Source: Trissonchulus latispiculum (Eukaryota > Nematoda > Enoplea > Enoplida > Ironidae). Taken from it: a DNA stretch of 64,000 nt. A model generated the notes under the pieces. It saw only the letters and a program-made list of their open reading frames with translations, did not search any database and was not told the DNA's origin. Both the position numbers and the translations under genes were made by a program. The stretch spans positions 41,933 through 105,932 of the forward strand of contig JASAND010016336.1 of assembly GCA_030248195.1 (NCBI GenBank), in the 5' to 3' direction. Every line of letters begins with the position of its first letter. Positions within the stretch are counted from its first letter, which is position 1. Below are positions 1-64,000 of the stretch, one piece after another.

Positions 1-654
1 ATTTCGGCTGTTTTTCTCCGCCCATGGGTTTTTCCCTACGTAAATAATAATACGGGAAATAATAAGAAATAATAAGCGGGAAAACCCACTTTTCAGATTT
101 TTGGCCAGAACTTTTTACTGGTTTCAGATATTGAAATACTGACTATACAGGCAGCTAGGCCTAGTCGTAAGCTTTCTTATGAGCTATAGAGCACCTCTCT
201 AGGGTGCGCCGTTAGTGAGAAAATTGTCCCAAACTAGCGGGGGGAAAACCCAATGCGGGAAAAACCCATATGCGGGAAAATTCTTACCCCGAAAATTTTT
301 TGGCAAGTTGCCAGGGACATTTCTAACGGTTCCAAATGAAAGAGCGGGTTGTTTTTAGTATAACTGCATCAAAATACTTTAGTTGTTGAAAAATTGAGGT
401 CATAATGCCTTTTGAAAATTTGGTATGTTTAACACATAAACAGGCAAATTTTGGAAATTTTTTAAAAGTGTTCGTTTTCGGCAGTTTAAGCATCCGATCG
501 TGTAGGCTGTTTTTCTTGTATTTTGAGTCAAACTAGACCCATTTTAAGGCATATATAAATAAGCAAAAATTGGTCAAAATTGAAATTTTGGCTTGAAATG
601 GCACCATGTCCGATTTAGACCCCCTGGACCACCCATAACAGAACGAACCCAGGT
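1..654. other. Anonymous AT-rich sequence with GCGGGAAAAACCC motifs
   Basis: No gene is visible. The motif GCGGGAAAA(A)CCCA recurs at about 78-92, 240-275 and 275-290. It is seen again near 750-790, 1105-1135, 3000-3045 and 16630-16670, so this is probably old repeat sequence. No ends, target duplication or coding potential could be assigned. Confidence 0.4.
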
Positions 655-884
655 AAAACCTATACCAATTTAATCTATATGCTCTATTAAACAAATGTAT
701 GTATTAGTTTGACTTTTCCTGCTAATGGTTAGAAAAATATTCAATTTTGAAAAGTGGGTTTTTCCCGCATGTGGGTTTTTTCCGCCAACTCTAGGTCACC
801 CTCAGGTCGCACCGGAGGGGTTAGAGCAGTGTGGCACATATCATCATGAAGCCCAACAGATGTCCTACACATAAATACAATCCG
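655..884 (+). repeat. Dispersed repeat, copy 1 (second copy at 16527-16755)
   Basis: About 230 bp matches 16527-16755 in the same orientation and order: the start ACCTATACCAATTT, then CTCTATTAAACAAATGTAT, CCTGCTAATGGTTAGAAAA, and GGTCGCACCGGAGGGGTTAG. No open frame and no terminal repeat are visible. This is either a fragment of a longer element or an old MITE. The element type is not identifiable. Confidence 0.75.
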
Positions 885-1353
885 CGTTGGTCTAGGTCTT
901 TCCAGTAGTTCAGGGTGGCCAGGCAAAGTCTGCCAAATTTCGGCACTTGGACGGACCTAAATTTTCGAAAATTTCAAAGTCTCAAAAAATTGCAGGGAAG
1001 CAGCGGGAGCGACAATAATATAGCCTCTAGGGTTATTTTTGATGCTCTTCAAGATAGGCTATTAAAATCCTATATAGCTCATACCGGTAGCCCACAGTGG
1101 GAGTGGGTTTTTTCCCGCATATTAAAATGGGTTCCCCCTTGACTTTTTCATATTCCTATGAAATTCCTTTCCATATTCAGATTGAAATGAAAGGAATTCC
1201 TTCTGACATATTTCTTTCATTTGGTGCAAATTCCTTGAAAAACGACCAGTTAGAACATATGTCGTATCAACTACTATTTTTCTGAAATTGTTTAATGAAG
1301 AAACAAGCTTTATATTTTGAAATAAATGTAAATTTTGCTGATGCTGCCAATTT
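885..1353. other. No gene seen
   Basis: Mixed AT-rich DNA with one more GGGTTTTTTCCCGC motif near 1100. The short frames here overlap on both strands and show no domain or sensible composition. Nothing is supported. Confidence 0.4.
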
Positions 1354-1390
1354 CGCCTTGTTATGCCTGACTGACCTGATTGTGGGACTC
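1354..1390 (+). repeat. Short shared host repeat flanking a hAT-like insertion
   Basis: These 37 bp match 57388-57424 on the opposite strand at 35 of 37 positions by eye (CGCCTTGTTATGCC, then CCTGATTGTGGGACTC). The hAT-like element that follows therefore landed next to, or in, an older dispersed repeat present at both ends of the window. The outer inverted pair ACCTGATTGT (1374) and ACAATCAGGT (about 2201) flanks the insertion. Confidence 0.6.
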
Positions 1391-1398
1391 GTCAGGGG

Positions 1399-2185
1399 TA
1401 GTGTTGTGCATTGGCCGGTGCGGCCAATGGCTAGCCAATGGCCGGCCATTGGCCGTTGGCCGAAAAAATCTCGGCCAGTTGGCTTGGCCGGCCAACGGCC
1501 AATTGGCTGGCCGATGGCCAGCCACCGGCCAACGGCCAACTGGCTGGCCGTTGGCCGTTGGCTGGCCAATGGCCGAGTTTTGGCCAAGCTCAAATTTACT
1601 GATCTTGTGCGTTAACTGTGTTAAAAAATTTAATTTTCCTGTATAATATCGTAAACATGTTGCTGTATAAACGTTACGTTAGATACAGTACTACAGATTT
1701 TTACTTAGATGTTGACACTTTTTATCGTTATTAGCATTATTTTACAATTAAATTTGCTAATTGCATGCAAATTTTAAGTGTGCTAACAACGTAGTTTTTA
1801 AATTTGTCTGGCGGTGAACGTCTCATCACTTTATTGCGGTACTCCAGCAAAATTAAAACAGCGTTATCGCGGGTTGGAGCTAAATGTTTGGAAAAACTAT
1901 TTTACAAATATTGTAAATTGTATTATTGAAATAACGTTTAATTAAGTTTACGCCTAATTAAGCACGGTAGACGAATAAAAATAGTAAATTCCAGCCCGCC
2001 AACGTTGACAAATAGCTAAAGAACGGCCAATAGCTTACGGCCAAGAAACGGCCAACGAGCGGCCAACGGCCAACCAGTTGGCCTTTGGCCGGCCAACGGC
2101 CAACGGCCAATTGGCTGGCCAACTTCAAACTCCGGTCAAGCCAAGCCAACCCAACCAAGGAATTGTTCGGCCAATCCCAACTCTA
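1399..2185. mobile_element. Non-autonomous hAT-like element with GGCCAA arrays
   Basis: A 787-bp element flanked by the 8-bp direct repeat GTCAGGGG (1391-1398 and 2186-2193), the target duplication length typical of hAT transposons. Its ends are inverted: TAGTGTTGTGCATTGGCC on the left and TAGAGTTGGGATTGGCC on the right strand. Next to each end is a stretch of imperfect GGCCAA/GGCCGTT repeats (about 1415-1580 and 2025-2155) in opposite orientation, so the element could fold back. The middle (1600-2000) is AT-rich with no transposase. The reading frames through the GGCCAA arrays are low-complexity artefacts. Confidence 0.85.
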
Positions 2186-2193
2186 GTCAGGGG

Positions 2194-2437
2194 GATTTTA
2201 CAATCAGGTTATTTTGCTTTGAAATTTGCCACCCATTTTCAATAGAGAAATGTCGTTTCGAATTTTTGAAAGTACTTGAAAGAAAGTAGTAAGATCTTTC
2301 GGGAAAAATCGTACTAGAGATGGGAACCACGCGGTAAAAGCGGGTGACTCAGCTCTAATTTCCTTTTCGTGTTCTCTATATCCGCAAGCCAAAACTTCAT
2401 AATTTAGGATTCTCCAAAAGACGTAAATCCACGACAC
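2194..2437. other. Unassigned sequence before the CGCGAA element
   Basis: About 240 bp with a minus-strand frame of 77 codons that has no recognisable domain. It continues the host sequence broken by the preceding hAT-like insertion, because ACAATCAGGT just inside mirrors the left flank. No call beyond that. Confidence 0.3.
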
Positions 2438-2872
2438 CTTTTAATAGATTTCGCGACAACTTCGCGAAATGTCACACAACATCGCGTAAATTACGCGACA
2501 TTTCGCGAAGAGAAAAATTTGAGCCAAAGCTACAATTTAAAATTTACCCAGAATTTTGGTAGATATGGAGAAAACCCCTCAAATTAGCTAACAAAAACCT
2601 TAGCTAGCGAACTTTGCGAAGTGTTTCGCGAAGTTCGCGAGGAGTTTTCGCGAAGAGGAAGAAATTTTGCGAAATGCTTTCGCGAAATCTGGAGAAATTT
2701 CGCGAAGTTACGCGAACTTCGCATGCGACTTCGCGAAATTTAGATTTTCGTACGACATATCGCGAAAAATCTACACGAATGTCGCAAAGCCTTCGCGAAT
2801 TTCGCGTGCGCTCGCGACATTTCGCCAGATATGGGACTTCGCTTCAAACGCACTTTGAAATGAGCTGTACTG
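2438..2872. mobile_element. Truncated mariner-like MITE rich in CGCGAA repeats
   Basis: Dense TTCGCGAA/CGCGAAG repeats end in GAGCTGTACTG followed by TA, matching the right end of the complete element at 8981-9687 (GAGCTATACTG then TA). The internal stretch AGATATGGAGAAAACCCCTC is also shared. The left terminal repeat CAGTATAGCTC is missing, so this copy is truncated at about 2438. It has no transposase; open frames through it are by-products of the repeat. Confidence 0.7.
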
Positions 2873-2874
2873 TA

Positions 2875-4032
2875 TATAGTCAGGTTCCCAAAAAAGATCA
2901 GTCGACAGTTTTTTGCTCCAAACTTTTGCAAGATGCTGTGGGATAGCCCAACTAGGGTGCATATGCATAGGGTTGGTTCGGTCCGACACATATATATAGC
3001 CATGGGGGAAAACCCACCCCCTTTTTGGGGGGAAAAACCCACCCGCCTCCTGGACCAGCTCAGCATGCATAAAGTTGCTCAGCTCACTTAGGGCTTCCAT
3101 TTGATACCAAATTTGACCACTTTTGACAATCTTTATTTTCGACCACTTGACCCCCCACCCGACTGACCCTTCAAACGGCGTACTGGAACCAGCCCAGCAA
3201 AATAGGTACGTCGGACGGCAAAACGAATACCGGGAATGAGCTGGGCGCACCAGAAAACCCCTATAGACAAAGTTTTGAGAGGCCAGGTCCTACTATGTAC
3301 CTCCAGGAAGCGGTTTCCGACTTGACCCTCCCGACGGCAAAGTGGAAGCAGCCCAGCAAGATGGGTGGGTCTGACGGTAAAACTGACTGCGGGAATCGAT
3401 TCTCCGTGCCAAAAAACCATTGTTTGGAAGATTTGAGCTGTCAAAGTTGAATAGATAATGTCGATGTCGAATGTCGATTTGTCATTTTTCGAATTTTCGC
3501 CATTTTTGTCGGGCCACTGTGGTCGCTAGGGAAGTGATAGAGAAACGCAACCTGGACCATTAGTTAGTTCAATATATGTAATTTCTGAATATAAAAATAA
3601 ATCAGCTCCAGCTCGTAACGTTCGACTTGAGCGACGACCACAAAAATGGTCACTTTTCGCTATGAGCCGACTTTGCGGCGCCGTGGCGCAGCTGCGGCGC
3701 TAAAAAGTTGTGATTCTTAAATTCTTTAGAGGGTACTACTTGACCCTATAGCCCTTTAGGTTGGCCCACCGCTGCAGTTCACGTGAAAGCGGCGAACATT
3801 ATGAGGAGAAACCGGAAAAAAACATCGCCGCCGTAACCGGTCCGGGGCGCAACTTTTTAACGGTAAGTGATACGGGGCTGAAACTTCACAGATATACTAA
3901 ACCCGATGTGCTCTACAATTTGCGCATGAAATCTGCGCAGGATTTTGCGCAGCTTCTGCGCAGCTTATTTTGCACTGTCTGCAGCCACTTTTCACACTTA
4001 TATTATAGGGGTCGCTGCCGCGACCCCTATGA
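2875..4032 (-). mobile_element. Helitron-like element H, partial (5' end at 4032)
   Basis: Read on the minus strand, the element begins TCATAGGGGTCGCGG at 4032. The hairpin AGGGGTCGC...GCGACCCCT lies directly inside the end, and the flanking base is A, as in the better copies. Next come about 600 bp shared with 5315-5960 on the other strand, then the ACCAGAAAACCCC array (3130-3440) and one unit of the 147-bp repeat (3066-3150). No CTTG 3' end is identifiable, so the left limit is arbitrary. No Rep or helicase frame is present. Confidence 0.6.
3130..3440 (-). repeat. Tandem array of the GGGCGCACCAGAAAACCCC family
   Basis: About two units of a roughly 150-160-bp minisatellite. Landmarks are GAGCTGGGCGCACCAGAAAA, GGAAGCGGTTTCCGACTTGA and GTGGAAGCAGCCCAGCAAGA. 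The family recurs at 5960-6100, 7100-7585 (plus) and 13562-13950, each time in the same relative place inside a Helitron-like element. Long frames through it are repeat artefacts. Confidence 0.8.
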
Positions 4033-4510
4033 TAAGGCTTTTCGAGGTCGCTGAGCTCGAATTTTGCGTTAGTTTTGCTCTAGCTGCTGTTCTGACTTCA
4101 GTAACAAAATATGAAAGTGATTTTTTTATTTGTTAAAATTTTAACAAAAAAATCACCCCCCCCCAGGACTGCTCAGAGGTCCACCGGGAACTTTTATTTA
4201 TGTATATATATCGATAGCAGGGTCGTTGCCTAGGGTTTCCCTTAGTAAATAGCAGCCAAAATTCAAACTTCGGTCATGAACGTTGTTGAGGCCACTTTTG
4301 GGTACCTACACTTATATAAAGGTCTGCCATGAACGCAAGGGGAGGACCTAGGGGCTCAAACTCACAGGCTGTATATAATTTCGAGATGTGTGGCTATCAC
4401 CACGAAAAAAATTGGGTCTCTGCGACTTTCCTGTGAGTATGGGTGGGGTGATTTTTTTGTTAAAATTTCGGGTGATTTTTTGTTAACCTTGCTATAATTG
4501 ACAACTTGAC
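4033..4510. repeat. Hairpin-bearing repeat with GTGATTTTTTT palindrome
   Basis: At about 4110-4152 a near-perfect palindrome GTGATTTTTTT...TTAAAATTTTAA...AAAAAAATCAC could form a long AT hairpin. GGGTGATTTTTT recurs near 4450-4480. A comparable block occurs at 41760-41890 (AAAAAATCACCC and GGGTGATTTTTTGCG), just past the broken end of the second LINE. Both regions also share a GGGGAGGTC/GGGGAGGAC stretch. Element type unknown. Confidence 0.5.
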
Positions 4511-4625
4511 GTTCGGCGCTGAAAATGATAGAAACTAGATTCAGCGCCGAATAGGGAAAGCAGTCGGCGGGCGCTGAAAATTATAGAAACTAGATTCAGC
4601 GCCGAATAGGGAATGCAGTCGGGTA
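4511..4625 (+). repeat. Two-copy tandem repeat with TTCGGCGCTGAA hairpin
   Basis: A unit of about 58 bp is present twice. Each contains GGCGCTGAAAAT...TAGAAACTAGATTCAGCGCCG, so GGCGCTGAA pairs with TTCAGCGCC to form a stem of about 9 bp. The copies differ at only a few positions. No function is evident. Confidence 0.7.
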
Positions 4626-4891
4626 GCGTGGACCGGGCAATTCAATTCCTCCGTCCATCCTATTCGCGTGAATTGCGATATGTCCAGCTCAACGGTTCAT
4701 TTCTCTAACAATGTTACCTTCGATAAGGTAATCTCATTAATAACGGTGACTGGGTTTTATACCTACTCGCGTGAATTACAATATGTTGATATGAGCAGCT
4801 GCTTTCTCTTACAATTTTATCTTAAACAGCAATCTAGAAACTGTCCCTGGGTTGTCTACTTTTAGACTTACTTGAACCTCGCGACTGCAGC

Positions 4892-5174
4892 CAAGGCCGC
4901 ACCCAGGGGGGGGTTCAAGGGGTCTAGACCCCCCCTTTGGGATGACAAAATGGAAAATTTTTAATATTTTTACGGCGAAAACAGCTATTTATAAAAAATT
5001 TTTGCGCCTGCGGCGCGAACATTTCCTTTTTGAAAGAAATAAACGTCCAATGTATATACTGTTTTTTGGCAAAAATTCAAAAATTCTTCAACTTCTGGGG
5101 GGGCTCCGCCCCCCAGACCCCCCTTGCGTTTGATCTTGGACCCCCCCCTTTTCAAAATCCTGGGTGCGGGCCTG
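4892..5174. mobile_element. hAT-like MITE, complete, 8-bp target duplication
   Basis: A 283-bp element flanked by ACTGCAGC on both sides (4884-4891 and 5175-5182). Its terminal inverted repeats are CAAGGCCGCACCCAGG and, on the other strand, CAGGCCCGCACCCAGG. Inside are GCGCCTGCGGCGC at about 5008 and GGGGGGCTCCGCCCCCC near 5098, two hairpins that reappear in other hAT-like elements of the window. There is no coding sequence. Its right end also marks the broken LINE junction at 11036 and a fragment at 20222-20252. Confidence 0.88.
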
Positions 5175-6299
5175 ACTGCAGCATATCTACTGACATCGCG
5201 TTTTAATTTCGTAAAGGATGAAGATTTCATTTTGGCACATATATATATATATATACTTTTATCGGCTTTTCCAACACAACATTTTTAACGATCAATGACA
5301 CTATTAATTTGTTTTCATAGGGGTCGCGGCAGCGACCCCTATAATATGTTTGAAAAGTGGCTGGAGACAGTGTAAAATAAGCTGCGCAGAAGCTGCGCAA
5401 AATCCTGCGCAGATCCTGCGCAGATTTCATGCGCAAATTGTAGAGCACATCGAGTTTAGTACGTATGTCTGTGAAGTTTCAGCCCCGTATCACTTACCGT
5501 TAAAAAGTTGTGCCCCGGACCGGTTATGGCGGCGATGTTTTTTTCCGGTTTCTCCTATTCGATGGTTGTATTGTACATAATGTTCGCCGCTTTCACGTGA
5601 TCTGCAGCGGTGGGCCAACCTAAAGGGCTATGGGGTCTGGTAGTATATACCCTCTAAAGAATTTAAGAATCACAACTTTTTTTGCGCCGCAGCTGCGCCA
5701 CAGCGCCGCAGTGGCGCCGCAAACTCGGCTCATAGCGAAAAGTGACCATTTTTGTGGTCGTCGCTCAGGTCGAACGTTACGAGCTGGAGCTGATTTCTTT
5801 TTATATTCAGAAGTTACATATATTGATCTAACTAACGGTCCAGGTTGCGTTTCGCTATCACTTCCCTAGCGACCACAGTGACCCGTCAAAAATGGCGAAA
5901 ATTCGAAAAATGAAAAATCAAAATTTCTCGCTATCTATTCAACTTTAAAAGCTCAGACCTTCCATACAATGGTTTTCTGGCACGGAGAATCGATTTCCGC
6001 AGTCAGTTTTACCGTCAGACCCACCCATCTTGCTGGGCTGGTTCCACTTTGCAGTCGGGAGGGTCAAGTCGGAAACCGCTTCCTGGAGGTCCATAGTAGG
6101 CTTCACGCATGGGCAACGCCTACACCACGCCTACACCGGTGTAGGCTGGACCCACGCACCCACGCAAGGCAAAATGAAGGACCCACGCAGAGGCAAGGCG
6201 CCGTCGAAATACCCACGCAGATAAAAGGCGCACGGAGCGCGCCGTCGAAATACCCACGCACACGCAGAACGCGCACTGTCAAATCACCCACACAGACCC

Positions 6300-6465
6300 A
6301 ATTTTATGAAAATTTTTCGCGCCTGCGGCGCTTTTCTATCTCGGTTTTTAAAATTTTTTTCGCCTCCGGCGCTTTTCTATTTCGCTTTTTAAAATTTTTC
6401 AGGCCTGCGGCGCTTTCTAACTGAATTTAAAAATTGTTCTCGCCTGCGGCGCTATTATGTATTAA
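6300..6465 (+). repeat. Short array of GCGCC-TGC-GGCGC hairpins
   Basis: Four spaced copies of a unit of about 45-55 bp, each carrying a small stem such as GCGCCTGCGGCGC, CGCCTCCGGCGC or GCCTGCGGCGC after an AAAATTTTT run. The same hairpin occurs singly near 5008, 24350, 38400, 38655 and 50232. The stem is kept although the loop and flanks vary. Confidence 0.7.
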
Positions 6466-6599
6466 CTTTTACAACTTTTACAGCTTTTTATTCAAATCTT
6501 TTCAAGCTTTCAAATACAAATTTTGCCATTATGTCAAAGATTTTCTCAATTGTTATTGAAATATTTTAAATATTTGCATTACAGCTTTTTCTCAAAATT

Positions 6600-6830
6600 T
6601 CAAAAATTTTCTCAACTTCTGGGGGGCTCCGTCATTTCTGTCGGCTAGCGAATAGTCCGAAATCTCGTCATTTTTGCTGCTCCCAAAATGAAATTAACTC
6701 TGTTGAAAACTTTGACGTCGCCAGCCCCAGCCCCCCCCCAGCGTAAACGTGTCAGACGAAAGCAAAATTTTTCCGGCTCGACCCCCGTCTGTTCAGAACC
6801 CTGGCGGGTGCGCCCCTGCTTGCAGATGGA
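6600..6830. mobile_element. Decayed hAT-like MITE relic
   Basis: CAACTTCTGGGGGGCTCCG at about 6612, followed by GACCCCCGTCTGTTCAGAAC and CTGGCGGGTGCGCCCCTG at about 6800, follows the order of the complete 4892-5174 element (GGGGGGCTCCG, then ACCCCC...TTTTCAAAATCC, then CCTGGGTGCGGGCCTG). It is heavily mutated, and no target duplication could be read. Confidence 0.45.
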
Positions 6831-7099
6831 TGTAATTTGAACTTTAAAGATTTTTGCCTTGCGCAAGTTTAATGTACTTGTTCATCAAATTGAATTTACT
6901 TCTCCTGTATTTAAATGAATTCTTCTGTCTGTAATTAAACAATAAATAAATAAATAAATAACAAATTCTGCGTGCGTGCGCGTACCCATATATAAAATGG
7001 TTCGAAGCAAATTTTCAGGGAAAGCCCCCCTCCCCACCAAAAAACGTTAAAGGACCCACGCACGACAAAAATCTGGTGTAGGCTAACCCATTTCACCTT

Positions 7100-7585
7100 G
7101 CCCATGTATGGTAGGCTTTACCTGGCCTTTCAAAACTTTGTCTATAGGGGTTTTCTGGTGCGCACAGCTCATTCCCGGTATCCGTTTTGCCGTAGGACTC
7201 ATCCATTTTGCTGTGCTGGTTCCACTTAGCCGTCTGGAGGGTCATGTCGGCAACCGCTTCCTGGAGGTCCATACTAGGCTCTACTTGGCGTCTCAAAACT
7301 TTGTCCATAGGCGTTTTCTGGTGCGCCCAGCTCATTCCCGGTATCCGTTTTGCCGTCCGACGCACCTATTTTGCTGGGCTGGTTCCACTTTGCCGTCGCG
7401 AGGGTCAAGTCGGAAACCGCTTCCTGGAGGTCCATAGTAGGCTTTACCTGGGCTCTCAAAGTTTGTCCATAGGGGTTTTCTGGTGCGCCCAGCTCATTCC
7501 CGGTATCCGTTTTGCCGTCCGACGTACCTATTTTGCTTGCTAGTTACACTTTGCCGTCGGGAGGGTCAGTCGGGTGGAGGGGGTC
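7100..7585 (+). repeat. ACCAGAAAACCCC-family minisatellite, three units
   Basis: Three consecutive units of about 160-180 bp with landmarks CTTTGTCTATAGGGGTTTTC, GGTGCGCCCAGCTCATTCCC and CGCTTCCTGGAGGTCCATA. They are oriented opposite to the 3130-3440 array, as expected from the opposite orientation of the host elements. The plus and minus frames of about 100 codons are periodic and not genes. Confidence 0.85.
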
Positions 7586-7589
7586 AAGT

Positions 7590-8280
7590 TGTCGAAATAA
7601 AAATTTTTCAAAAGTGGTCAAATTTGGTATCAAACGAAAGCTCTAAGTGAGCTGAGCAACTTTTGTCATAGAACTGCGTACCCAAAGTGGCTGTAGAGTG
7701 CTGTGGTGGGGTGGGGTGGGGACTTAGGCTATTTTGGGTCAAAAATAAAATTTTTCAAAAGTGGTCAAATTTGGTACCAAATGAAAGCCCTAAGCGGGCT
7801 GAGCAACTTTTGTCCTAGAACCGCATGCTCAAAGTGGCTGTAGAGTGCTGTGGTGGGGTGGGGTGAGGACTTGGCGATTTTCGGTCAAAAATGAAAATTT
7901 TCAAAAGTGGTCAAATTTGGTACCAAATGAAAGCCCTAAGCGAGCTGAGCGACTTTTGTCATAGAACTGCATGCTCAAAGTGGCTGTGGAGTGCTGTGGT
8001 GGGGTGGGGTGGGGACTTGGGTGATTTTCGGTCGAAAATGAAATTTTTCAAAAGTGGTCAAATTTGGTACCAAATGAAAGCCCTAAGCGAGCTGAGCAAC
8101 TTTTGTCATAGAACTGCGTGCTCAAAATGGCTGTAGAGTGCTGGGGTGGGGACTTAGGCGATTTTATATATAGGTCAAAAATGGAATTTTTTTAAAAGTG
8201 GTCAAAGTTGTGTCAAATGAAAGTCCTAAGCGAACGGAACAACTTGTCATGGAGCCACCCACCCAAAGTGGCTGTGTCAA
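7590..8280 (+). repeat. 147-bp minisatellite, five copies
   Basis: AAAGTGGTCAAATTTGG recurs at 7611, 7758, 7904, 8051 and 8195, a period of 144-147 bp. Other landmarks are AGCTGAGCAACTTTTGTC and GTGCTGTGGTGGGGTGGGG. The outer copies are the most diverged and the middle ones nearly identical, which suggests recent expansion or exchange inside the array. A single reversed unit lies at 3066-3150 in element H. Confidence 0.9.
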
Positions 8281-8980
8281 ATAATGTCACGTGCCTATGA
8301 AACTGTTGTCTTTACTTCTTTAACCGGAATTTAAAGGATATATAGACACAGCCAACACACACATATTATCCTCTTTTGTGCGGAGCATTTTTGTTACTTG
8401 TAGACTACGTACTATTAAGAGCGAAATTATTAAAACTCCAAATACGTAACAGAGTATTTTCAGTTGGAACTAGTCATGGGGGAGCTCGGAGGACCCCCAT
8501 AATATGAGCTATAAAGGCACTTTGCGGATTTTGAAAAGTTCTAATTAGGCATAACTAATTAACGGGAGGGAATTAAGAGCTAATATTTACATTTTTGAAA
8601 TCTCCAGGCCAAGAGCTTTCGAGTGATACCAAACTTGCCCGGAAAAAATGAACTTTGAAGAAATCGACTTTCTCTTACGGGTTTGAAAGTGGGGTTTTTT
8701 CTCTGTATTCAGCATGATTTTTGTCAATTTTGTGTTAACTCGATTTTTCGAACGGCCCATAGGAAAACTTTTTCTATATTATTTTTTTAATATCTAGGCA
8801 ATGGTACTTAGCAAGTTTATGTTTTTTTCCGAATTTCGATCTGGTTAGATTTTTATAGATGGTCAAAAATGGAAAAAATAGCGTTTTTGGACACCTTCAA
8901 GCTGAAAAATTTCTAAGTCCGAAAATTTGAAAATAGTTTAAAAACGTGCAAAAACAGCGTTTTTCGGCCTTGGGGTGGTA

Positions 8981-9687
8981 CAGTATAGCTCAAAACAAAG
9001 TTAATTTTTTGCGAAGTTCGTAAGCTCCGCGAACTTCGCGAAGCAAGCGACATTTCGCTAAAATTAGAGAAGTTCGCGAAAAAGTTAGCGAACTTCGCGA
9101 AATCGTTGGCTAGCTAATTTGAGGGGTTTTCTCCATATCTACTAAAAATTTGCTAAAAAATTTTAAAATCTATTTTGGAATCAAGATTTGGTTCCTTCGC
9201 CAAAGGTTAGGAAGATCGATAATTTGATGTGGAATGTGGAATGATGTATAAGTTCGCTACGGTTTAGCGAAGATCGCATAATTTCGCGAAATTCTCCAAA
9301 ATTTTAGCGAAATACGCGTAGATTTTAGCGAAGTTCGCCAACGTTTTGCGAAGTTCGCGAAGATTTAGCGAAGTTCTTTTAAACTTCGCTAAAATCTTCG
9401 CGAAATTCGTTAAAATCTTGGCGAATTTCGCGAAATTATGCGAACTTCGCTAAACTTTGGCGAACTTCGCGAAAGCTCCAAATCTTGACTCCAAAATTAG
9501 ATTTTAAATTTTTTGCAAATTTTTGGTAGATATGGAGAAAACCCCTCAAATTAGCTAGGTAACGATTTCGCGAAGTTCGCTAAGTTTTTCGCGAACTTCT
9601 CTAAATTTAGCGAAATATCGCTTGCTTCGCGAAGTTCGCGGAGTTTGCGAACTTCGCAAAAAATTAACTTTGTTTTGAGCTATACTG
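8981..9687. mobile_element. Complete mariner-like MITE with CGCGAA-rich arms
   Basis: A 707-bp palindromic element bounded by TA on both sides (8979-8980, 9688-9689). Its ends are CAGTATAGCTCAAAACAAAG and the exact reverse complement. The inverted arms, built of TTCGCGAA/TTAGCGAA repeats, extend about 170 bp and include AGATATGGAGAAAACCCCTC near each inner end. TA duplication and a CAGT start fit Tc1/mariner. There is no transposase. A 5'-truncated relative lies at 2438-2872. Confidence 0.85.
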
Positions 9688-9739
9688 TACCCACATATAG
9701 TAAATCGGGGTCGCTGAACACGATGAGCATAGTGCCGAC

Positions 9740-10366
9740 ACCGTATCTCGCCTGGTTCATCTGGTTCAACTGGTTCAAAATTGAACCAGTTCCTGGTTCA
9801 AGCTACTACAGATAGTTGGAAGGCTGAAATTTTGCATACAAAGGTTACTGGGCATGGGGAATTCACTGGTGGTGTAACTTTGGTGATCCAACCCATGGCT
9901 GGCCAGATCTGGTTCAACTGGTTCAATGTTGAACCAGTTCCTGGTTCAAGCTACTGGAGATAGCTGAAAGGCTGAAATCTTGCATACAAAGGTTGTTGGG
10001 CATGGGGAATTCAGTGGTGGTGTAACTTTGCTGATCCAACCCATGGCTGGCCAGATCTGGTTCAACTGGTTCAATGTTGAACCAGTTCCTGGTTCAAGCT
10101 ACTGGAGATAGCTGAAAGGCTGAAATCTTGCATATTAAGGTTGTTGGGCATGGGGAATTCAGTGGTGGTGTAACTTTGCTGATCCAACCCATGGCTGGCC
10201 AGATCTGGTTCAACTGGTTCAAAGTTGAACCAGGTCCTGGTTCAAGCAACTGGAGATAGCTAGAAGGCTGAAATTTTGCATACAAAGGTTATTGGGCAAG
10301 GGGAATTCACTGGTGGTGTTACTTTGCTGATCTGACCCATGGCTGGCCAGATCTCCAGAGATCTCC
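9740..10366 (-). repeat. GAACCAG minisatellite array (four units, minus)
   Basis: About four units of the roughly 148-bp repeat with GGTTCAACTGGTTCAA, CCATGGCTGGCCAGATCTGG, GGGGAATTCACTGGTGG and GCTGAAATTTTGCATACAAA. This is the same family as the large arrays in element C, in reverse orientation and next to the same junction motif. The 60-63-codon frames in it repeat from unit to unit. Confidence 0.9.
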
Positions 10367-10878
10367 AGAGCTCCAAATACGTAACAGAGTATTTTCAGTT
10401 GGAACTAGTCATGGGGGAGCTCGGAGGACCCCCATAATATGAGCTATAAAGGCACTTTGCGGATTTTGAAAAGTTCTAATTAGGCATAACTAATTAACGG
10501 GAGGGAATTAAGAGCTAATATTTACATTTTTGAAATCTCCAGGCCAAGAGCTTTCGAGTGATACCAAACTTGCCCGGAAAAAATGAACTTTGAAAAAATC
10601 GACTTTCTCTTACGGGTTTGAAAGTGGGGTTTTTTTTCCTCTGCATGATTTTTGTCAATTTTGTGTTAACTCGATTTTTCGAACGGCCCATAGGAAAAAT
10701 TTTTCTATACTATTTTTTGAATATCTAGGCAATGGTACTTAGCAAGTTTATGTTTTTTTCCGAATTTCGATCTGGTTCAATTTTTATAGATGGTCAAAAA
10801 TGGAAAAAATAGCGTTTTTGGACACCTTCAAGCTGAAAAATTTCTAAGTCCGAAAATTTGAAAGTAGTCTGAAAACGG
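10367..10878 (+). repeat. Second copy of the 8434-8945 segment
   Basis: About 512 bp are nearly identical to 8434-8945, including roughly 40 bp upstream of the element's TC terminus (ACGTAACAGAGTATTTTCAG). Because the flank is copied too, this is a local duplication and not a fresh insertion. It ends in a hAT-like MITE fragment that abuts the LINE. Confidence 0.85.
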
Positions 10879-10884
10879 CCAAAA

Positions 10885-11036
10885 AGCCTTCGGCGCGATA
10901 ATTCACTTTTTCCTAGAAATAAAGGTCCAGGGCAAAAATGCAAAAATTCCTCAGCTTCTGGGAGGCTCCGCCCCCAGACCCCCCGTTGCATTTTACCTTG
11001 GACCCCCCCCTTTTCAAAATCCTGGGTGCGGGCCTG
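10885..11036. mobile_element. Right part of a hAT-like MITE at the LINE junction
   Basis: Carries the GCCTTCGGCGCG hairpin, GGCTCCGCCCCCAGACCCCC, and the terminal CCTGGGTGCGGGCCTG, matching the right half of the complete MITE at 4892-5174. The left end is missing. The LINE coding sequence starts immediately to the right (11037), so the MITE probably inserted into the LINE and a later deletion removed its left end and the rest of the LINE. Confidence 0.7.
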
Positions 11037-11040
11037 GTAA

Positions 11041-12226
11041 GATCCCATCATCCAGTGTATATACAGATCCAAAAAACTCATTTAAGACATTACACATCAG
11101 CATCTTCAATAATTTTGCGTCCATCCGCAGATTTTAATACAGGTATTTCATAACTTAGATTAGCATATTTAAAATTCTAGAATTTGGATTTTTGACAAGT
11201 TCATTCTCATGCTTAGCTAGGAAAGCTTTCAACTGTCTATCAAAGACTTCGCACAACCCACGGAATTCTTGTTTCGAAAGGTAGTCCATATTTCGAGTCC
11301 AAGTCTTAAAAGCGTCGTTTTTTAATTTATCTAATCTACGTAAAGAATCAGGCCACCGCTGTTTAGAAGATAAACTTGACATTAAAGGAACATACGCATC
11401 AATAAGATTATGTATTACCGTCTTAAAGGCACACCAAAAACATTCTACAATGTTACTATCTGCAGAGTAGTTTGACCAAAAAAGTTTTTAAATAGTTTAC
11501 GTTTCTCTTGAGTTTTTATTTTAAATTTAAAGTTAAAGGAGGCATGATCTGATTTCCCTAAGGGGGCACATAACTTAACTGAGTGAACAAGTCCAGGGTG
11601 TGAGGTGATTAATAGGTCAAGAATATTTGGTGGTTCAAAACGAGTAGGAAAATCTATTAATTGTGTTAGTCCTGTAATTGACAGGAATAACAAGAAATCC
11701 TTTTGTAATTCCACATTACTAAAATAAAGTTCCCAATTTATTTCCGGTAAATTGAAATCTCCACATATCACCAAGACAGTAGTTGGGGGAATGCCCTGAC
11801 TAATCATACGTAAATCCGACAGTACATTATCTAAAGCAGTATTGTCACCAGGAGGCCTGTACACACAAACCCAACGAACCAGAACATTCCGAAAACTAAA
11901 ATCTATAGCTAAACATTCACTTTTTAACGCATTATTTAAATCTGGAAAGTCACATAGCAACGCTTTTCGGTATAAAATACAAACCCCACCACCATGGCGG
12001 TTTCTATCCTTACGAAAAACTTCATAACTACACCCACTAATAATATTTACAGAGTCCACAGTTGCATCCAGTTTAGTCTCCGTAATTGCAATAATATCGT
12101 ATTTCATTTCAGACATAATAAAAGCAAGCTCACGTTTCTTACTCAATACACCATTAGCATTACAATAATAACAGTAGATAAAGTTCGGATCCGTAACAAA
12201 AGAACATTCATATCGTATCTCATAAG
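11041..12226 (-). pseudogene. LINE ORF2 fragment: AP-type endonuclease, no reverse transcriptase
   Basis: The reading begins around CNANGVLSKKRELAF (no ATG in this frame), just after the ORF1 stop. Exonuclease-endonuclease-phosphatase landmarks are in order: IIAITETKLDA (catalytic Glu), VYRPPGDN, VICGDFNLPEINW (Asp/Asn) and LGKSDHASF (catalytic His). In target-primed reverse transcription this domain nicks the target site. A frameshift at a T/A run near 11480 separates it from the linker (SKQRWPDSLRRLDKLKNDAF). A second break near 11155 follows, and reading can be traced to VFWICIYT-like sequence at 11041. The expected reverse transcriptase (YxDD) is absent. Non-functional. Confidence 0.8.
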
Positions 12227-13315
12227 TTAGTTTCCCTGCGTTGTGGGAGTAGTAGCAGTAGCAGTAGCAGCAGAATTTCCAAATCGGCGACCGGGCACTC
12301 TCGGCCTGACCAAATGACTACCAGGAGCCATCATGGACCACGCAACCTCACTATAAGTTGGATGCGTAGGCGCCAGACTTAGGGCCGCTGACCTAGCAGT
12401 ACCAGCATTAGTAGTAGTAGCAGCAGCAGCAGTGAACGCAGCCGCAACCTCAGGTGGGTACGTCGCTGCCACCCGCCCATTTGGACGACCAAGACCCAGG
12501 CCTTCAGGAACCACCGGGACCGCCGTGGGACGCATATCGGTAACCAGAAGGCCATGTTGTTGATGCTGTGCAGCAGCATAGCGAATGGCCTGCCTTTCAC
12601 GAAACGTCATGTCCCGCCGGATCCCCCACCCTTGCGGGAACTTCTTCTCCCTGGCCAAATCAAGAATCACCTTCTTGACCCTTTGATCGGACAGCTGCAC
12701 CTTCAGTAGAGGAGGGCCATCACGTTGCGGGGCGTCACGCCAGACATTGACGACGGCATCCGCAGCAACGCCCACATCCACCATAGCCTCCCGGATAATG
12801 TCAATATCAGGTTTATTGGGATCTGGCTGAACGCCGAAGGCACAAATTTTGTCCCGTTTTTCTCTCATCTGCTCCGCCTCCGCCATGCTGGCGAAAACCG
12901 CTTCTGTCGTAGCCTTAGACACAACCGTAGCTAAGCCAACCAGCCACGACTGCACATCAAAGGTAGATACGAAACTGTCTAATTTCGCCTCCAAAGAGTC
13001 AAGACGAGACGTGATCGCCACTGGATCCGGGGAGCCTCCCCCAGGAGCAGGAGGGGCAGAGGACTGCATGGAGTTGACCAGAGAGCGAGTCTCATTCAGC
13101 TGCTCGCGCAACTGGACAAGCTCAACCTTCATATTCTTCACCGTAGTAACAACACCTTTGCATTCCAGGCACAGGAAAACAACCCCGGATGCCATATTCG
13201 TCTTCAGGTTGCCAGTAGAGCAGGCATCATGAAAATTCTGCCCGCAGCAGTAGCAGGAGGTAGGGGAGGAGGAGTCGATAGTTTTATTACATTTCGAGCA
13301 AATTGACTGCGGCAT
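12227..13315 (-). CDS. LINE ORF1 protein with N-terminal PHD-like zinc finger
   Basis: Intact frame of 362 codons starting with an ATG (MPQSICSKCNKTI). Residues 6-50 hold a PHD/RING-like cysteine pattern (CSKC, CYCC, FHDAC, CLEC). Residues about 55-90 look like a coiled coil (VELVQLREQLNETRS). Residues about 150-250 (KICAFGV, then VVNVWRDAP, LLKVQLSDQRVKK, RRDMTFRERQAI) fit the RNA-binding core of LINE ORF1/transposase_22 proteins. The tail is Ala/Thr-rich and partly encoded by GTA/GCA repeats at 12245-12440. In LINEs such proteins bind the element RNA in the RNP. The ORF1 stop overlaps the start region of ORF2 in another frame. It is a jockey-superfamily protein, clade CR1/L2-like by inference only. 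Confidence 0.85.
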   Translation of the reverse strand: MPQSICSKCNKTIDSSSPTSCYCCGQNFHDACSTGNLKTNMASGVVFLCLECKGVVTTVKNMKVELVQLREQLNETRSLVNSMQSSAPPAPGGGSPDPVAITSRLDSLEAKLDSFVSTFDVQSWLVGLATVVSKATTEAVFASMAEAEQMREKRDKICAFGVQPDPNKPDIDIIREAMVDVGVAADAVVNVWRDAPQRDGPPLLKVQLSDQRVKKVILDLAREKKFPQGWGIRRDMTFRERQAIRYAAAQHQQHGLLVTDMRPTAVPVVPEGLGLGRPNGRVAATYPPEVAAAFTAAAATTTNAGTARSAALSLAPTHPTYSEVAWSMMAPGSHLVRPRVPGRRFGNSAATATATTPTTQGN

Positions 13316-13561
13316 GATGGACAGCAGGACTAAATATTAGGCAGAGAGAGATAAATAGAGAAATATAATAAATCGTAACCAATCAATAACAGTAGGACAG
13401 AAATAATTCAGATAATCGTAATACAGGACAGGCGATAAGGCAGACAAAACTGAGGTTCGCACTTCGTAATAGAAAGAAAAATAAATACAGATCAGCACCC
13501 AGTAAATTAAGGCAGTCGAACAGGAGCGAAGATCCGTCACCAAGAAAAAGAAGCAAATCTG

Positions 13562-13950
13562 ATGCCACGAATGAGCTGGGCGCACCAGAAAACCCCTATA
13601 GACAATGTTTTGTCAGGCTATGTACAGTCCTATATGGTGTTTCCGGAAGTCGGTACCGACCGGACCCTCCAGACGGCAAAGTGGAACCAGCACAGCAAGA
13701 TGGGTGGGTCAGACGGCAAAACGGACACCGGGAATGAGCTGGGCGCACCAGAAAACCCCTATAGACAAAGTTTGGAGAGGCAAAGTAAAGCCTACTATGG
13801 ACCTCCGGGAAGCGGTTACCGACATGACCCCTCAGACGGTCAAGTGGAACCAGCCCAGCAACTTGGGTTACTCGGGCAGCAAAACTGATAGCGGGAATCG
13901 ATTCCCCGTCCCAAAAAACCTTTGTATGCAAAATTTCAGCCACCCATGTA
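13562..13950 (+). repeat. ACCAGAAAACCCC-family minisatellite, two units
   Basis: Landmarks GAGCTGGGCGCACCAGAAAA (13571 and 13735) and GTGGAACCAGC (13680, 13843) give a period of about 163 bp. It ends with CCGTCCCAAAAAACCTTTGT, which bridges this family and the GAACCAG family. The frames of 108-152 codons are periodic. Confidence 0.85.
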
Positions 13951-14585
13951 GCAAAATAAGCGAAAAAATTAAGTTCAAAGTTCGACCCAAAATTCACCAA
14001 CTTTGGCCGGCCAGTATATACCGAAAAATTATGCCTGAAGACGGAAAATCATATAGCATTTGAACGACCCCGATATGTGTACTGTTTAACCATATAGTCA
14101 GTATTGCCCCATATATAGCCCAATCTGACTTATTAAGGCGCCTTTGAAGCATACTTTTTGGCCAATTTAGTGTTTTGGCCGACTTTGGCCCCCAGCCAAA
14201 AATTTTTTCCGGCCCTGGGAGGCATAAAAACTAGCTTATTTTCTTATTTTTGATTTGTACTACAAGAATATATATGGGTTTCATCGGCAAAAAGTTTTCT
14301 ATCTGTAGTTATTCAAGCTACAAAACCCCCCTTATGAGACATCAAAAGCGAGAAACCGGAAAAAACATCACTCTCGTAAGCGATTTTTGGCATAACTTTT
14401 TAACGGAAAGTGGTACGGGGATGAAACTTCGGGAACATACTAAACTCGACACGTACAATTTTTTGCACACATAATCTGCGCAGGATCTGCGCAGGAATCT
14501 GCGCAGCTTCTGCGCAGCCTTGTTTTACACGGTCATTCGACCATTTTCACTCATATTATAGGGGTCGCTACCGCGACCCCTATGA
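13562..14585 (-). mobile_element. Helitron-like element F, partial (5' end at 14585)
   Basis: On the minus strand it starts TCATAGGGGTCGCGG at 14585 after an A, with the hairpin AGGGGTCGC...GCGACCCCT and the CTGCGCAGG-rich subterminal region also seen in H and G. The array at 13562-13950 joins the shared stretch ACCTTTGTATGCAAAATTTC (13918), which is also the core of the GAACCAG units. The LINE sits immediately to the left, so the 3' end is not present or not linked. Confidence 0.6.
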
Positions 14586-15022
14586 TTATGCATATCCACG
14601 ATACATTTGGTTTATATATAGTTCATAAATAACCTACAGCTACGGTATGTGCTCGAGCGTTATTCGAACTTTTATTTTAGCAAACGTCTTCTTCGATAAG
14701 TCCTTCATACGAACCAGCGCATTTTACGTATCCATTTATACGGAAAATTTATATTCAAGAATAATTTAGGACTCTCCCACGATCTTCTATTTCCTCCTGA
14801 CTTGGACCAATAGCTTTAGCATCATATCCTTAGATCTCTCCTAGTATATAGTAGAGCCTGCGGTAGTTCAACACAACAAAATAATGATAATTTACGTATA
14901 TATTCCTAGAAGCTAGTCTAACAGTGCATGCAAACAGCTATATTCGATGAGTAAATATTCAACTGCTTAAAATTTTTATTGACTGACATTGATAGCTCTA
15001 AGCTAAGACGAAACGTGAAATC
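14586..15022. other. AT-rich sequence, nothing recognised
   Basis: No open frame, terminal repeat or second copy was found in the window. By position it may be the variable loop of a decayed Helitron-like 3' arm pair, because a single arm follows at 15023-15208. Confidence 0.35.
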
Positions 15023-16346
15023 CCGCGGATATGGGTTGTTCGACGAAGCTGTGCCCATATTATATAATTTGCTCACAACCTAGTCCTCTTCTATTTTTGA
15101 ACCTATCCCCATATTAAGAATTTTAAAGACTAGTCCTCTCTTGATTTTGCAACCTCACCATCACCCATATTACTTTTTCATGCTCCAGAGGAGCATTTTT
15201 ATTTCTTGTCCTTCTGTTATTTTAAAGGATCCCTTTCCAGCAATGCGGTAATGGATACAAGGAGCTTGAACAGTGTCATGCTAAACGAGCGTAGTCGATT
15301 TACAATATACATATGCCCCCAACAAAACGCCGAAAAACGTTTGACCAGTGGTCAATAGGGCTCCTAGGCCGTAGTGACCAGTGGTCACTTCCGTCGGTTT
15401 CGGCAATATGCCCATTGAAACGAGCGTAGTCGATTTACGGTATATGCCCCCGACCAAAACGCCGAAAAAAGCAGTTTCGGCCGTTTGACCAGTGGTCAAT
15501 AGGCCCCATAGGCTGTAGTGACCAGTGGTCACTTCCGTCGGTTTCGGCGATGTGCCCACTGAAACGAGCGTAGTCGATTTACTATATATGCCCCCGACCA
15601 AACGCCGAAAAACGCTGTTTATGGGGAGTTTTCCCAACTTTGACCCTGGGCGAGGAACCACGGGAGCCATGCTGACCAGTGGTCACTTCGGGCGGTATCG
15701 GCAGTATGCTCATCGTTTTCAGCGACCCTGATTTACTGTATATGGGCACCACCCCAAGGCCGAAAAACGCCATTGTTAGTGACCTTTATGGCATTTATAG
15801 TAAAAGTGGGACTTAGAAACTTGCCCAACAGGCCAAAAAATGCAAAGTTTGGGCCCATCTCCTGAAAGCTAGGGAGCAAAAATAAAAAATCCCCCTCGTT
15901 ACTTTATGCACCCCTACTGGTAATTTTCAACAAAAGATACTAGACCTCTCCAGCTTTTACCCAGTTCTAGAAAAGTGTGACCAAAATTTGCGAAAAATAG
16001 CGAAAGTCAGACTTTGGGACCTTGGCACAGAATGACAAAATGACCAAAAAGGTAGCATGGGGGGACCCTGTCTACCAACAGGGTGCCAAAATGCCCACAT
16101 CGTTCCAACACTTAGCCGTAATATGCATTTCCAATAAGCGTTATTTACCGAGAAAAAACAAACGCACGGTAACTATCGCCTAGTGCAAAAAATCGATGTT
16201 TCGAATTTGAAAGTATGGTGGTACTTGTAATACTACAGTTGTTTACGATGGTAACCTTTTACCACTGCCGGACCTCTAATTAGCTGGCACCAGGCCAACA
16301 CGGTCTCCCGGGGGCCGCACAGACGCCGCTGTCGCGCCCCTACATA
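15023..16346 (-). mobile_element. Helitron-like element K, partial
   Basis: Contains one inner 3'-type arm (15023-15208, ending TTTTTATTTCTTG before TCC), a GACCAGTGGTC minisatellite (15283-15775), and a 5' region (15775-16346) collinear with 22140-22834 of element E (ATGCCCA...ATCGTTC, AGCTGGCAC, GGGCCGCAC). The terminal hairpin near 16325-16346 is degenerate (GTCGCGCCCCTACATAAT). The outer 3' arm is missing. Confidence 0.55.
15283..15775 (+). repeat. GACCAGTGGTC minisatellite, three to four units
   Basis: AAACGAGCGTAGTCGATTTA recurs at 15283, 15418 and 15562 (135-144 bp). Each unit holds the odd palindromes TTTGACCAGTGGTCAATAGG and GTGACCAGTGGTCAC and a CGGTTTCGGC stretch. Five units of the same family, about 145 bp each, occur in element D (32340-33080). 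Confidence 0.9.
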
Positions 16347-16526
16347 ATACTGTGTGGTCAGCTCTATACCGTGTTTTTCTACGTTCACAAACTCAGATCG
16401 AGCTGCCAGGTTTCTTAGTTATCAAGCTTTCAGAACTGAACTGAAAACTCCAATTTTTCGACGTCGATGATTCATACTCAATTGCGCCCATGGCTAGAGA
16501 AATAATAGCAACTAAACTATCCCTTA

Positions 16527-16741
16527 CCTATACCAATTTCATCTATAGGCTCTATTAAACAAATGTATATATATACAGTATTAGTTTGACCTTTCCTGCT
16601 AATGGTTAGAAAATTTTTCAATTTTGAAAATTGGTTTTTTTTCCGCATGTGGGTTTTTCCCGCCAACTCCGACACCCCCAGGTCGCACCGGAGGGGTTAG
16701 AGCAGTGTGACATATATCATCATGAAGAGCAACAGATGCCC

Positions 16742-16755
<14 letters not shown>
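16527..16755 (+). repeat. Dispersed repeat, copy 2 (first copy at 655-884)
   Basis: Collinear with 655-884: ACCTATACCAATTT, CTCTATTAAACAAATGTAT, CTGCTAATGGTTAGAAAA and GGTCGCACCGGAGGGGTTAG all appear in order. A TATATATACAG insertion distinguishes this copy, and its 3' side runs directly into a long TA microsatellite. Confidence 0.75.

Positions 16756-16822
<67 letters not shown>
16741..16822. repeat. (TA)n microsatellite
   Basis: About 80 bp of uninterrupted TA dinucleotide. The Ile-Tyr repeat frames on both strands are artefacts. The length is likely polymorphic and error-prone in assembly. Confidence 0.95.
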
Positions 16823-16824
<2 letters not shown>

Positions 16825-17172
16825 ATAGTCAATAATTACAATTCCAGCAGTTATATATACGTAAACTATATAGTATATAATTTGGTTGAGCTGGACTACG
16901 ACAAGCAACTGGAAAGAACCAAGGCTATGATTGTAATGCTAACGGTTGAATAGAAATAGAAGATCGTCGGAGAGAGTCCTGATCCTGAAGTTATTGTTGA
17001 AATATATACTTTTCTTATCAATGGTTAAAACGCCCAGTAGATAAATATTAAGAGTTTATCGAAAGAAATGTTTGCTTCCATTAAAACTCGTTTATCATAG
17101 TCGTATATTATTTACGTGCCGTAACTAAATCTGAACACTGGTACGTATAAAAATATATAACTTTTTCAGTCC

Positions 17173-17352
17173 GCGAATATGGGTTGCTCGGCGAAGCTGT
17201 GCCCATATTAATTCGCCCACAACCTAGTCCTCTTCTTTTTTTGAACCTAGCCCCATATTAAGCATTTTTAAGACTAGTCCTCTCTTGATTTTACAACCTC
17301 ACAACTACCCATATTACTTTTTCATGCTCCGGAGGAGCATTTTTATTACTTG
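17173..17352 (+). mobile_element. Solo Helitron-like 3' terminus (plus)
   Basis: A 180-bp segment matches the arms of element E (CGCGAATATGGGTTG, CCTAGTCCTC, CCCATATTA). It ends ATGCTCC-GGA-GGAGCAT, a perfect 7-bp stem, then TTTTATTACTTG before T. It is a clean example of the family's 3' terminal structure. No matching 5' end lies upstream, so it is a solo or truncated end, ten bases from the start of element B. Confidence 0.65.
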
Positions 17353-17362
17353 TATATATATA

Positions 17363-17544
17363 CAAGTAGGAAAAATGCTCCTTGCAGTCGCATGAAAAAT
17401 ACAATATGAGCCAGAAGGACAGCATTCAATTCGGGAAAAGACAAGATTTAAAATGTATAATATGAGCCAGCATTTACTTATGTAAAGGACAAGATTTAAA
17501 AGTTTAATATGAGCAGCTCCCTTTCTCGGGCTCATATTGACGCC
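17363..17544 (-). repeat. Element B outer 3' arm
   Basis: 182 bp, inverted with respect to 17935-18116 with very few differences. It contains three spaced AATATGAGC(C) boxes, each followed by GACAAGATTTAAAA-type sequence about 50 bp apart. It ends in the element's 3' terminus. Confidence 0.9.
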
Positions 17545-17934
17545 TTGGGAACGATGTTGTGTACGCAACTTAATCGATGCCAACGTATAAAATTAGAGTA
17601 AGTGTAAAAATAGACATTGCTCAGAGCCGCCCCCCAGGAGCCTGCACAGAGTAACTTAACATGCTACTTAGACTATTGATAATATCACACTATTTACGTA
17701 ATTACGTATTATATATTTACGCAACCAAAATCTGGGGTATTTTTACACAACGCACTTTTCAGCAAGTTCTTTTTGTCATTGCAGCCAGCATATACCATTA
17801 GCTAGCTGTCATACCATTAGTCACAGATCTGGTGTATTCAATAAAGTATATGTCTGACTGAATGCTCTATCAGAATCATATGAGCAAAACACGACGAAGA
17901 TAGAGAGAAACCACTCCCTGCGGGGTGTCCGTGC

Positions 17935-18116
17935 GGCGTCAATATGAGCCCGAGAAAGGGAGCTGCTCATATTAAACTTTTAAATCTTGTCCTTTACATA
18001 AGTAAATGCTGGCTCATATTATACATTTTAAATCTTGTCTTTTCCCGAATTGAATGCTGTCCTTCTGGCTCATATTGTATTTTTCATGCGACTGCAAGGA
18101 GCATTTTTCCTACTTG
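17935..18116 (+). repeat. Element B inner 3' arm
   Basis: 182 bp inverted copy of 17363-17544, ending CCTACTTG and then TCCTATTTCATTTTTGGG, a stretch kept in similar form after the inner arm of E and D. The sequence between the arms (17545-17934) matches nothing else in the window; it includes AATAAAGT at about 17850. Confidence 0.9.
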
Positions 18117-18261
18117 TCCTATTTCATTTTTGGGAATGAGGGTGTTAATGTGTTAATATGGTTTATTGACCATAACATTAACGCATACTGTTAAACTAAA
18201 TGCTACCCCAGCAACTTGAACCAGGAACTGGTTTACGATTGAACCAGTTGAACCAGACGAG

Positions 18262-19540
18262 ATACGGCGTCGTCAATATGCTCATCGTGTTCAGCGACCC
18301 CGATTTACTATATAAGGGCAAGCTTTTAGGCAGTTTCAACTTGTCTATTTCAAGTTACAGAGCGTGCTGCGGCTGCAGCGCCGCAGCGCAGCACGATAGC
18401 AGCACCGCACAGCGACGAGGATACTCTCATCGTGTTCAGCGACCCCGACTTACTATATAAGAAAGGCCAAGCTTTCGGGCAGTTTCAACTTGTCTATTTC
18501 AAGTTACACAGCGTGCTGCGGCTGCAGCGCCGCAGCGCAGCACGATAGCTGCACCGCACAGCGACGAGGATACTCTCATCGTGTTCAGCGACCCCGATTT
18601 ACTATATAAGGGCAAGCTTTCAGGCAGTTACAAGTTGTCTATTTCAAGTTACAGAGCGTGCTGCGGCTGCAGCGCCGCAGCGCAGCACGATAGCAGCACC
18701 GCACAGCGACGAGGATGCTTTCATCGTGTTCAGCGACCCCGATTTACTATATAAGGGCAAGCTTTCAGGCAGTTTCAACTTGTCTATTTCAAGTTACAGA
18801 GCGTGCTGTACGGTGCTGCACCTGCAGCGCCGCAGCGCAGCACGATAGCAGCGCCGCACAGCGACGAGGATACTCTCATCGTGTTCAGCGACCCCGATTT
18901 ACTATATAAGGGCAAGCTTTCAGGCAGTTTCAACTTGTCTATTTCAAGTTACAGAGCGTGCTGTACGGTGCTGCACCTGCAGCGCCGCAGCGCAGCACGA
19001 TAGCAGCGCCGCACAGCGACGAGGATACTCTCATCGTGTTAAGCGACCCCGATTTACTATATAAGGGCAAGCTTTCAGGCAGTTACAACTTGTCTATTGC
19101 AAGTTACAGGGCGTGCTGTACGGTGCTGCACCTGCAGCGCCGCAGCGCAGCACGATAGCAGCGCCGCACAGCGACGAGGATACTCTCATCGTGTTCAGCG
19201 ACCCCGATTTACTATATAAGGGCAAGCTTTCAGGCAGTTACAACTTGTCTATTGCAAGTTACAGGGCGTGCTGTACGGTGCTGCACCTGCAGCGCCGCAG
19301 CGCAGCACGATAGCAGCGCCGCACAGCGACGAGGATACTCTCATCGTGTTCAGCGACCCCGATTTACTATATAAGGGCAAGCTTTCAGGCAGTTACAACT
19401 TGTCTATTGCAAGTTACAGGGCTTGCTGTACGGTGCTGCACCTGCAGCGTCGCTGCGCCTGCCGCATCGCAGTGCAGCGCAATAGCGGCACCACACGGAG
19501 AAGCAAACATGCCTATCGTGTTCACGGACCCCGATTTACT
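18262..19540 (+). repeat. 145-155-bp minisatellite with GCTGCAGCGCCGCAGC hairpin
   Basis: GACCCCGA(T/C)TTACTATATAAG recurs at 18296, 18441, 18590, 18735, 18890, 19045, 19200 and 19355. The last five steps are exactly 155 bp, with near-identical units. Each unit holds GGGCAAGCTTTCAGGCAGTT and a GC-rich self-complementary block (GTGCTGC...GCAGCGCAGCAC). Repeated 64-66-codon frames are artefacts. A 144-bp version fills element D (33300-34340). Confidence 0.92.
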
Positions 19541-20221
19541 ATATATGGCTGCTCCAGAAAGGCCAAAAATAGTCGTTTTTAGCGACTTTTCCCCACTTTG
19601 ACCCTGGGCGAGGAACCACGGGCGCCATGCAGCCCGAGGGTCACATCCGTCGGTTGCGGCGATATGCTCATCGTTTTCAGCGACCCCGATTTACTATATA
19701 TGCGCACCACCAAATGGCCGAAAAACGCCATTTTAGATGACTTTTTGACAATTTTCTGTGTTGGGGCCTCGAAAAATTTCTAAGTCCAAACGCTTCGCGA
19801 CCCTATGTTTGACAGTCTGTAAAAATCGCTAGGAGCCGAATTGGGCCAAAATAATCAATAGTGAACAGGTTCATGGTTTGGTTAACAAGATAATAATAGG
19901 TAAAGGTTGCCACCATACGACATGTGAAAAATCAGTGTGCTAGAAAATGTACCAAAAGCGTAAAGGAGAAACATTGGAGAAAAAAAAAAAAAAACCCCAC
20001 TTAGAAAGTAGGTCTGAAAAGTGAAAATTTTCAAAGTTCATTTTTTCCGGGCAAGTTTGGTATCATTCGAAAGCTCTTGGCCTGGAGATTTCAAAAATGT
20101 AAATATTAGCTCTTAATTCCTTACCGTTAATTAGTTATGCCTAATTAAGCATTTTGAAAACACGCAATGTACCTTTTTGGCTCATATTATGGGGCGCTCT
20201 CCGAGCTGCCCCATGATATAT

Positions 20222-20252
20222 ACCCTTTTCAAAATCCTGGGTGCGGGCCTGA
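20222..20252. mobile_element. Fragment of hAT-like MITE right end
   Basis: CCCTTTTCAAAATCCTGGGT and GCGGGCCTG match the right terminus of the 4892-5174 MITE. Only about 30 bp remain between elements B and E. Confidence 0.55.
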
Positions 20253-20370
20253 TCGGGCTAGGTTCAAAAATAGAAGAGAACTAGGTTGTAAGCGAATTAA
20301 TATGGGCACAGCTTCGCCGGCACATGTTCGGAAAAGTGCTGGAACATTAGTTCTTAACTATATATATATA

Positions 20371-20550
20371 CAAGAATAAAAATGCTCCGATGGAGCATGA
20401 AAAATGCAATATGGGTGACACAGGGTTTTAAGCAGACAGAGGACTAGGTTTTAAAACGTTAATATGGGAGGGGCAGGTTGTAAATGCCAGGAGGACTAGG
20501 TTAAAAGCGCACTAATATGGACCAGCTTCGCTGAACAACCCATATTCGCG
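20371..20550 (-). repeat. Element E outer 3' arm
   Basis: 180 bp, inverse of 20902-21081. It carries spaced AATATGG boxes and ACTAGGTT(T/A)AAA motifs and the perfect stem ATGCTCC...GGAGCAT. The boxes are analogous to, but not the same as, the AATATGAGCC boxes of B, C and D. Confidence 0.88.
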
Positions 20551-20901
20551 AAAACTGTCCAGAGTTTCTATCGGCTGCTGCTTGCTGTTGCTATTGGCAG
20601 TTCTTCGGAAAATTGTACGATTTTTGTCAGCATGGCCTGCAAGTATAATATTGTGGTCGTGCTCCTTATTATACAAATTAATAATACACGTCCTCCATAA
20701 TGTCAACTGCTTTTCGCATCAACTTAATACAAGATTATGTGCCAACACTGCAGAAAAAAACACCTTGAACACCTTTCCACCAGAACTGCATTGTTTATTT
20801 CGAATACGTAAGCTTTAATATTTCACAACCGTCCCGCTTGCTTTGAAAGCTGAAGAATGTAGATCTTACTCGTATGTCATGTGGAGTGGAGCATGAGTGA
20901 C

Positions 20902-21081
20902 CGCGAATATGGGTTGTTCAGCGAAGCTGGTCCATATTAGTGCGCTTTTAACCTAGTCCTCCTGGCATTTACAACCTGCCCCTCCCATATTAACGTTTTA
21001 AAACCTAGTCCTCTGTCTGCTTAAAACCCTGTGTCACCCATATTGCATTTTTCATGCTCCATCGGAGCATTTTTATTCTTG
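20902..21081 (+). repeat. Element E inner 3' arm
   Basis: Inverted copy of 20371-20550, followed by TCCTATTTCATTTTTAAGG, almost the same as the sequence after the inner arm of B. The loop 20551-20901 has no second copy in the window. Confidence 0.88.
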
Positions 21082-21300
21082 TCCTATTTCATTTTTAAGG
21101 TTCTCAGTAAATAGAATAAACGTTAAAGCTGTGTGAAAGAAACTTTAAAAATTCCGCCAATCATTAATCGTCAACCGAAAGTACAGAACAAAAAGCTTGA
21201 AAAGTTCCAAGTTCTTCCTTTTTCTCTATTTTGACAGAAATCCAACATCCAGTATCCATGGCTGCAATAGTTTTAGTTACTGTATATAGCATATAGCACT

Positions 21301-21800
21301 CTACTGCAGCGCAACCAAACGAAAACTTTGCTGTCGGTGAAGGAAAGGTGAAGGTGAAGGAAACTCATACGGCAAGAGTTTCAATGCTCTGCCGCACTTG
21401 TGTGCAAAATTTCGGACGATTGCAACTTACGTGTAGCTAGTTATAGGCCGTGCTGTACTTCAGCAGCACTCTACTGCAGCCCAACCATACGCAAACGTCA
21501 ATGTCCAAAAAAGCAGACTTACACGGCACAATTTCTAATGCTTTTCCGCAGTTGCCTGCAGAATTTCAGGCGATTGCTGTTTGTCTGTTGCTAGTTATAG
21601 GCCGTGCTGTGCTTCAGCAGCACTCTACTGCAGCGCAACCAGACGCAAACGTTAATGCCAGTGAGGAAATTCATACGGCACGATTTGCAATGCTATTCTG
21701 CACTTGTGTGCAAAATTTCAGACGATTGCAAGTTTTCTGTAGTTAGTTATAGGCCGTGCTGTACTTCTGCAGCACTCCACTGCAGCGCAACCACATAGTA
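21301..21800 (+). repeat. 152-170-bp minisatellite in element E, three-plus units
   Basis: CTACTGCAGC(G/C)CAACCA recurs at 21301, 21471 and 21625 with a variant at 21777. Shared landmarks are CGGCA(C/A)AATT/GATTT, GTGTGCAAAATTTC and TTATAGGCCGTGCTGT. CAAAATTTCAG is reminiscent of the core of other arrays. The units are more diverged than in B. Confidence 0.8.
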
Positions 21801-22881
21801 GCATCGTAATAAGTATACGAAACGTATCTATAATAGTTTGTCATGTCCTAAACTATCTGTATGCCGAATTTCAAATACCAGTGACGAATGAATAGCTTGT
21901 TATCGACGGTGCTGTGTTTGGGGCAGCACATACAGCACGGTGGAACCTAGAGAATGCACCAACTAACATAGCTACGGTTCCCCCTTACTACAGACATGAT
22001 TTTCGCCAAGTTTCATATGTTCAGCCGTTTACAGTAAGTCTACAGACAGCGTGCTGTGGTTGCTGCATAGCAGTACAGCACGATAGCAGCACCGCACAGC
22101 GCTGCGACTATGCTCATCGTGTTCAGCGACCCCGATAACCCTTATATGCGTCTCACTATATGGCCCAAAACAGCATATTTAGGCCTATTTTGACTATTTC
22201 CTGTAGAGTTGGGACTTAGAAATTTTCCGAAAATGGCTATTTGGCCGGACCAACTTTGGGCCGGCCGCCAGAACGATCCTGGCCAGATATCAAAAATCGC
22301 CCTCGTTAGGACATATAAACCCTTCCGTGGATCCTTATGCAACAAACCACGTCTCTCTAGCGTCTTCCCTGAGTCCTGTAGCTTTGACAAAAAATTGGCC
22401 ATTTTTGGCCATTTTAGCGCCAAGTCCACTTTTGGCCGGCCGTACAGGTGGCCGGCCGGGCCGGGCAGCGAAAAAATATCAAAAAGGTTCACTTTCGGGG
22501 TATATACGTTCAGAAAAACCAAACTTCACCTGCTGAAAATGCCCAGATCGTTCTAACACTGCGACAGAAAATTGCATTTTTCCAAGCGTGACTTACACGG
22601 AAAAAAAAAAAACAAACGGACCTAACTTGCCCGGAAGCGAAAATTTTCAAAGTTGGAAATTTTGACCAAAACTTTTTTGCGACTTGTAGTACTCGTCGTG
22701 TAGATTCCAACGATACCAAAATTGTCCTGTTTGGTTGAGTATTTAGCTGGCACGGAGCTCGAACGGGTCTCCAAGGGCCGCACTGAGCCTTTTACACCCA
22801 TATTATAGGGGAGCGCTCTCGCGCTCCCCTATAATAACAGTTTATGGGCGTCGACTATCCCCCCCTCTTCCACAAACTTTA

Positions 22882-23154
22882 ACGAGATCGTTGTTCTGTT
22901 CTACCATTTCTATCGCTGAGAACATCTTCGTATTTCCTGGAGATAGTTCTCAATTGTTCATCCGTACGATCTTTGTCATTGGTAACGCTCCAGTTGTTGG
23001 CCAGCAAGAAGAAGCAGGCCACCATAAGTCCTGCAATAATCAATATAGGTGCCTTTCCATAACCATTGGGGCGCAAGTGTCCTCGTTTCATTCCCGAACT
23101 GCTGTGGGTGCTCGAATCCAACAAAGTTAAACGACTTTCCCCATCAATGGCCAT
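22882..23154 (-). CDS. Putative host exon: N-terminus of a type II membrane protein
   Basis: An ATG with G at +4 opens 91 codons (MAIDGESRLTLLDSS...), stop at 22879. Residues about 1-34 are a polar, Ser-rich cytoplasmic-type N-terminus. Residues about 37-55 (APILIIAGLMVACFFLLAN) form one membrane segment, followed by WSVTNDKDRTDEQLRTIS, a charged heptad-like stretch. This layout fits Golgi type II coiled-coil proteins such as the GOLM1/GOLM2 group, where a short tail, one anchor and a coiled coil follow in that order. A possible splice donor (AATG|GTAGAA, about 22900) would make it a first exon whose partners lie outside the window. No repeat copy exists here, unlike its surroundings. The family assignment is tentative. 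Confidence 0.4.
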
Positions 23155-23208
23155 ACAAACAAACTGCAATAATAGAAGTATATATACGTGTATATGTTAC
23201 GGGCAGAT

Positions 23209-24130
23209 GAATAAATTGGACACTTCTGAAAGTGTCCAGACAGATAGATAAATTATGCATGTGCGCAGACAGACAGATAAATTCTTACAATTATCGCATT
23301 CTGTCCGGACAGATGAGTAAATTATCTATGTGTCCAGAACAAGATTGGACAGATGCCTAAATTTTTAAACTAAGAACTATTGGAGGGGTATACCCAGGGG
23401 TTTGAACTTCTTCGGAGAGCGCTAGTTTCTTGCATGCAAGTAGGTAACATACCGTAGTTAAAAAGTTAATATAAGGCATTTACAGATAAGTATATACATA
23501 AAATAACTAAAATTAATTAACAAAAAATAATTGGAACGGTGTCTAATAAATGCTATATAAAATTAATTAAATCAAGTAACAGATAAATTTCAAAATGTCT
23601 TCTTTTAATTTGGTAATTTTATGTATATATGATAACATTTTAATTTAATAATTATTTTATATACGTACTTATTTGTATGTAATTATATATATGCCATTAA
23701 AATAAGATTAGGCAGTACGTATATATATAAATAAATAATTATACGTTAGCATAAAACGTAAATATGTAAATTTAATTATTGTTAGTTTCACCGTTGGTTT
23801 TCATTTTAAATTACGTTAAAATAACGACACCAAAATTTTACAGATAAGTATATACATAAAATAACTAAAATTAATTAACAAAAAATAATTGGAACGGTGT
23901 CTAATAAATGCTATATAAAATTAATTAAATCAAGTAACAGATTTAAAATTTAATAAAATATATATAAGCTAATAAAATGTAGTAACAAGCTTTAGAACAA
24001 TGCATAAACTATATATAAAAAATAAAGCGACGAACAATACTTAAGTTAAACAAGTTATAAGCACAAATATTCTGCACTGTTAGTTCTTAGTTTAAGAATT
24101 TACGCATCTGTCCAACCTTGATCTGGACAC
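23209..24130. mobile_element. AT-rich inverted-repeat element J1 (reference empty site)
   Basis: Ends share inverted sequence built from GTCCGGACAGAT(N)nTAAATT units. The left part 23220-23390 pairs with 24075-24130, and more fully with the right end of copy J2 at 35260-35333 plus 36147-36200. Inside, a 105-bp direct duplication (23479-23583 and 23838-23943) begins ACAGATAAGTATATACATAA. No coding sequence. A second, interrupted copy (J2) is split by Helitron-like elements C and D, which makes J1 an empty-site reference. Confidence 0.7.
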
Positions 24131-24215
24131 TAGCGATCGACCGGAATTCCGGTTCCGGTTCCGGTACTTTTTGGTTCCGGTTCCGGTTCCGGTTTTTGAA
24201 AACGTACCGGAACCG
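24131..24215. repeat. GGTTCC/GGAACC repeat at a probable hAT-like end
   Basis: TAGCGATCGACCGGAATTCC followed by repeated GGTTCCGG and the inverse GGAACCGGAACC. The start resembles a hAT terminus (TAGCGATC), and in copy J2 the sequence runs on uninterrupted (GGACACATAGATAA), so something inserted here. No matching right end or 8-bp duplication was found. Confidence 0.5.
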
Positions 24216-24700
24216 GAACCAATTTTAGTGTATTATCAAAAGTGAAATTTTATTAAAATTTTCAGAAATTTTGTAAAATTTCTTTTAACATTTTGAAAAA
24301 ATTGCGAATCTCTTGTAAGCAGAATATTATTTTCCCAAAAATTTTCGCCTGCGGCGCTATTGCATTATATATTTAACTTAGAATGTTTAGATTTATTAAT
24401 AATTATCTAGTACCTTATCGTTAATTTATTATTATTAATATTAATTACGTATATGATCAAAATATTACGCACTTATATATTATTTAAAAATTCAAAATAG
24501 AGCACAAGCCCGTCGATTCGATTGCTATTAGCTTTTTGATAGATACTTTAAAATTATTAATTTTGCTAAATTGGAATATATTGAAGCCTTGGCGTAGACC
24601 TATGCTATTTCAAAGATTAGTGCACTGTTGCATAATTAGATGTCAGTTTTAACTCAGCTATTGTTTAAATGTTTTGCTGTTTGTTTTGTATATAAATAAA
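24216..24700. other. AT-rich sequence, no gene
   Basis: Contains one CGCCTGCGGCGC hairpin (24349). No frame of note. The right edge (about 24700-24759) is an inverted piece of element J (TAAAGCTTGTTACTATATTT). Confidence 0.35.
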
Positions 24701-24759
24701 GCTTTTTCGTTTAAATAGTTTATTCATTGCTCTAAAGTAAAGCTTGTTACTATATTTTA

Positions 24760-24942
24760 CAAGTAGGAAAAATGCTCCTTGCAGTCGCATGAAAAGTCAA
24801 TATGAGCTATAATGGTCAACATTTAAATGTGTCAAGGACAGTATTTAAAATGTTTCATATGAGCCAACATCTAAATAAGTAGAGGACAAGATGTAAACGG
24901 CTAATATGAGCCGCTACGTTTCTCTTGGGCTCATATTGATGC
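24760..24942 (-). repeat. Element C outer 3' arm
   Basis: 183 bp, inverse of 26025-26208, with AATATGAGC boxes about 50 bp apart and GGACAAGATGTAAAC-type separators. It ends at the element's 3' terminus CTTG. Confidence 0.88.
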
Positions 24943-24974
24943 TCATATAGCTTTTGCTTACTTTTAATCCAACA

Positions 24975-25692
24975 CAGTGTTTTTTTGCTCAAAAACGCGT
25001 GTAATTACACACTTTTTTCTGGAAAATAGCAAAAAAATTTCGGCGACTGTGTAACGTTACACCAAAATTTTGGACAAATTTTTCCAAATGGTCGGAAGTT
25101 TTTCCAATGCGCATTCATTTGTTTCCACATATTTTCCGTTTCTGGGGGGCTTCGCCCCCCAGACCCCCTTTTGCACAATGTGTTACATTTTATTTTTGGT
25201 ATTTAAGTATGCACATTATATTTGTTATATTTGTTCGTTCCTGTATTAAAAACGCGTACACACCAAAAATTTTCAGTTTATGAAGCAAAATTTGACGGGT
25301 TCCTTGCAAAGCTTTGTGCGACAGAAGGCCTTTCAAAAAATTATGTTCCTTCGGTGCACTGGTGTTTTTCGTTCTATCAAGTCAAAACCAATAAATGCAA
25401 ATCATCGATGTAACTGCTCAATTTTTTAATTTTGTCGATCTGATTTGGTGAAACTTCACCAAAAAATGCTGTAAGTAATATTTTAAAATTTTACTTATAA
25501 AGAAGCGGCTTCTAAAAAACGTCGGAATCATTTTGTTAACAATAAAATTATATATATATATACATGTGTTAAGTAAAACGCGAGTAAATTAAAAAATTTT
25601 AGACAGTCATACACTTTTTTCCGAAAAATAGCAAAAAATTTTGGAGAGGTGTGTAACGTTACACATAAGCCGTCGGCGAAAAAAAAACACTG
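24975..25692. mobile_element. hAT-like MITE inside the arm loop of element C
   Basis: A 718-bp element flanked by ATCCAACA on both sides (24967-24974, 25693-25700). The ends are CAGTGTTTTTTTGC and the inverse of AAAAAAAAACACTG. GTGTAACGTTACAC palindromes occur near both ends (25048, 25650) and GGGGGGCTTCGCCCCCC near 25144. It is non-coding. Because it lies in the loop, it is younger than the assembly of the arms. Confidence 0.9.
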
Positions 25693-26024
25693 ATCCAACA
25701 CTGAAATGGCTTGGATGAATAACGACGCATAAACATTAATTTTGCAAAGCTGTATGTAAACGTTTTCTTCTCCACCGCTACATCCAAGTACACATTTAAG
25801 GCCACCATATAAGTCAACAAAACGAAACCGAAGTCCAATCTAATGAAGAAACAAAAATGTGGAACTTACACATGTTGTGAAATCTTGAGAAAAACCACAT
25901 TTGAAGTTATCACCGCAATCATCACATTAATTCAATATATTCCCAAGCCAATCAAATCGTTTATAAACACTGATGCTTATATATATGCCAACCGTAAACT
26001 GTATATATGTTTGCCATTTTAGTC

Positions 26025-26208
26025 GCGTCAATATGAGCCCAAGAGAAACGTAGCGGCTCATATTAGCCGTTTACATCTTGTCCTCTACTTATTTAGATGT
26101 TGGCTCATATGAAACATTTTAAATATTGTCCTTGACACATTTAAATGTTGACCATTATAGCTCATATTAACTTTTTCATGCGACTGCAAGGAGCATTTTT
26201 CCTACTTG
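26025..26208 (+). repeat. Element C inner 3' arm
   Basis: Inverted copy of 24760-24942, ending CCTACTTG, then TCCTCCGTCTAGTTTTTGGG. Without its hAT-like insertion the loop (24943-26024) is about 356 bp, matching nothing else in the window. Confidence 0.88.
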
Positions 26209-26274
26209 TCCTCCGTCTAGTTTTTGGGAACGCTGCCATAACTGTGGCAAGCAGCAATCACAAATTCCACCAGT

Positions 26275-27329
26275 GAATTCCCCATGCCCAATAAGCTTTG
26301 CATGCAAAATTTCAGACTTTCAGCTATCTCCAGTAGCTTGAACCATGAACCAGTTGAACCAGATCTGGCCAGCCATGGTTTAGCTCAGCGAAGTAACACC
26401 ACCAGTGAATTCCCCATGCCCAATAACCTTTGTATGCAAGATTTCAGTCTTTCAGCTATCTCCAGTAGCTTGAACCAGGAACTGGTTCAACTTTGAACCA
26501 GTTGAACCAGATCTGGACAGCCATGGGTCAGATCAGCAAAGCTATATACACCACCACTGAATTCCCCATGCCCAATAACCTTTGTATGCAAAATTTCAGC
26601 CTTCATCTCCAGTTGCTTGAACCAGGACCTGGTTCAACTTTGAACCAGATCTGGCCAGCCATGGGTTGGATCACCAAAGTTACACCACCAGTGAATTCCC
26701 CATGCCCAATAACCTTTGTATGCAAAATTTCAGCCTTCTAGCTATCTCCAGTAGCCTGAACCATGAACCAGTTGAACCAGATCTGGCCAGCCATGGGTTA
26801 GATCAGCGAAGTAACACCACCAGTGAATTCCCCATGCCCAATAACCTTTGAATGCAAAATTTCAGCCTTCTAGCTATCTCCAGTTGCTTGAACCAGGACC
26901 TGATTCAACTTTGAACCAGTTGAACCGGACCTGGCCAGCCATGGGTTGGATCACCGAAGTTACACCACCAGTGAATTCCCCATGCCCAATAACCTTTGTA
27001 TGCAAAATTTCAGCCTTCCAACTATCTCCTGTAGCTTGAACAAGGACCTGGTTCAACTTTGAACCAGTTCAACTAGATCTGGCCAGCCATGGGTTGGATC
27101 ACCAAAGTTACACCACCAGTGAATTCCCCATGCCCAATAACCTTTGTATGCAAGATTTCAGCCTTTCAGCTATCTCCAGTAGCTTGAACCAGGAACTGGT
27201 TCAACTTTGAACCAGTTCAACCAGATCTGGACAGCCATGGGTCGGATCACCAAAGTAACACTACCAGTGAATTCCCCATGCCCAATAACCTTTGTATGCA
27301 AGATTTCAGCCTTTCAGCTATCTCCAGTA
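26275..27329 (+). repeat. GAACCAG minisatellite block 1 of element C
   Basis: GAATTCCCCATGCCCAATAA recurs at 26275, 26407, 26559, 26693, 26825, 26973, 27121 and 27269, with steps of 132-134 or 148-152 bp. The short units have lost about 15 bp of the TTTGAACCAGTTGAACCAG part. Other landmarks are ACCTTTGTATGCAAAATTTC and TCTGGCCAGCCATGGG. The frames in it (60-82 codons, both strands) are periodic and not genes. Confidence 0.93.
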
Positions 27330-28079
27330 CACGGTTTTTTGCGTAAAATACTGCGTATTTACGCAGTCGAGCTTAAAAATACGCAGTCAAAAACAAAAAT
27401 ACGCACCAAAATAGGCAGCCGAAAAATTCGGTAGTAGGAATTTCTAGAGTGCTCTAAATTAATTTCTTGAGACAATTTACCGTAGTTTGGGCTCTGGCTT
27501 CTTATGGGGGGCTGCCGCCCCCCAGACCCCCTGCATAGCTCTTCGATTCTCCTTCCGTCTACAGTTGATTATACTTTCTGTCTAAGCCCACGTTGTACCA
27601 TGCGATGCTTTTCTTTCTATATTTGATTTGATATAGTACGTATATAAATTAAAATCTTATATATGTGTTCAATCAAGGGAACAGTAACTCTGTTTGTCTA
27701 ACCAAATATTGGCTTAACTATTAAAAAGCTTAAACTGTTCAAGGCAAAGAAGTCAAAGTTTTAAGAGCAAATTTACTCCGAAATTTGAAATTTCCTTCAA
27801 CATCTGGGGGGCTGCGCCCCCCAGACCCCCTGCGTGTCTATATATTTTTCGTCACCTATTCATTCATACTCTTACACCACAGAGAGAGCACGAAATTTTA
27901 ACTCAAGCTAAGATTCCTAACGTTGTTTAAATCTCTTAAAAACAGCATTAATTCGACGCTAAATGCGTTTATATCTTTTATAACGTTGAGAAGCGATTTT
28001 TGTAGTCGAAATTAAAAATACGCACTCGAAAACAAAAATAAGCAAAATTTACGCAGGTCCGATTTTCAAAAAAACCCTG
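27330..28079. mobile_element. hAT-like MITE in the GAACCAG array, copy 1
   Basis: A 750-bp element flanked by CTCCAGTA (27322-27329, 28080-28087). Ends CACGGTTTTTTGCG and, reversed, CAGGGTTTTTTTG. It contains ATACGCAGTC/TACGCA repeats at both ends and two hairpin blocks, GGGGGGCTGCCGCCCCCC (about 27508) and GGGGGGCTGCGCCCCCC (about 27806). The target is a satellite unit. The whole unit-plus-insert was later duplicated. Confidence 0.9.
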
Positions 28080-28087
28080 CTCCAGTA

Positions 28088-29534
28088 GCTTGAACCAGGA
28101 TCAACTTTGAACCAGTTGAACCAGATCTGGCCAGCCATGGGTCAGATCAGCAAATAACACCACCAGTGAATTCTCCAAGCTCAATAACCTTTGTATGCAA
28201 GATTTCAGCCTTTCAGCTATCTCCAGTAGCTTGAACCAGGAACTGGTTCAACTTTGAACCAGTTGAACCAGATCTGGACAGCCATGGGTCAGATCAGCAA
28301 AGTTATATACACCACCACTGAATTCCCCATGCCCAATAACCTTTGTATGCAAAATTTCAGCCTTCATCTCCAGTTGCTTGAACCAGGACCTGGTTCAACT
28401 TTGAACCAGATCTGGCCAGCCATGGGTTGGATCACCAAAGTTACACCACCAGTGAATTCCCCATGCCCAATAACCTTTGTATGCAAAATTTCAGCCTTCT
28501 AGCTATCTCCAGTAGCCTGAACCATGAACCAGTTAAACCAGATCTGGCCAACCATGGGTTAGATCAGCGAAGTAGCACCACCAGTGAATTCCCCATGCCC
28601 AATAACCTTTGTATGCAAAATTTCAGCCTTCTAGCTATCTCCAGTTGCTTGAACCAGGACCTGATTCAACTTTGAACCAGTTGAACCGGACCTGGCCAGC
28701 CATGGGTTGGATCACCGAAGTTACACCACCAGTGAATTCCCCATGCCCAATAACCTTTGTATGCAAAATTTCAGCCTTCCAACTATCTCCTGTAGCTTGA
28801 ACAAGGACCTGGTTCAACTTTGAACCAGTTCAACTAGATCTGGCCAGCCATGGGTTGGATCACCAAAGTTACACCACCAGTGAATTCCCCATGCCCAATA
28901 ACCTTTGTATGCAAAATTTCAGCCTTCTAGCTATCTCCAGTTGCTTGAACCAGGACCTGATTCAACTTTGAACCAGTTGAACCGGACCTGGCCAGCCATG
29001 GGTTGGATCACCGAAGTTACACCACCAGTGAATTCCCCATGCCCAATAACCTTTGTATGCAAAATTTCAGCCTTCTAACTATCTCCTGTAGCTTGAACAA
29101 GGAACTGGTTCAATTTTGAACCAGTTTAACCAGATCTGGCCAGCCATGGGTCGGATCACCAAAGTAACACCACCAGTGAGTTTCCCATGCCCAATAACCT
29201 TTGTATGCAAAATTTCAGCCTTCTAGCTATCTCCAGTAGCTTGAACCAGGAACTGGTTCAACTTTGAACCAGTTGAACCAGATCTGGCTAGCCATGGGTC
29301 AGATTAGCAAAGTAACACCACCAGTGAATTCTCCAAGCCCAATAACCTTTGTATGCAAGATTTCAGCCTTTCAGCTATCTCCAGTAGCTTGAACCAGGAA
29401 CTGGTTCAACTTTGAACCAGTTCAACCAGATCTGGACAGCCATGGGTCGGATCACCAAAGTAACACTACCAGTGAATTCCCCATGCCCAATAACCTTTGT
29501 ATGCAAGATTTCAGCCTTTCAGCTATCTCCAGTA
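28088..29534 (+). repeat. GAACCAG minisatellite block 2 of element C
   Basis: Continues the same 132-148-bp array. Units from 28254 onward repeat units from 26493 onward at an offset of 1761 bp, and three extra 148-bp units make the final offset to the next insert 2205 bp. The inheritance of individual variant positions (such as CCGGACCTGGCCAGCC) shows block-wise copying. Confidence 0.92.
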
Positions 29535-30273
29535 CACGGTTTTTTTGCGTAAAATACTGCGTATTTACGCAGTCGAGCTTAAAAATACGCAGTCAAAAAC
29601 AAAAATACGCACCAAAATACGCAGCCGAAAAATTCGGTAGTAGGAATTTCTAGAGTGCTCTAAATTAATTTCTTGAGACAATTTACCGTAGTTTGGGCTC
29701 TGGCTTCTTATGGGGGGCTGCCGCCTCCCAGACCCCCTGCATAGCTCTTCGATTCTCCTTCCGTCTACAGTTGATTATACTTTCTGCCTAAGCCCACGTT
29801 GTACCATGCGATGCTTTTCTTTCTCTATTTGATTTGATATAGTATATAAATTAAAATCTTATATATGTGTTCAATCAAGGGAACAGTAACTCTGTTTGTC
29901 TAACCAAATATTGGCTTAACTATTAAACTGTTCAAGGCAAAGAAGTCAAAGTTTTAAGAGCAAATTTACTCCGAAATTTGAAATTTCCTTCAACATCTGG
30001 GGGGCTGCGCCCCCCAGACCCCCTGCGTGTCTATATATTTTTCGTCACCTATTCATTCATACTCTTACACCACAGAGAGAGCACGAAATTTTAACTCAAG
30101 CTAAGATTCCTAACGTTGTTTAAATCTCTTAAAAACAGCATTAATTCGACGCTAAATGCATTTATATCTTTTATAACGTTGAGAAGCGATTTTTGTAGTC
30201 GAAATTAAAAATACGCACTCGAAAACAAAAATAAGCAAAATTTACGCAGGTCCAATTTTCAAAAAAAACCCTG
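29535..30273. mobile_element. hAT-like MITE in the GAACCAG array, copy 2
   Basis: Near-identical to 27330-28079, again bracketed by CTCCAGTA (29527-29534, 30274-30281). The same target duplication and flanking array units show that this copy arose by segmental duplication, not a second transposition. It lacks a few short stretches, e.g. near 29840 and 29925. Confidence 0.9.
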
Positions 30274-30281
30274 CTCCAGTA

Positions 30282-30513
30282 GCTTGAACCAGGATCAACT
30301 TTGAACCAGTTGAACCAGATCTGGCCAGCCATGGGTCAGATCAGCAAAGTAACACCACCAGTGAATTCTCCAAGCTCAATAACCTTTGTATGCAAGATTT
30401 CAGCCTTTCAGCTATCTCCAGTAGCTTGAACAAGGAACTGGTTCAACTTTGAACCAGTTGAACCAGATCTGGCCAGCCATGGGTCGGATCACCAAAGTAA
30501 CACCACCAGTGAA
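30282..30513 (+). repeat. GAACCAG minisatellite block 3 of element C
   Basis: About one and a half units. The array ends at CACCACCAGTGAAT and joins a sequence shared with A (GACACCTTCAAGCTGAAAAA, reversed) and then the conserved 5' subterminal region. Confidence 0.88.
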
Positions 30514-31013
30514 TGCGTTTTTGCCTGTTTTTAGACTATTTTCAAATTTTCGGACTTTTTTCAGCTTGAAATTTTTCAGCTTGAAGGTGTCCAAAAACGG
30601 TGTCCAAAATTTTTTTCCATTTTTGACCATCTATAAAAATCGAACCACATCGAAATTCGGAAAAAACATAAACTTGCTAGTACCATTGCCTAGATATTCA
30701 AAAAATAGTATAGAAACATTTTTCCTATGGGCCGTTCGAAAAATCGAGTTAACACAAAATTGACAAAAATCATGCTGAATACAGAGAAAAAACCCCACTT
30801 TCAAACCCGAAGAGAAAGTCGATTTTTTCAAAGTTCATTTTTTCCGGGCAAGTTTGGTATCATTCGAAAGCTCTTGGCCTGGAGATTTCAAAACTGTAAA
30901 TATTAGCTCTTAATTCCTTCCTGTTAATTAGTTATGTCTAATTAGCTCTTCTCAAAATCCGCAAAGTGCCTTTATAGCTCATATTATGGGGGGCTCTCCG
31001 AGCTCCCCCATGA

Positions 31014-31298
31014 TTAGCTTATGATTGCTTAAATTTCAAAATGTCTTCTTTTAATTTGGTAATTTTATGTATATATGATAACATTTTAATTTAATAATTA
31101 TTTTATATACGTACTTATTTGTATGTAATTATATATATACCATTAAAATAAGATTAGGCAGTACGTATATATATAAATAAATAATTATACGTTAGCATAA
31201 AACGTAAATATGTAAATTTAATTATTGTTAGTTTCACCGTTGGTTTTCATTTTAAATTACGTTAAAATAACGACACCAAAATTTTACAGATAAGTATA
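31014..31298. repeat. Element J2, left piece between C and D
   Basis: Matches 23584-23849 of J1 (CAAAATGTCTTCTTTTAATT ... ATTTTACAGATAAGTATA). It continues at 35033, so Helitron-like element D lies between two halves of one older repeat. Confidence 0.85.
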
Positions 31299-31526
31299 CA
31301 AGTAGGAAAAATGCTCCTTGCAGTCGCATGTAAAATGCAATATGAGCTAAGGGCAGCATTTAAATACGTAAAAGACAAGAGTTAAAATACTTAATATGAG
31401 CCAGCATCTAAATGGGTAGAAGACAAGATTCAAAATGCTTAATATGAGCCAGCATTTAAATGTCTAAAAGACAAGATTTAAATGCTTAATATGAGCAGCT
31501 CGCTTTCTCGGGCTCATATTGACGCC
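31299..31526 (-). repeat. Element D outer 3' arm
   Basis: 228 bp, longer than the arms of B and C because it has one more of the approximately 50-bp internal steps. Each step starts AATATGAGC(C), passes AGCATTTAAAT and ends AAGACAAGATT(T)AAA. Ends at the 3' terminus. Confidence 0.9.
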
Positions 31527-31998
31527 TTCAAGCTTGTAAGTAAACCTCAAGGTACTCAGTGAGGGTCAAGAAATGTCGACTAAAATGTATATACACATCT
31601 CCTGACCTAAACGCCTCTATTAGTCGCTATAAAGACAACTGCAGGAACTGTCAGATCCTTATTCAGCACGTAATCGTAATAACGTTATAGCTCTAGCCCC
31701 GCATATTATAGCTCTTGTTATATTACGTTATATATATATATATAGTTTAGCTTACATACTAGTGCGATTTCAGCTGGCAGCTTGCTATCACTGACTTCTG
31801 AAAAAGATGAGCTGGACTGTAAAAACAGAAATAAGCTGACAAGTAATACGTTTTCGAAATAAAAGCGTTTGTTTTAATTAAATCGCTTAGAGTTATCTTG
31901 TGGTTAGACAACTTGACAAATAAATAGGAATTTGACGCATGTCACATTGGCGAAAATAACGGGCCTTGAAGGAGTCATTTAAGTGGCTGTAAATGTAT

Positions 31999-32224
31999 CG
32001 TCAATATGAGCCCGAGAAAGCGAGCTGCTCATATTAAGCATTTAAATCTTGTCTTTTAGACATTTAAATGCTGGCTCATATTAAGCATTTTGAATCTTGT
32101 CTTCTACCCATTTAGATGCTGGCTCATATTAAGTATTTTAACTCTTGTCTTTTACGTATTTAAATGCTGCCCTTAGCTCATATTGCATTTTACATGCGAC
32201 TGCAAGGAGCATTTTTCCTACTTG
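31999..32224 (+). repeat. Element D inner 3' arm
   Basis: About 226 bp, inverse of 31299-31526, then TCTTCTTCCATTTTTGG. The loop 31527-31998 is unique here. It holds a TATATA run (31729-31742), AATAAAAG at about 31858 and no frame of note. Confidence 0.9.
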
Positions 32225-32339
32225 TCTTCTTCCATTTTTGGTATTGTTGTAGAGTACGTGGCAGTATATTCGATCTCATTCTGACCCACACAGGACCCAG
32301 CCACCGCTGTTTTTGCGGACTTTTTCCAACGTTGACCCT

Positions 32340-33080
32340 GGCCGACTAACCACGAGCGCCATGCAGCCCGAGGGTCACATCCGTCGGTTTCGGCAATATG
32401 CCCATTGAAACGAGCGTAGTCGATTTACTATATATGCCCCCGACAAAAACTCCGAAATACGCTGTTTTAGGCCGTTTGACCAGTGGTCAATGGGTCCCCT
32501 AGGCCGTAGTGACCACTGGTCACTTCCATCGATGTCGGCAATAGGCCCATTGAAACGAGCGTAGTCGATTTACTATATATGCCCCCGACAAAACGCCGAA
32601 AAACGCTATTTTAGGCCGTTTGACCAGTGGTCAATAGGTCCCCTAGGCCGTAGTGACCACTGGTCACTTTCATCGGTTTCGGCAATATGCCCATTGAAAC
32701 AAGCGTAGTCGATATACTATATATGCCCCCGACCAAAACGCCGAAAAACGCTGTTTTAGGCCATTTGACCAGCGGTCAATAGGCCCCCGAGGCCATAGTG
32801 ACCAGTGGTCACTTCCATCGGTTTCGGCAATATGCCCATTGAAACGAGCGTACTCGATTTACTATATATGCCCCCGACCAAAACGCCGAAAAACGCTGTT
32901 TTACGCCATTTGACCAGTGGTCAATAGGCCCCCGAGGCCGTAGTGACCACTGGTCACTTCCATCGGTTTCAGAAATATGCCCATTGAAACGAGCGTACTC
33001 GATTTACTATATATGCCCCCAACCAAAACGCCGAAAACCGCTGTTTATAGTGAGTTTTCCCAACTTTGACCCCGGGCGAG
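32340..33080 (+). repeat. 145-bp GACCA(G/C)TGGTC minisatellite, five units
   Basis: AAAC(G/A)AGCGTA(G/C)TCGAT recurs at 32408, 32553, 32697, 32842 and 32987, a constant step of about 145 bp. Palindromic TTGACCAGTGGTCAATAGG and GTGACCACTGGTCAC sit in each unit. Homologous to 15283-15775 in element K. Confidence 0.92.
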
Positions 33081-33299
33081 GAACCACGGGAGCCATGCTG
33101 ACCAATGGTCACTTCGGACGGTATCGGCAGTATGCTCATCGTTTTCAGCGACCCCGATTTCCTATATATGGACACCACCAAATGGCCGAAAATAGCTGTT
33201 TTTGGGGACTTTTCCCAACTTTGACCCTGGGCGAGGAACCACGGGCGCCATGCAGCCCGAGGGTCACATCCGTCGGTTTCGGCGATATGCTCATCGTTT

Positions 33300-34340
33300 T
33301 CAGCGACCCCGATTTACTATATAAGGGCAAGCTTTCAGGCATTTAGAACTTGTCTATTGCAAGTTACACGGCGTGCTGCACGGTGCTGCGGCTGCAGCGC
33401 CGCAGCGCAGCACCGCACAGCGACGAGGATACTCTCATAGTGTTCAGCGACCCCGATTTACTATATAAGGGCAAGCTTTCAGGCAGTTAGAACTTGTCTA
33501 TTACAAGTTACAGGGCGTGCTGCACGGTGCTGCGGCTGCAGCGCCGCAGCGCAGCACCGCACAGCGACGAGGATACTCTCATCGTGTTCAGCGACCACGA
33601 TTTACTATATAAGGGCAAGCTTTCAGGCAGTTTCAACTTATCTATTTCAAGTTACAGGGCGTGCTGCACGGTGCTGCGGCTGCAGCGCCGCAGCGCAGCA
33701 CCGCACAGCGACGAGGATACTCTCATAGTGTTCAGCGACCCCGATTTACTATATAAGGGCAAGCTTTCAGGCAGTTAGAACTTGTCTATTACAAGTTACA
33801 GGGCGTGCTGCACGGTGCTGCGGCTGCAGCGCCGCAGCGCAGCACCGCACAGCGACGAGGATACTCTCATCGTGTTCAGCGACCACGATTTACTATATAA
33901 GGGCAAGCTTTCAGGCAGTTTCAACTTATCTATTTCAAGTTACAGGGCGTGCTGCACGGTGCTGCGGCTGCAGCGCCGCAGCGCAGCACCGCACAGCGAC
34001 GAGGATACTCTCATCGTGTTCAGCGACCCCGATTTACTATATAAGGGCAAGCTTTCAGGCAGTTAGAACCTGTCTATTGCAAGTTACAGGGCGTGCTGCA
34101 CGGTGCTGCGGCTGTGGCGCCGCAGCGCAGCACGATAGCAGCATCGCACAGTGACAAGGATACTCTCATCGTGTTCAGCGACCCCGATTTACTATATAAG
34201 GGCAAGCTTTCAGGCAGTTTCAACTTGTCCATTTCAAGTTACAGGGCGTGCTGCACGATGCTCCACCTGCAGCGTCGCTGCGGCTGCCGCATCGCAGTGC
34301 AGCGCAATAGCGGCACCACACGGAGAAGCAAACATGCCTA
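33300..34340 (+). repeat. 144-bp minisatellite with 288-bp dimer order
   Basis: GACC(C/A)CGATTTACTATATAAG recurs every 144 bp from 33305 to about 34180. Odd and even units differ consistently (TTAGAACTTGTCTATTAC versus TTTCAACTTATCTATTTC; GACCCCG versus GACCACG), so the real recent unit is a 288-bp dimer. Same family as the array of element B. The two 94-codon frames 288 bp apart are periodic artefacts. Confidence 0.92.
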
Positions 34341-35032
34341 TCGTGTTCAGCGACCCCAATTTACTATATATGGCTTCACAAAAAGGCCAAAAATAGCCGT
34401 TTTTAGCGACTTTTCCCAACTTTGACCCTGGGCGAGGAACCACGGGCGCCATGCAGCCCGAGGGTCACATCCGTCGGTTTCGGCGATATGCTCATCGTTT
34501 TCAGCGCCCCCGATTTACTATATATGCGCACCACCAAATGGCCGAAAAACGCTATTTTAGACGACTTTTTGACAATTTTCTATGTTGGGGCCTCGAAAAA
34601 TTTCTAAGTCCAAACGCTTCGCAACCCCATGTTTGACAGTCTGTAAAAATCGCTAGGAGCAAAATCGGGCAAAAATAATCAATAGTGAACAGGTTCATGG
34701 TTATGCTAACAAGATAATAATAGGTAAAGGTTACCACCATAAGCCATGTGAAAAATCCGTTGGACACAAAATTGTACAAAAGCGTAAAGGACGAACACAA
34801 CAGAAAAAAAAACCACACATACAAAGTGGTCAGAAAAGTCGATTTTTTCAAAGTTCATTTTTTCCGGGCAAGTTTGGTATCATTCGAAAGCTCTTGGTCT
34901 GGAGATTTCAGAAATGCAAATTTTAGCTCTCAACTCCTTACCGTTAATTAGTTTTGCTTAATTAACCTTTTCAAAGGCTGCATTTGACCGTTTTAGCTCA
35001 TATTATGGGGTGCTCTCCGAGCTACCCCATGA

Positions 35033-35333
35033 TACATAAAATAACTAAAATTAATTAACAAAAAATAATTGGAACGGTGTCTAATAAATGCTATATAAAA
35101 TTAATTAAATCAAGTAACAGATTTAAAATTTAATAAAACATATATAAGCTAATAAAATGTAGTAACAAGCTTTAGAACAATGCATAAACTATATATAAAA
35201 AATAAAGCGACGAACAATACTTAAGTTAAACAAGTTATAAGCACAAATATTCTGCACTGTTAGTTCTTAGTTTAAAAATTTACGCATCTGTCCAACCTTG
35301 ATCTGGACACATAGATAATTTACTCATCTGTCG
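35033..35333. repeat. Element J2, middle piece
   Basis: Collinear with 23851-24130 of J1 (TACATAAAATAACTAAAATT ... CATCTGTCCAACCTTGATCT). It then continues past J1's break point as GGACACATAGATAATTTACTCATC, giving the full terminal repeat. Confidence 0.88.
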
Positions 35334-36146
35334 TAGGGATGGGCGCGGAAAAAAAGGTTTTTTTCCGTTTTTTTTCATTTTTTTTCCGATGGGGTGGAAA
35401 AAAATGGAAAAATATTCCTAGTGTTATTTTAACGATTTTTACAGCGAAATATAATGGTTTCTCAACTTTTCCTGCGATTTCGCACTATTTACAACTTTTT
35501 CCGTGGGTTATTGTAGGTGGGGGTATGCTAAATCTGATCAAATAGTATTTGGGTTTATCCGAAGCATCGGAAAAAAATGGAAAAATATTCGAGACATGAG
35601 ACACAATCAAAAACACTGTTTAATGAAGTAATAAGACAATAATATCCATGAATTTGAACTAATTCTTGGATTTAAGATTTTTTGCCATGGAATGTGTATG
35701 GTTGCGTACCTCAGGTAGACTTAACAATTCCATGTCTACCAGTGGAATATGTTCAGCCAAACAAAACTTTACTTTATTATAACTATTCTTTACTTTACGA
35801 GGTGTATTACCTACGAAAACCACAGACCAGGTCTAGCAGAACACTCAAGGTATGCAGAAGTCACCTGTAGTTTATTCTACAGTATTGTCTGCTGAAAAAA
35901 TTAATTCCTGTAATCAATACTGAAACCTTTGTAACCACTTGTGTAAGCGCACACTACGCGGTGGGGCTATTAAGTATGTTGAAAACGGCTTCTATACATG
36001 CAGAAACATGAAATAACACAACTTTTAGCACATTGGTGAATTTTTGGGTGACCGGAAAAAAAGGAAAAAAATGGAAAAAAATGGAAAAAAACCGGAAAAA
36101 AAGGTTTTTTTTCCGGCAATCTTTTTTTTCCGGAAAAAACCACCTA
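35334..36146. mobile_element. Probable hAT-like MITE inserted in element J2
   Basis: Left end TAGGGATGGGCGCGGAAAAA, right end (reversed) TAGGTGGTTTTTTCCGG. Runs of AAAAAATGGAAAAA and GGTTTTTTTCCG lie near both ends (35355-35410, 36055-36135), so the tips could pair. The host around it matches J1, where the site is the palindrome CTGTCCGGACAG. An 8-bp duplication is not visible (ATCTGTCG left, CCGGACAG right), so the family assignment rests on end sequence only. Confidence 0.55.
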
Positions 36147-36220
36147 CCGGACAGAATGCGATAATTGTAAGAATTTATCTATCTGTCTGCGCACATGCAT
36201 AATTTGTCTATGTAGAGATA
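36147..36220. repeat. Element J2, right terminal piece
   Basis: CGGACAGAATGCGATAATTG and the following TTATCTATCTGTCTGCGCAC mirror the left terminal repeat of J1 (about 23230-23320, opposite strand). This closes copy J2. Confidence 0.75.
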
Positions 36221-36559
36221 AACCATACGCACGAGTATTCTGTGAAGTTGCATGCATTCGGTGTACAGAGTCGTGGATGGATGTATATATATACTTACGT
36301 AGTTTACTTAACCAATTTATGCACAATAAAATAACCCTCGACCTTTGCCAGAATCGCTCGTAAAATACATCAACTTGAATTTTCCATAAACCTCTAGCTG
36401 TTGCCGGGGCTGCCGCCCCAGACCCCTGCTTCTATTTCAATTCATGCTTACTGATCTTGGCGTCGTGCGGAAATATTATGTATGCTCTTTTCTTTACTTT
36501 TCTTTCGGAAGTTGTTTGGTCTGCTTCTGCTTTTAAAATTTTGTATATATATATATACA
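36221..36559. other. AT-rich sequence with one GC hairpin block
   Basis: No gene. GGGGCTGCCGCCCCAGACCC at about 36406 is a shorter version of the hairpin block seen in several hAT-like MITEs, so this may be the remains of another such element. Confidence 0.35.
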
Positions 36560-36985
36560 TAGTTTCACCAGGGGGGGGGGGGGTACGCCCCCCCCCAAAA
36601 TTTTCGACCAACTTTACCCCCTCCCAGATTTTTGGACTATCCCTCCCTCCACTTTTGGTTACCCCCCCAGCACTTTTTGGGGTCAAAAAGTTAGCTAAAT
36701 TTTGCTAAAAAATGGTTATTTTTTGAAAAATTTTTCTCAAATTTTGGCTTAAAATTGGTTTAAAACGGTGTAAAAACGCCTAAAACGATAAAAACAAGCC
36801 TTGTTTCGACAAAAAAAGCGTTAAAATACAAAAAATTCTGCGTTTTTAGGCCATTTTTTGAATTTTCTGAGGTCCGAATTTTGGGGGGGGGGTTCGGGGG
36901 GGGGTACTCCCCATCACATTTCGGGGCTCGACCACCAAATTTCCGAAGTTTACACCCCCCAACCAAAATTTCCGGTGAAACTATG
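36560..36985. mobile_element. G/C-homopolymer MITE
   Basis: Inverted ends CATAGTTTCACC and GGTGAAACTATG, each in a TATATA context, enclose about 400 bp. Strand-asymmetric runs include 14 G at about 36571, 9 C at 36588 and two long G runs at 36882-36904. Internal landmarks are AAAATTTTCGACCAACTTTA and CCCCATCACATTTCGGGG. A second copy is split by a hAT-like element at 48112-48441 and 50406-50510. No coding. Confidence 0.7.
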
Positions 36986-37559
36986 TATATATACATGTTG
37001 CCAAACTATAGTTTTAAATAATTTTTGCCAAAAAAATCAAAAATGAGAATTTCGCAGTTTTTTTGCGAAATTCTGCAAAACTTTTGGAGGAATGCGCAAA
37101 AAGCTTCGACTAAAAAAACAGGCTACAATGCAAAATTTTGCTCCTCAATTTATTCATCAGGGTATTTCTTACAGGGGGGGGGGGGCGGCATAGGTGAACC
37201 AGGCTACAGTTTGCCCCCTGTGAGACCCCCCCCCACGGAGAGGCCAGACCCCTCCCCCTACCCGACTCAACTACTCCCCCCAAGCCGAGCTCAAACCCCC
37301 TCCCCCCTAAAATTGGGTCGAAACCAGGTAAAAAATGCAAAATTTTTGAAAAATTGTTTTGCAATTTCTGAAAATTTTTGAAAAATTCAAAAATGGCTAT
37401 AAATCACAGATAAAGAGCTAAAGATGGTTATTTATAGCAATTAAAAGGTAATATACGCAATTATAAACCACAATCTGGGCTAATTTAGGCATATTTTAGC
37501 ACAAATTTGTCAATTTTCAAGCCCTATTTTCGCATACGAAAACTATCGACAGAAGCTTT

Positions 37560-38028
37560 TGAGTATGTTTTATGTACTGTACATCGAAAAAGGAGCATTT
37601 TTAGCAAAAAAAACTTGGGTACAGTTTAGGGGGGGTCCCCCTCCCCCAAATTTCGGATTTGGGTGGGGTCCCCCGAGCCAAATTTGGACCTTCTACTCCC
37701 CCCCCCCAACCCAAACAGGTGGTACACCTATGGGGGGGCGGGGGCCCCCCGAAATTGACCCCCCCCCGAAATCGCCCCATCCCGGGATTTTGGCTTCCCC
37801 CCCCCGGGATTTTTTGGAGGCCCAAATTTTTGCCAAAAATAGGCCAATTTTCAAAAAATTTCTGGCTTCGCCGGAGATTTTTTCGAAAAAATAGCTATTT
37901 TTAGCTTAAATCCTGGCATTTTTGAGAACTTTTTGAGTTTCACCATGCAAAATATGCAAAAAAAATACCATTTTTTGGTTCATTTTTGCAAAAAACTCTT
38001 CCCCCCCCCGGGCCGGAAAGTCCCTAGT
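37560..38028. repeat. G/C-run repeat sequence
   Basis: Alternating G- and C-homopolymers with AAAATTTTTGCCAAAAAT-type A/T spacers (GGTACACCTATGGGGGG at 37721). Composition matches the neighbouring G-rich MITEs, but no pair of ends could be assigned. Proline/glycine-rich frames on both strands are homopolymer artefacts. Confidence 0.5.
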
Positions 38029-39071
38029 TAACGGGGATTTGGGTTGGGGCCCCCATCCCCCCAAATTTGGGGGGCGGGCCCCTTTTTAGGCCTCCGCCAA
38101 ACCCCACCCCAAAAATTTTTCTATTTTTATTCCAAAAATAGCATTTTCAGCCATTGCTAATGCCAAAAAACAACCAACCATTAACTAATTTTAACATTAG
38201 ACGAAAGTTTTTAAACTCGAAAACTTGGTTGCCAACATGTTTCTAACTACAAAATAAGGCCAATATTGAGTCAGAAAGTCCATAAAACTGTTGAAAACGT
38301 GTATTTCGCGCACTAATGAGCACTTTAAGCCAAAAATTTGAACATTTTTGAAAAATTTTGCAAAATTTACCCTGAAAATTCCCGATTTTTGGCAATTTTT
38401 CGCGCCTTCGGCGCACACCCCCCCCAGTTGGGGGGGGGGGGGGGGGCCCCCAAAAATTTTTGGGGGTGGTTTGGAAAAATGGCTGGGGGGGGGGTTACCC
38501 CCAAACCCCCCAATTACACCTATTCGCCCGCCTAGGTGTAATTGGGGGGGAGATTTGGGGGGATAACCCCCCCCCCCCCCAGCCATTTTTACAAACCCCC
38601 CAAAAATTTTTGGGGGCCCCCGCCAACTGGGGGGGGGGGGGGGGGGTTGTCGCCCCGGAGGCGCGAAAAATTGGCCAAAAAAGGGGTTTTTTTAGGGTAA
38701 ATATTGCAAAATTTTTCAAAAAAGTCCAAATTTTTGGCTTAACGTGTTTATTATCGCGAGAAATACACTTTTATAACGGTTTTATGGACTTCTAGACTCA
38801 ATATTAACCTTATTCTGGACTCAGAAACATGTTGGCAATCAAGTTTTCGAGTTTAAAAGCACTGTCTAATGTTAAAATGACTTAATGATTTCATGTTTTT
38901 CGGCATTAGCAATGGCTGAAAATGCGATTTTTGGCATAAAAATAGAAGAAAAAATTTTGGGGGGGAGGTTTGGGGGGGGGGGGGTCTTGGGGGGGGGTTG
39001 GGGAGGTCTAAAAAGGGGGCCCGCCCCCAAATTTTGGGGAGAGGGGGCCCCCCCAACCCAAATCCCCGTTA
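38029..39071. mobile_element. 1.04-kb imperfect palindrome (fold-back element)
   Basis: TAACGGGGATTTGGGTTGGG at 38029 is mirrored by CCCAACCCAAATCCCCGTTA ending 39071. The arms then pair throughout, e.g. TTAACATTAG (38190) with CTAATGTTAA (38865) and AACATGTTTCTAA with AGAAACATGTT. The centre is CCCCCCAATTACACCTA, 10 bp, TAGGTGTAATTGGGGGG (about 38508-38551). G and C runs of 10-18 occur symmetrically. No frame is credible. As DNA or RNA this would form one long hairpin. Confidence 0.82.
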
Positions 39072-39210
39072 CACCTGAAGCCCCACCCCGAAAAAAAATC
39101 CCTAAAAATACCCTGTTCATAGAGCAGAGCCCTCCTATGTGTATGAAAAGTGAATTCTCCTTAGCTGCATTGTAGTTTTCAAGAAGCATTGCATTGCATT
39201 TTTAGGCATA

Positions 39211-39955
39211 GGTGTGGCTGGGCAAAAAATCTGGGGGGGGGGGGCTCCGACGGAGGGTGGGGGGACCCCCCCTAAATTTTCGATTTTATGCCATTTTTGA
39301 CCACTTTTTGGCCAAAAATCTGGGGGGGGTCCCAAAAATCTGAAAATCTGGGGGGGTCGCCAAAATTTGTCATTTTGGTGGGGGGGTCCCCCCCACCCAC
39401 TCCCCTAACACATCTATGTTTTTAGGCCATTTTTGGATTTTCTGAGGTCCCAATTTTGGGGAGGGGTTCCCTCATCACATTTCGGGGGCCGACCGAATAA
39501 TTTCCAATATTTACGCCCCCCCCCCCATAGGTGAGGTGTGTTAGGGGGGGGGCTAGGGGGAACCCTCCCACCAAATGGAGGGGACGCCAACCCCCCCCCC
39601 CCCAAATTTTTTCCTACCCCTCCCCCCAAATCAATCTTGCAGACCCCTCCCCCCGAAAAATTTTCAAACCCCTACCTAAATTTTTGAAACATTTTAGCAA
39701 AAAATTAGAAATTTTTCCAAAAAATTCCAAAAATTTGGGCAAAATTGCTAGAATTCGCTTAATTAAGCTAAAAATCATTAAAAATAGCTGTAAATTGAGA
39801 AAATTTTTCAATTTTTTAACGAAAAACCGACTTTTTTCGAAATTTTTTCTTACCCCTCCCCCCAAATCGACTTTTCGCGACCCCCCCCTCCCCCAAATCG
39901 ACTTTTCGCGACACCCCCCCCCCGTTTTTCGCCAAACTCCCCTCACTTTTTCGTC
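39211..39955. mobile_element. G-rich MITE pieces, related to 57794-58256
   Basis: Begins GGCATAGGTGTGGCTGGGC. From 39530 (GTGTGTTAGGGGGGGG) it is collinear with 57800-58230: ACCAAATGGAGGGGACGCC, ATTTTCAAACCCCTACCTAA, TTGCTAGAATTCGCTTAA and AATAGCTGTAAATTGAGAAA in order. The stretch 39410-39500 instead matches 36845-36950, so two G-rich families are joined here. It runs directly into the second LINE. Confidence 0.65.
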
Positions 39956-39971
39956 GTCGTCGTCTTCGGTG

Positions 39972-40426
39972 GTCGATCAGGGGGTCCTATACTCGGTGGG
40001 CACCCAGGCGCCCACTATTACCCAGGAAGCGAAGGACAGCCTCTGGACAAACGCGGAGACAATACAGGTCCGGTGAAGGGCCACGGACGGCCTTATCCCG
40101 GTCCCCGCCCCCGACCTCCCCGGACCGGCCCCCGCTGGCCCTGCGCCTCCTGCGGAAATGGTGTAGGCTACAGCGGTTATTCAGTCAGGTGTACCCTGTG
40201 CAGGCGCTGGGTGCACAGCGGAGATTGCGCGCGCCTAACTATACGGGAACTGCTTTCCATGTCTCAGGACCAGGTGAACAACTATCGATGCCCGAACTGC
40301 CCTACTACAATTGCTCGACCCCAACAGAGTCCAATCCTCAGGACTACAGCCACTGCCCCGTCGCCGGGTTCCTCCCAGCCAACCGCCGCCCACCACCCTC
40401 CGGACCCCATCTGGCTCTCAACCTGA
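39972..40426 (+). CDS. LINE ORF1 with C4HC3-type PHD zinc finger
   Basis: The frame is open upstream of any ATG; the first residues are uncertain (reading ...PGAHYYPGSEGQPLDKRG...). A basic proline-rich segment (PGPRPRPPRTGP) precedes the zinc finger: CASCGNGV, CTLCRRWVHSGDC and CPNC give the Cys/His ligands of a PHD-like fold. A Ser/Thr/Pro-rich tail ends at a TGA (40424-40426). LINE PHD fingers of this kind occur at the N-terminus of jockey/I-group proteins, probably for nucleic-acid or chromatin contact. No RNA-binding core as in the other LINE is visible, so this may be only the N-terminal part of a single polyprotein. Confidence 0.65.
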
Positions 40427-41690
40427 GGCCTCCAACTGCCTTCAAAGGGCAAGAGCAGTCTCAGAATTTTACAGTGGAATGTAGAGTCCGTAGGCCGGAA
40501 AAGGGCACTGCCAGGAAAGCTAGCAGAAGACACTCAAGCTGATGTCATCTTACTACAGGAGACGTGGTCTAAACCTGGCGACCAAATCGGTCTGAAGCAA
40601 TTTGATGAAATCCACACACATCGCAGAAATGACCGACAGGGCGATAACGTCATCGATGGTGGGGTAGCCACCCTGATTCGGAAGGGTATTGGTTATTCTG
40701 TCGATGATAGATCCTTTTTGGCTCCAACGGATACTACCACTGACCTGGCAGTAGTCCATATGCAGGCAAAATCAGGGCCTATCTCACTGTTCAATATCTA
40801 TATTCCTCCTATTGTGAATGATGGACGAGATCAACGACATCAGAATTTCAACCCCGCCTTCCTCAGATCCCACGGGAGGTCAGTCTTTGCGGGTGATTTT
40901 AACTCACATGCACTACTGTGGGACCCAAATCAGCCCCAAGACGACTTGGGAGAAAATCTGGAGGATTGGATCATTACCTCCGGTCTGCGCGTCGCTAACA
41001 ACGGGTCCGCCACTAGAGTAAATCCCCAAACCGCTGGCCTTTCCAGCCCTGATATAACCATTCTACATCCTTCGTGGGATGGCCGCTTCAAGTGGAGCGT
41101 TGTGGAAGCTCCTTTGTCTGATCATCGGCCAAACATTTGTGATCTCAACCTTACCGCTTCTATGGGCAAACCAGTGACCAAGCGGTATTTCTGCTATGAG
41201 AAAGCAAACTGGTCGGGGTTTCAGAACTGCCCGGTGGCAGCCCTAAGAAACCCTCCTGCTGATCTCCGCCAATCTGTCCACCGATACAACAGGTTTCTAA
41301 CCTCAGCCATTGCCACGGCAGCAGAAAAGAATATCCCCATGAACCGTCGGCGCAATCCCAAATGCTGGTGGTCGGATGATCTAAACGCTGCGGTCAAAGA
41401 GGCTAGAAACAAGAAACGGCTCTTCCTGGGCACCAAGTCTGAGGCAGATAGGATGAATTGGAAGTCAGCTGAACAGAATCTCAGGAATCTTATTGACCAG
41501 GCGAAAAGGAGGAACTGGGTCGACTATGTTTCTACACTGGATACCAGATCCGACCCATCTAAAGTAATGAGAATCCTCCGCGCCATCGATGGGAAGAATG
41601 AACCCTCTCAGTCGGGAGCATCCCTCATTCTTGGCGCCAAGCAGCTCACCTCCGACCTAGATAAAGCCAATGGATTAAAGCAAAAAATGT
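40427..41690 (+). pseudogene. LINE ORF2 fragment: AP-type endonuclease and linker
   Basis: Directly in frame after the TGA: RILQWNVESVGRKR (Asn), DVILLQETW (catalytic Glu), LFNIYIPP, VFAGDFNSHALLWDP (Asp/Asn) and LSDHRPNICDL (catalytic His) give a complete exonuclease-endonuclease-phosphatase domain of about 230 residues. The CWWSDDLNAAVKEARNKK and NLIDQAKRRNWVDYVSTL linker typical of I/ingi/jockey elements follows. The frame stays open into foreign sequence and ends at 41857. There is no reverse transcriptase, so it cannot retrotranspose. The endonuclease itself shows no internal stop. Confidence 0.8.
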
Positions 41691-41749
41691 TCGGCTCGAC
41701 CCCCTTTTCATATGGATCTTTTCATTTCAACCCCTGCTGGGCATATATA

Positions 41750-41900
41750 GCAGGATTGACAAAAAGTCACCCCGAAAATTCGCAAAAAAATCACCCACCT
41801 ACAGGATTAGTAACAAGCCGTAGCTGGATGACCTCTGGGCTGTCCCACGGCGGGTGATTTTTTGCGAATTTTTCGCAAATAATCACCAACAACATTTTGT
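41750..41900. repeat. Hairpin repeat with ATCACCC boxes
   Basis: AAAAAAATCACCC (41788) and GGGTGATTTTTTGCG (41851) are inverted. GGTGATT...GCGAATTTTTCGC...AATCACC (41852-41886) forms a further hairpin. It resembles 4100-4490 in composition and motif order and replaces the missing part of the LINE. Confidence 0.5.
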
Positions 41901-43104
41901 AAAAAGCTGCTGGTGGCTGCTACAGCAAAACTAAAGCCAAATTCGAGCTCTGCGACCCCGAAAACCTATATGGCACATGTTTTAGGAACGTACCCCAGAA
42001 CCCTCTGACCCACTGATCGGCAGTTAGTCACGACCCGACCTTTCCGGCACCAAGGGGAGGTCAGGATCACATATGTGGGCTAACACTACATAAAGGCTAA
42101 TGTCAAATTTGAATTCTGCGCCCGAAAAACCTATATATGCATGTTTTCAGGCTTCCTGGGCCTTGAAATAAAATTTTCAAACGGTCACAGGCTAAGTCTC
42201 GTGACCAGTCCAGATGCGAAGCTACTACGCCAAATTGTTTGCGCTGTGCTTACTAGAGCAATAGAACACCAAATAAGCGGATTCCTAGCTTCCTGGAATC
42301 AATAAACAGTGTTATAGGGGGATTGCTTTGGGTCAAAATCGATAGTCACGGATTTCGCTCATTTTTACACACAATATAGGTACATATGTTCTCAAAAAAG
42401 ACAAAACATTAGAGTTCGATACGAAACAGTGACAGAGATATTCAGTTATAAAGTTGGAAAACTTGAGAATCACTGTGATTTGCCCTCCAAGGTCATGTTG
42501 CGACAGAACGGTAGCGAAATTTGGGCCAACTAGTACGGCAAATTAATTCTGTTGGTTGGGTGATATTTTAATACTACAACGACTCCGGGATATCCAGCCA
42601 GTCGCTCACAGTACATTCTTCAATTGTGAACTGAGCCTTTTTCAGCTAATGTAAAAGATTTTTACTAATGTCAATGAACAGATAATTTTAAGTTAACGGA
42701 AGATTGCTAGATTCTAGAGTGTGTACATGTCAATTCGCCTAGCTCGCCTACCCTAAACCAACTACTGAACGCGGCGGCAATCCAAAAACGGTACCGCGAG
42801 TTTACTTTGTTCTTTAGACAAAATTATGTAAACAAAATAGCAAACTGGAAATTTTACACAGTTAGAACAGAAAACTTTAGCAAACATCCAAATAACGACA
42901 ATACCAACAATTGAGAGAATGGGGAGTAAAAATGAGGTAGCCCCAAAGTAATAACTAGATGGAGATCCCCCAAAAATAGAAAGTTAAAAAATCACCCTTA
43001 CTAAACTGAATAGTAGAAAGTGCGAAGGCACGACCTCTCGGTGTCAAGCTATGACTAGGCTGGAACATGAGTACTCACACATTTGATTGTGACAATTTGC
43101 TAAG
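41901..43104. other. No gene recognised
   Basis: Two related stretches occur at 41925-41990 and 42095-42150 (AAATTCGAGCTCTGCG/AAATTTGAATTCTGCG followed by CCCGAAAA-CCTATAT), an old duplication. The remainder is AT-rich, stop-dense in all frames and without second copies in the window. Confidence 0.4.
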
Positions 43105-43207
43105 TAACACGAGAGTACAATTTTCATCTATTGTTTGTGAAGATAACATTACATTTTGAATGAATTTAGATGAAAACCAAGGGAAATGTTAGAAAATACT
43201 TTACACA
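43105..43207 (-). repeat. 3' LTR of the NADAR-carrying element
   Basis: Matches 47645-47744 (ATTTTCATCTATTGTTTGTG, TAACATTACATTTTGAATG, GGGAAATGTTAGAAAATA). Very short for an LTR; no clear TATA box or polyadenylation signal was picked out. Confidence 0.7.
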
Positions 43208-43209
43208 TT

Positions 43210-43222
43210 ACCCCCTCTTTTG
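43210..43222 (-). promoter_or_regulatory. Polypurine tract
   Basis: Minus-strand AAAAGAGGGGGTAA immediately precedes the TGTG start of the 3' repeat. In LTR elements this RNase H-resistant purine run primes second-strand DNA synthesis. Its position supports the LTR reading and the minus orientation. Confidence 0.65.
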
Positions 43223-45480
43223 AAACGCGCGCCCCCGCCGCGGCCTCCAGGCGGAATTAGTACTAAAATTAGGGTTAACCTACGTAACTTAGGTACTAGT
43301 ACGAGATAAAACGCCGTTTTAGAAAATCAACGAGATTTGAAACTGTATATTACTTTTAGGCCCCTGACTTTTCTAGACTTTTAGGGGTATTTTCGAGACA
43401 CGGGTAAGACTACTCCAGAACATACCTGGACAACACACAAACATGTATAGAGTGCATTGACTCAACACAGACAAAGACAAAGAGCCCTTTAGCCGCGACG
43501 GGAATGCAGGATCCAAAAGGGAGAGTAACCCGAAAAGAATTTACAATACGTACGGGAGACTTATTTGTAGTGAGGGAAGTGAACAAGGCTATGAAACTAC
43601 TAGACAAATACCCGAAAAACTAAACATTACTATAGATAGAACAATAGAAAGTTAAACCCGCTAATTTACGAAATAGGAGACATATGGAGATGCGCCGGGG
43701 GAGGCTACACCAACGGAAAATTTATAAGAATTTATGAGAAGTTGCAAGAACATGTAGAAACTCCAAAATCATAGACGATCCAGGGAAGCCTCCCCCGGAG
43801 TAAACATGTTATGCAAGTACGAATCCAAATAAATGCCAACAATATAAAGCTGCATTAGAATAAAGCATACAAATTTTTAGCTGCACCAAAATAACAAAAT
43901 GGAAGGCAAAACATGGCAGTACAGGATTAACTGGATTGAATTATTGTATTAATTGGATTAAATTAAATAATTAAATGAACCCGCGGTACATTAATAGTAA
44001 GAATGAAAAACACAACAGTTAGAAAAGATAACATACGGCATAGTATAGGACGGACGAACCGAACTAGAGGGCACCATGCAAAAAAGGGAAGCTCCTTTGA
44101 GAACGCGGTACATATTTTTAAAAGATAAATTTGAACGGTTAAACACAAACGAAACCCCCACAAAAGATAGCCCAAAGAAATTCACCCCATATTAAGCTAT
44201 CGGACAAAAATAAGGCATATACATGGAATGAAAAGGCACAACACAAATTAGAAAAAGAGGGGAAAAGATGGAGAGGGAGCGGACGAGAGGAGGGGACAAC
44301 CGAAATGCAACAAAGTCACAATACTGACTGATATAATAAAATTTCACATTTTCAAGCCAAGGAGGCTGCCGAGAACCAGCACCGTAGGGGTGGACCTAAC
44401 AAGCCAACATCGGAACAGACCTCCGGGAGGGGAGCGGGCTCCCCACGGTGAAAGCCGCTCCAGACCAATCAACCCAATCGCCGGCCAATAGACAGGAACC
44501 TGGCTCACAAACCACAGAAACACCGGCCAACCGACAATTCCAGGACCACGAACCACAGAATCACCCGGGCCACTACCACAATCAAGGGGCATAAACAGTT
44601 CACATAACATTTACAGAGTCATAAAGGGACACTCGCCGCAGAAGAGTAACTAGGGGGGGAGGGAGGGGGAGATATGTTACATTAGCAAAACAACAAAAAC
44701 AAAAAGGGATTATTTAAAGCACATAATATAAAGAATAACATACGGCACGAAGGCCTAAAGAAAAAATATAAGGCACATAGGCCAATATAGACAAAAAATA
44801 TAAGGCACATAGGCCTACAAGAAAACAAAACAAGGGCCCGATTAATTTAGGTAGAGATAGGCGCACGCCTACGGCAACCGCTGTCCGGAGAGTATCTAGA
44901 CAACCAGCGACAGTAGACTGCGCCAAAATCGAAGAAATTAACGAAAAGAAAATGCAAAGTTCAAGGTGCCGATCCCGGGTTGACCACCCACCCGTGTCCT
45001 CCCATACGCGGGACACAGGCGGCGAGCAACCACGGACCCGCCGAGGTACGAGACGGTAGAAAAACCCCAGTACTATTGTATATTTTAAATAAAAAAGATA
45101 AAGTTAAAAGGGTTAAATTTTGATAAAATAGCATAAGTGGTCGTCAAGAGAGGATAAAACAAAACATGAGCAAAAGGTTGAAACTTTTTTGCATTGAAGA
45201 AGAAAGGACTCTGATTTTTGATTGAAATTCTGAAAGCATGTAAAATTTAAATAGAATGACCCTTTCAAGGAAGCAGTGAAATCATATCCAAAAGAGGAAT
45301 AAGCAAAATCTTGTATTTTCAGAGTAACTGTTGGATCAAAAATATGGAAAAATACAGAAACAATCCCACAAATACAAGAGATACTAAACTACGAACACAC
45401 CCCACAACATACGGGCCACACAAATATCCCACCCTGCCGCATATACAGGCAAACAAATTACACAGGTATATATATACAGG
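43223..45480 (-). other. 3' non-coding part of the short-LTR element
   Basis: Purine-rich on the plus strand, stop-dense. The longest frame (44344-44610, minus, 88 codons) has no recognisable domain. A G-run block (GGGGGGGAGGGAGGGGGAG) lies at 44654. No pol motif (YxDD, DDE) was found in either orientation. Confidence 0.45.
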
Positions 45481-45499
45481 GTACTTTATGACGGCCAGT

Positions 45500-46026
45500 C
45501 GGTGACATGGAGTGTAGCTCCGAAGCATCATAGCCGCAACCCCTATAAAGGGTCACCTGACACGGCTTCGGCTAAATAGGCCACGCCAGTATCATGCAGC
45601 TAACGCCGGAATTGAGCACAAGAGACGGCTTTTGCTCGAATGACGTCAAGCATCAGCAGAGCTCGGATCAATGAGCCTGAGTCCTTTTTGGCGTGCCACA
45701 TTTGGCGCAAAACAGATTCTGATGGAATCCATTTGGCCACGAATTCGTCTGCCATATATTTGGCTTGAAAGGGGCACTCGAGTGAGGCCAATTGTGAACT
45801 TACGCCAGTGGTAAAGTTGTTCCGCAGTACCGAACCCGAATTCGCCCCACTCAATGTAAACCGGATCCGTAGAATTTGACAGAGGATCGGGTTCCACAAT
45901 CCACATGTTTGAGGCAATGGAGCCAGGTCTCTTAAAGTAGATGACTTGACGATTTATTGGCGCTTTATGCATCTCATTGAGAGAATGGGACCAGACTTTC
46001 TTGACTGTACTTTGATGGTGGGCCAC
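45500..46026 (-). pseudogene. NADAR (YbiA-like) domain, frameshifted
   Basis: In order on the minus strand: VYIEWGEFGFGTAEQLYHWRKF fits the N-terminal part, where the family has an aromatic segment and a (S/T)xEx motif. Then, one frame over, AKYMADEFVAKW and SLIRALLMLDVIRAKAVSCA, then LHDTGVAYLAEAVSGDPL and finally RGCGYDASEL in another frame fit the second half (mRxALrAKF...LL.T....LvE....DxxWG.G). NADAR proteins are N-glycosidase/hydrolase-like enzymes of NAD and ADP-ribose metabolism, including removal of ADP-ribose from nucleic acid. Breaks: a shift near 45800, an in-frame TAG at 45598-45600, a further shift near 45550. Dead as read, unless these are sequencing errors. Recognition is by motif order, not alignment. 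Confidence 0.6.
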
Positions 46027-46053
46027 GAGCAGTACAAAACGTAGGGTAAATAT

Positions 46054-46353
46054 TCATAACAGGAAAAATTTTTGTGCAGCAGCAGTGGCAGCCCAAACAT
46101 TAGAGGCGTGGACCACCAGTCTAAACCAATCGAATTCGAGGATGCCCCTGGGAGGAAAGTCCAGATTCACAGTCCAGCGGTAGCAATCCAAAGTAGGGTA
46201 GAGAGTACCGTCAGAAGTAACAAATTTATGCTCCTGAGAGGTACAGCGCACATCGGTCCCCGGAAAAAGATTCGTTATCTGCTTGAGAAAATTTTCATAC
46301 GAATTGTCAGTCACCGCAAAAGGGTTTTCATTTTGGCGGAAACTTGATGCCAA
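46054..46353 (-). pseudogene. Unrecognised coding remnant upstream of the NADAR-like region
   Basis: A 99-codon frame (reading SFRQNENPFAVTDNSYENFL ... DWFRLVVHASNVWAATAAA) with protein-like composition: mixed polar and hydrophobic residues and Trp/Tyr/Cys present. It lies 28 bp upstream of the NADAR reading and could be the amino part of the same protein. No homologous family recognised. Confidence 0.35.
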
Positions 46354-46474
46354 TGATTGTAAATAGCGATGAAATAGGGATTGAGAGAAGAGCCATCAAT
46401 TTTAGACTGAAGATTTGCCAATACGGCTCAGAATAAATTCGAAAAGGAACCATATTAGGATAATGGTTAATCAA

Positions 46475-47573
46475 TTAGTTAACAGCCGGCCTAAATAGTT
46501 CATCAATGTTTTGGGGGCCAGAAAACGGCTGAGTGCCACAGGGCAACTGTTTTTCGGAATCATGAAAGTTCGGGATACACTCATTGAATTTCTGTAAATC
46601 TGGGGGAATCTGAACAGATCCTCGACCTCGAACAATTTTAGTCGCCTTAAAAGGTCCTGCCAGAGGTTGCACAATATACTCCGGGAGCCTATCAACCACA
46701 ACAGTAGGGACCCCTTTCAGTCGGAAGAGACCCCGGTACTAGCCCCGTTAAGTCCAAAACCAATTTAGATGGAAATAAAAAATGCGATTCCGGCCAAACC
46801 ACTAACCTATCCTCCGGAGGTCTTGGCAAAGTTTGAATAGAATAGGGAGCAATTTGAAGGGGCAGATAATTAAAGAGAGGGAGGCTGCGGAGGTGGAACA
46901 TGCAGGTGAATAGTCGGCTCCTCTAGCATAGAAATGTCCGAGATATTCTGAACATCCGGACAGTGGGATGGCCCAGGCAGGTCAGAAACACCCATTACCG
47001 GCAGGACCGGGGCAGGCAGGGACCCGGACCCGGGAGTGGACCCCGAAGGTCCAGAGCCCGGGACCTCTCCACTTGATCCCCCAGACAAGCCAGACAAATT
47101 TAAATTCAACACTAACAATAGGCCTCCGGAAGACGTCTCCAATAGAGGGAGAGGAGTGGTGGGGTGGTCCGGGTAAAAAATCTTAAATAAATGAGGCATG
47201 TGAAAGGTACCAATTTGAAGAACAGCAGGAACAAACGCCAACGGTTTCCAGGAAGGGGGAATACCCAATCTGTCGACAATTTGTTGTTGAGATAATCCAT
47301 ACGTTTCCAACGCAAGAAGTTGGGCGGGAGATCCGACATCAGGTAGAATTTTGAAAAACGAATCTTGAACGAGATGGCGAAGCGTTTTATCGAGGCCATA
47401 AACTTGAATTGAAATATCCAAAGCTGGAGCGATACCCACTGGGGTAGTATACTGGGAGGTCGGGGGGTTTTCCGGAAACGGGGAGGGGGAGTTGTCCCCT
47501 CCTGACGAAAACGGAGAACCGGAACCTGAGCACCTGGCGAAGGAATCACCGGGCGTTGAACTGCAGGGGCCAT
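46475..47573 (-). pseudogene. Unrecognised Pro-rich ORF remnant (gag position)
   Basis: The ATG at 47573 gives MAPAVQRPVIPSPGAQVPVL. A frame change near 47500 leads to SPFPENPPTSQYTTPVGIAP and KTLRHLVQDSFFKILPDVGS, then a Gly/Ser/Pro linker (LSGLSGGSSGEVPGSG). A further change near 46880 and one near 46700 lead to VVDRLPEYIVQPLAGPFKAT and CGTQPFSGPQNIDELFRPAV. It sits just inside the 5' LTR, the place of gag, but no zinc knuckle or capsid motif is seen. Function unknown. Confidence 0.4.
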
Positions 47574-47644
47574 TCGCACCGGAACCGACTGCGCCGAAAC
47601 AGATTGGGCCACAGCCTGGGGTGGAAATTATTAACCGAGGTCCT

Positions 47645-47744
47645 TACACGAGAGTACAATTTTCATTTATTGTTTGTGAAGATAGCATTACATTTTGGAT
47701 GGATTTAGATGAAAATGAAGGGAAATGTTAGAAAATATTTCACA
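47645..47744 (-). repeat. 5' LTR of the NADAR-carrying element
   Basis: Partner of 43105-43207. The internal side begins AAGGACCTCGGTTAATAATT (minus strand). A primer-binding site of the usual TGG type is not evident, leaving the replication mode uncertain. Confidence 0.7.
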
Positions 47745-48111
47745 CTAACTTTGCCCTCAAACTTTAACTTGCTCTAACTTTCAGATACTACATTTCAGAC
47801 ACATAGTTCTATTAGAAAAGTAGTTCAACTCATCATTAGCTATAGAATCATCCCTAATTTATCTATATTTTGGCAATTTCAAAAATTGACTTTTGTGACC
47901 TATAGGAGATCAAAGGAGTCGACACGTCAGAAAAGTTTTACCTAGAAAGCATTTGCCTTTTACCATGATGTCTGAAATGGCATTGACAGTTTTATGTGCC
48001 AATTTTGGTGACTTTCGAGTGGGTAACGAGAAAGAAATTGTTAAAGGAAAGTAAAAATTGTGCAAAATAATAATTTTTGGCAACATTAGCACATTTTGTG
48101 GCAAGTTTTTT
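47745..48111. other. AT-rich sequence, nothing recognised
   Basis: Flank of the short-LTR element and of the next G-rich MITE. No open frame with support. Confidence 0.35.
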
Positions 48112-48441
48112 TATCCCCCCCAAAATTTTCGGCCAACCTTACCCCACCCCGATTTTTTGACGTACCCTCCCCAACTTTTGGCTACCACCCCCCCCCCCCG
48201 AAAACGCCAATGATTTTTGGACCCAAAAAGTCAGCTAAACTTGGTCGAAAAATGATCATTTTTTGAAAAATTTTTCTAAAATTGTGACATAAAATCGCTT
48301 TAAAACGGTGCAAAAACGCCTAAAACGTTAAAAAACAGGCCTATTTTGAAGAAAAAAGGGTTCACATACCGAACATTTTGCATTTTTTAGCCATTTTTCG
48401 AAATTTCTGAGGTCCGAATTCTGGAGGGGGGGGGTTGGGGG
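48112..48441. mobile_element. G/C-homopolymer MITE, left half
   Basis: Collinear with 36584-36895: AAAATTTTCGGCCAACCTTA, AAAAAGTCAGCTAAACTTGG, AAACGGTGCAAAAACGCCTA and TTCTGAGGTCCGAATT in order. It stops at the G-run GGGGGTTGGGGG where a hAT-like element inserted. The right half resumes at 50406. The terminal TTTCACC repeat is not present on this side. Confidence 0.75.
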
Positions 48442-50405
48442 CAGGGTTTTTTGGTCGCCGAACTTTAGGCCAAATGGCCTCAACGACTGGAATTTTTTAG
48501 GCCATCACCCAAAAAATTTAGGCCATCAAAATTTTGTTAATTTTTAGGTTGCGCGTTATTGTACGCATTGTTAAAATTACAGTTATCATGTATTCATGCG
48601 TTATATATTCAAAAATCGCTGTTTAACAACAAAAATCGTCATCATCACTGTTCACACCAAAAAAAACTACGTTTTTACCTTAAAATGGCAGAAACAGAAC
48701 CTTGTTAGCATAGAAATAATAGTGCACGACAGTATTACTACTGTAAATCGGGGTAACTTCGGCAGGTTTTCAAAATTTGAAGCAGTGAAACTTTTGTATT
48801 ATTAGCCCTACCAAGTCAATTTTGGTATTAATTTGACGCTTTCGACGCCCTCTATCGCGCTCCGCTGTCATACGTTCACATTTCGGAGTGCAATGCTAAT
48901 TTTTTCAAAAACTGGCCAGGTGCCGAAGTTACCCCCGGGTGGGGTGATTTCGACACCAGCCATAAATTAGCTAGTTTTGTCAATTTAACCTCCCTTAGGG
49001 GCAACATTGGCATCTTTGGAAGTTTTTTTTAAAAATTGCTGATTTATCCTTTCAACAGTATTCAACAACAACAAGGCTTCTGAAGCATGAAAACAAGGTT
49101 TTCTGTAAACTACAAGAAGGAACCAGTACTGACAAGAAAAACGTTCATTAAATAAAGCGGTACTCCTCAACTGACTAGTAAAAAACAAGAACAAGTATAT
49201 AGTTCAAAATGTTAACAAAAAATACGAAACAAGGTGATTTCAATGAGGCAGTGGGATTCATATTTGGCAGTTGGAATTGGAATGTTCAGGAAAATGAAAA
49301 GCTCGTATAGGAAGGGTTGTTAAGCAAAACATTTATCTCGCACGTCAAGAAACTGGTCCCCGATCTCATCCATTGCATCATCCGATGTTTTAAACAGGCC
49401 TTAGTTTTGAAGTTACCGGAATTGGTGGAACCTTCAGTTTTCCAAAAATTTTGACCAGTGGAAACCATCCCCCATTGGATATATGGACCAATGGAGCTCT
49501 GTGGCTGGACTACCAAAATGCATGAAATTGACTTTAAACTCAACCGTTTTGGTAGCAGAATCTCTCCAGAAATTTGTGCCGAAGTTACCCCAAAAGTCAT
49601 GTGGGAGCGGGGGTAATTGTGGCAGGAAGAATAAATGTTAATTGGTTCAACAAAACAAAAAAGGAACTATTTCATTGAAAAATTCAGAGTTTTAGCATTA
49701 AGAAATGATAAATTTTGTATGCCTATCATGAACAGAACACAAATAAGCTGTCCTACATTGAAACACACTTTTTTAGATAAATTAATGAGTTGGAATAAAG
49801 TAGGGCTTGTGTGATGAAAAACGTGTTTATTACAAACATAATTTGCATCTATATTCGTTATCAGTGCACTACGAGGGTAATTCCGACATCAGGCTGGAAT
49901 AGTGAATAATAAGTCCTGTACATTAATTCAAAGCGGTTTGTCACAGATATGCCAATGTTGCCCCTTGAATCCGAAGTTACCCCGTTTTACCGTAATTAAT
50001 TTTTAATGAAAATTACAACATGTAGGAGCATGCGAGTACATATAGATAACCAATGAAAGAAGAAAATTAAACTAATATAAATAAAGTTAGACTACTAAAA
50101 AATAGCATTTCTTCTATGAAATCTTTAAACAGTAAACAGTAAATGAAATTATAACTTGAATGAGCATTTATAAGTGCAAATAGATAATGTAACTAGCTGG
50201 CTGCAAATACAAGTAAAAATGTATGAATTGGCGCCGAAGGCGCGAAAACTTTTTTAGAAAATTACTGCTTTTACTTGAAAATCAATACAATTTAACTGGG
50301 TTTTCGTCGACAAATTTAGGCCAAATGGCCTCAACGGTAAAAGTTCTTTAGGCCATCGACTCATAAATTTAGGCCATGGCCTAAGCTATGGCCTAAAAAA
50401 CCTTG
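48442..50405. mobile_element. hAT-like element splitting a G-rich MITE
   Basis: 1964 bp between GTTGGGGG (48434-48441) and GTTGGGTG (50406-50413), an 8-bp duplication with one difference. Ends: CAGGGTTTTTTGG and, reversed, CAAGGTTTTTTAGG. Both subterminal regions are full of TTTAGGCCAAATGGCCT and AGGCCAT boxes (48465-48530, 50318-50395) in inverted order, probable transposase-binding repeats. No transposase is encoded. It carries a second element (48741-49992) and a GGCGCCGAAGGCGC hairpin (50231). Confidence 0.82.
48741..49992. mobile_element. TA-flanked element nested in the hAT-like element
   Basis: Ends CTGTAAATCGGGGTAACTTC and, reversed, CGGTAAAACGGGGTAACTTC, flanked by TA on both sides (48739-48740, 49993-49994). 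The box CCGAAGTTACCCC recurs internally at about 48932 and 49578, so the terminal motif is present four times. 1252 bp, no transposase. TA duplication suggests Tc1/mariner-type or another TA-targeting family. Confidence 0.7.
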
Positions 50406-50510
50406 GTTGGGTGGGTACGGACTACGGTACCCGGGGTACCCCATCACATTTCGGAGGTCGGCCAAGATTTACCCCCCCCCCCCAGACCCAAAGCTCCAGG
50501 GAAACTATGC
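50406..50510. mobile_element. G/C-homopolymer MITE, right half
   Basis: ACCCCATCACATTTCGGAGG, the CCCCCCCC run and GGGAAACTATG correspond to 36900-36985, completing the MITE begun at 48112. Confidence 0.72.
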
Positions 50511-51045
50511 TGCCAACCCTCCACCCTTCAGAAGTCAACAAAAAACCAGAGTGTTTAAGGTATATATAAATTTTCAAAAAATTTCCCGACTTTGCCGCAT
50601 TTTTTTGTTCTGTTTTAGTATTTTTAACCATAGTTCCCCTGGAACTTTCGGTCTGGGAGGGTAAATCTTTTAAAGTTGGTGGTCGACCCAAAAAAATGTG
50701 TAATGAAGTGAGCGAGATCCAAGACACGATCTGCTCTAAGCTCTAATCTTTCAATTACACGGAAGGTCAGCACGTCTGCTCGAAATGAAACAAACTTAGG
50801 CACCAGATCTCTGAAAGGTGGTTTTCCAGAATCAGAGATTCTCTGCGGCCAACATTGGTAGGGGTCTTCGTCGGTGAGTTCGTTTGAGGCTCCTGATTTC
50901 CAAGTGAATAGCAAGCGGGGTCAGCACTTGCTTCTCTTTGACAGCACTGGATTTGTGATGACTTCTGCACTGGATCTTCGAGATAGAGATTGCCAGGAAA
51001 ACTTACTGGTTTTTGACTCCGTCCTGGATTCCTGTGATTAGTGGC
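50511..51045. other. No gene assigned; weak minus-strand frame
   Basis: A minus frame (50624-50914) reads NELTDEDPYQCWPQRISDSG and VIERLELRADRVLDLAHFIT with protein-like composition, but it runs into the MITE flank and has no recognisable domain. It may be a fragment of an unknown transposon protein. Not called as a gene. Confidence 0.3.
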
Positions 51046-51170
51046 TGAACGGTAAACGCACCGTATTTGAAAGCAAACGCGCCTTTATTTGCTTATATTA
51101 AGGCTCGACGGTAAACGCACCGTATTTGAAGGCAAACGCGCCTTTATTGCTTGTAATAAGACTTAGTAGC
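51046..51170 (+). repeat. Two-copy tandem repeat, about 64 bp
   Basis: ACGGTAAACGCACCGTATTTGAA(A/G)GCAAACGCGCCTTTATT is present at 51049 and 51111. GCGTTTACCGT-type inversions give each unit weak internal symmetry (CGGTAAACGCACCG). Duplicated short units like this are common in LTR U3 regions, but no partner copy lies in the window. Confidence 0.65.
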
Positions 51171-52189
51171 TAGCACACAGATAATTTAATGAAACCAATA
51201 CAGTTACAATTATTACAATTGATGCGTTCAATTGGACAGCTACTACAATACCAACGGTTCTGATACAATACAGTGTAATACAGTACAAATTTACTGTACC
51301 AGAGTTGCCAGATAACTCCCTTTAGGTTATTAGTAATATTATTCCAATTTGGAATAATATTACAGACTTTGGTTAGGTTATAGGGACAAGGTCGATACTC
51401 TTAACGCCTTTTTGTCTGGTCTACTAACCTTTCTACTGACTACTTATCTCAAGGTCCCTATATGCTATGTGTTACCCTATATGCTTGTGCTTTGTTACTC
51501 TTTATACGTCCCCTTACAATATGACTGTCAAACTAGTATCACAATAAACTAAGTCACTAATTATTAACCTAGGGTCGGTCTTTGGGCGAGCCCCCGAAAG
51601 TCGGTCACCGCTTTCGCTCCGACACTCAGTTCAGGGATGCTATGTGAGATAGAATTTGAGGAAGTCGAAATGGTTGGGGGCTGGGAAGTCCTTCCTTACT
51701 TATTCACAATTAATAGAAAATTAACACAGTCACAATTAATTATACAATGAACGGTCTTCTTGTCTTCGTTAGGGACTGGAACGTCGGATGCTTAGTTTCT
51801 GGACAAGGGGAAAACGATTTCCAGGGTAATGTAAATAACGGTCAAAAGGTTAAGACACATTTTAAGTGTTTTAGAGTTGACTGTGAAATGGTGAGTATGA
51901 CAAAAGTTCCGGTCCACCCAATGATCAGGTTTGAAGTGCTCGCTACGCCGTCTCTGCTCTCAATCCAACAACTTTGCCACTGCCGGTCAATGTACCTTTC
52001 TGAGGTTCCAAAAATACGACTAAATCTTAAGGCTTCCACTGATTATCTACTGGGACTGATTCCGTCCACTACTGATCCACGAGTTACTGCTTCTGAATAG
52101 GTTACTGACACAAATACCGCTCAATCGTCCAGATCCGGCAAAACAGCGTTGGCTTATCGTCCGCACCTGAATCAAATGGGTTAAAACCC
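51171..52189. other. Anonymous region, possible 5' LTR of an unidentified element
   Basis: The plus-strand frame at 51747-52100 (117 codons) has no recognisable domain, and an antisense frame of similar length lies opposite it. The sequence ends ...TTAGTACA just before a tRNA-complementary motif (52199-52230), which would suit the end of an LTR. Without a second LTR this stays speculative. Confidence 0.3.
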
Positions 52190-52198
52190 ATTAGTACA

Positions 52199-52232
52199 AG
52201 GTTACGGTGCGGGAATCGAACCCAGCAACCAT
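52199..52232 (+). promoter_or_regulatory. tRNA-complementary motif (primer-binding-site-like)
   Basis: GGTTACGGTGCGGGAATCGA followed by ACCCAGC is complementary to a tRNA TΨC arm and acceptor stem (reverse: GGTTCGATTCCCGCACCGTAA). Position +1-2 after ...TACA resembles a retroelement primer-binding site. Alternatively it is the B box of a minus-strand tRNA-derived SINE. No downstream gag/pol reading is seen. Confidence 0.4.
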
Positions 52233-53984
52233 TACTCGTTCTTTTGCTTTCCAGGACCAAAACGTGCATTTTGGGCCCCATTTGAACTTGTGAATTGAAG
52301 AAATAACTGAAAATTGTTGGTTATTGCCTCTTTGACAACATTAACCGTTCCTGATAGTTTCTTATCACTTCTTGGGCACCTTTGGGTTGCAACTTGTTGA
52401 ATTTGATTAAACTTGACGTAATTCTTCGCTTGGGTAGAATGACTCATTGTGTTTCTATTACTTGAACTCAATTGAAAGAAAGAAAGAAAGAAAGAAAGAA
52501 ATCTTTACTCAAGTAAATGAAGGTAAGCGTTTAATTGCAAACAAAACAAATTATATATCTAGCAAATAAACATATGAAATTACATATGAAACGCAAAACA
52601 AATCACAAAACTGAAAAGAAAATCAGTACGGAAAGAAAAAAATTAACATAACAAAAGAAAAACAACTAACAACATACCGCTAACTTCATTAACGTGAGCA
52701 GGACGGGGGAGGATCACGGTGATCAACTGACCCCCCGACCCCTTGAGCCTGATTGAATCTACAACCGGGCGAAACAATCCTGAGAACGCATGAAAACTCA
52801 CTGTTATCGCTTTATTAGAAGTTCACTTGCTTTTACCGTTTCTCGCACGAACCGGGCCGCCTGGGCCGTTTTAGATTAATACCAATAATTTCTAACAGAA
52901 ATTCGCATGTTCTTTAGAGCGGACAAAACAATTGAACAATGCTTGTATTTCTGGCCTGGTTTCGGCCCAATTTAGTTGTTTTGCCACGGGAAATAGACTT
53001 ATTTCCTGTGGCCGACTGATAATCCCAAATATGAACGAAACTTGGCATTTGAAATGAGTTTCTGATGTTGGAAGATGATCAAATACCTATTATTTACTAC
53101 AATGAGCCTATTACTGAAACTTACGTAACGCTAACTAAGAATTAATAACTACTGGTTATTTGCTCTAAAATTCTACAATTAAACAGTTTTCCTGCCTACA
53201 ATAATTACTTCATTTGAAAATAAAATTAGTAGGCTGCGTTTCGAGTAAGTTTTCGCGTATAATTGATTTTCATTTAGTTTGTGCCAAAAATGCAAAAACT
53301 CACTCACTCACTGTCTCAGCAGCCATTTTACGTAGTCCCTACTTACCGACCTACCGACCTACCGAACTACTTCTACTTCTAAATCTACCTCCCACCTATC
53401 CTAGTGCCCTAACAGGGGACGTACCGAACCGCTATTCGATTCGGCGCTGGCAACCCCAGCAGCCAGCCGAGTGGAAGTCGCACGTACAACCACCCTTTCA
53501 CACGAGCACATGTCAGTACTCGTGAAAAACCGGCATATAAATTAGCACAGCTTTGATGAACGCGAATTTGAACGAAAGTTGCATATTCTTGTAGAGCTTG
53601 AAAAACTGAGTATTTTTTACGCTTACAGTACCGAAAAATAATTAGTAGTTAGTGAGAAAAACATAATTAAAGTTAATTAATACCTGTGCAGATTGTGTTC
53701 TGCGCAGGCTCAACATTTCTGTGTTAATGTTAACTTGGTTGTGTTAATTGGTTAGTGAAAATTAATTAGGGTAAAAGTTATATCATTTTGTAGAGCTTGA
53801 TGAGCTGAACATTTTGCTTTTTGAAACAGATCAAACCGTTCAGCTGTTGAAGAGAAAATCATGATCAAGGTTTGTGCCTGCATAGGCGTAATTTGTACAT
53901 ATAATGTATTAGTTCAAGTGCACACACGCTGGGTTGCCAAAGTGCTACGGCACATAAAGCTAGCTTGACCTAGTTCTAATCGTA
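52233..53984. other. No gene recognised
   Basis: A minus frame (52232-52471) reads MSHSTQAKNYVKFNQIQQVA and looks protein-like but has no known domain. An (AGAA)n microsatellite lies at 52471-52501. Between 53330 and 53520 there are CTACC-GAC direct repeats and a less AT-rich stretch. No exon can be supported. Confidence 0.35.
52471..52501 (+). repeat. (GAAA)n microsatellite
   Basis: About eight tetranucleotide copies. Confidence 0.9.
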
Positions 53985-54057
53985 ACCCGTGGTAGCTCAA
54001 TGGCTGAGCATCCGCCTAGGTCCCCGAAGGTCCTGAGTTCGATTCTCAGCACGGGTT
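53985..54057 (+). tRNA. tRNA-like sequence (pseudogene or SINE head)
   Basis: Acceptor stem ACCCGTG/CACGGGT pairs at all seven positions, and the D arm (GCTC...GAGC) and TΨC arm (CTGAG-TTCGATT-CTCAG) fold well. An A box (TAGCTCAATGG) and B box (GAGTTCGATTC) of the RNA polymerase III promoter are present. The anticodon arm (TCCGC-CTAGGTC-CCCGA) pairs poorly; read literally, the anticodon position is AGG. GCATCCGCCTAG resembles heads of tRNA-derived SINEs. No CCA, poly-A or second copy was seen, so a decayed tRNA gene or SINE is more likely than a working tRNA. Confidence 0.45.
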
Positions 54058-54954
54058 TACTTCTTTTCTTTTAGTTTGGTTCATTCTTTTGTGTTGTAAT
54101 GTTGACCATTATAACTAACGTAGTTTAGACCATTAAAGCTATGAACCCTGAGCTAATAACTATTTTAGGCTAGATAACTGGCACCTCTATCTTTAACTAA
54201 AATTGCAGATCCAAATGATTCGTTAGTCCGCTAGCCGGACAATAGCTATGAAATACTTAATTATGGTGATTTCTCCTACTATTTTGAGTATGATTTCTGT
54301 TAAACTTCTAATTCGTGCAGTTCTGGATGCCGTAAATGCGGTCCATCTATCCTACCTACACGAATGACCGGAAATCCAACAGACTTACAGACCTAATGCG
54401 GGGTCCCCGTGACCCTCGGCCGCAGACTCTGCTTTAAACCGCCGAATGTACCAATATTCATGCAAAACTCAACTGCATTCACCCCAAAATCAACAGTTTC
54501 GCGTCACGCACACTGCTAAGTTTTAAACAAAATAAATCCCTAGTTATGTATGATTAAGGGCCAAATTGCTACTCAATTTGGCCCAGTTCCTGCCTAATAT
54601 CTGAATGTTTCGCATTCATTCTGGCGTTTCCAAGACCCTTATCAAACAAAGGGAGTGATAGCCCTCTTGCTAGTTACAGATAGGCCTATCTGTAAGTAGG
54701 TTTGAGAATACGAGTTAAACAGAGAAATTAAATTAATAGAAAACTCTTATTTAAGACAAATGAAATAATTAGTTTTTAAGCAGTTTCTAAGCATCCCAAT
54801 CGATGAAAAGTAACTTAAACTTAACAATTTTCAATATCTAAAAAATAGTTGAAAAGCTGACTCGCAAATTGCAAGTCAGCATTTTCCCCAATCAATAACT
54901 AGGACTAGGCCTATCTATAGGTAGGGTTACCATGTCTTTAGAATACAACTAGGC
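54058..54954. other. No gene recognised
   Basis: Stop-dense in all frames. The first degenerate GATAGGCCTATCTGTAA units of the following minisatellite appear at about 54675-54700, ending in GTTTGAGAATACG, which is repeated at the far edge of the array (55155). Confidence 0.35.
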
Positions 54955-55160
54955 TGTTTATAACTAGAGGTAGGGTTATCTGTAACTAGGGATAGGCCTA
55001 TTCCTAGTTACAGACAGGGGTATTTTAGTTACAAATAGGGCTATCTGTAGTTAGAGATAGGGCTATCTGTAGCTAAAGATAGGGGTATCTGTAGCTACCG
55101 ATAGGCTATCTGTAACTAGAGATAGGCCTATTCCTAGTTATATATAGGGCCTATCTGCAT
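54955..55160 (+). repeat. Minisatellite of AGATAGGGCTATCTGTAG(C/T)TA units
   Basis: About eight degenerate units of 22-28 bp, each with an internal inverted core (GATAGGCCTATC or AGGGCTAT) and TAACTAG spacers. Units are individually self-complementary, so the array is hairpin-forming. TTTGAGAATACGG bounds it on the right, with a similar motif at 54699 on the left. Confidence 0.8.
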
Positions 55161-57136
55161 TTGAGAATACGGCCCCAGATCTAACATGAGGTCGTGACCA
55201 AGGTCGTCCCCGCTCAAAGTCCCGTCATTACTAAAAGAAACCCCAAAACATGAAAGAGAAAAAGTGACTGGCCGCGAGGGCTTGCTGATTAAAAACAAAA
55301 ACACTGGCCACGAGGGCTCGCTGATTAAAAACTCGCCAATCAGATTCATTTTAGTTCAACCGCATATAAACACATGGTTAACAGTGTTAACCGTGACCCC
55401 CCCCCCCCCGAGATTTCGGCCTTAATGTTCCGAGCATATGACAGGCCAATTACACTAGCAAGGGTACGGTGTCGTACTCTTCTATTAACTCTTGGTGCAG
55501 CTAACGGAAACAATGGCAGACATTAATCTGCCAACGTTGCAAAACCCAAAGCTCGCTGAACTCATTGCTGCATATTTTGCTGCAACCTGCTTCTGTGAAA
55601 ATTTTTACTGGAATGATAGTCAATTAGTCAAAATTACTAATGCTGCAATTTTCTTTGAGTTTTACCGAATAGTTTGCAGGCGACGGATTTTTTGACTGTC
55701 TTTAATTTTTCTTTTCTATGCTCCAAAGTTTTTGTGGAGGCTTTCAATTGTTTCTGAGGTCCAAACTCGGTGAGGAGTCCGGTGGTTGGCTGCTGTGCGT
55801 ATGCCTGCCTCATATTTCCAGATTTAACCAAACTGTCAAAGATTTCCGGGAAAAATTATTCAACCATTTTTAAGGTCACTTTGTAAACAGTGAAGATATA
55901 GACAAGCTTTATGCTGGTTTCCTTTCGAGTATTTTTCACTATTACGACTTTAATCCTTCACGGAAATAGCCAAGACTACAGAATAACTTATTTTCGTGTT
56001 CTTCATCTATATACGCGGCGGATTCTTGAGATTTTTTGGCAGAGTGAAAATTCGCATTCTGCGGAGGGATGTTTTCTGACTTAGACTAAAACGTTTCGCG
56101 TCACAAGAAAACTCAATGCTAAATTCTGCGCCAAGTGCATTGGCCGATTTTCTTCACCGTCAATGCCTGCTGAGCGAAATCTGAACAAAATAACCCTCAC
56201 CCTCAGCCCATCTGTCCTGCATACCAAAGCACAAAGAAATATTAGCCGATGCTTGATTGATCGATTGATCAATGTTTATTGATCGACGATTTATTTTCAA
56301 CTGGTATGTCAGAAAAGTATATATTATTCTCCAGTTACGAATAACGAGCAGAATGTATGAACTTATTACAAGCCTTCGAATTATGTAAAACTCATTTTAC
56401 AACCCAAAAAATTAAGAAAATTACAACGATTCAAAAAAGGCTGAGCATAAGAAAACCACCACTTTAACATGGAACATATTTATGCTTAGGTTAGTCTAGG
56501 CAAGCAATTTTTGGAGAGAAAGACTAAAGCAACTCCAAATAGTTTAACTCAAAGTGGGGATTAAGTCGTAAGAAAACGTTACCACAGGGGTTTTTACTTT
56601 TGCGTTATTTGAATTACAACATGTGTTCATGAAGTATGTTAATGAAATAAAAATAATAAAATATATAATAGAGAAAATGAATACGGATTTTGTATGAAAA
56701 AAACACCGGCTCAAGCGGAAAAGTTAGATTTGGTAAGAAGAAGCAACCAGTACAATTGTAACAGTTTTAAAAAGATGCGGGAACGTTTCTGGTGATTCAC
56801 ACTTAATTTTTTACTCTCCACAATTTTTTATTGTATTGTTTGCTTCAAATAAAAAATTAGCTTTGCGACCATTAAATTGCTGAACCGGTATAACTGGTAA
56901 ATTTGAGTAATATCAAGCATTTACGCAATCATGACACAGCTTGACTGGAAAGAATTAGAGATGTAAAACAGATACAATACTGATACAATATATGGAAATT
57001 AATAAATAAATATTATTGTAATTATTCATGAGGTATTTGAGGAAACAGTTTGTTTTAGGTGTCGTTTAATCAATAAGATTAGATTAGCGTACTTGAAAAA
57101 TGTTTATTTTATTCGTAATAAAAAGTTTTAAATGAT
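55161..57136. other. AT-rich region without recognised genes
   Basis: A poly-C run lies at 55398. A short plus frame (55492-55695, MADINLPTLQNPKLAELIAA) and an antisense one (55637-55831) have plausible composition but overlap each other, show no domain and no convincing splice context. GATTGATCGATTGATCAATG near 56260 is a short palindromic repeat. Nothing can be called. Confidence 0.4.
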
Positions 57137-57387
57137 AGAGATGTGCAAATTCGGAAGTTATTCAATTTTTATTAGTCCCCATTAAAGTTTGATTGGAGAA
57201 TTTTGACCAATCAGAAATTGGCCAATTTTGATTAGTGTAGACTAATAACTAATCAAATCTAAAACTTTATGCAACGAAATAATTTTATTTGTTCAAATTT
57301 TATTAGTGCCCAACTAATCACTAATCAAAATTTGGGCTAATAAAATCCGCTTTTTATGCAACGCTACACTAATCACTAATCACTGAT
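57137..57387. repeat. ACTAATCA repeat region, possible decayed hAT-like element
   Basis: TAGAGATGTGCAAATTCGG on the left looks like a hAT terminus. GATTAGTGTAGCGTTGCATA on the opposite strand at the right is a candidate partner. Between them ACTAATCA/TGATTAGT recurs many times in both orientations. No 8-bp duplication was found. The right flank (57388-57424) is the repeat shared with 1354-1390. Confidence 0.4.
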
Positions 57388-57793
57388 GAGTCCCACAATC
57401 AGGGCAGTCGGGCATAACAAGGCGATCCATATATGCGATCACAGTGCACAATGATTATATATGTCACAGCTGTATAGTCGTACAAATCAATCGTTTTTGT
57501 CAACATTAACTTGGCTTTTTGTGTTAATTTGCTAAAAAAACGTTATTTCCAACTAAAAATCAAAAATATTTCTTCATTTTTGCTTATTTATTCGAAAAAA
57601 TTTCCAAAAAATTTCGAATTTTTACTAATCTTGAGGCAAAATTTTCAAAATTGCGAGGGTGGGGGGTCTGGTAAATTTGGGTGGGTGGGGTCTGGGATTT
57701 GGCAATTTGGGGGTGGCGTCTGCCTCCAAAATTTCGATTGTGGGGTCGGCACTTTTTCATTTGGGGGAGGGGTTTCCCCCCCCCCCCCCCCCC

Positions 57794-58256
57794 AGGCATA
57801 GGTGTGTTAGGGGGGGGGGGGGGGGGGGGACCCCTCCACCCAAATGGAGGGGGTCGCCAACCCCCCCCCTAAAAATTTTTTCCTCCCCCTCCCCCAAATC
57901 GATTTTTTCAGACCCCTCCCCCCTTAAAAATTTTCAAACCCCTACCTAAATTTTTGAAAATTTTTAGCTAAAAATTCGAAATTTTTCCAAAAATTTCAAA
58001 AATTAGCGAAAAGTTGCTAGAATTCGCTTAAGTAAGCTAAAAATCGTAAAAAATAGCTGTAAATTGAGAAAATTTTTCGTGTTTTTTCCGAAAAACCGAC
58101 TTTGTTCTAGATTTTTCGCCGACCCCCCTAGAAAATTTTTCTTACCCCTCCCCCCAAATCTACTTTTCTCGACCCCCATATCCCATTTTTTCGCCAAACC
58201 CCCTACCTACTTTTTTCTGAACCCCCACCCCCACTTTTTTCGCCAGCCACACCTAT
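57794..58256. mobile_element. G-rich MITE with GGCATAGGTGTG ends
   Basis: Begins GGCATAGGTGTGTTAGGGGG and ends CCACACCTATGCC, an inverted pair of about 12 bp. Internal order agrees with 39530-39950 (TTGCTAGAATTCGCTTAA, AATAGCTGTAAATTGAGAAA, CTACTTTTCTCGACCCCC). 19-22-bp C and G runs open it. The GTACACCTATGG just outside suggests an older copy of the same end. Non-coding. Confidence 0.68.
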
Positions 58257-58937
58257 GCCCCCAGGTACACCTATGGTCTCGGTCATCCAAAAGTCTCGGC
58301 CTCGGACCGAGGCCTGAAATTTTTTGAAAACATCTAATTTCGGCAAAAATTTTAAATCAATGTTGCGAAGGTTGACTAACGAGGTGTGGAAACCGTATGT
58401 TTACTTGTTAAATCCCCTAATACTAGATCTAAGCCTCAACAAGCAGGCCCCTAGGGGCATTATTCCTTCCAGGTATCTAGCACTTTTCTGCTTTAAATGT
58501 GCATTCAACTTTCAAGCTGAAAACTATGACAAAAGCTCAGTCCCAGCCCCTGCAGTCTCAACAGTCCCACCAGGGAAAATATGACCTTTAACAAATACCG
58601 CAATAATTATGCATTTTGATGAACCCAATGATCAATTCTTCCAATTTCTGCTGACGGCATCATTTGGTTTAGTTTAGTACGCCTAAATGCGGAACCTAGA
58701 AAATCCAAGTCCTCGTCAAAATAGTTTTTGCCAGCTGATTTCTTTTGTTCGCTTTTGTCTTATTCGAAGCCTCATATTATTGACTCCCTATAATACAGTT
58801 TGTGCCTTAAAGTGTTTACGACTCGTGAATCGAACAATGGAGCAGTCGGGTGCATACTCAGTGCAGCCCTTTGTTTCTCTCAACCTGCGTATTGAATTTC
58901 AGTTCACACTTACTTCTGTTCACAATGCTCCCTTGAA
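58257..58937. other. No gene recognised
   Basis: The palindrome GGCCTCGGACCGAGGCC lies at 58291. Several short plus frames (60-109 codons) have no domain and are likely chance. This is the left flank of the copia element. Confidence 0.35.
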
Positions 58938-59112
58938 AACAGTGTGTCAGAACAACATAATAATGAAGCCCTCAAAGAAACAGAGAACAGCCAAAACACA
59001 GGCTATACTTTACTGACTATACTCAACCTGAATAACTATAGAGACGGAACAGAACTTATTACGAGTGATAGTATTTTTCATTGATAGCATAGCTAAGATT
59101 GTTACTTCAACA
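58938..59112 (-). repeat. Probable 3' LTR of the copia element
   Basis: On the minus strand TGTTGAAGTAACAATC starts right after the purine run GAGGAGGAG (59113-59122). The segment can be closed at ...TGTTCTGACACA (58938), giving a TG...CA LTR of about 175 bp. The right boundary is well supported by the polypurine tract; the left boundary is a guess, because the 5' LTR lies outside the window. Confidence 0.5.
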
Positions 59113-59122
59113 CTCCTCCTCA
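59113..59122 (-). promoter_or_regulatory. Copia polypurine tract
   Basis: Minus-strand TGAGGAGGAG directly before the LTR start TGTTGAAG, overlapping the end of pol. It primes plus-strand synthesis in this class. Confidence 0.7.
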
Positions 59123-61467
59123 ATCTAAGCTAGGTAGAGGAAGTACACACAACTTTGACCGCAATTTCTGAAATTTTTCTTTAGGGACACTCTTTGTCAA
59201 GATGTCGGCTGTCATCTCGTCAGTTTGACAATACTCCAATGATATTAGCTTTTCCTTTATCTTCTCTCTGGTGAAATGATACTTTATATCAACATGCTTG
59301 GTTCTCGCATGAAACGTCGCGTTGTATGCCATGCAAATGGCACTTTTATTATCTTCGTAGATTATTGTCGGCTCTTGAAGATGCTCTTGTAGGCAAATGA
59401 GTAATGATCGAAGCCAGACAGCTTCTTGTGCTGCTGAGGCTAGAGCATTATATTCCGCCTCTGCCGTTGACAAAGCTACCGTCGTTTGTTTCTTGCTGCG
59501 CCAACTGACAGGGCACCCTGATAAAACGAAAACAAAGCCAGAGGTTGAACGTCTATCACCGGCATCCCCGGCCCAATCAGCGTCCGAAAAACCGTAAAGC
59601 TTTCTTCCTGTACCCCGTTTAAACCTGATGCCAAAACTCTTTGTTCCCTTTAAGTACCTCATGATTTTCTTCAATGCGGCCCAATGCTTCTGGGTCGGAT
59701 AGGAACAGTACCGTGCCAACATTCCAACAGTCGAAGAAATGTCAGGACGAGTCGCTGATGCCAGATACAATAGACTTCCAACAGCAGACTGATATAAGTG
59801 CTGGTTGACAGATGGTTCCATCCCATCCGACTTCTCAAGTTTGGTACCGGTTTCCATAGGAGTTGCAACTGGATTAGCTTCTCCCATACCAAACTTGTCC
59901 AAGAGCTTCGCAATATATTGAGCCTGAGATAACCACAATTCACCTTTGTGAGGCAGCTGAGTAACTTTTACTCCCAAAAAGAAATCAAGTTCACTCAGAT
60001 CTTTGACCTTGAACTTTGTAGATAAATCTTTCTTAGTTGTCTCAATTAACGTTTCATTTACCGATGCCAGAATTATATCATCCACATATACAGCCAAGAT
60101 AATCAGATCGGAATCAGATTTCGTATACACACAAGCTTCGACGGGGGTTTGCTGGAAGCCAAGTGACACCAGATGATCATGAAATGCATGGTTCCAGCAT
60201 CTGGGCGCTTGTTTCAGCCCATACAAGCTTTTGCGAAGTCGACATACTGTATTTTCAGACCCGTCTACGACAAATCCTTCAGGCTGTCTCATGTAAAGTT
60301 CTTCATCTAAACTACCGTTGAGGAATGCAGTAACAACGTCCATTTGATGCAACTTCATTCCACTTTGTACAGCAAGACCCAATATGGTTCTGACTGACTC
60401 AAATCGTACGACAGGAGAAAAGGTTTCGTCGTAATCGATTCCAAAAGCTTGTGAAAAACCTTGTGCAACAAGCCTAGCCTTGTAGCGTTCAACAGAACCA
60501 TCAGCCTTTTTCTTTATAACAAACACCCACTTGCTACCGATAGGTTTACGTCCTTTTGGTAGGTCAGTCAACTCCCATGTCCCATTTTCAATTAGAGAAT
60601 TGTATTCATTTTGGGCAGCCTCTTTCCAAAGCTTCGCATCACTTGCTGAAAAAGCTTCTGTTATCGTTTTGGGATAACCATTGGGAACATTACTAACGTT
60701 CGCAGTCTCAATATATCTGACGCGCGGTCGATGGGTCCTGGTCGATCGACGAAGAACAGGTTCAGGAATTTGGTCTCTAGCATCTGTCACTTCACTAGCA
60801 TCATCCGAAACCCCTTCGTTGTCTTTCTCTGCATCGACATTGACACCAGCCGCATTCTTTTGTGAGTATGCTAACGGTGTAAAAGAAGATTCGTCAAACA
60901 TCAGGTCTCTGCTTTCTACAACCCTCTTCTTTTCAACGTCATAGACTCTGTAACCTTTTGATTTTTCTGAATAGCCAAGAAATTTGCACAGTGACGCTTT
61001 TGAATCAAACTTTTGTCGCTCGTCCTTAGGAATGTGTCTGTAGCACACACATCCGAAAACCCTGAGCATGCTCACATTAGGCTTTCGGCCATAATACGCT
61101 TCGAACGGAGTCATATTCTTTAGTAGTACAGTAGGCGAACGATTCTTTATGTAAACAGCTGTCGAGACAGCCTCTGCCCAGAAATGTTTAGGCAGTCCAG
61201 AATGCGACAACATTGCTCTGGTCATTTCAACCAAAGTACGATTTAAACGTTCAGAAACTCCATTTTGCTGTGGTGTTTTTGGAATGGTTAATTGATGCAC
61301 AATCCCATTTGTCTTTAGAAACTCTTGAAATTGCTTAGATTTGTATTCTCCACCGTTATCTGTTCTAAGAGTTTTAATTCTTTTTCCCGTTTCATTTTCC
61401 ACCAAAGCTTTAAATTCTTTGAATTTCTCGAAAACATCGCTTTTCTGGTTAATGAAATAAACCCTTG
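59120..61467 (-). CDS. Ty1/copia pol polyprotein, 5' truncated by insertion
   Basis: At least 780 codons without a stop, reading from TRVYFINQKSDVFEKFKEFK at the insertion point. Integrase core: LRTDNGGEY and NGVSERLNRT supply the second Asp and the Glu of DDE; the zinc-binding HHCC and first Asp lie beyond the break. The copia connector (MLRVFGCVCY, KSKGYRVYD) follows. Reverse transcriptase: GSKWVFVIKKKADGS, DVVTAFLNGSLDEELYM, KSLYGLKQAPRCWN and the catalytic YVDD (LAVYVDDIILA). RNase H: GFSDADWAGD, LSTAEAEYNAL, YEDNKSAI and ARTKHVDIKYHF. Integrase before reverse transcriptase is the diagnostic copia order. The clean frame suggests a fairly young copy. Gag and protease are not in the window. 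Confidence 0.95.
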
Positions 61468-61844
61468 TGTTAATCCTAGGCTAACTGTCTGGCCTTAGCC
61501 TGGGATTAAGAGGCTAAGCGATTACAGGTTGCTCGACCGTGTCGTTGCTAATAAATCGGGACCCAAATAAACTCTACAAAGTTACCAATCCTGGACGATC
61601 ATCGGATAGGGCAGACCCAACCAACTGCAATATGGGTGGCGTAATAATAATTTTAATGAAATAGAGACATAACCGACCGAACAACAATGAATTCAGACAA
61701 CAACTGAACAAGAATTGTACAGTTAAACATCTAAAGAGCAGATATGTAAATTAGGCAAGACGTTTGAACTGAAGAATATGCAAATTAGAAAAAGTAGACT
61801 TCTGGGTTGCTTGATTTGCAACCGGATTAAATTGGTTTTTGACA
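61468..61844 (-). repeat. 3' LTR of a second retrotransposon inserted in copia pol
   Basis: On the minus strand TGTCAAAAACCAATTT ... GGATTAACA, 377 bp with TG...CA ends. A purine tract (CCAGGGGAGGA, 61845-61855) lies directly upstream, so the element reads on the minus strand and its body lies to the right. An imperfect hairpin TAATCCTAGGCTAA...TTAGCCTGGGATTA sits at its outer end. The copia frame stops being readable exactly at 61467, so the LTR marks the insertion point. Confidence 0.7.
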
Positions 61845-61855
61845 TCCTCCCCTGG
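61845..61855 (-). promoter_or_regulatory. Polypurine tract of the second retrotransposon
   Basis: AGGGGAGGA on the minus strand, adjacent to the TGTC start of the LTR. Confidence 0.65.
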
Positions 61856-64000
61856 ATAGAAAAATTTTAGCGCCTGCTAAAATACAAGGACGAGAGGGAA
61901 TGCTACCGTAATTCAGTAATTGAAAATTGAGGAAAATTTCAGCATTAAAAAGTAGATCTCACACAAATCCCATGAGACCAGTTATGAGGAACGTATCCTG
62001 GCACGTTTACCCATGGTTACAAGAAAGAAACTACATATAGAAGTTAAGAGAATTAAAGTTAGAAGTGGTAGCAAAATGGAAGTCATAGCCAGGCGAAAGT
62101 ATCGAAACGCAGGGAGTAAAAGAATACCCGAAAAACAGTAGGTAGTTGCAATCAACCAGGTGTAGAAAAACAAGTATTCAAGAAAACAGAAAGAGAATCT
62201 TGCATAGAAAGTTACACCAAATGATACAAACCACTATTACGGAAGACCACAAAAACAATAGAAGTACAACACTCATACAAACGTATTCACGGTACCAGTA
62301 CAATCACACTCACAATTATCCTAATACAAACACACGAACAAACACACAATTATTTATATACTAACCGAGTAGGCAACCAACTACTAGATATACAAAAATA
62401 GCTAAACTATACATGACCTGGACACAATTCCTGGTTAAACACAATACATAATACAAGTCGAACAAACACAAAGGACCTAGCTAGAGACAATTCACTGACA
62501 AATACAATCCTAACTAAGTTACTGCAAATAGAAAAATCCTAGCTAACAAATAATCTGTACAACTATCGAAGCATTAATATAACACTAAATATTGAAATAT
62601 AAAGTATTATGAAGAAAAAATTTGCGAATTAGAAGTTTTGAAACCTTGCGTACGGATTCTCCTCCGCCGCTGAAAAAAAACTAAGATCACCTGATCTTCC
62701 AGCAATAAACCAGAAAAAACCAATACAACACATACGTATACATATTGGGGAAATGAAGCTGGGGAACGGAATACATTACTAGACTAAACAAATATACAAA
62801 TACAAGACGAGTCGTACAATTACCTAACAAAAGGACAATACATTTACATATAACAAAACGTGCACGAAAAACACATGTCAAGCCGGCAAAATAGAACTAA
62901 ATACAAGAAACAAAAATACATATATACGTATTTACAAACAAGTGAACATGCATAAAGTATTTACATAAAAGTTTGAGAAGTTCTAATGTCTATTATGATA
63001 CGCTGTCTTCAAATAGTTGTCGTTGCATTTTAAAATCATATTTAGTTGTGATGGTCTTCAGAATAACTTTCGGGGAGAGTTCAAAGCCGTATGAACTCGA
63101 AACAGGATCGGAGCTGAGAAGGCTGAAGTTGCCATCATGTGGAGTCGTTATATCCGTAGTAATAGGCCAGAGAGAGAGAGAAAATCGAGTTCCATAGGCG
63201 GAAACTGCGATCTTCACAGTTAGAATACAGGCTACACAGAGCCTCAATCAGTGCAAAATAAATACGACTCACAGTTATCGTCTAAGAAGTTTTCGAAATT
63301 AGAGAACAATAAAAATAATTCGTTTCATGCGAAACCAGAGATAAATCGCTCAAGATTGCAAGCTACACAGATATCAACCGTTCATAAAGCTCCGAACATC
63401 AAAAAAAGGTCATAGACATACTAACATATACAACACAATCATTGAAACAACTAAGTTAGTATAGATAAACTGAAGTATTTTTGAGTTTTTCGCGAAATGT
63501 TGCTTTTTAGGTATATTCCGATAAGCATAGATAACACAAAAATCTGTACAACAACTACCAATGCAATTATTAACTGTACAATGTTATTACTACGATTACT
63601 GACTGTACATACAAAAAAACGGCAAGAAATCCTGCAACAGAAAAAGAAACACAACGAATTAAGTATACACTGCAAAAAGTTACTACGCCACGGCAAAAAA
63701 AACTACTTCAAACTCCGAATTCGTTCAATTATTAGCAAAACTACGCAAGTATATATATAAATCACTGCTTCGTAATCGTATTATGAGGCTTTTAATTCAA
63801 AACGCAATAAACAACGAGCCTCGTTTCATTACTCAATCAAAGTTGCTTTCTACGTATAGAAACAAACTGCTAAAAGCTTCCTTTCCGCATACCACTACAA
63901 GAAGTAAATACTACGAGTTTAAACTACAACAAAAACTGGATTCGTGAGAATAGAATTACTATAGGTAAACAGTCGTTTCACAATTCGATTTGCACGCTCC
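61856..64000 (-). other. 3' internal region of the second retrotransposon, no domain recognised
   Basis: By position this should be the 3' part of the element whose LTR is 61468-61844. It is A-rich on the plus strand. Minus frames of 60-84 codons (61982-62173, 62687-62881, 62993-63247, 63451-63696) include hydrophobic stretches (LLPLLTLILLTSICSFFLVT; IIALVVVVQIFVLSMLIGIY), but they are short, in different frames and may only reflect T-rich composition. A (AG)n run lies near 63172. No reverse transcriptase or integrase is visible in the 2.1 kb. Confidence 0.4.

What the first reader, a model, noticed from the sequence alone, without database searches (positions are those of the whole stretch)
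17363..32224. Duplicated, inverted 3' termini enclosing a different loop in every copy
Elements B, C, D and E each carry their 3' terminus twice, as inverted arms (182, about 184, about 227 and 180 bp). The loops between arms (17545-17934; 24943-26024 minus its hAT insert; 31527-31998; 20551-20901) are of similar size, about 350-470 bp, yet share no visible similarity with each other. Conserved arms with exchangeable contents suggest repeated capture of host DNA, or a replication outcome in which a second 3' end forms downstream. I do not know a described Helitron group with this layout.
Basis: partly seen in the sequence, partly recalled or inferred. Interest (0 to 1): 0.88.

Follow-up and report, generated by a model that had tools for sequence, protein, structure and literature searches.

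The report
Helitrons with matched mirror-image 3' ends
A large family of Helitron-like jumping DNA in this unnamed eukaryotic genome carries its tail end twice, as mirror-image arms around a spacer that belongs to each subfamily and is not new in every copy; the two arms of a copy change together, likely because they pair and correct each other while the element moves as single-stranded DNA.

Summary
The layout is real; "a different loop in every copy" is not. B, C, D and E carry inverted arms of 182, 180, 226 and 180 bp (98-100% matched) around loops of about 350-474 bp that do not align with each other. In the window's own genome (734 Mb) the B, D and E loops are families: 342, 268 and 1,637 first-look candidates; the 40 scored for each, the window's own included, are 95-100% identical. 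The window holds one member of each of four subfamilies. The unit is a non-autonomous Helitron-type element: A|T insertion (perfect empty site for D), 5' TC (TT in E), 3' CTTG, hairpins, a subfamily-specific 10-14 bp subterminal repeat. New here: arms co-evolve. In 20 copies chosen by loop, all have both arms; four variants sit in both arms of the same copies (8 cases; 0 of 10,000 random pairings reach 8), beside 13 one-arm differences. A decayed copy shares 1 of 44. I infer that the arms correct each other during single-strand transposition. Per-copy host capture is refuted; how unrelated loops arose between subfamilies is open.

The parts
17363..20216 (-). Element B (2,854 bp), 5' end at 20216 (A|TC), 3' end at 17363 (CTTG|T)
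17363..17544 (-). B outer arm = 3' terminus
   Evidence: 182/182 with inner arm
17545..17934 (-). B loop, a family loop (342 candidates in the genome, 40 scored at 95-100%)
17935..18116 (+). B inner arm, inverted copy of the 3' terminus, followed by the junction TCCTATTTCATTTTTGGG
20371..22834 (-). Element E (2,464 bp); starts TT instead of TC
20371..20550 (-). E outer arm
20551..20901 (-). E loop (1,637 candidates in the genome, 40 scored at 97-100%)
20902..21081 (+). E inner arm
24760..31013 (-). Element C (6,254 bp with later insertions)
24760..24942 (-). C outer arm
24943..26024 (-). C loop, interrupted by an insert at 24975-25692 with direct repeat ATCCAACA; its family status was not tested
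26025..26208 (+). C inner arm
31299..35032 (-). Element D (3,734 bp), with a perfect empty site elsewhere in the window (23773-23932)
31299..31524 (-). D outer arm (three 48-bp units in both arms; B has two, C aligns like B)
31525..31998 (-). D loop (268 candidates in the genome, 40 scored at 97-100%)
31999..32224 (+). D inner arm
14587..16345 (-). Element A: part of its loop (14587-15022), inner arm (15023-15208) and body; its outer arm was not found in the window, where another Helitron 5' end (14585) abuts the loop. The body end near 16345 is read by eye
16823..17352 (+). Element X: loop (94% to the loop of L019) and 3'-terminal arm; no inner arm found
5315..8400 (+). Type-3 relative I: same kind of 5' hairpin end, a single 3' end, no inverted arm; its 5' flank ends in T, not A

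Best explanation
These are non-autonomous Helitron-type elements whose 3'-terminal module (180-226 bp) is present twice as inverted arms around a subfamily-specific loop, the whole moves as one unit, and the arms of a copy change together, likely because they anneal to each other in the single-stranded transposition intermediate and mismatches between them are then corrected. Shown: the layout, one empty site for the whole unit (D) and a diverged one (C), family-wide loops for B, D and E, arm variants shared within copies of the B family, and one copy in which the loop lies inverted relative to the body. Inferred: that pairing and correction take place during rolling-circle transposition rather than while the element rests in the chromosome. 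The outer arm is the end that abuts the host T. The inner arm would act as a built-in template that preserves it; the loop, being unpaired, is not held constant, and between subfamilies it has become unalignable by drift, by replacement or both. A second proposed use of the fold is as a strong stop signal for strand transfer, like the small 3' hairpin of other Helitrons.
For: Arm tree groups outer with inner arm of each element, not by position. Unit number differs in both arms together: three 48-bp units in both arms of D, two in B. In 20 copies chosen by loop, 20 have both arms; variants at arm positions 63 (five copies), 88 and 94 (L060) and 174 (L063) are in both arms of the same copies; 8 shared, against 0 of 10,000 random outer/inner pairings reaching 8, and 28 of 10,000 reaching 3 when position 63 is left out. 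A decayed copy (L042_3033) has 25 and 20 arm differences with only 1 shared, and L034 has 0 and 10: this suggests that resting copies do not correct. Loop flipped in L023. D arms 226/226 in 41 of 41 listed places, while the D loops of such copies are 97-99%. D empty site 160/160 and C empty site 74-75% over 113 columns. Outer flank begins with T in 20 of 20 copies, and in 31 of 31 of the 39 first-set pairs whose inner side and both flanks were read. The 5' subterminal word pairs best with its own element's 3' end in 4 of 4. Helraiser work reports use of only one donor strand (passages of PMC5876387).
Against: Arms in the 40 hits, and the best-hit list, were picked for 100% identity, so their invariance is no evidence by itself. 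Ordinary gene conversion or crossing-over between arms in the chromosome could produce the same patterns; the flip in L023 is as expected from it. L034 was chosen because one of its arms is intact, and L042_3033 is a single decayed copy. Related type-3 elements manage with a single 3' end, so the double end is not required for movement. No autonomous partner with these termini was found: 147 RepHel matches exist in the genome but none was linked.
Confidence: 0.6

Rival explanations
1. Arms are kept alike by ordinary gene conversion or crossing-over between the inverted repeats in the chromosome, as with inverted repeats elsewhere; transposition has no part in it.
For: Loop inverted relative to the body in L023; inversion of insertion sequences by recombination between their inverted repeats is known (abstract of PMC3004938).
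Against: Only 1 loop flip in 63 copies with a known inner side: 33 in the first B set (three of them re-read by eye), 20 in the second, 10 D; the decayed copy L042_3033 shares 1 of 44 arm differences.
Confidence: 0.25
2. One reading: each copy captured its own piece of host DNA, or formed a new second 3' end, at transposition.
For: B, C, D and E loops do not align; bypass of the 3' end with transduction of flanking DNA is shown for Helraiser (passages of PMC4778049).
Against: B, D and E loops recur at 95-100% in 40 scored places each, the window's own included; the 20 B-loop places fetched are all complete arm pairs, so no donor locus was seen among them. Exchange of the loop when a subfamily is founded is a different claim, compatible with the best explanation, and stays open.
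Confidence: 0.05
3. Arms plus loop are an independent long-terminal-repeat MITE or foldback element that sits next to Helitrons by chance or by preference.
For: Arm-loop-arm alone looks like a foldback element, and both arms end CTTG followed by T.
Against: The D empty site shows arms and body inserted together without target duplication; the inner arm runs into a junction shared by B/E, B/D, B/C and A/E (0-2 of 1,000 shuffles; six other pairs are not significant; among outer flanks B/E also scores high, 7 of 1,000, both being TA repeats); the 5' end word matches its own 3' arm best in 4 of 4.
Confidence: 0.03
4. No exchange between arms: strong purifying selection on both arms as protein-binding sites keeps them alike.
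For: Arms vary less than loops even in copies picked by loop: 21 arm differences in 7,256 positions (8 shared ones counted once; outermost columns not counted) against 96 mismatches and 35 gaps in 7,798 loop positions. The arms repeat the subterminal word core.
Against: Selection does not place the same new variant in both arms of one copy.
Confidence: 0.07

Closest known systems
Helitron2 / HINE and DINE-1 type non-autonomous elements (PMC4067079, PMC5148889, PMC7492417; passages seen)
   Same: Subterminal inverted repeat close to the 5' end and about 40 bp from the 3' end, hairpins at the ends, a short palindrome near the 3' end, and central arrays of satellite-like repeats (144-155 bp here).
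   Different: A|T target instead of a T-rich or TT target; the whole 3' module duplicated as long inverted arms around a loop; arms that co-evolve.
Canonical Helitrons such as Helraiser (PMC4778049, PMC5876387; passages seen)
   Same: 5' TC (in B, C and D), A|T insertion without target duplication, hairpin near the 3' end (clear in E, weak in B).
   Different: Ends CTTG, not CTRR; the passages state that these Helitron ends carry no inverted repeats, whereas here there are subterminal repeats and a 180-226 bp inverted copy of the 3' end.
Adeno-associated virus terminal repeats (recalled, no call)
   Same: Repeats of one genome correct each other through pairing in single-stranded DNA.
   Different: There the repeats are at both ends; here both copies are at one end.
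Foldback and Galileo elements (search listing and start of abstract only, PMC3573991)
   Same: Long internally repetitive inverted arms.
   Different: Here no target duplication (D), rolling-circle type ends, and the arms do not bound the mobile unit.

Membership tests
Canonical Helitron (Helitron1) | Starts with 5' TC | tested here: met
   B, C and D; E starts TT
Canonical Helitron (Helitron1) | Ends with CTRR-3' | tested here: not met
   B, C, D and E end CTTG
Canonical Helitron (Helitron1) | Inserts between A and T without target duplication | tested here: met
   D empty site 160/160; 5' flank A in B, C, D and E; outer flank T in 20/20 and 31/31
Canonical Helitron (Helitron1) | 16-20 nt palindrome about 11 nt before the 3' end | tested here: inconclusive
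   Strong in E (0 of 200 shuffles), weak in B (49 of 200); C and D not folded there
Canonical Helitron (Helitron1) | Encodes or depends on RepHel | tested here: inconclusive
   No RepHel in the eight ORFs searched of the 32 listed for the window; 147 RepHel matches in the genome, none linked to these ends
Helitron2 / HINE | Subterminal inverted repeat, asymmetric in distance | tested here: met
   10-14 bp, 29-31 nt from the 5' end and 38-41 nt from the 3' end
Helitron2 / HINE | Insertion between T and T or into T-rich DNA (HINE) | tested here: not met
   A|T, often inside TA repeats: outer flank TATATA in 13 of 20 and 22 of 31
Helitron2 / HINE | Central tandem repeats (frequent, not required) | tested here: met
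   Arrays of 144-155 bp units in B, C, D and E
Foldback / long-TIR MITE | Inverted repeats bound the mobile unit, with target duplication | tested here: not met
   Unit runs from outer arm to the 5' hairpin end; no target duplication for D

The most novel reading that the evidence does not exclude
A rolling-circle transposon that proofreads its own 3' end: an internal inverted copy of the terminus pairs with the terminus in each single-stranded transposition cycle, so that both are rewritten to one sequence, while the unpaired loop evolves freely and can be replaced without loss of mobility.
Probability: 0.4. Interest if true: 0.75.

Novelty: new variant of a known kind. Interest (0 to 1): 0.57.

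Why it matters
[quoted passage not shown] A family that keeps a second, inverted copy of that end, changing together with the first, offers a way to hold a 3' end constant, and a natural record of what single-stranded Helitron DNA does: each copy with a mismatch between the arms reports whether correction has taken place. It also cautions that unrelated-looking cargo in neighbouring copies need not be captured anew by each; here it is the inherited middle of different subfamilies.

Tried and rejected
Per-copy capture: rejected by the genome searches with the loops. Independent MITE: rejected by the empty site, the junction and the co-varying end words. Loop swap between B and D: I first took it as proven by similar bodies (89%) and dissimilar loops, then as explained by fast drift of loops (A/X 64-66% with arms at 90%); but E/L043 loops are at 87% with arms at 87% and B-type loops diverge no more than 5' ends, so I leave it open, leaning to replacement for B/D. 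An apparent loop flip in L014, L021 and L027 was a wrong call of the inner side, corrected by eye from the flanks printed; L035, L045 and L042_3033 stay undetermined. 'Iteron' reading of the repeated word: replaced by the subterminal repeat of Helitron2-type elements. Gene content of loops: only short open frames (longest 88 codons) and no Rfam match there at gathering threshold; these frames were not searched against protein libraries. Exact search for the 3' end in viral and prokaryote contigs: 0 hits.
Full report
What is there. Elements B (17363-20216), E (20371-22834), C (24760-31013) and D (31299-35032) lie on the minus strand. Each follows a host A, starts with TC (TT in E) and a hairpin, and ends CTTG followed by a host T. 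The 5' hairpins fold better than nearly all shuffles (B 0, C 3, D 0, E 0 of 200 as good). The terminal 180-226 bp occur again, inverted, 351-474 bp further in (C's loop is about 350 bp without its insert). Arms match 182/182 (B), 226/226 (D), 180/180 (E) and 178/180 plus a gap (C). Between B, C, D and E the arms are only 53-85% alike.

The unit moves as a whole. Joining the two flanks of D gives 160 bases that occur uninterrupted and 160/160 identical at 23773-23932, in another copy of the repeat that D sits in; C's joined flanks match two places over 113 columns at 74-75% across the junction. B and E gave no second copy of their site in the window. There is no target duplication for D. So, for D and likely for C, outer arm, loop, inner arm and body were inserted together.

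The ends belong together. A 10-14 bp word near the 5' end is inverted near the 3' end, 29-31 and 38-41 nt from the tips; for each of the four elements the best partner of the 5' word is its own 3' end. Such subterminal repeats mark Helitron2, HINE and DINE-1 elements (passages of PMC4067079 and PMC5148889). The arms carry further copies of the word core CATATT (2-4 per outer arm).

Loops are a subfamily property. Twenty regions around B-arm hits gave 22 arm pairs; 20 of these loops are homologous to the window's B loop, and the other two belong to pairs with other arms. With the remaining regions, 34 of 39 regions (40 hits, two of them in one region) hold an inverted pair; in L043 the pair is that of a nested E-type element that splits the B-type one. 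Of the five without, L046 and L047 have the arm at a contig end, L024 and L030 have a cut-off loop, and L040 has the loop but no partner arm was found. Genome searches with the loops: B 342 candidates, 40 scored at 95-100%; D 268, 40 at 97-100%; E 1,637, 40 at 97-100%; each 40 includes the window's own copy. Candidates are first-look counts, so neither exact nor complete. The C loop search did not complete. Thus the title claim fails for B, D and E: the window shows one member of each of several subfamilies.

Between subfamilies. Arm and loop identities are: E/L043 87 and 87; A/X 90 and 64-66; B/L042_3033 73 and 63; B/C, B/D, C/D and E against B, C, D no loop similarity (in one search the best of 12 comparisons among B, C, D and E is z 2.3 for B/D reversed, and two A/C comparisons reach z 3.1 and 2.3). 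The bodies of B and D are 89% alike over 1.8 kb. In B-type regions the mean best identity to the window is 94.0% for the loop (36 loci), 94.2% for the 5' 200 bp (15) and 96.3% for the inner junction (28); arms are 100% by selection. Loops thus do not drift faster than the 5' end within the B family, which speaks for replacement rather than drift between B and D. The ladder has too few steps to settle it.

Arms change together. The arm tree joins outer and inner arm of each element (support 96/98 B, 99/100 D, 93/92 C, 99/100 E), although the inner junction (CTTG then TCCTATTTCATTTTT) is shared by B and E, which have different arm types (0 of 1,000 shuffles; B/C and B/D 1, A/E 2; the other six pairs are not significant; among outer flanks B/E reaches 7 of 1,000, both being TA repeats). 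A fair sample is the 20 loci picked by loop: 20 of 20 have both arms; position 63 differs in both arms of the same five copies, positions 88 and 94 in both arms of L060, position 174 in both arms of L063. That is 8 shared variant-copies, beside 13 differences in one arm only; 0 of 10,000 random pairings reach 8; without position 63, 3 observed and 28 of 10,000 as high. Differences in the outermost six columns were left out. In the first set, 36 of the 39 pairs have B-type loops (three with other loops were dropped); there the picked arm has no differences by selection, several arms were scored over 54-103 columns only because of my trimming, and the decayed copy L042_3033 has 25 and 20 differences with 1 shared. 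D supports the same picture from lists alone: 41 of 41 listed arms are 226/226, while loops of such copies are 97-99%; again the arms are picked as best hits.

Direct sign of arm-arm interaction. In L023 the loop is inverted relative to the body. Of 63 copies with a known inner side (33 + 20 B-type, 10 D-type), one is flipped.

How it works (inferred). Passages of PMC5876387 report that Helraiser uses a single donor strand. A single strand of these elements would fold into a hairpin of about 180-226 bp (B: -263.5 against -76.0 kcal/mol for 20 shuffles), joining terminus and inner copy. Mismatch correction in that hairpin would explain variants shared by both arms, arms that stay matched in the moving lineage, independent decay in a dead copy, and a loop that is not held constant. 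Ordinary gene conversion in the chromosome remains the main rival. Whether the fold also stops strand transfer, as the small 3' hairpin of Helraiser does (passages of PMC4778049), is untested; B has a weak small hairpin, in line with the long one standing in for it, but E has both.

Relatives with a single end. I (5315-8400) and an element in L014 (1,546 bp) have the same kind of 5' hairpin and one 3' end without any inner arm: in I the only arm-model hit is its own tip, in L014 there is none. The doubled end is thus a trait of part of this Helitron group.

Novelty. Seven searches of the open paper library listed no Helitron group with an inverted second 3' end. I saw the listings of those searches, passages of five papers and the abstract of a sixth. 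Most subscription papers and Repbase are not covered. Filed as a Helitron-type element with mixed features: neither canonical (no CTRR) nor HINE (A|T target).

Noticed in passing
L023:3948-4718: B-type copy whose loop is inverted relative to body and arms, the only one of 63 with a known inner side.
   Followed up: yes
L022:2592-4136: Tandem copy of the whole arm-loop-arm module; the first outer arm is cut about 12 bases before its end and runs into the body sequence that precedes the second inner arm, as if a new round of copying began there.
   Followed up: partly
G000, 147 places: Many RepHel (Helitron_like_N) matches, many in long open frames, a group of them with nearly the same score: the genome holds autonomous-looking Helitrons.
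   Followed up: partly
26267-30514: Inside C a block of about 2.1 kb (tandem array plus an element that starts ACGGTTTTTTGCG) is duplicated at 93.6%; the two copies of the inserted element are 99-100% alike where compared.
   Followed up: no
8437-8955 and 10372-10885: Helitron 5' end together with its flank (CTCCAAATACG...) present twice in the same orientation: a segmental duplication.
   Followed up: no
17171-17544: X and B lie tail to tail, their 3' ends separated by a few TA repeats; many copies sit in TA repeats (outer flank TATATA in 13 of 20 and 22 of 31).
   Followed up: partly
L043:1725-2432: An E-type element inside the loop of a B-type element; L030 has another repeat array inside a B loop, so loops seem to tolerate insertions.
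   Followed up: partly
24975-25692: Insert in C's loop with an 8-bp direct repeat (ATCCAACA) and ends CAGTGTTTTTTT/AAAAACACTG, like a hAT element (family recalled, not tested).
   Followed up: no
59120-61480 (-), 40427-41857 (+), 11445-12317 (-): Copia-type polyprotein fragment and two non-LTR endonuclease ORFs (the retrotransposon class names are recalled from the Pfam hits).
   Followed up: no
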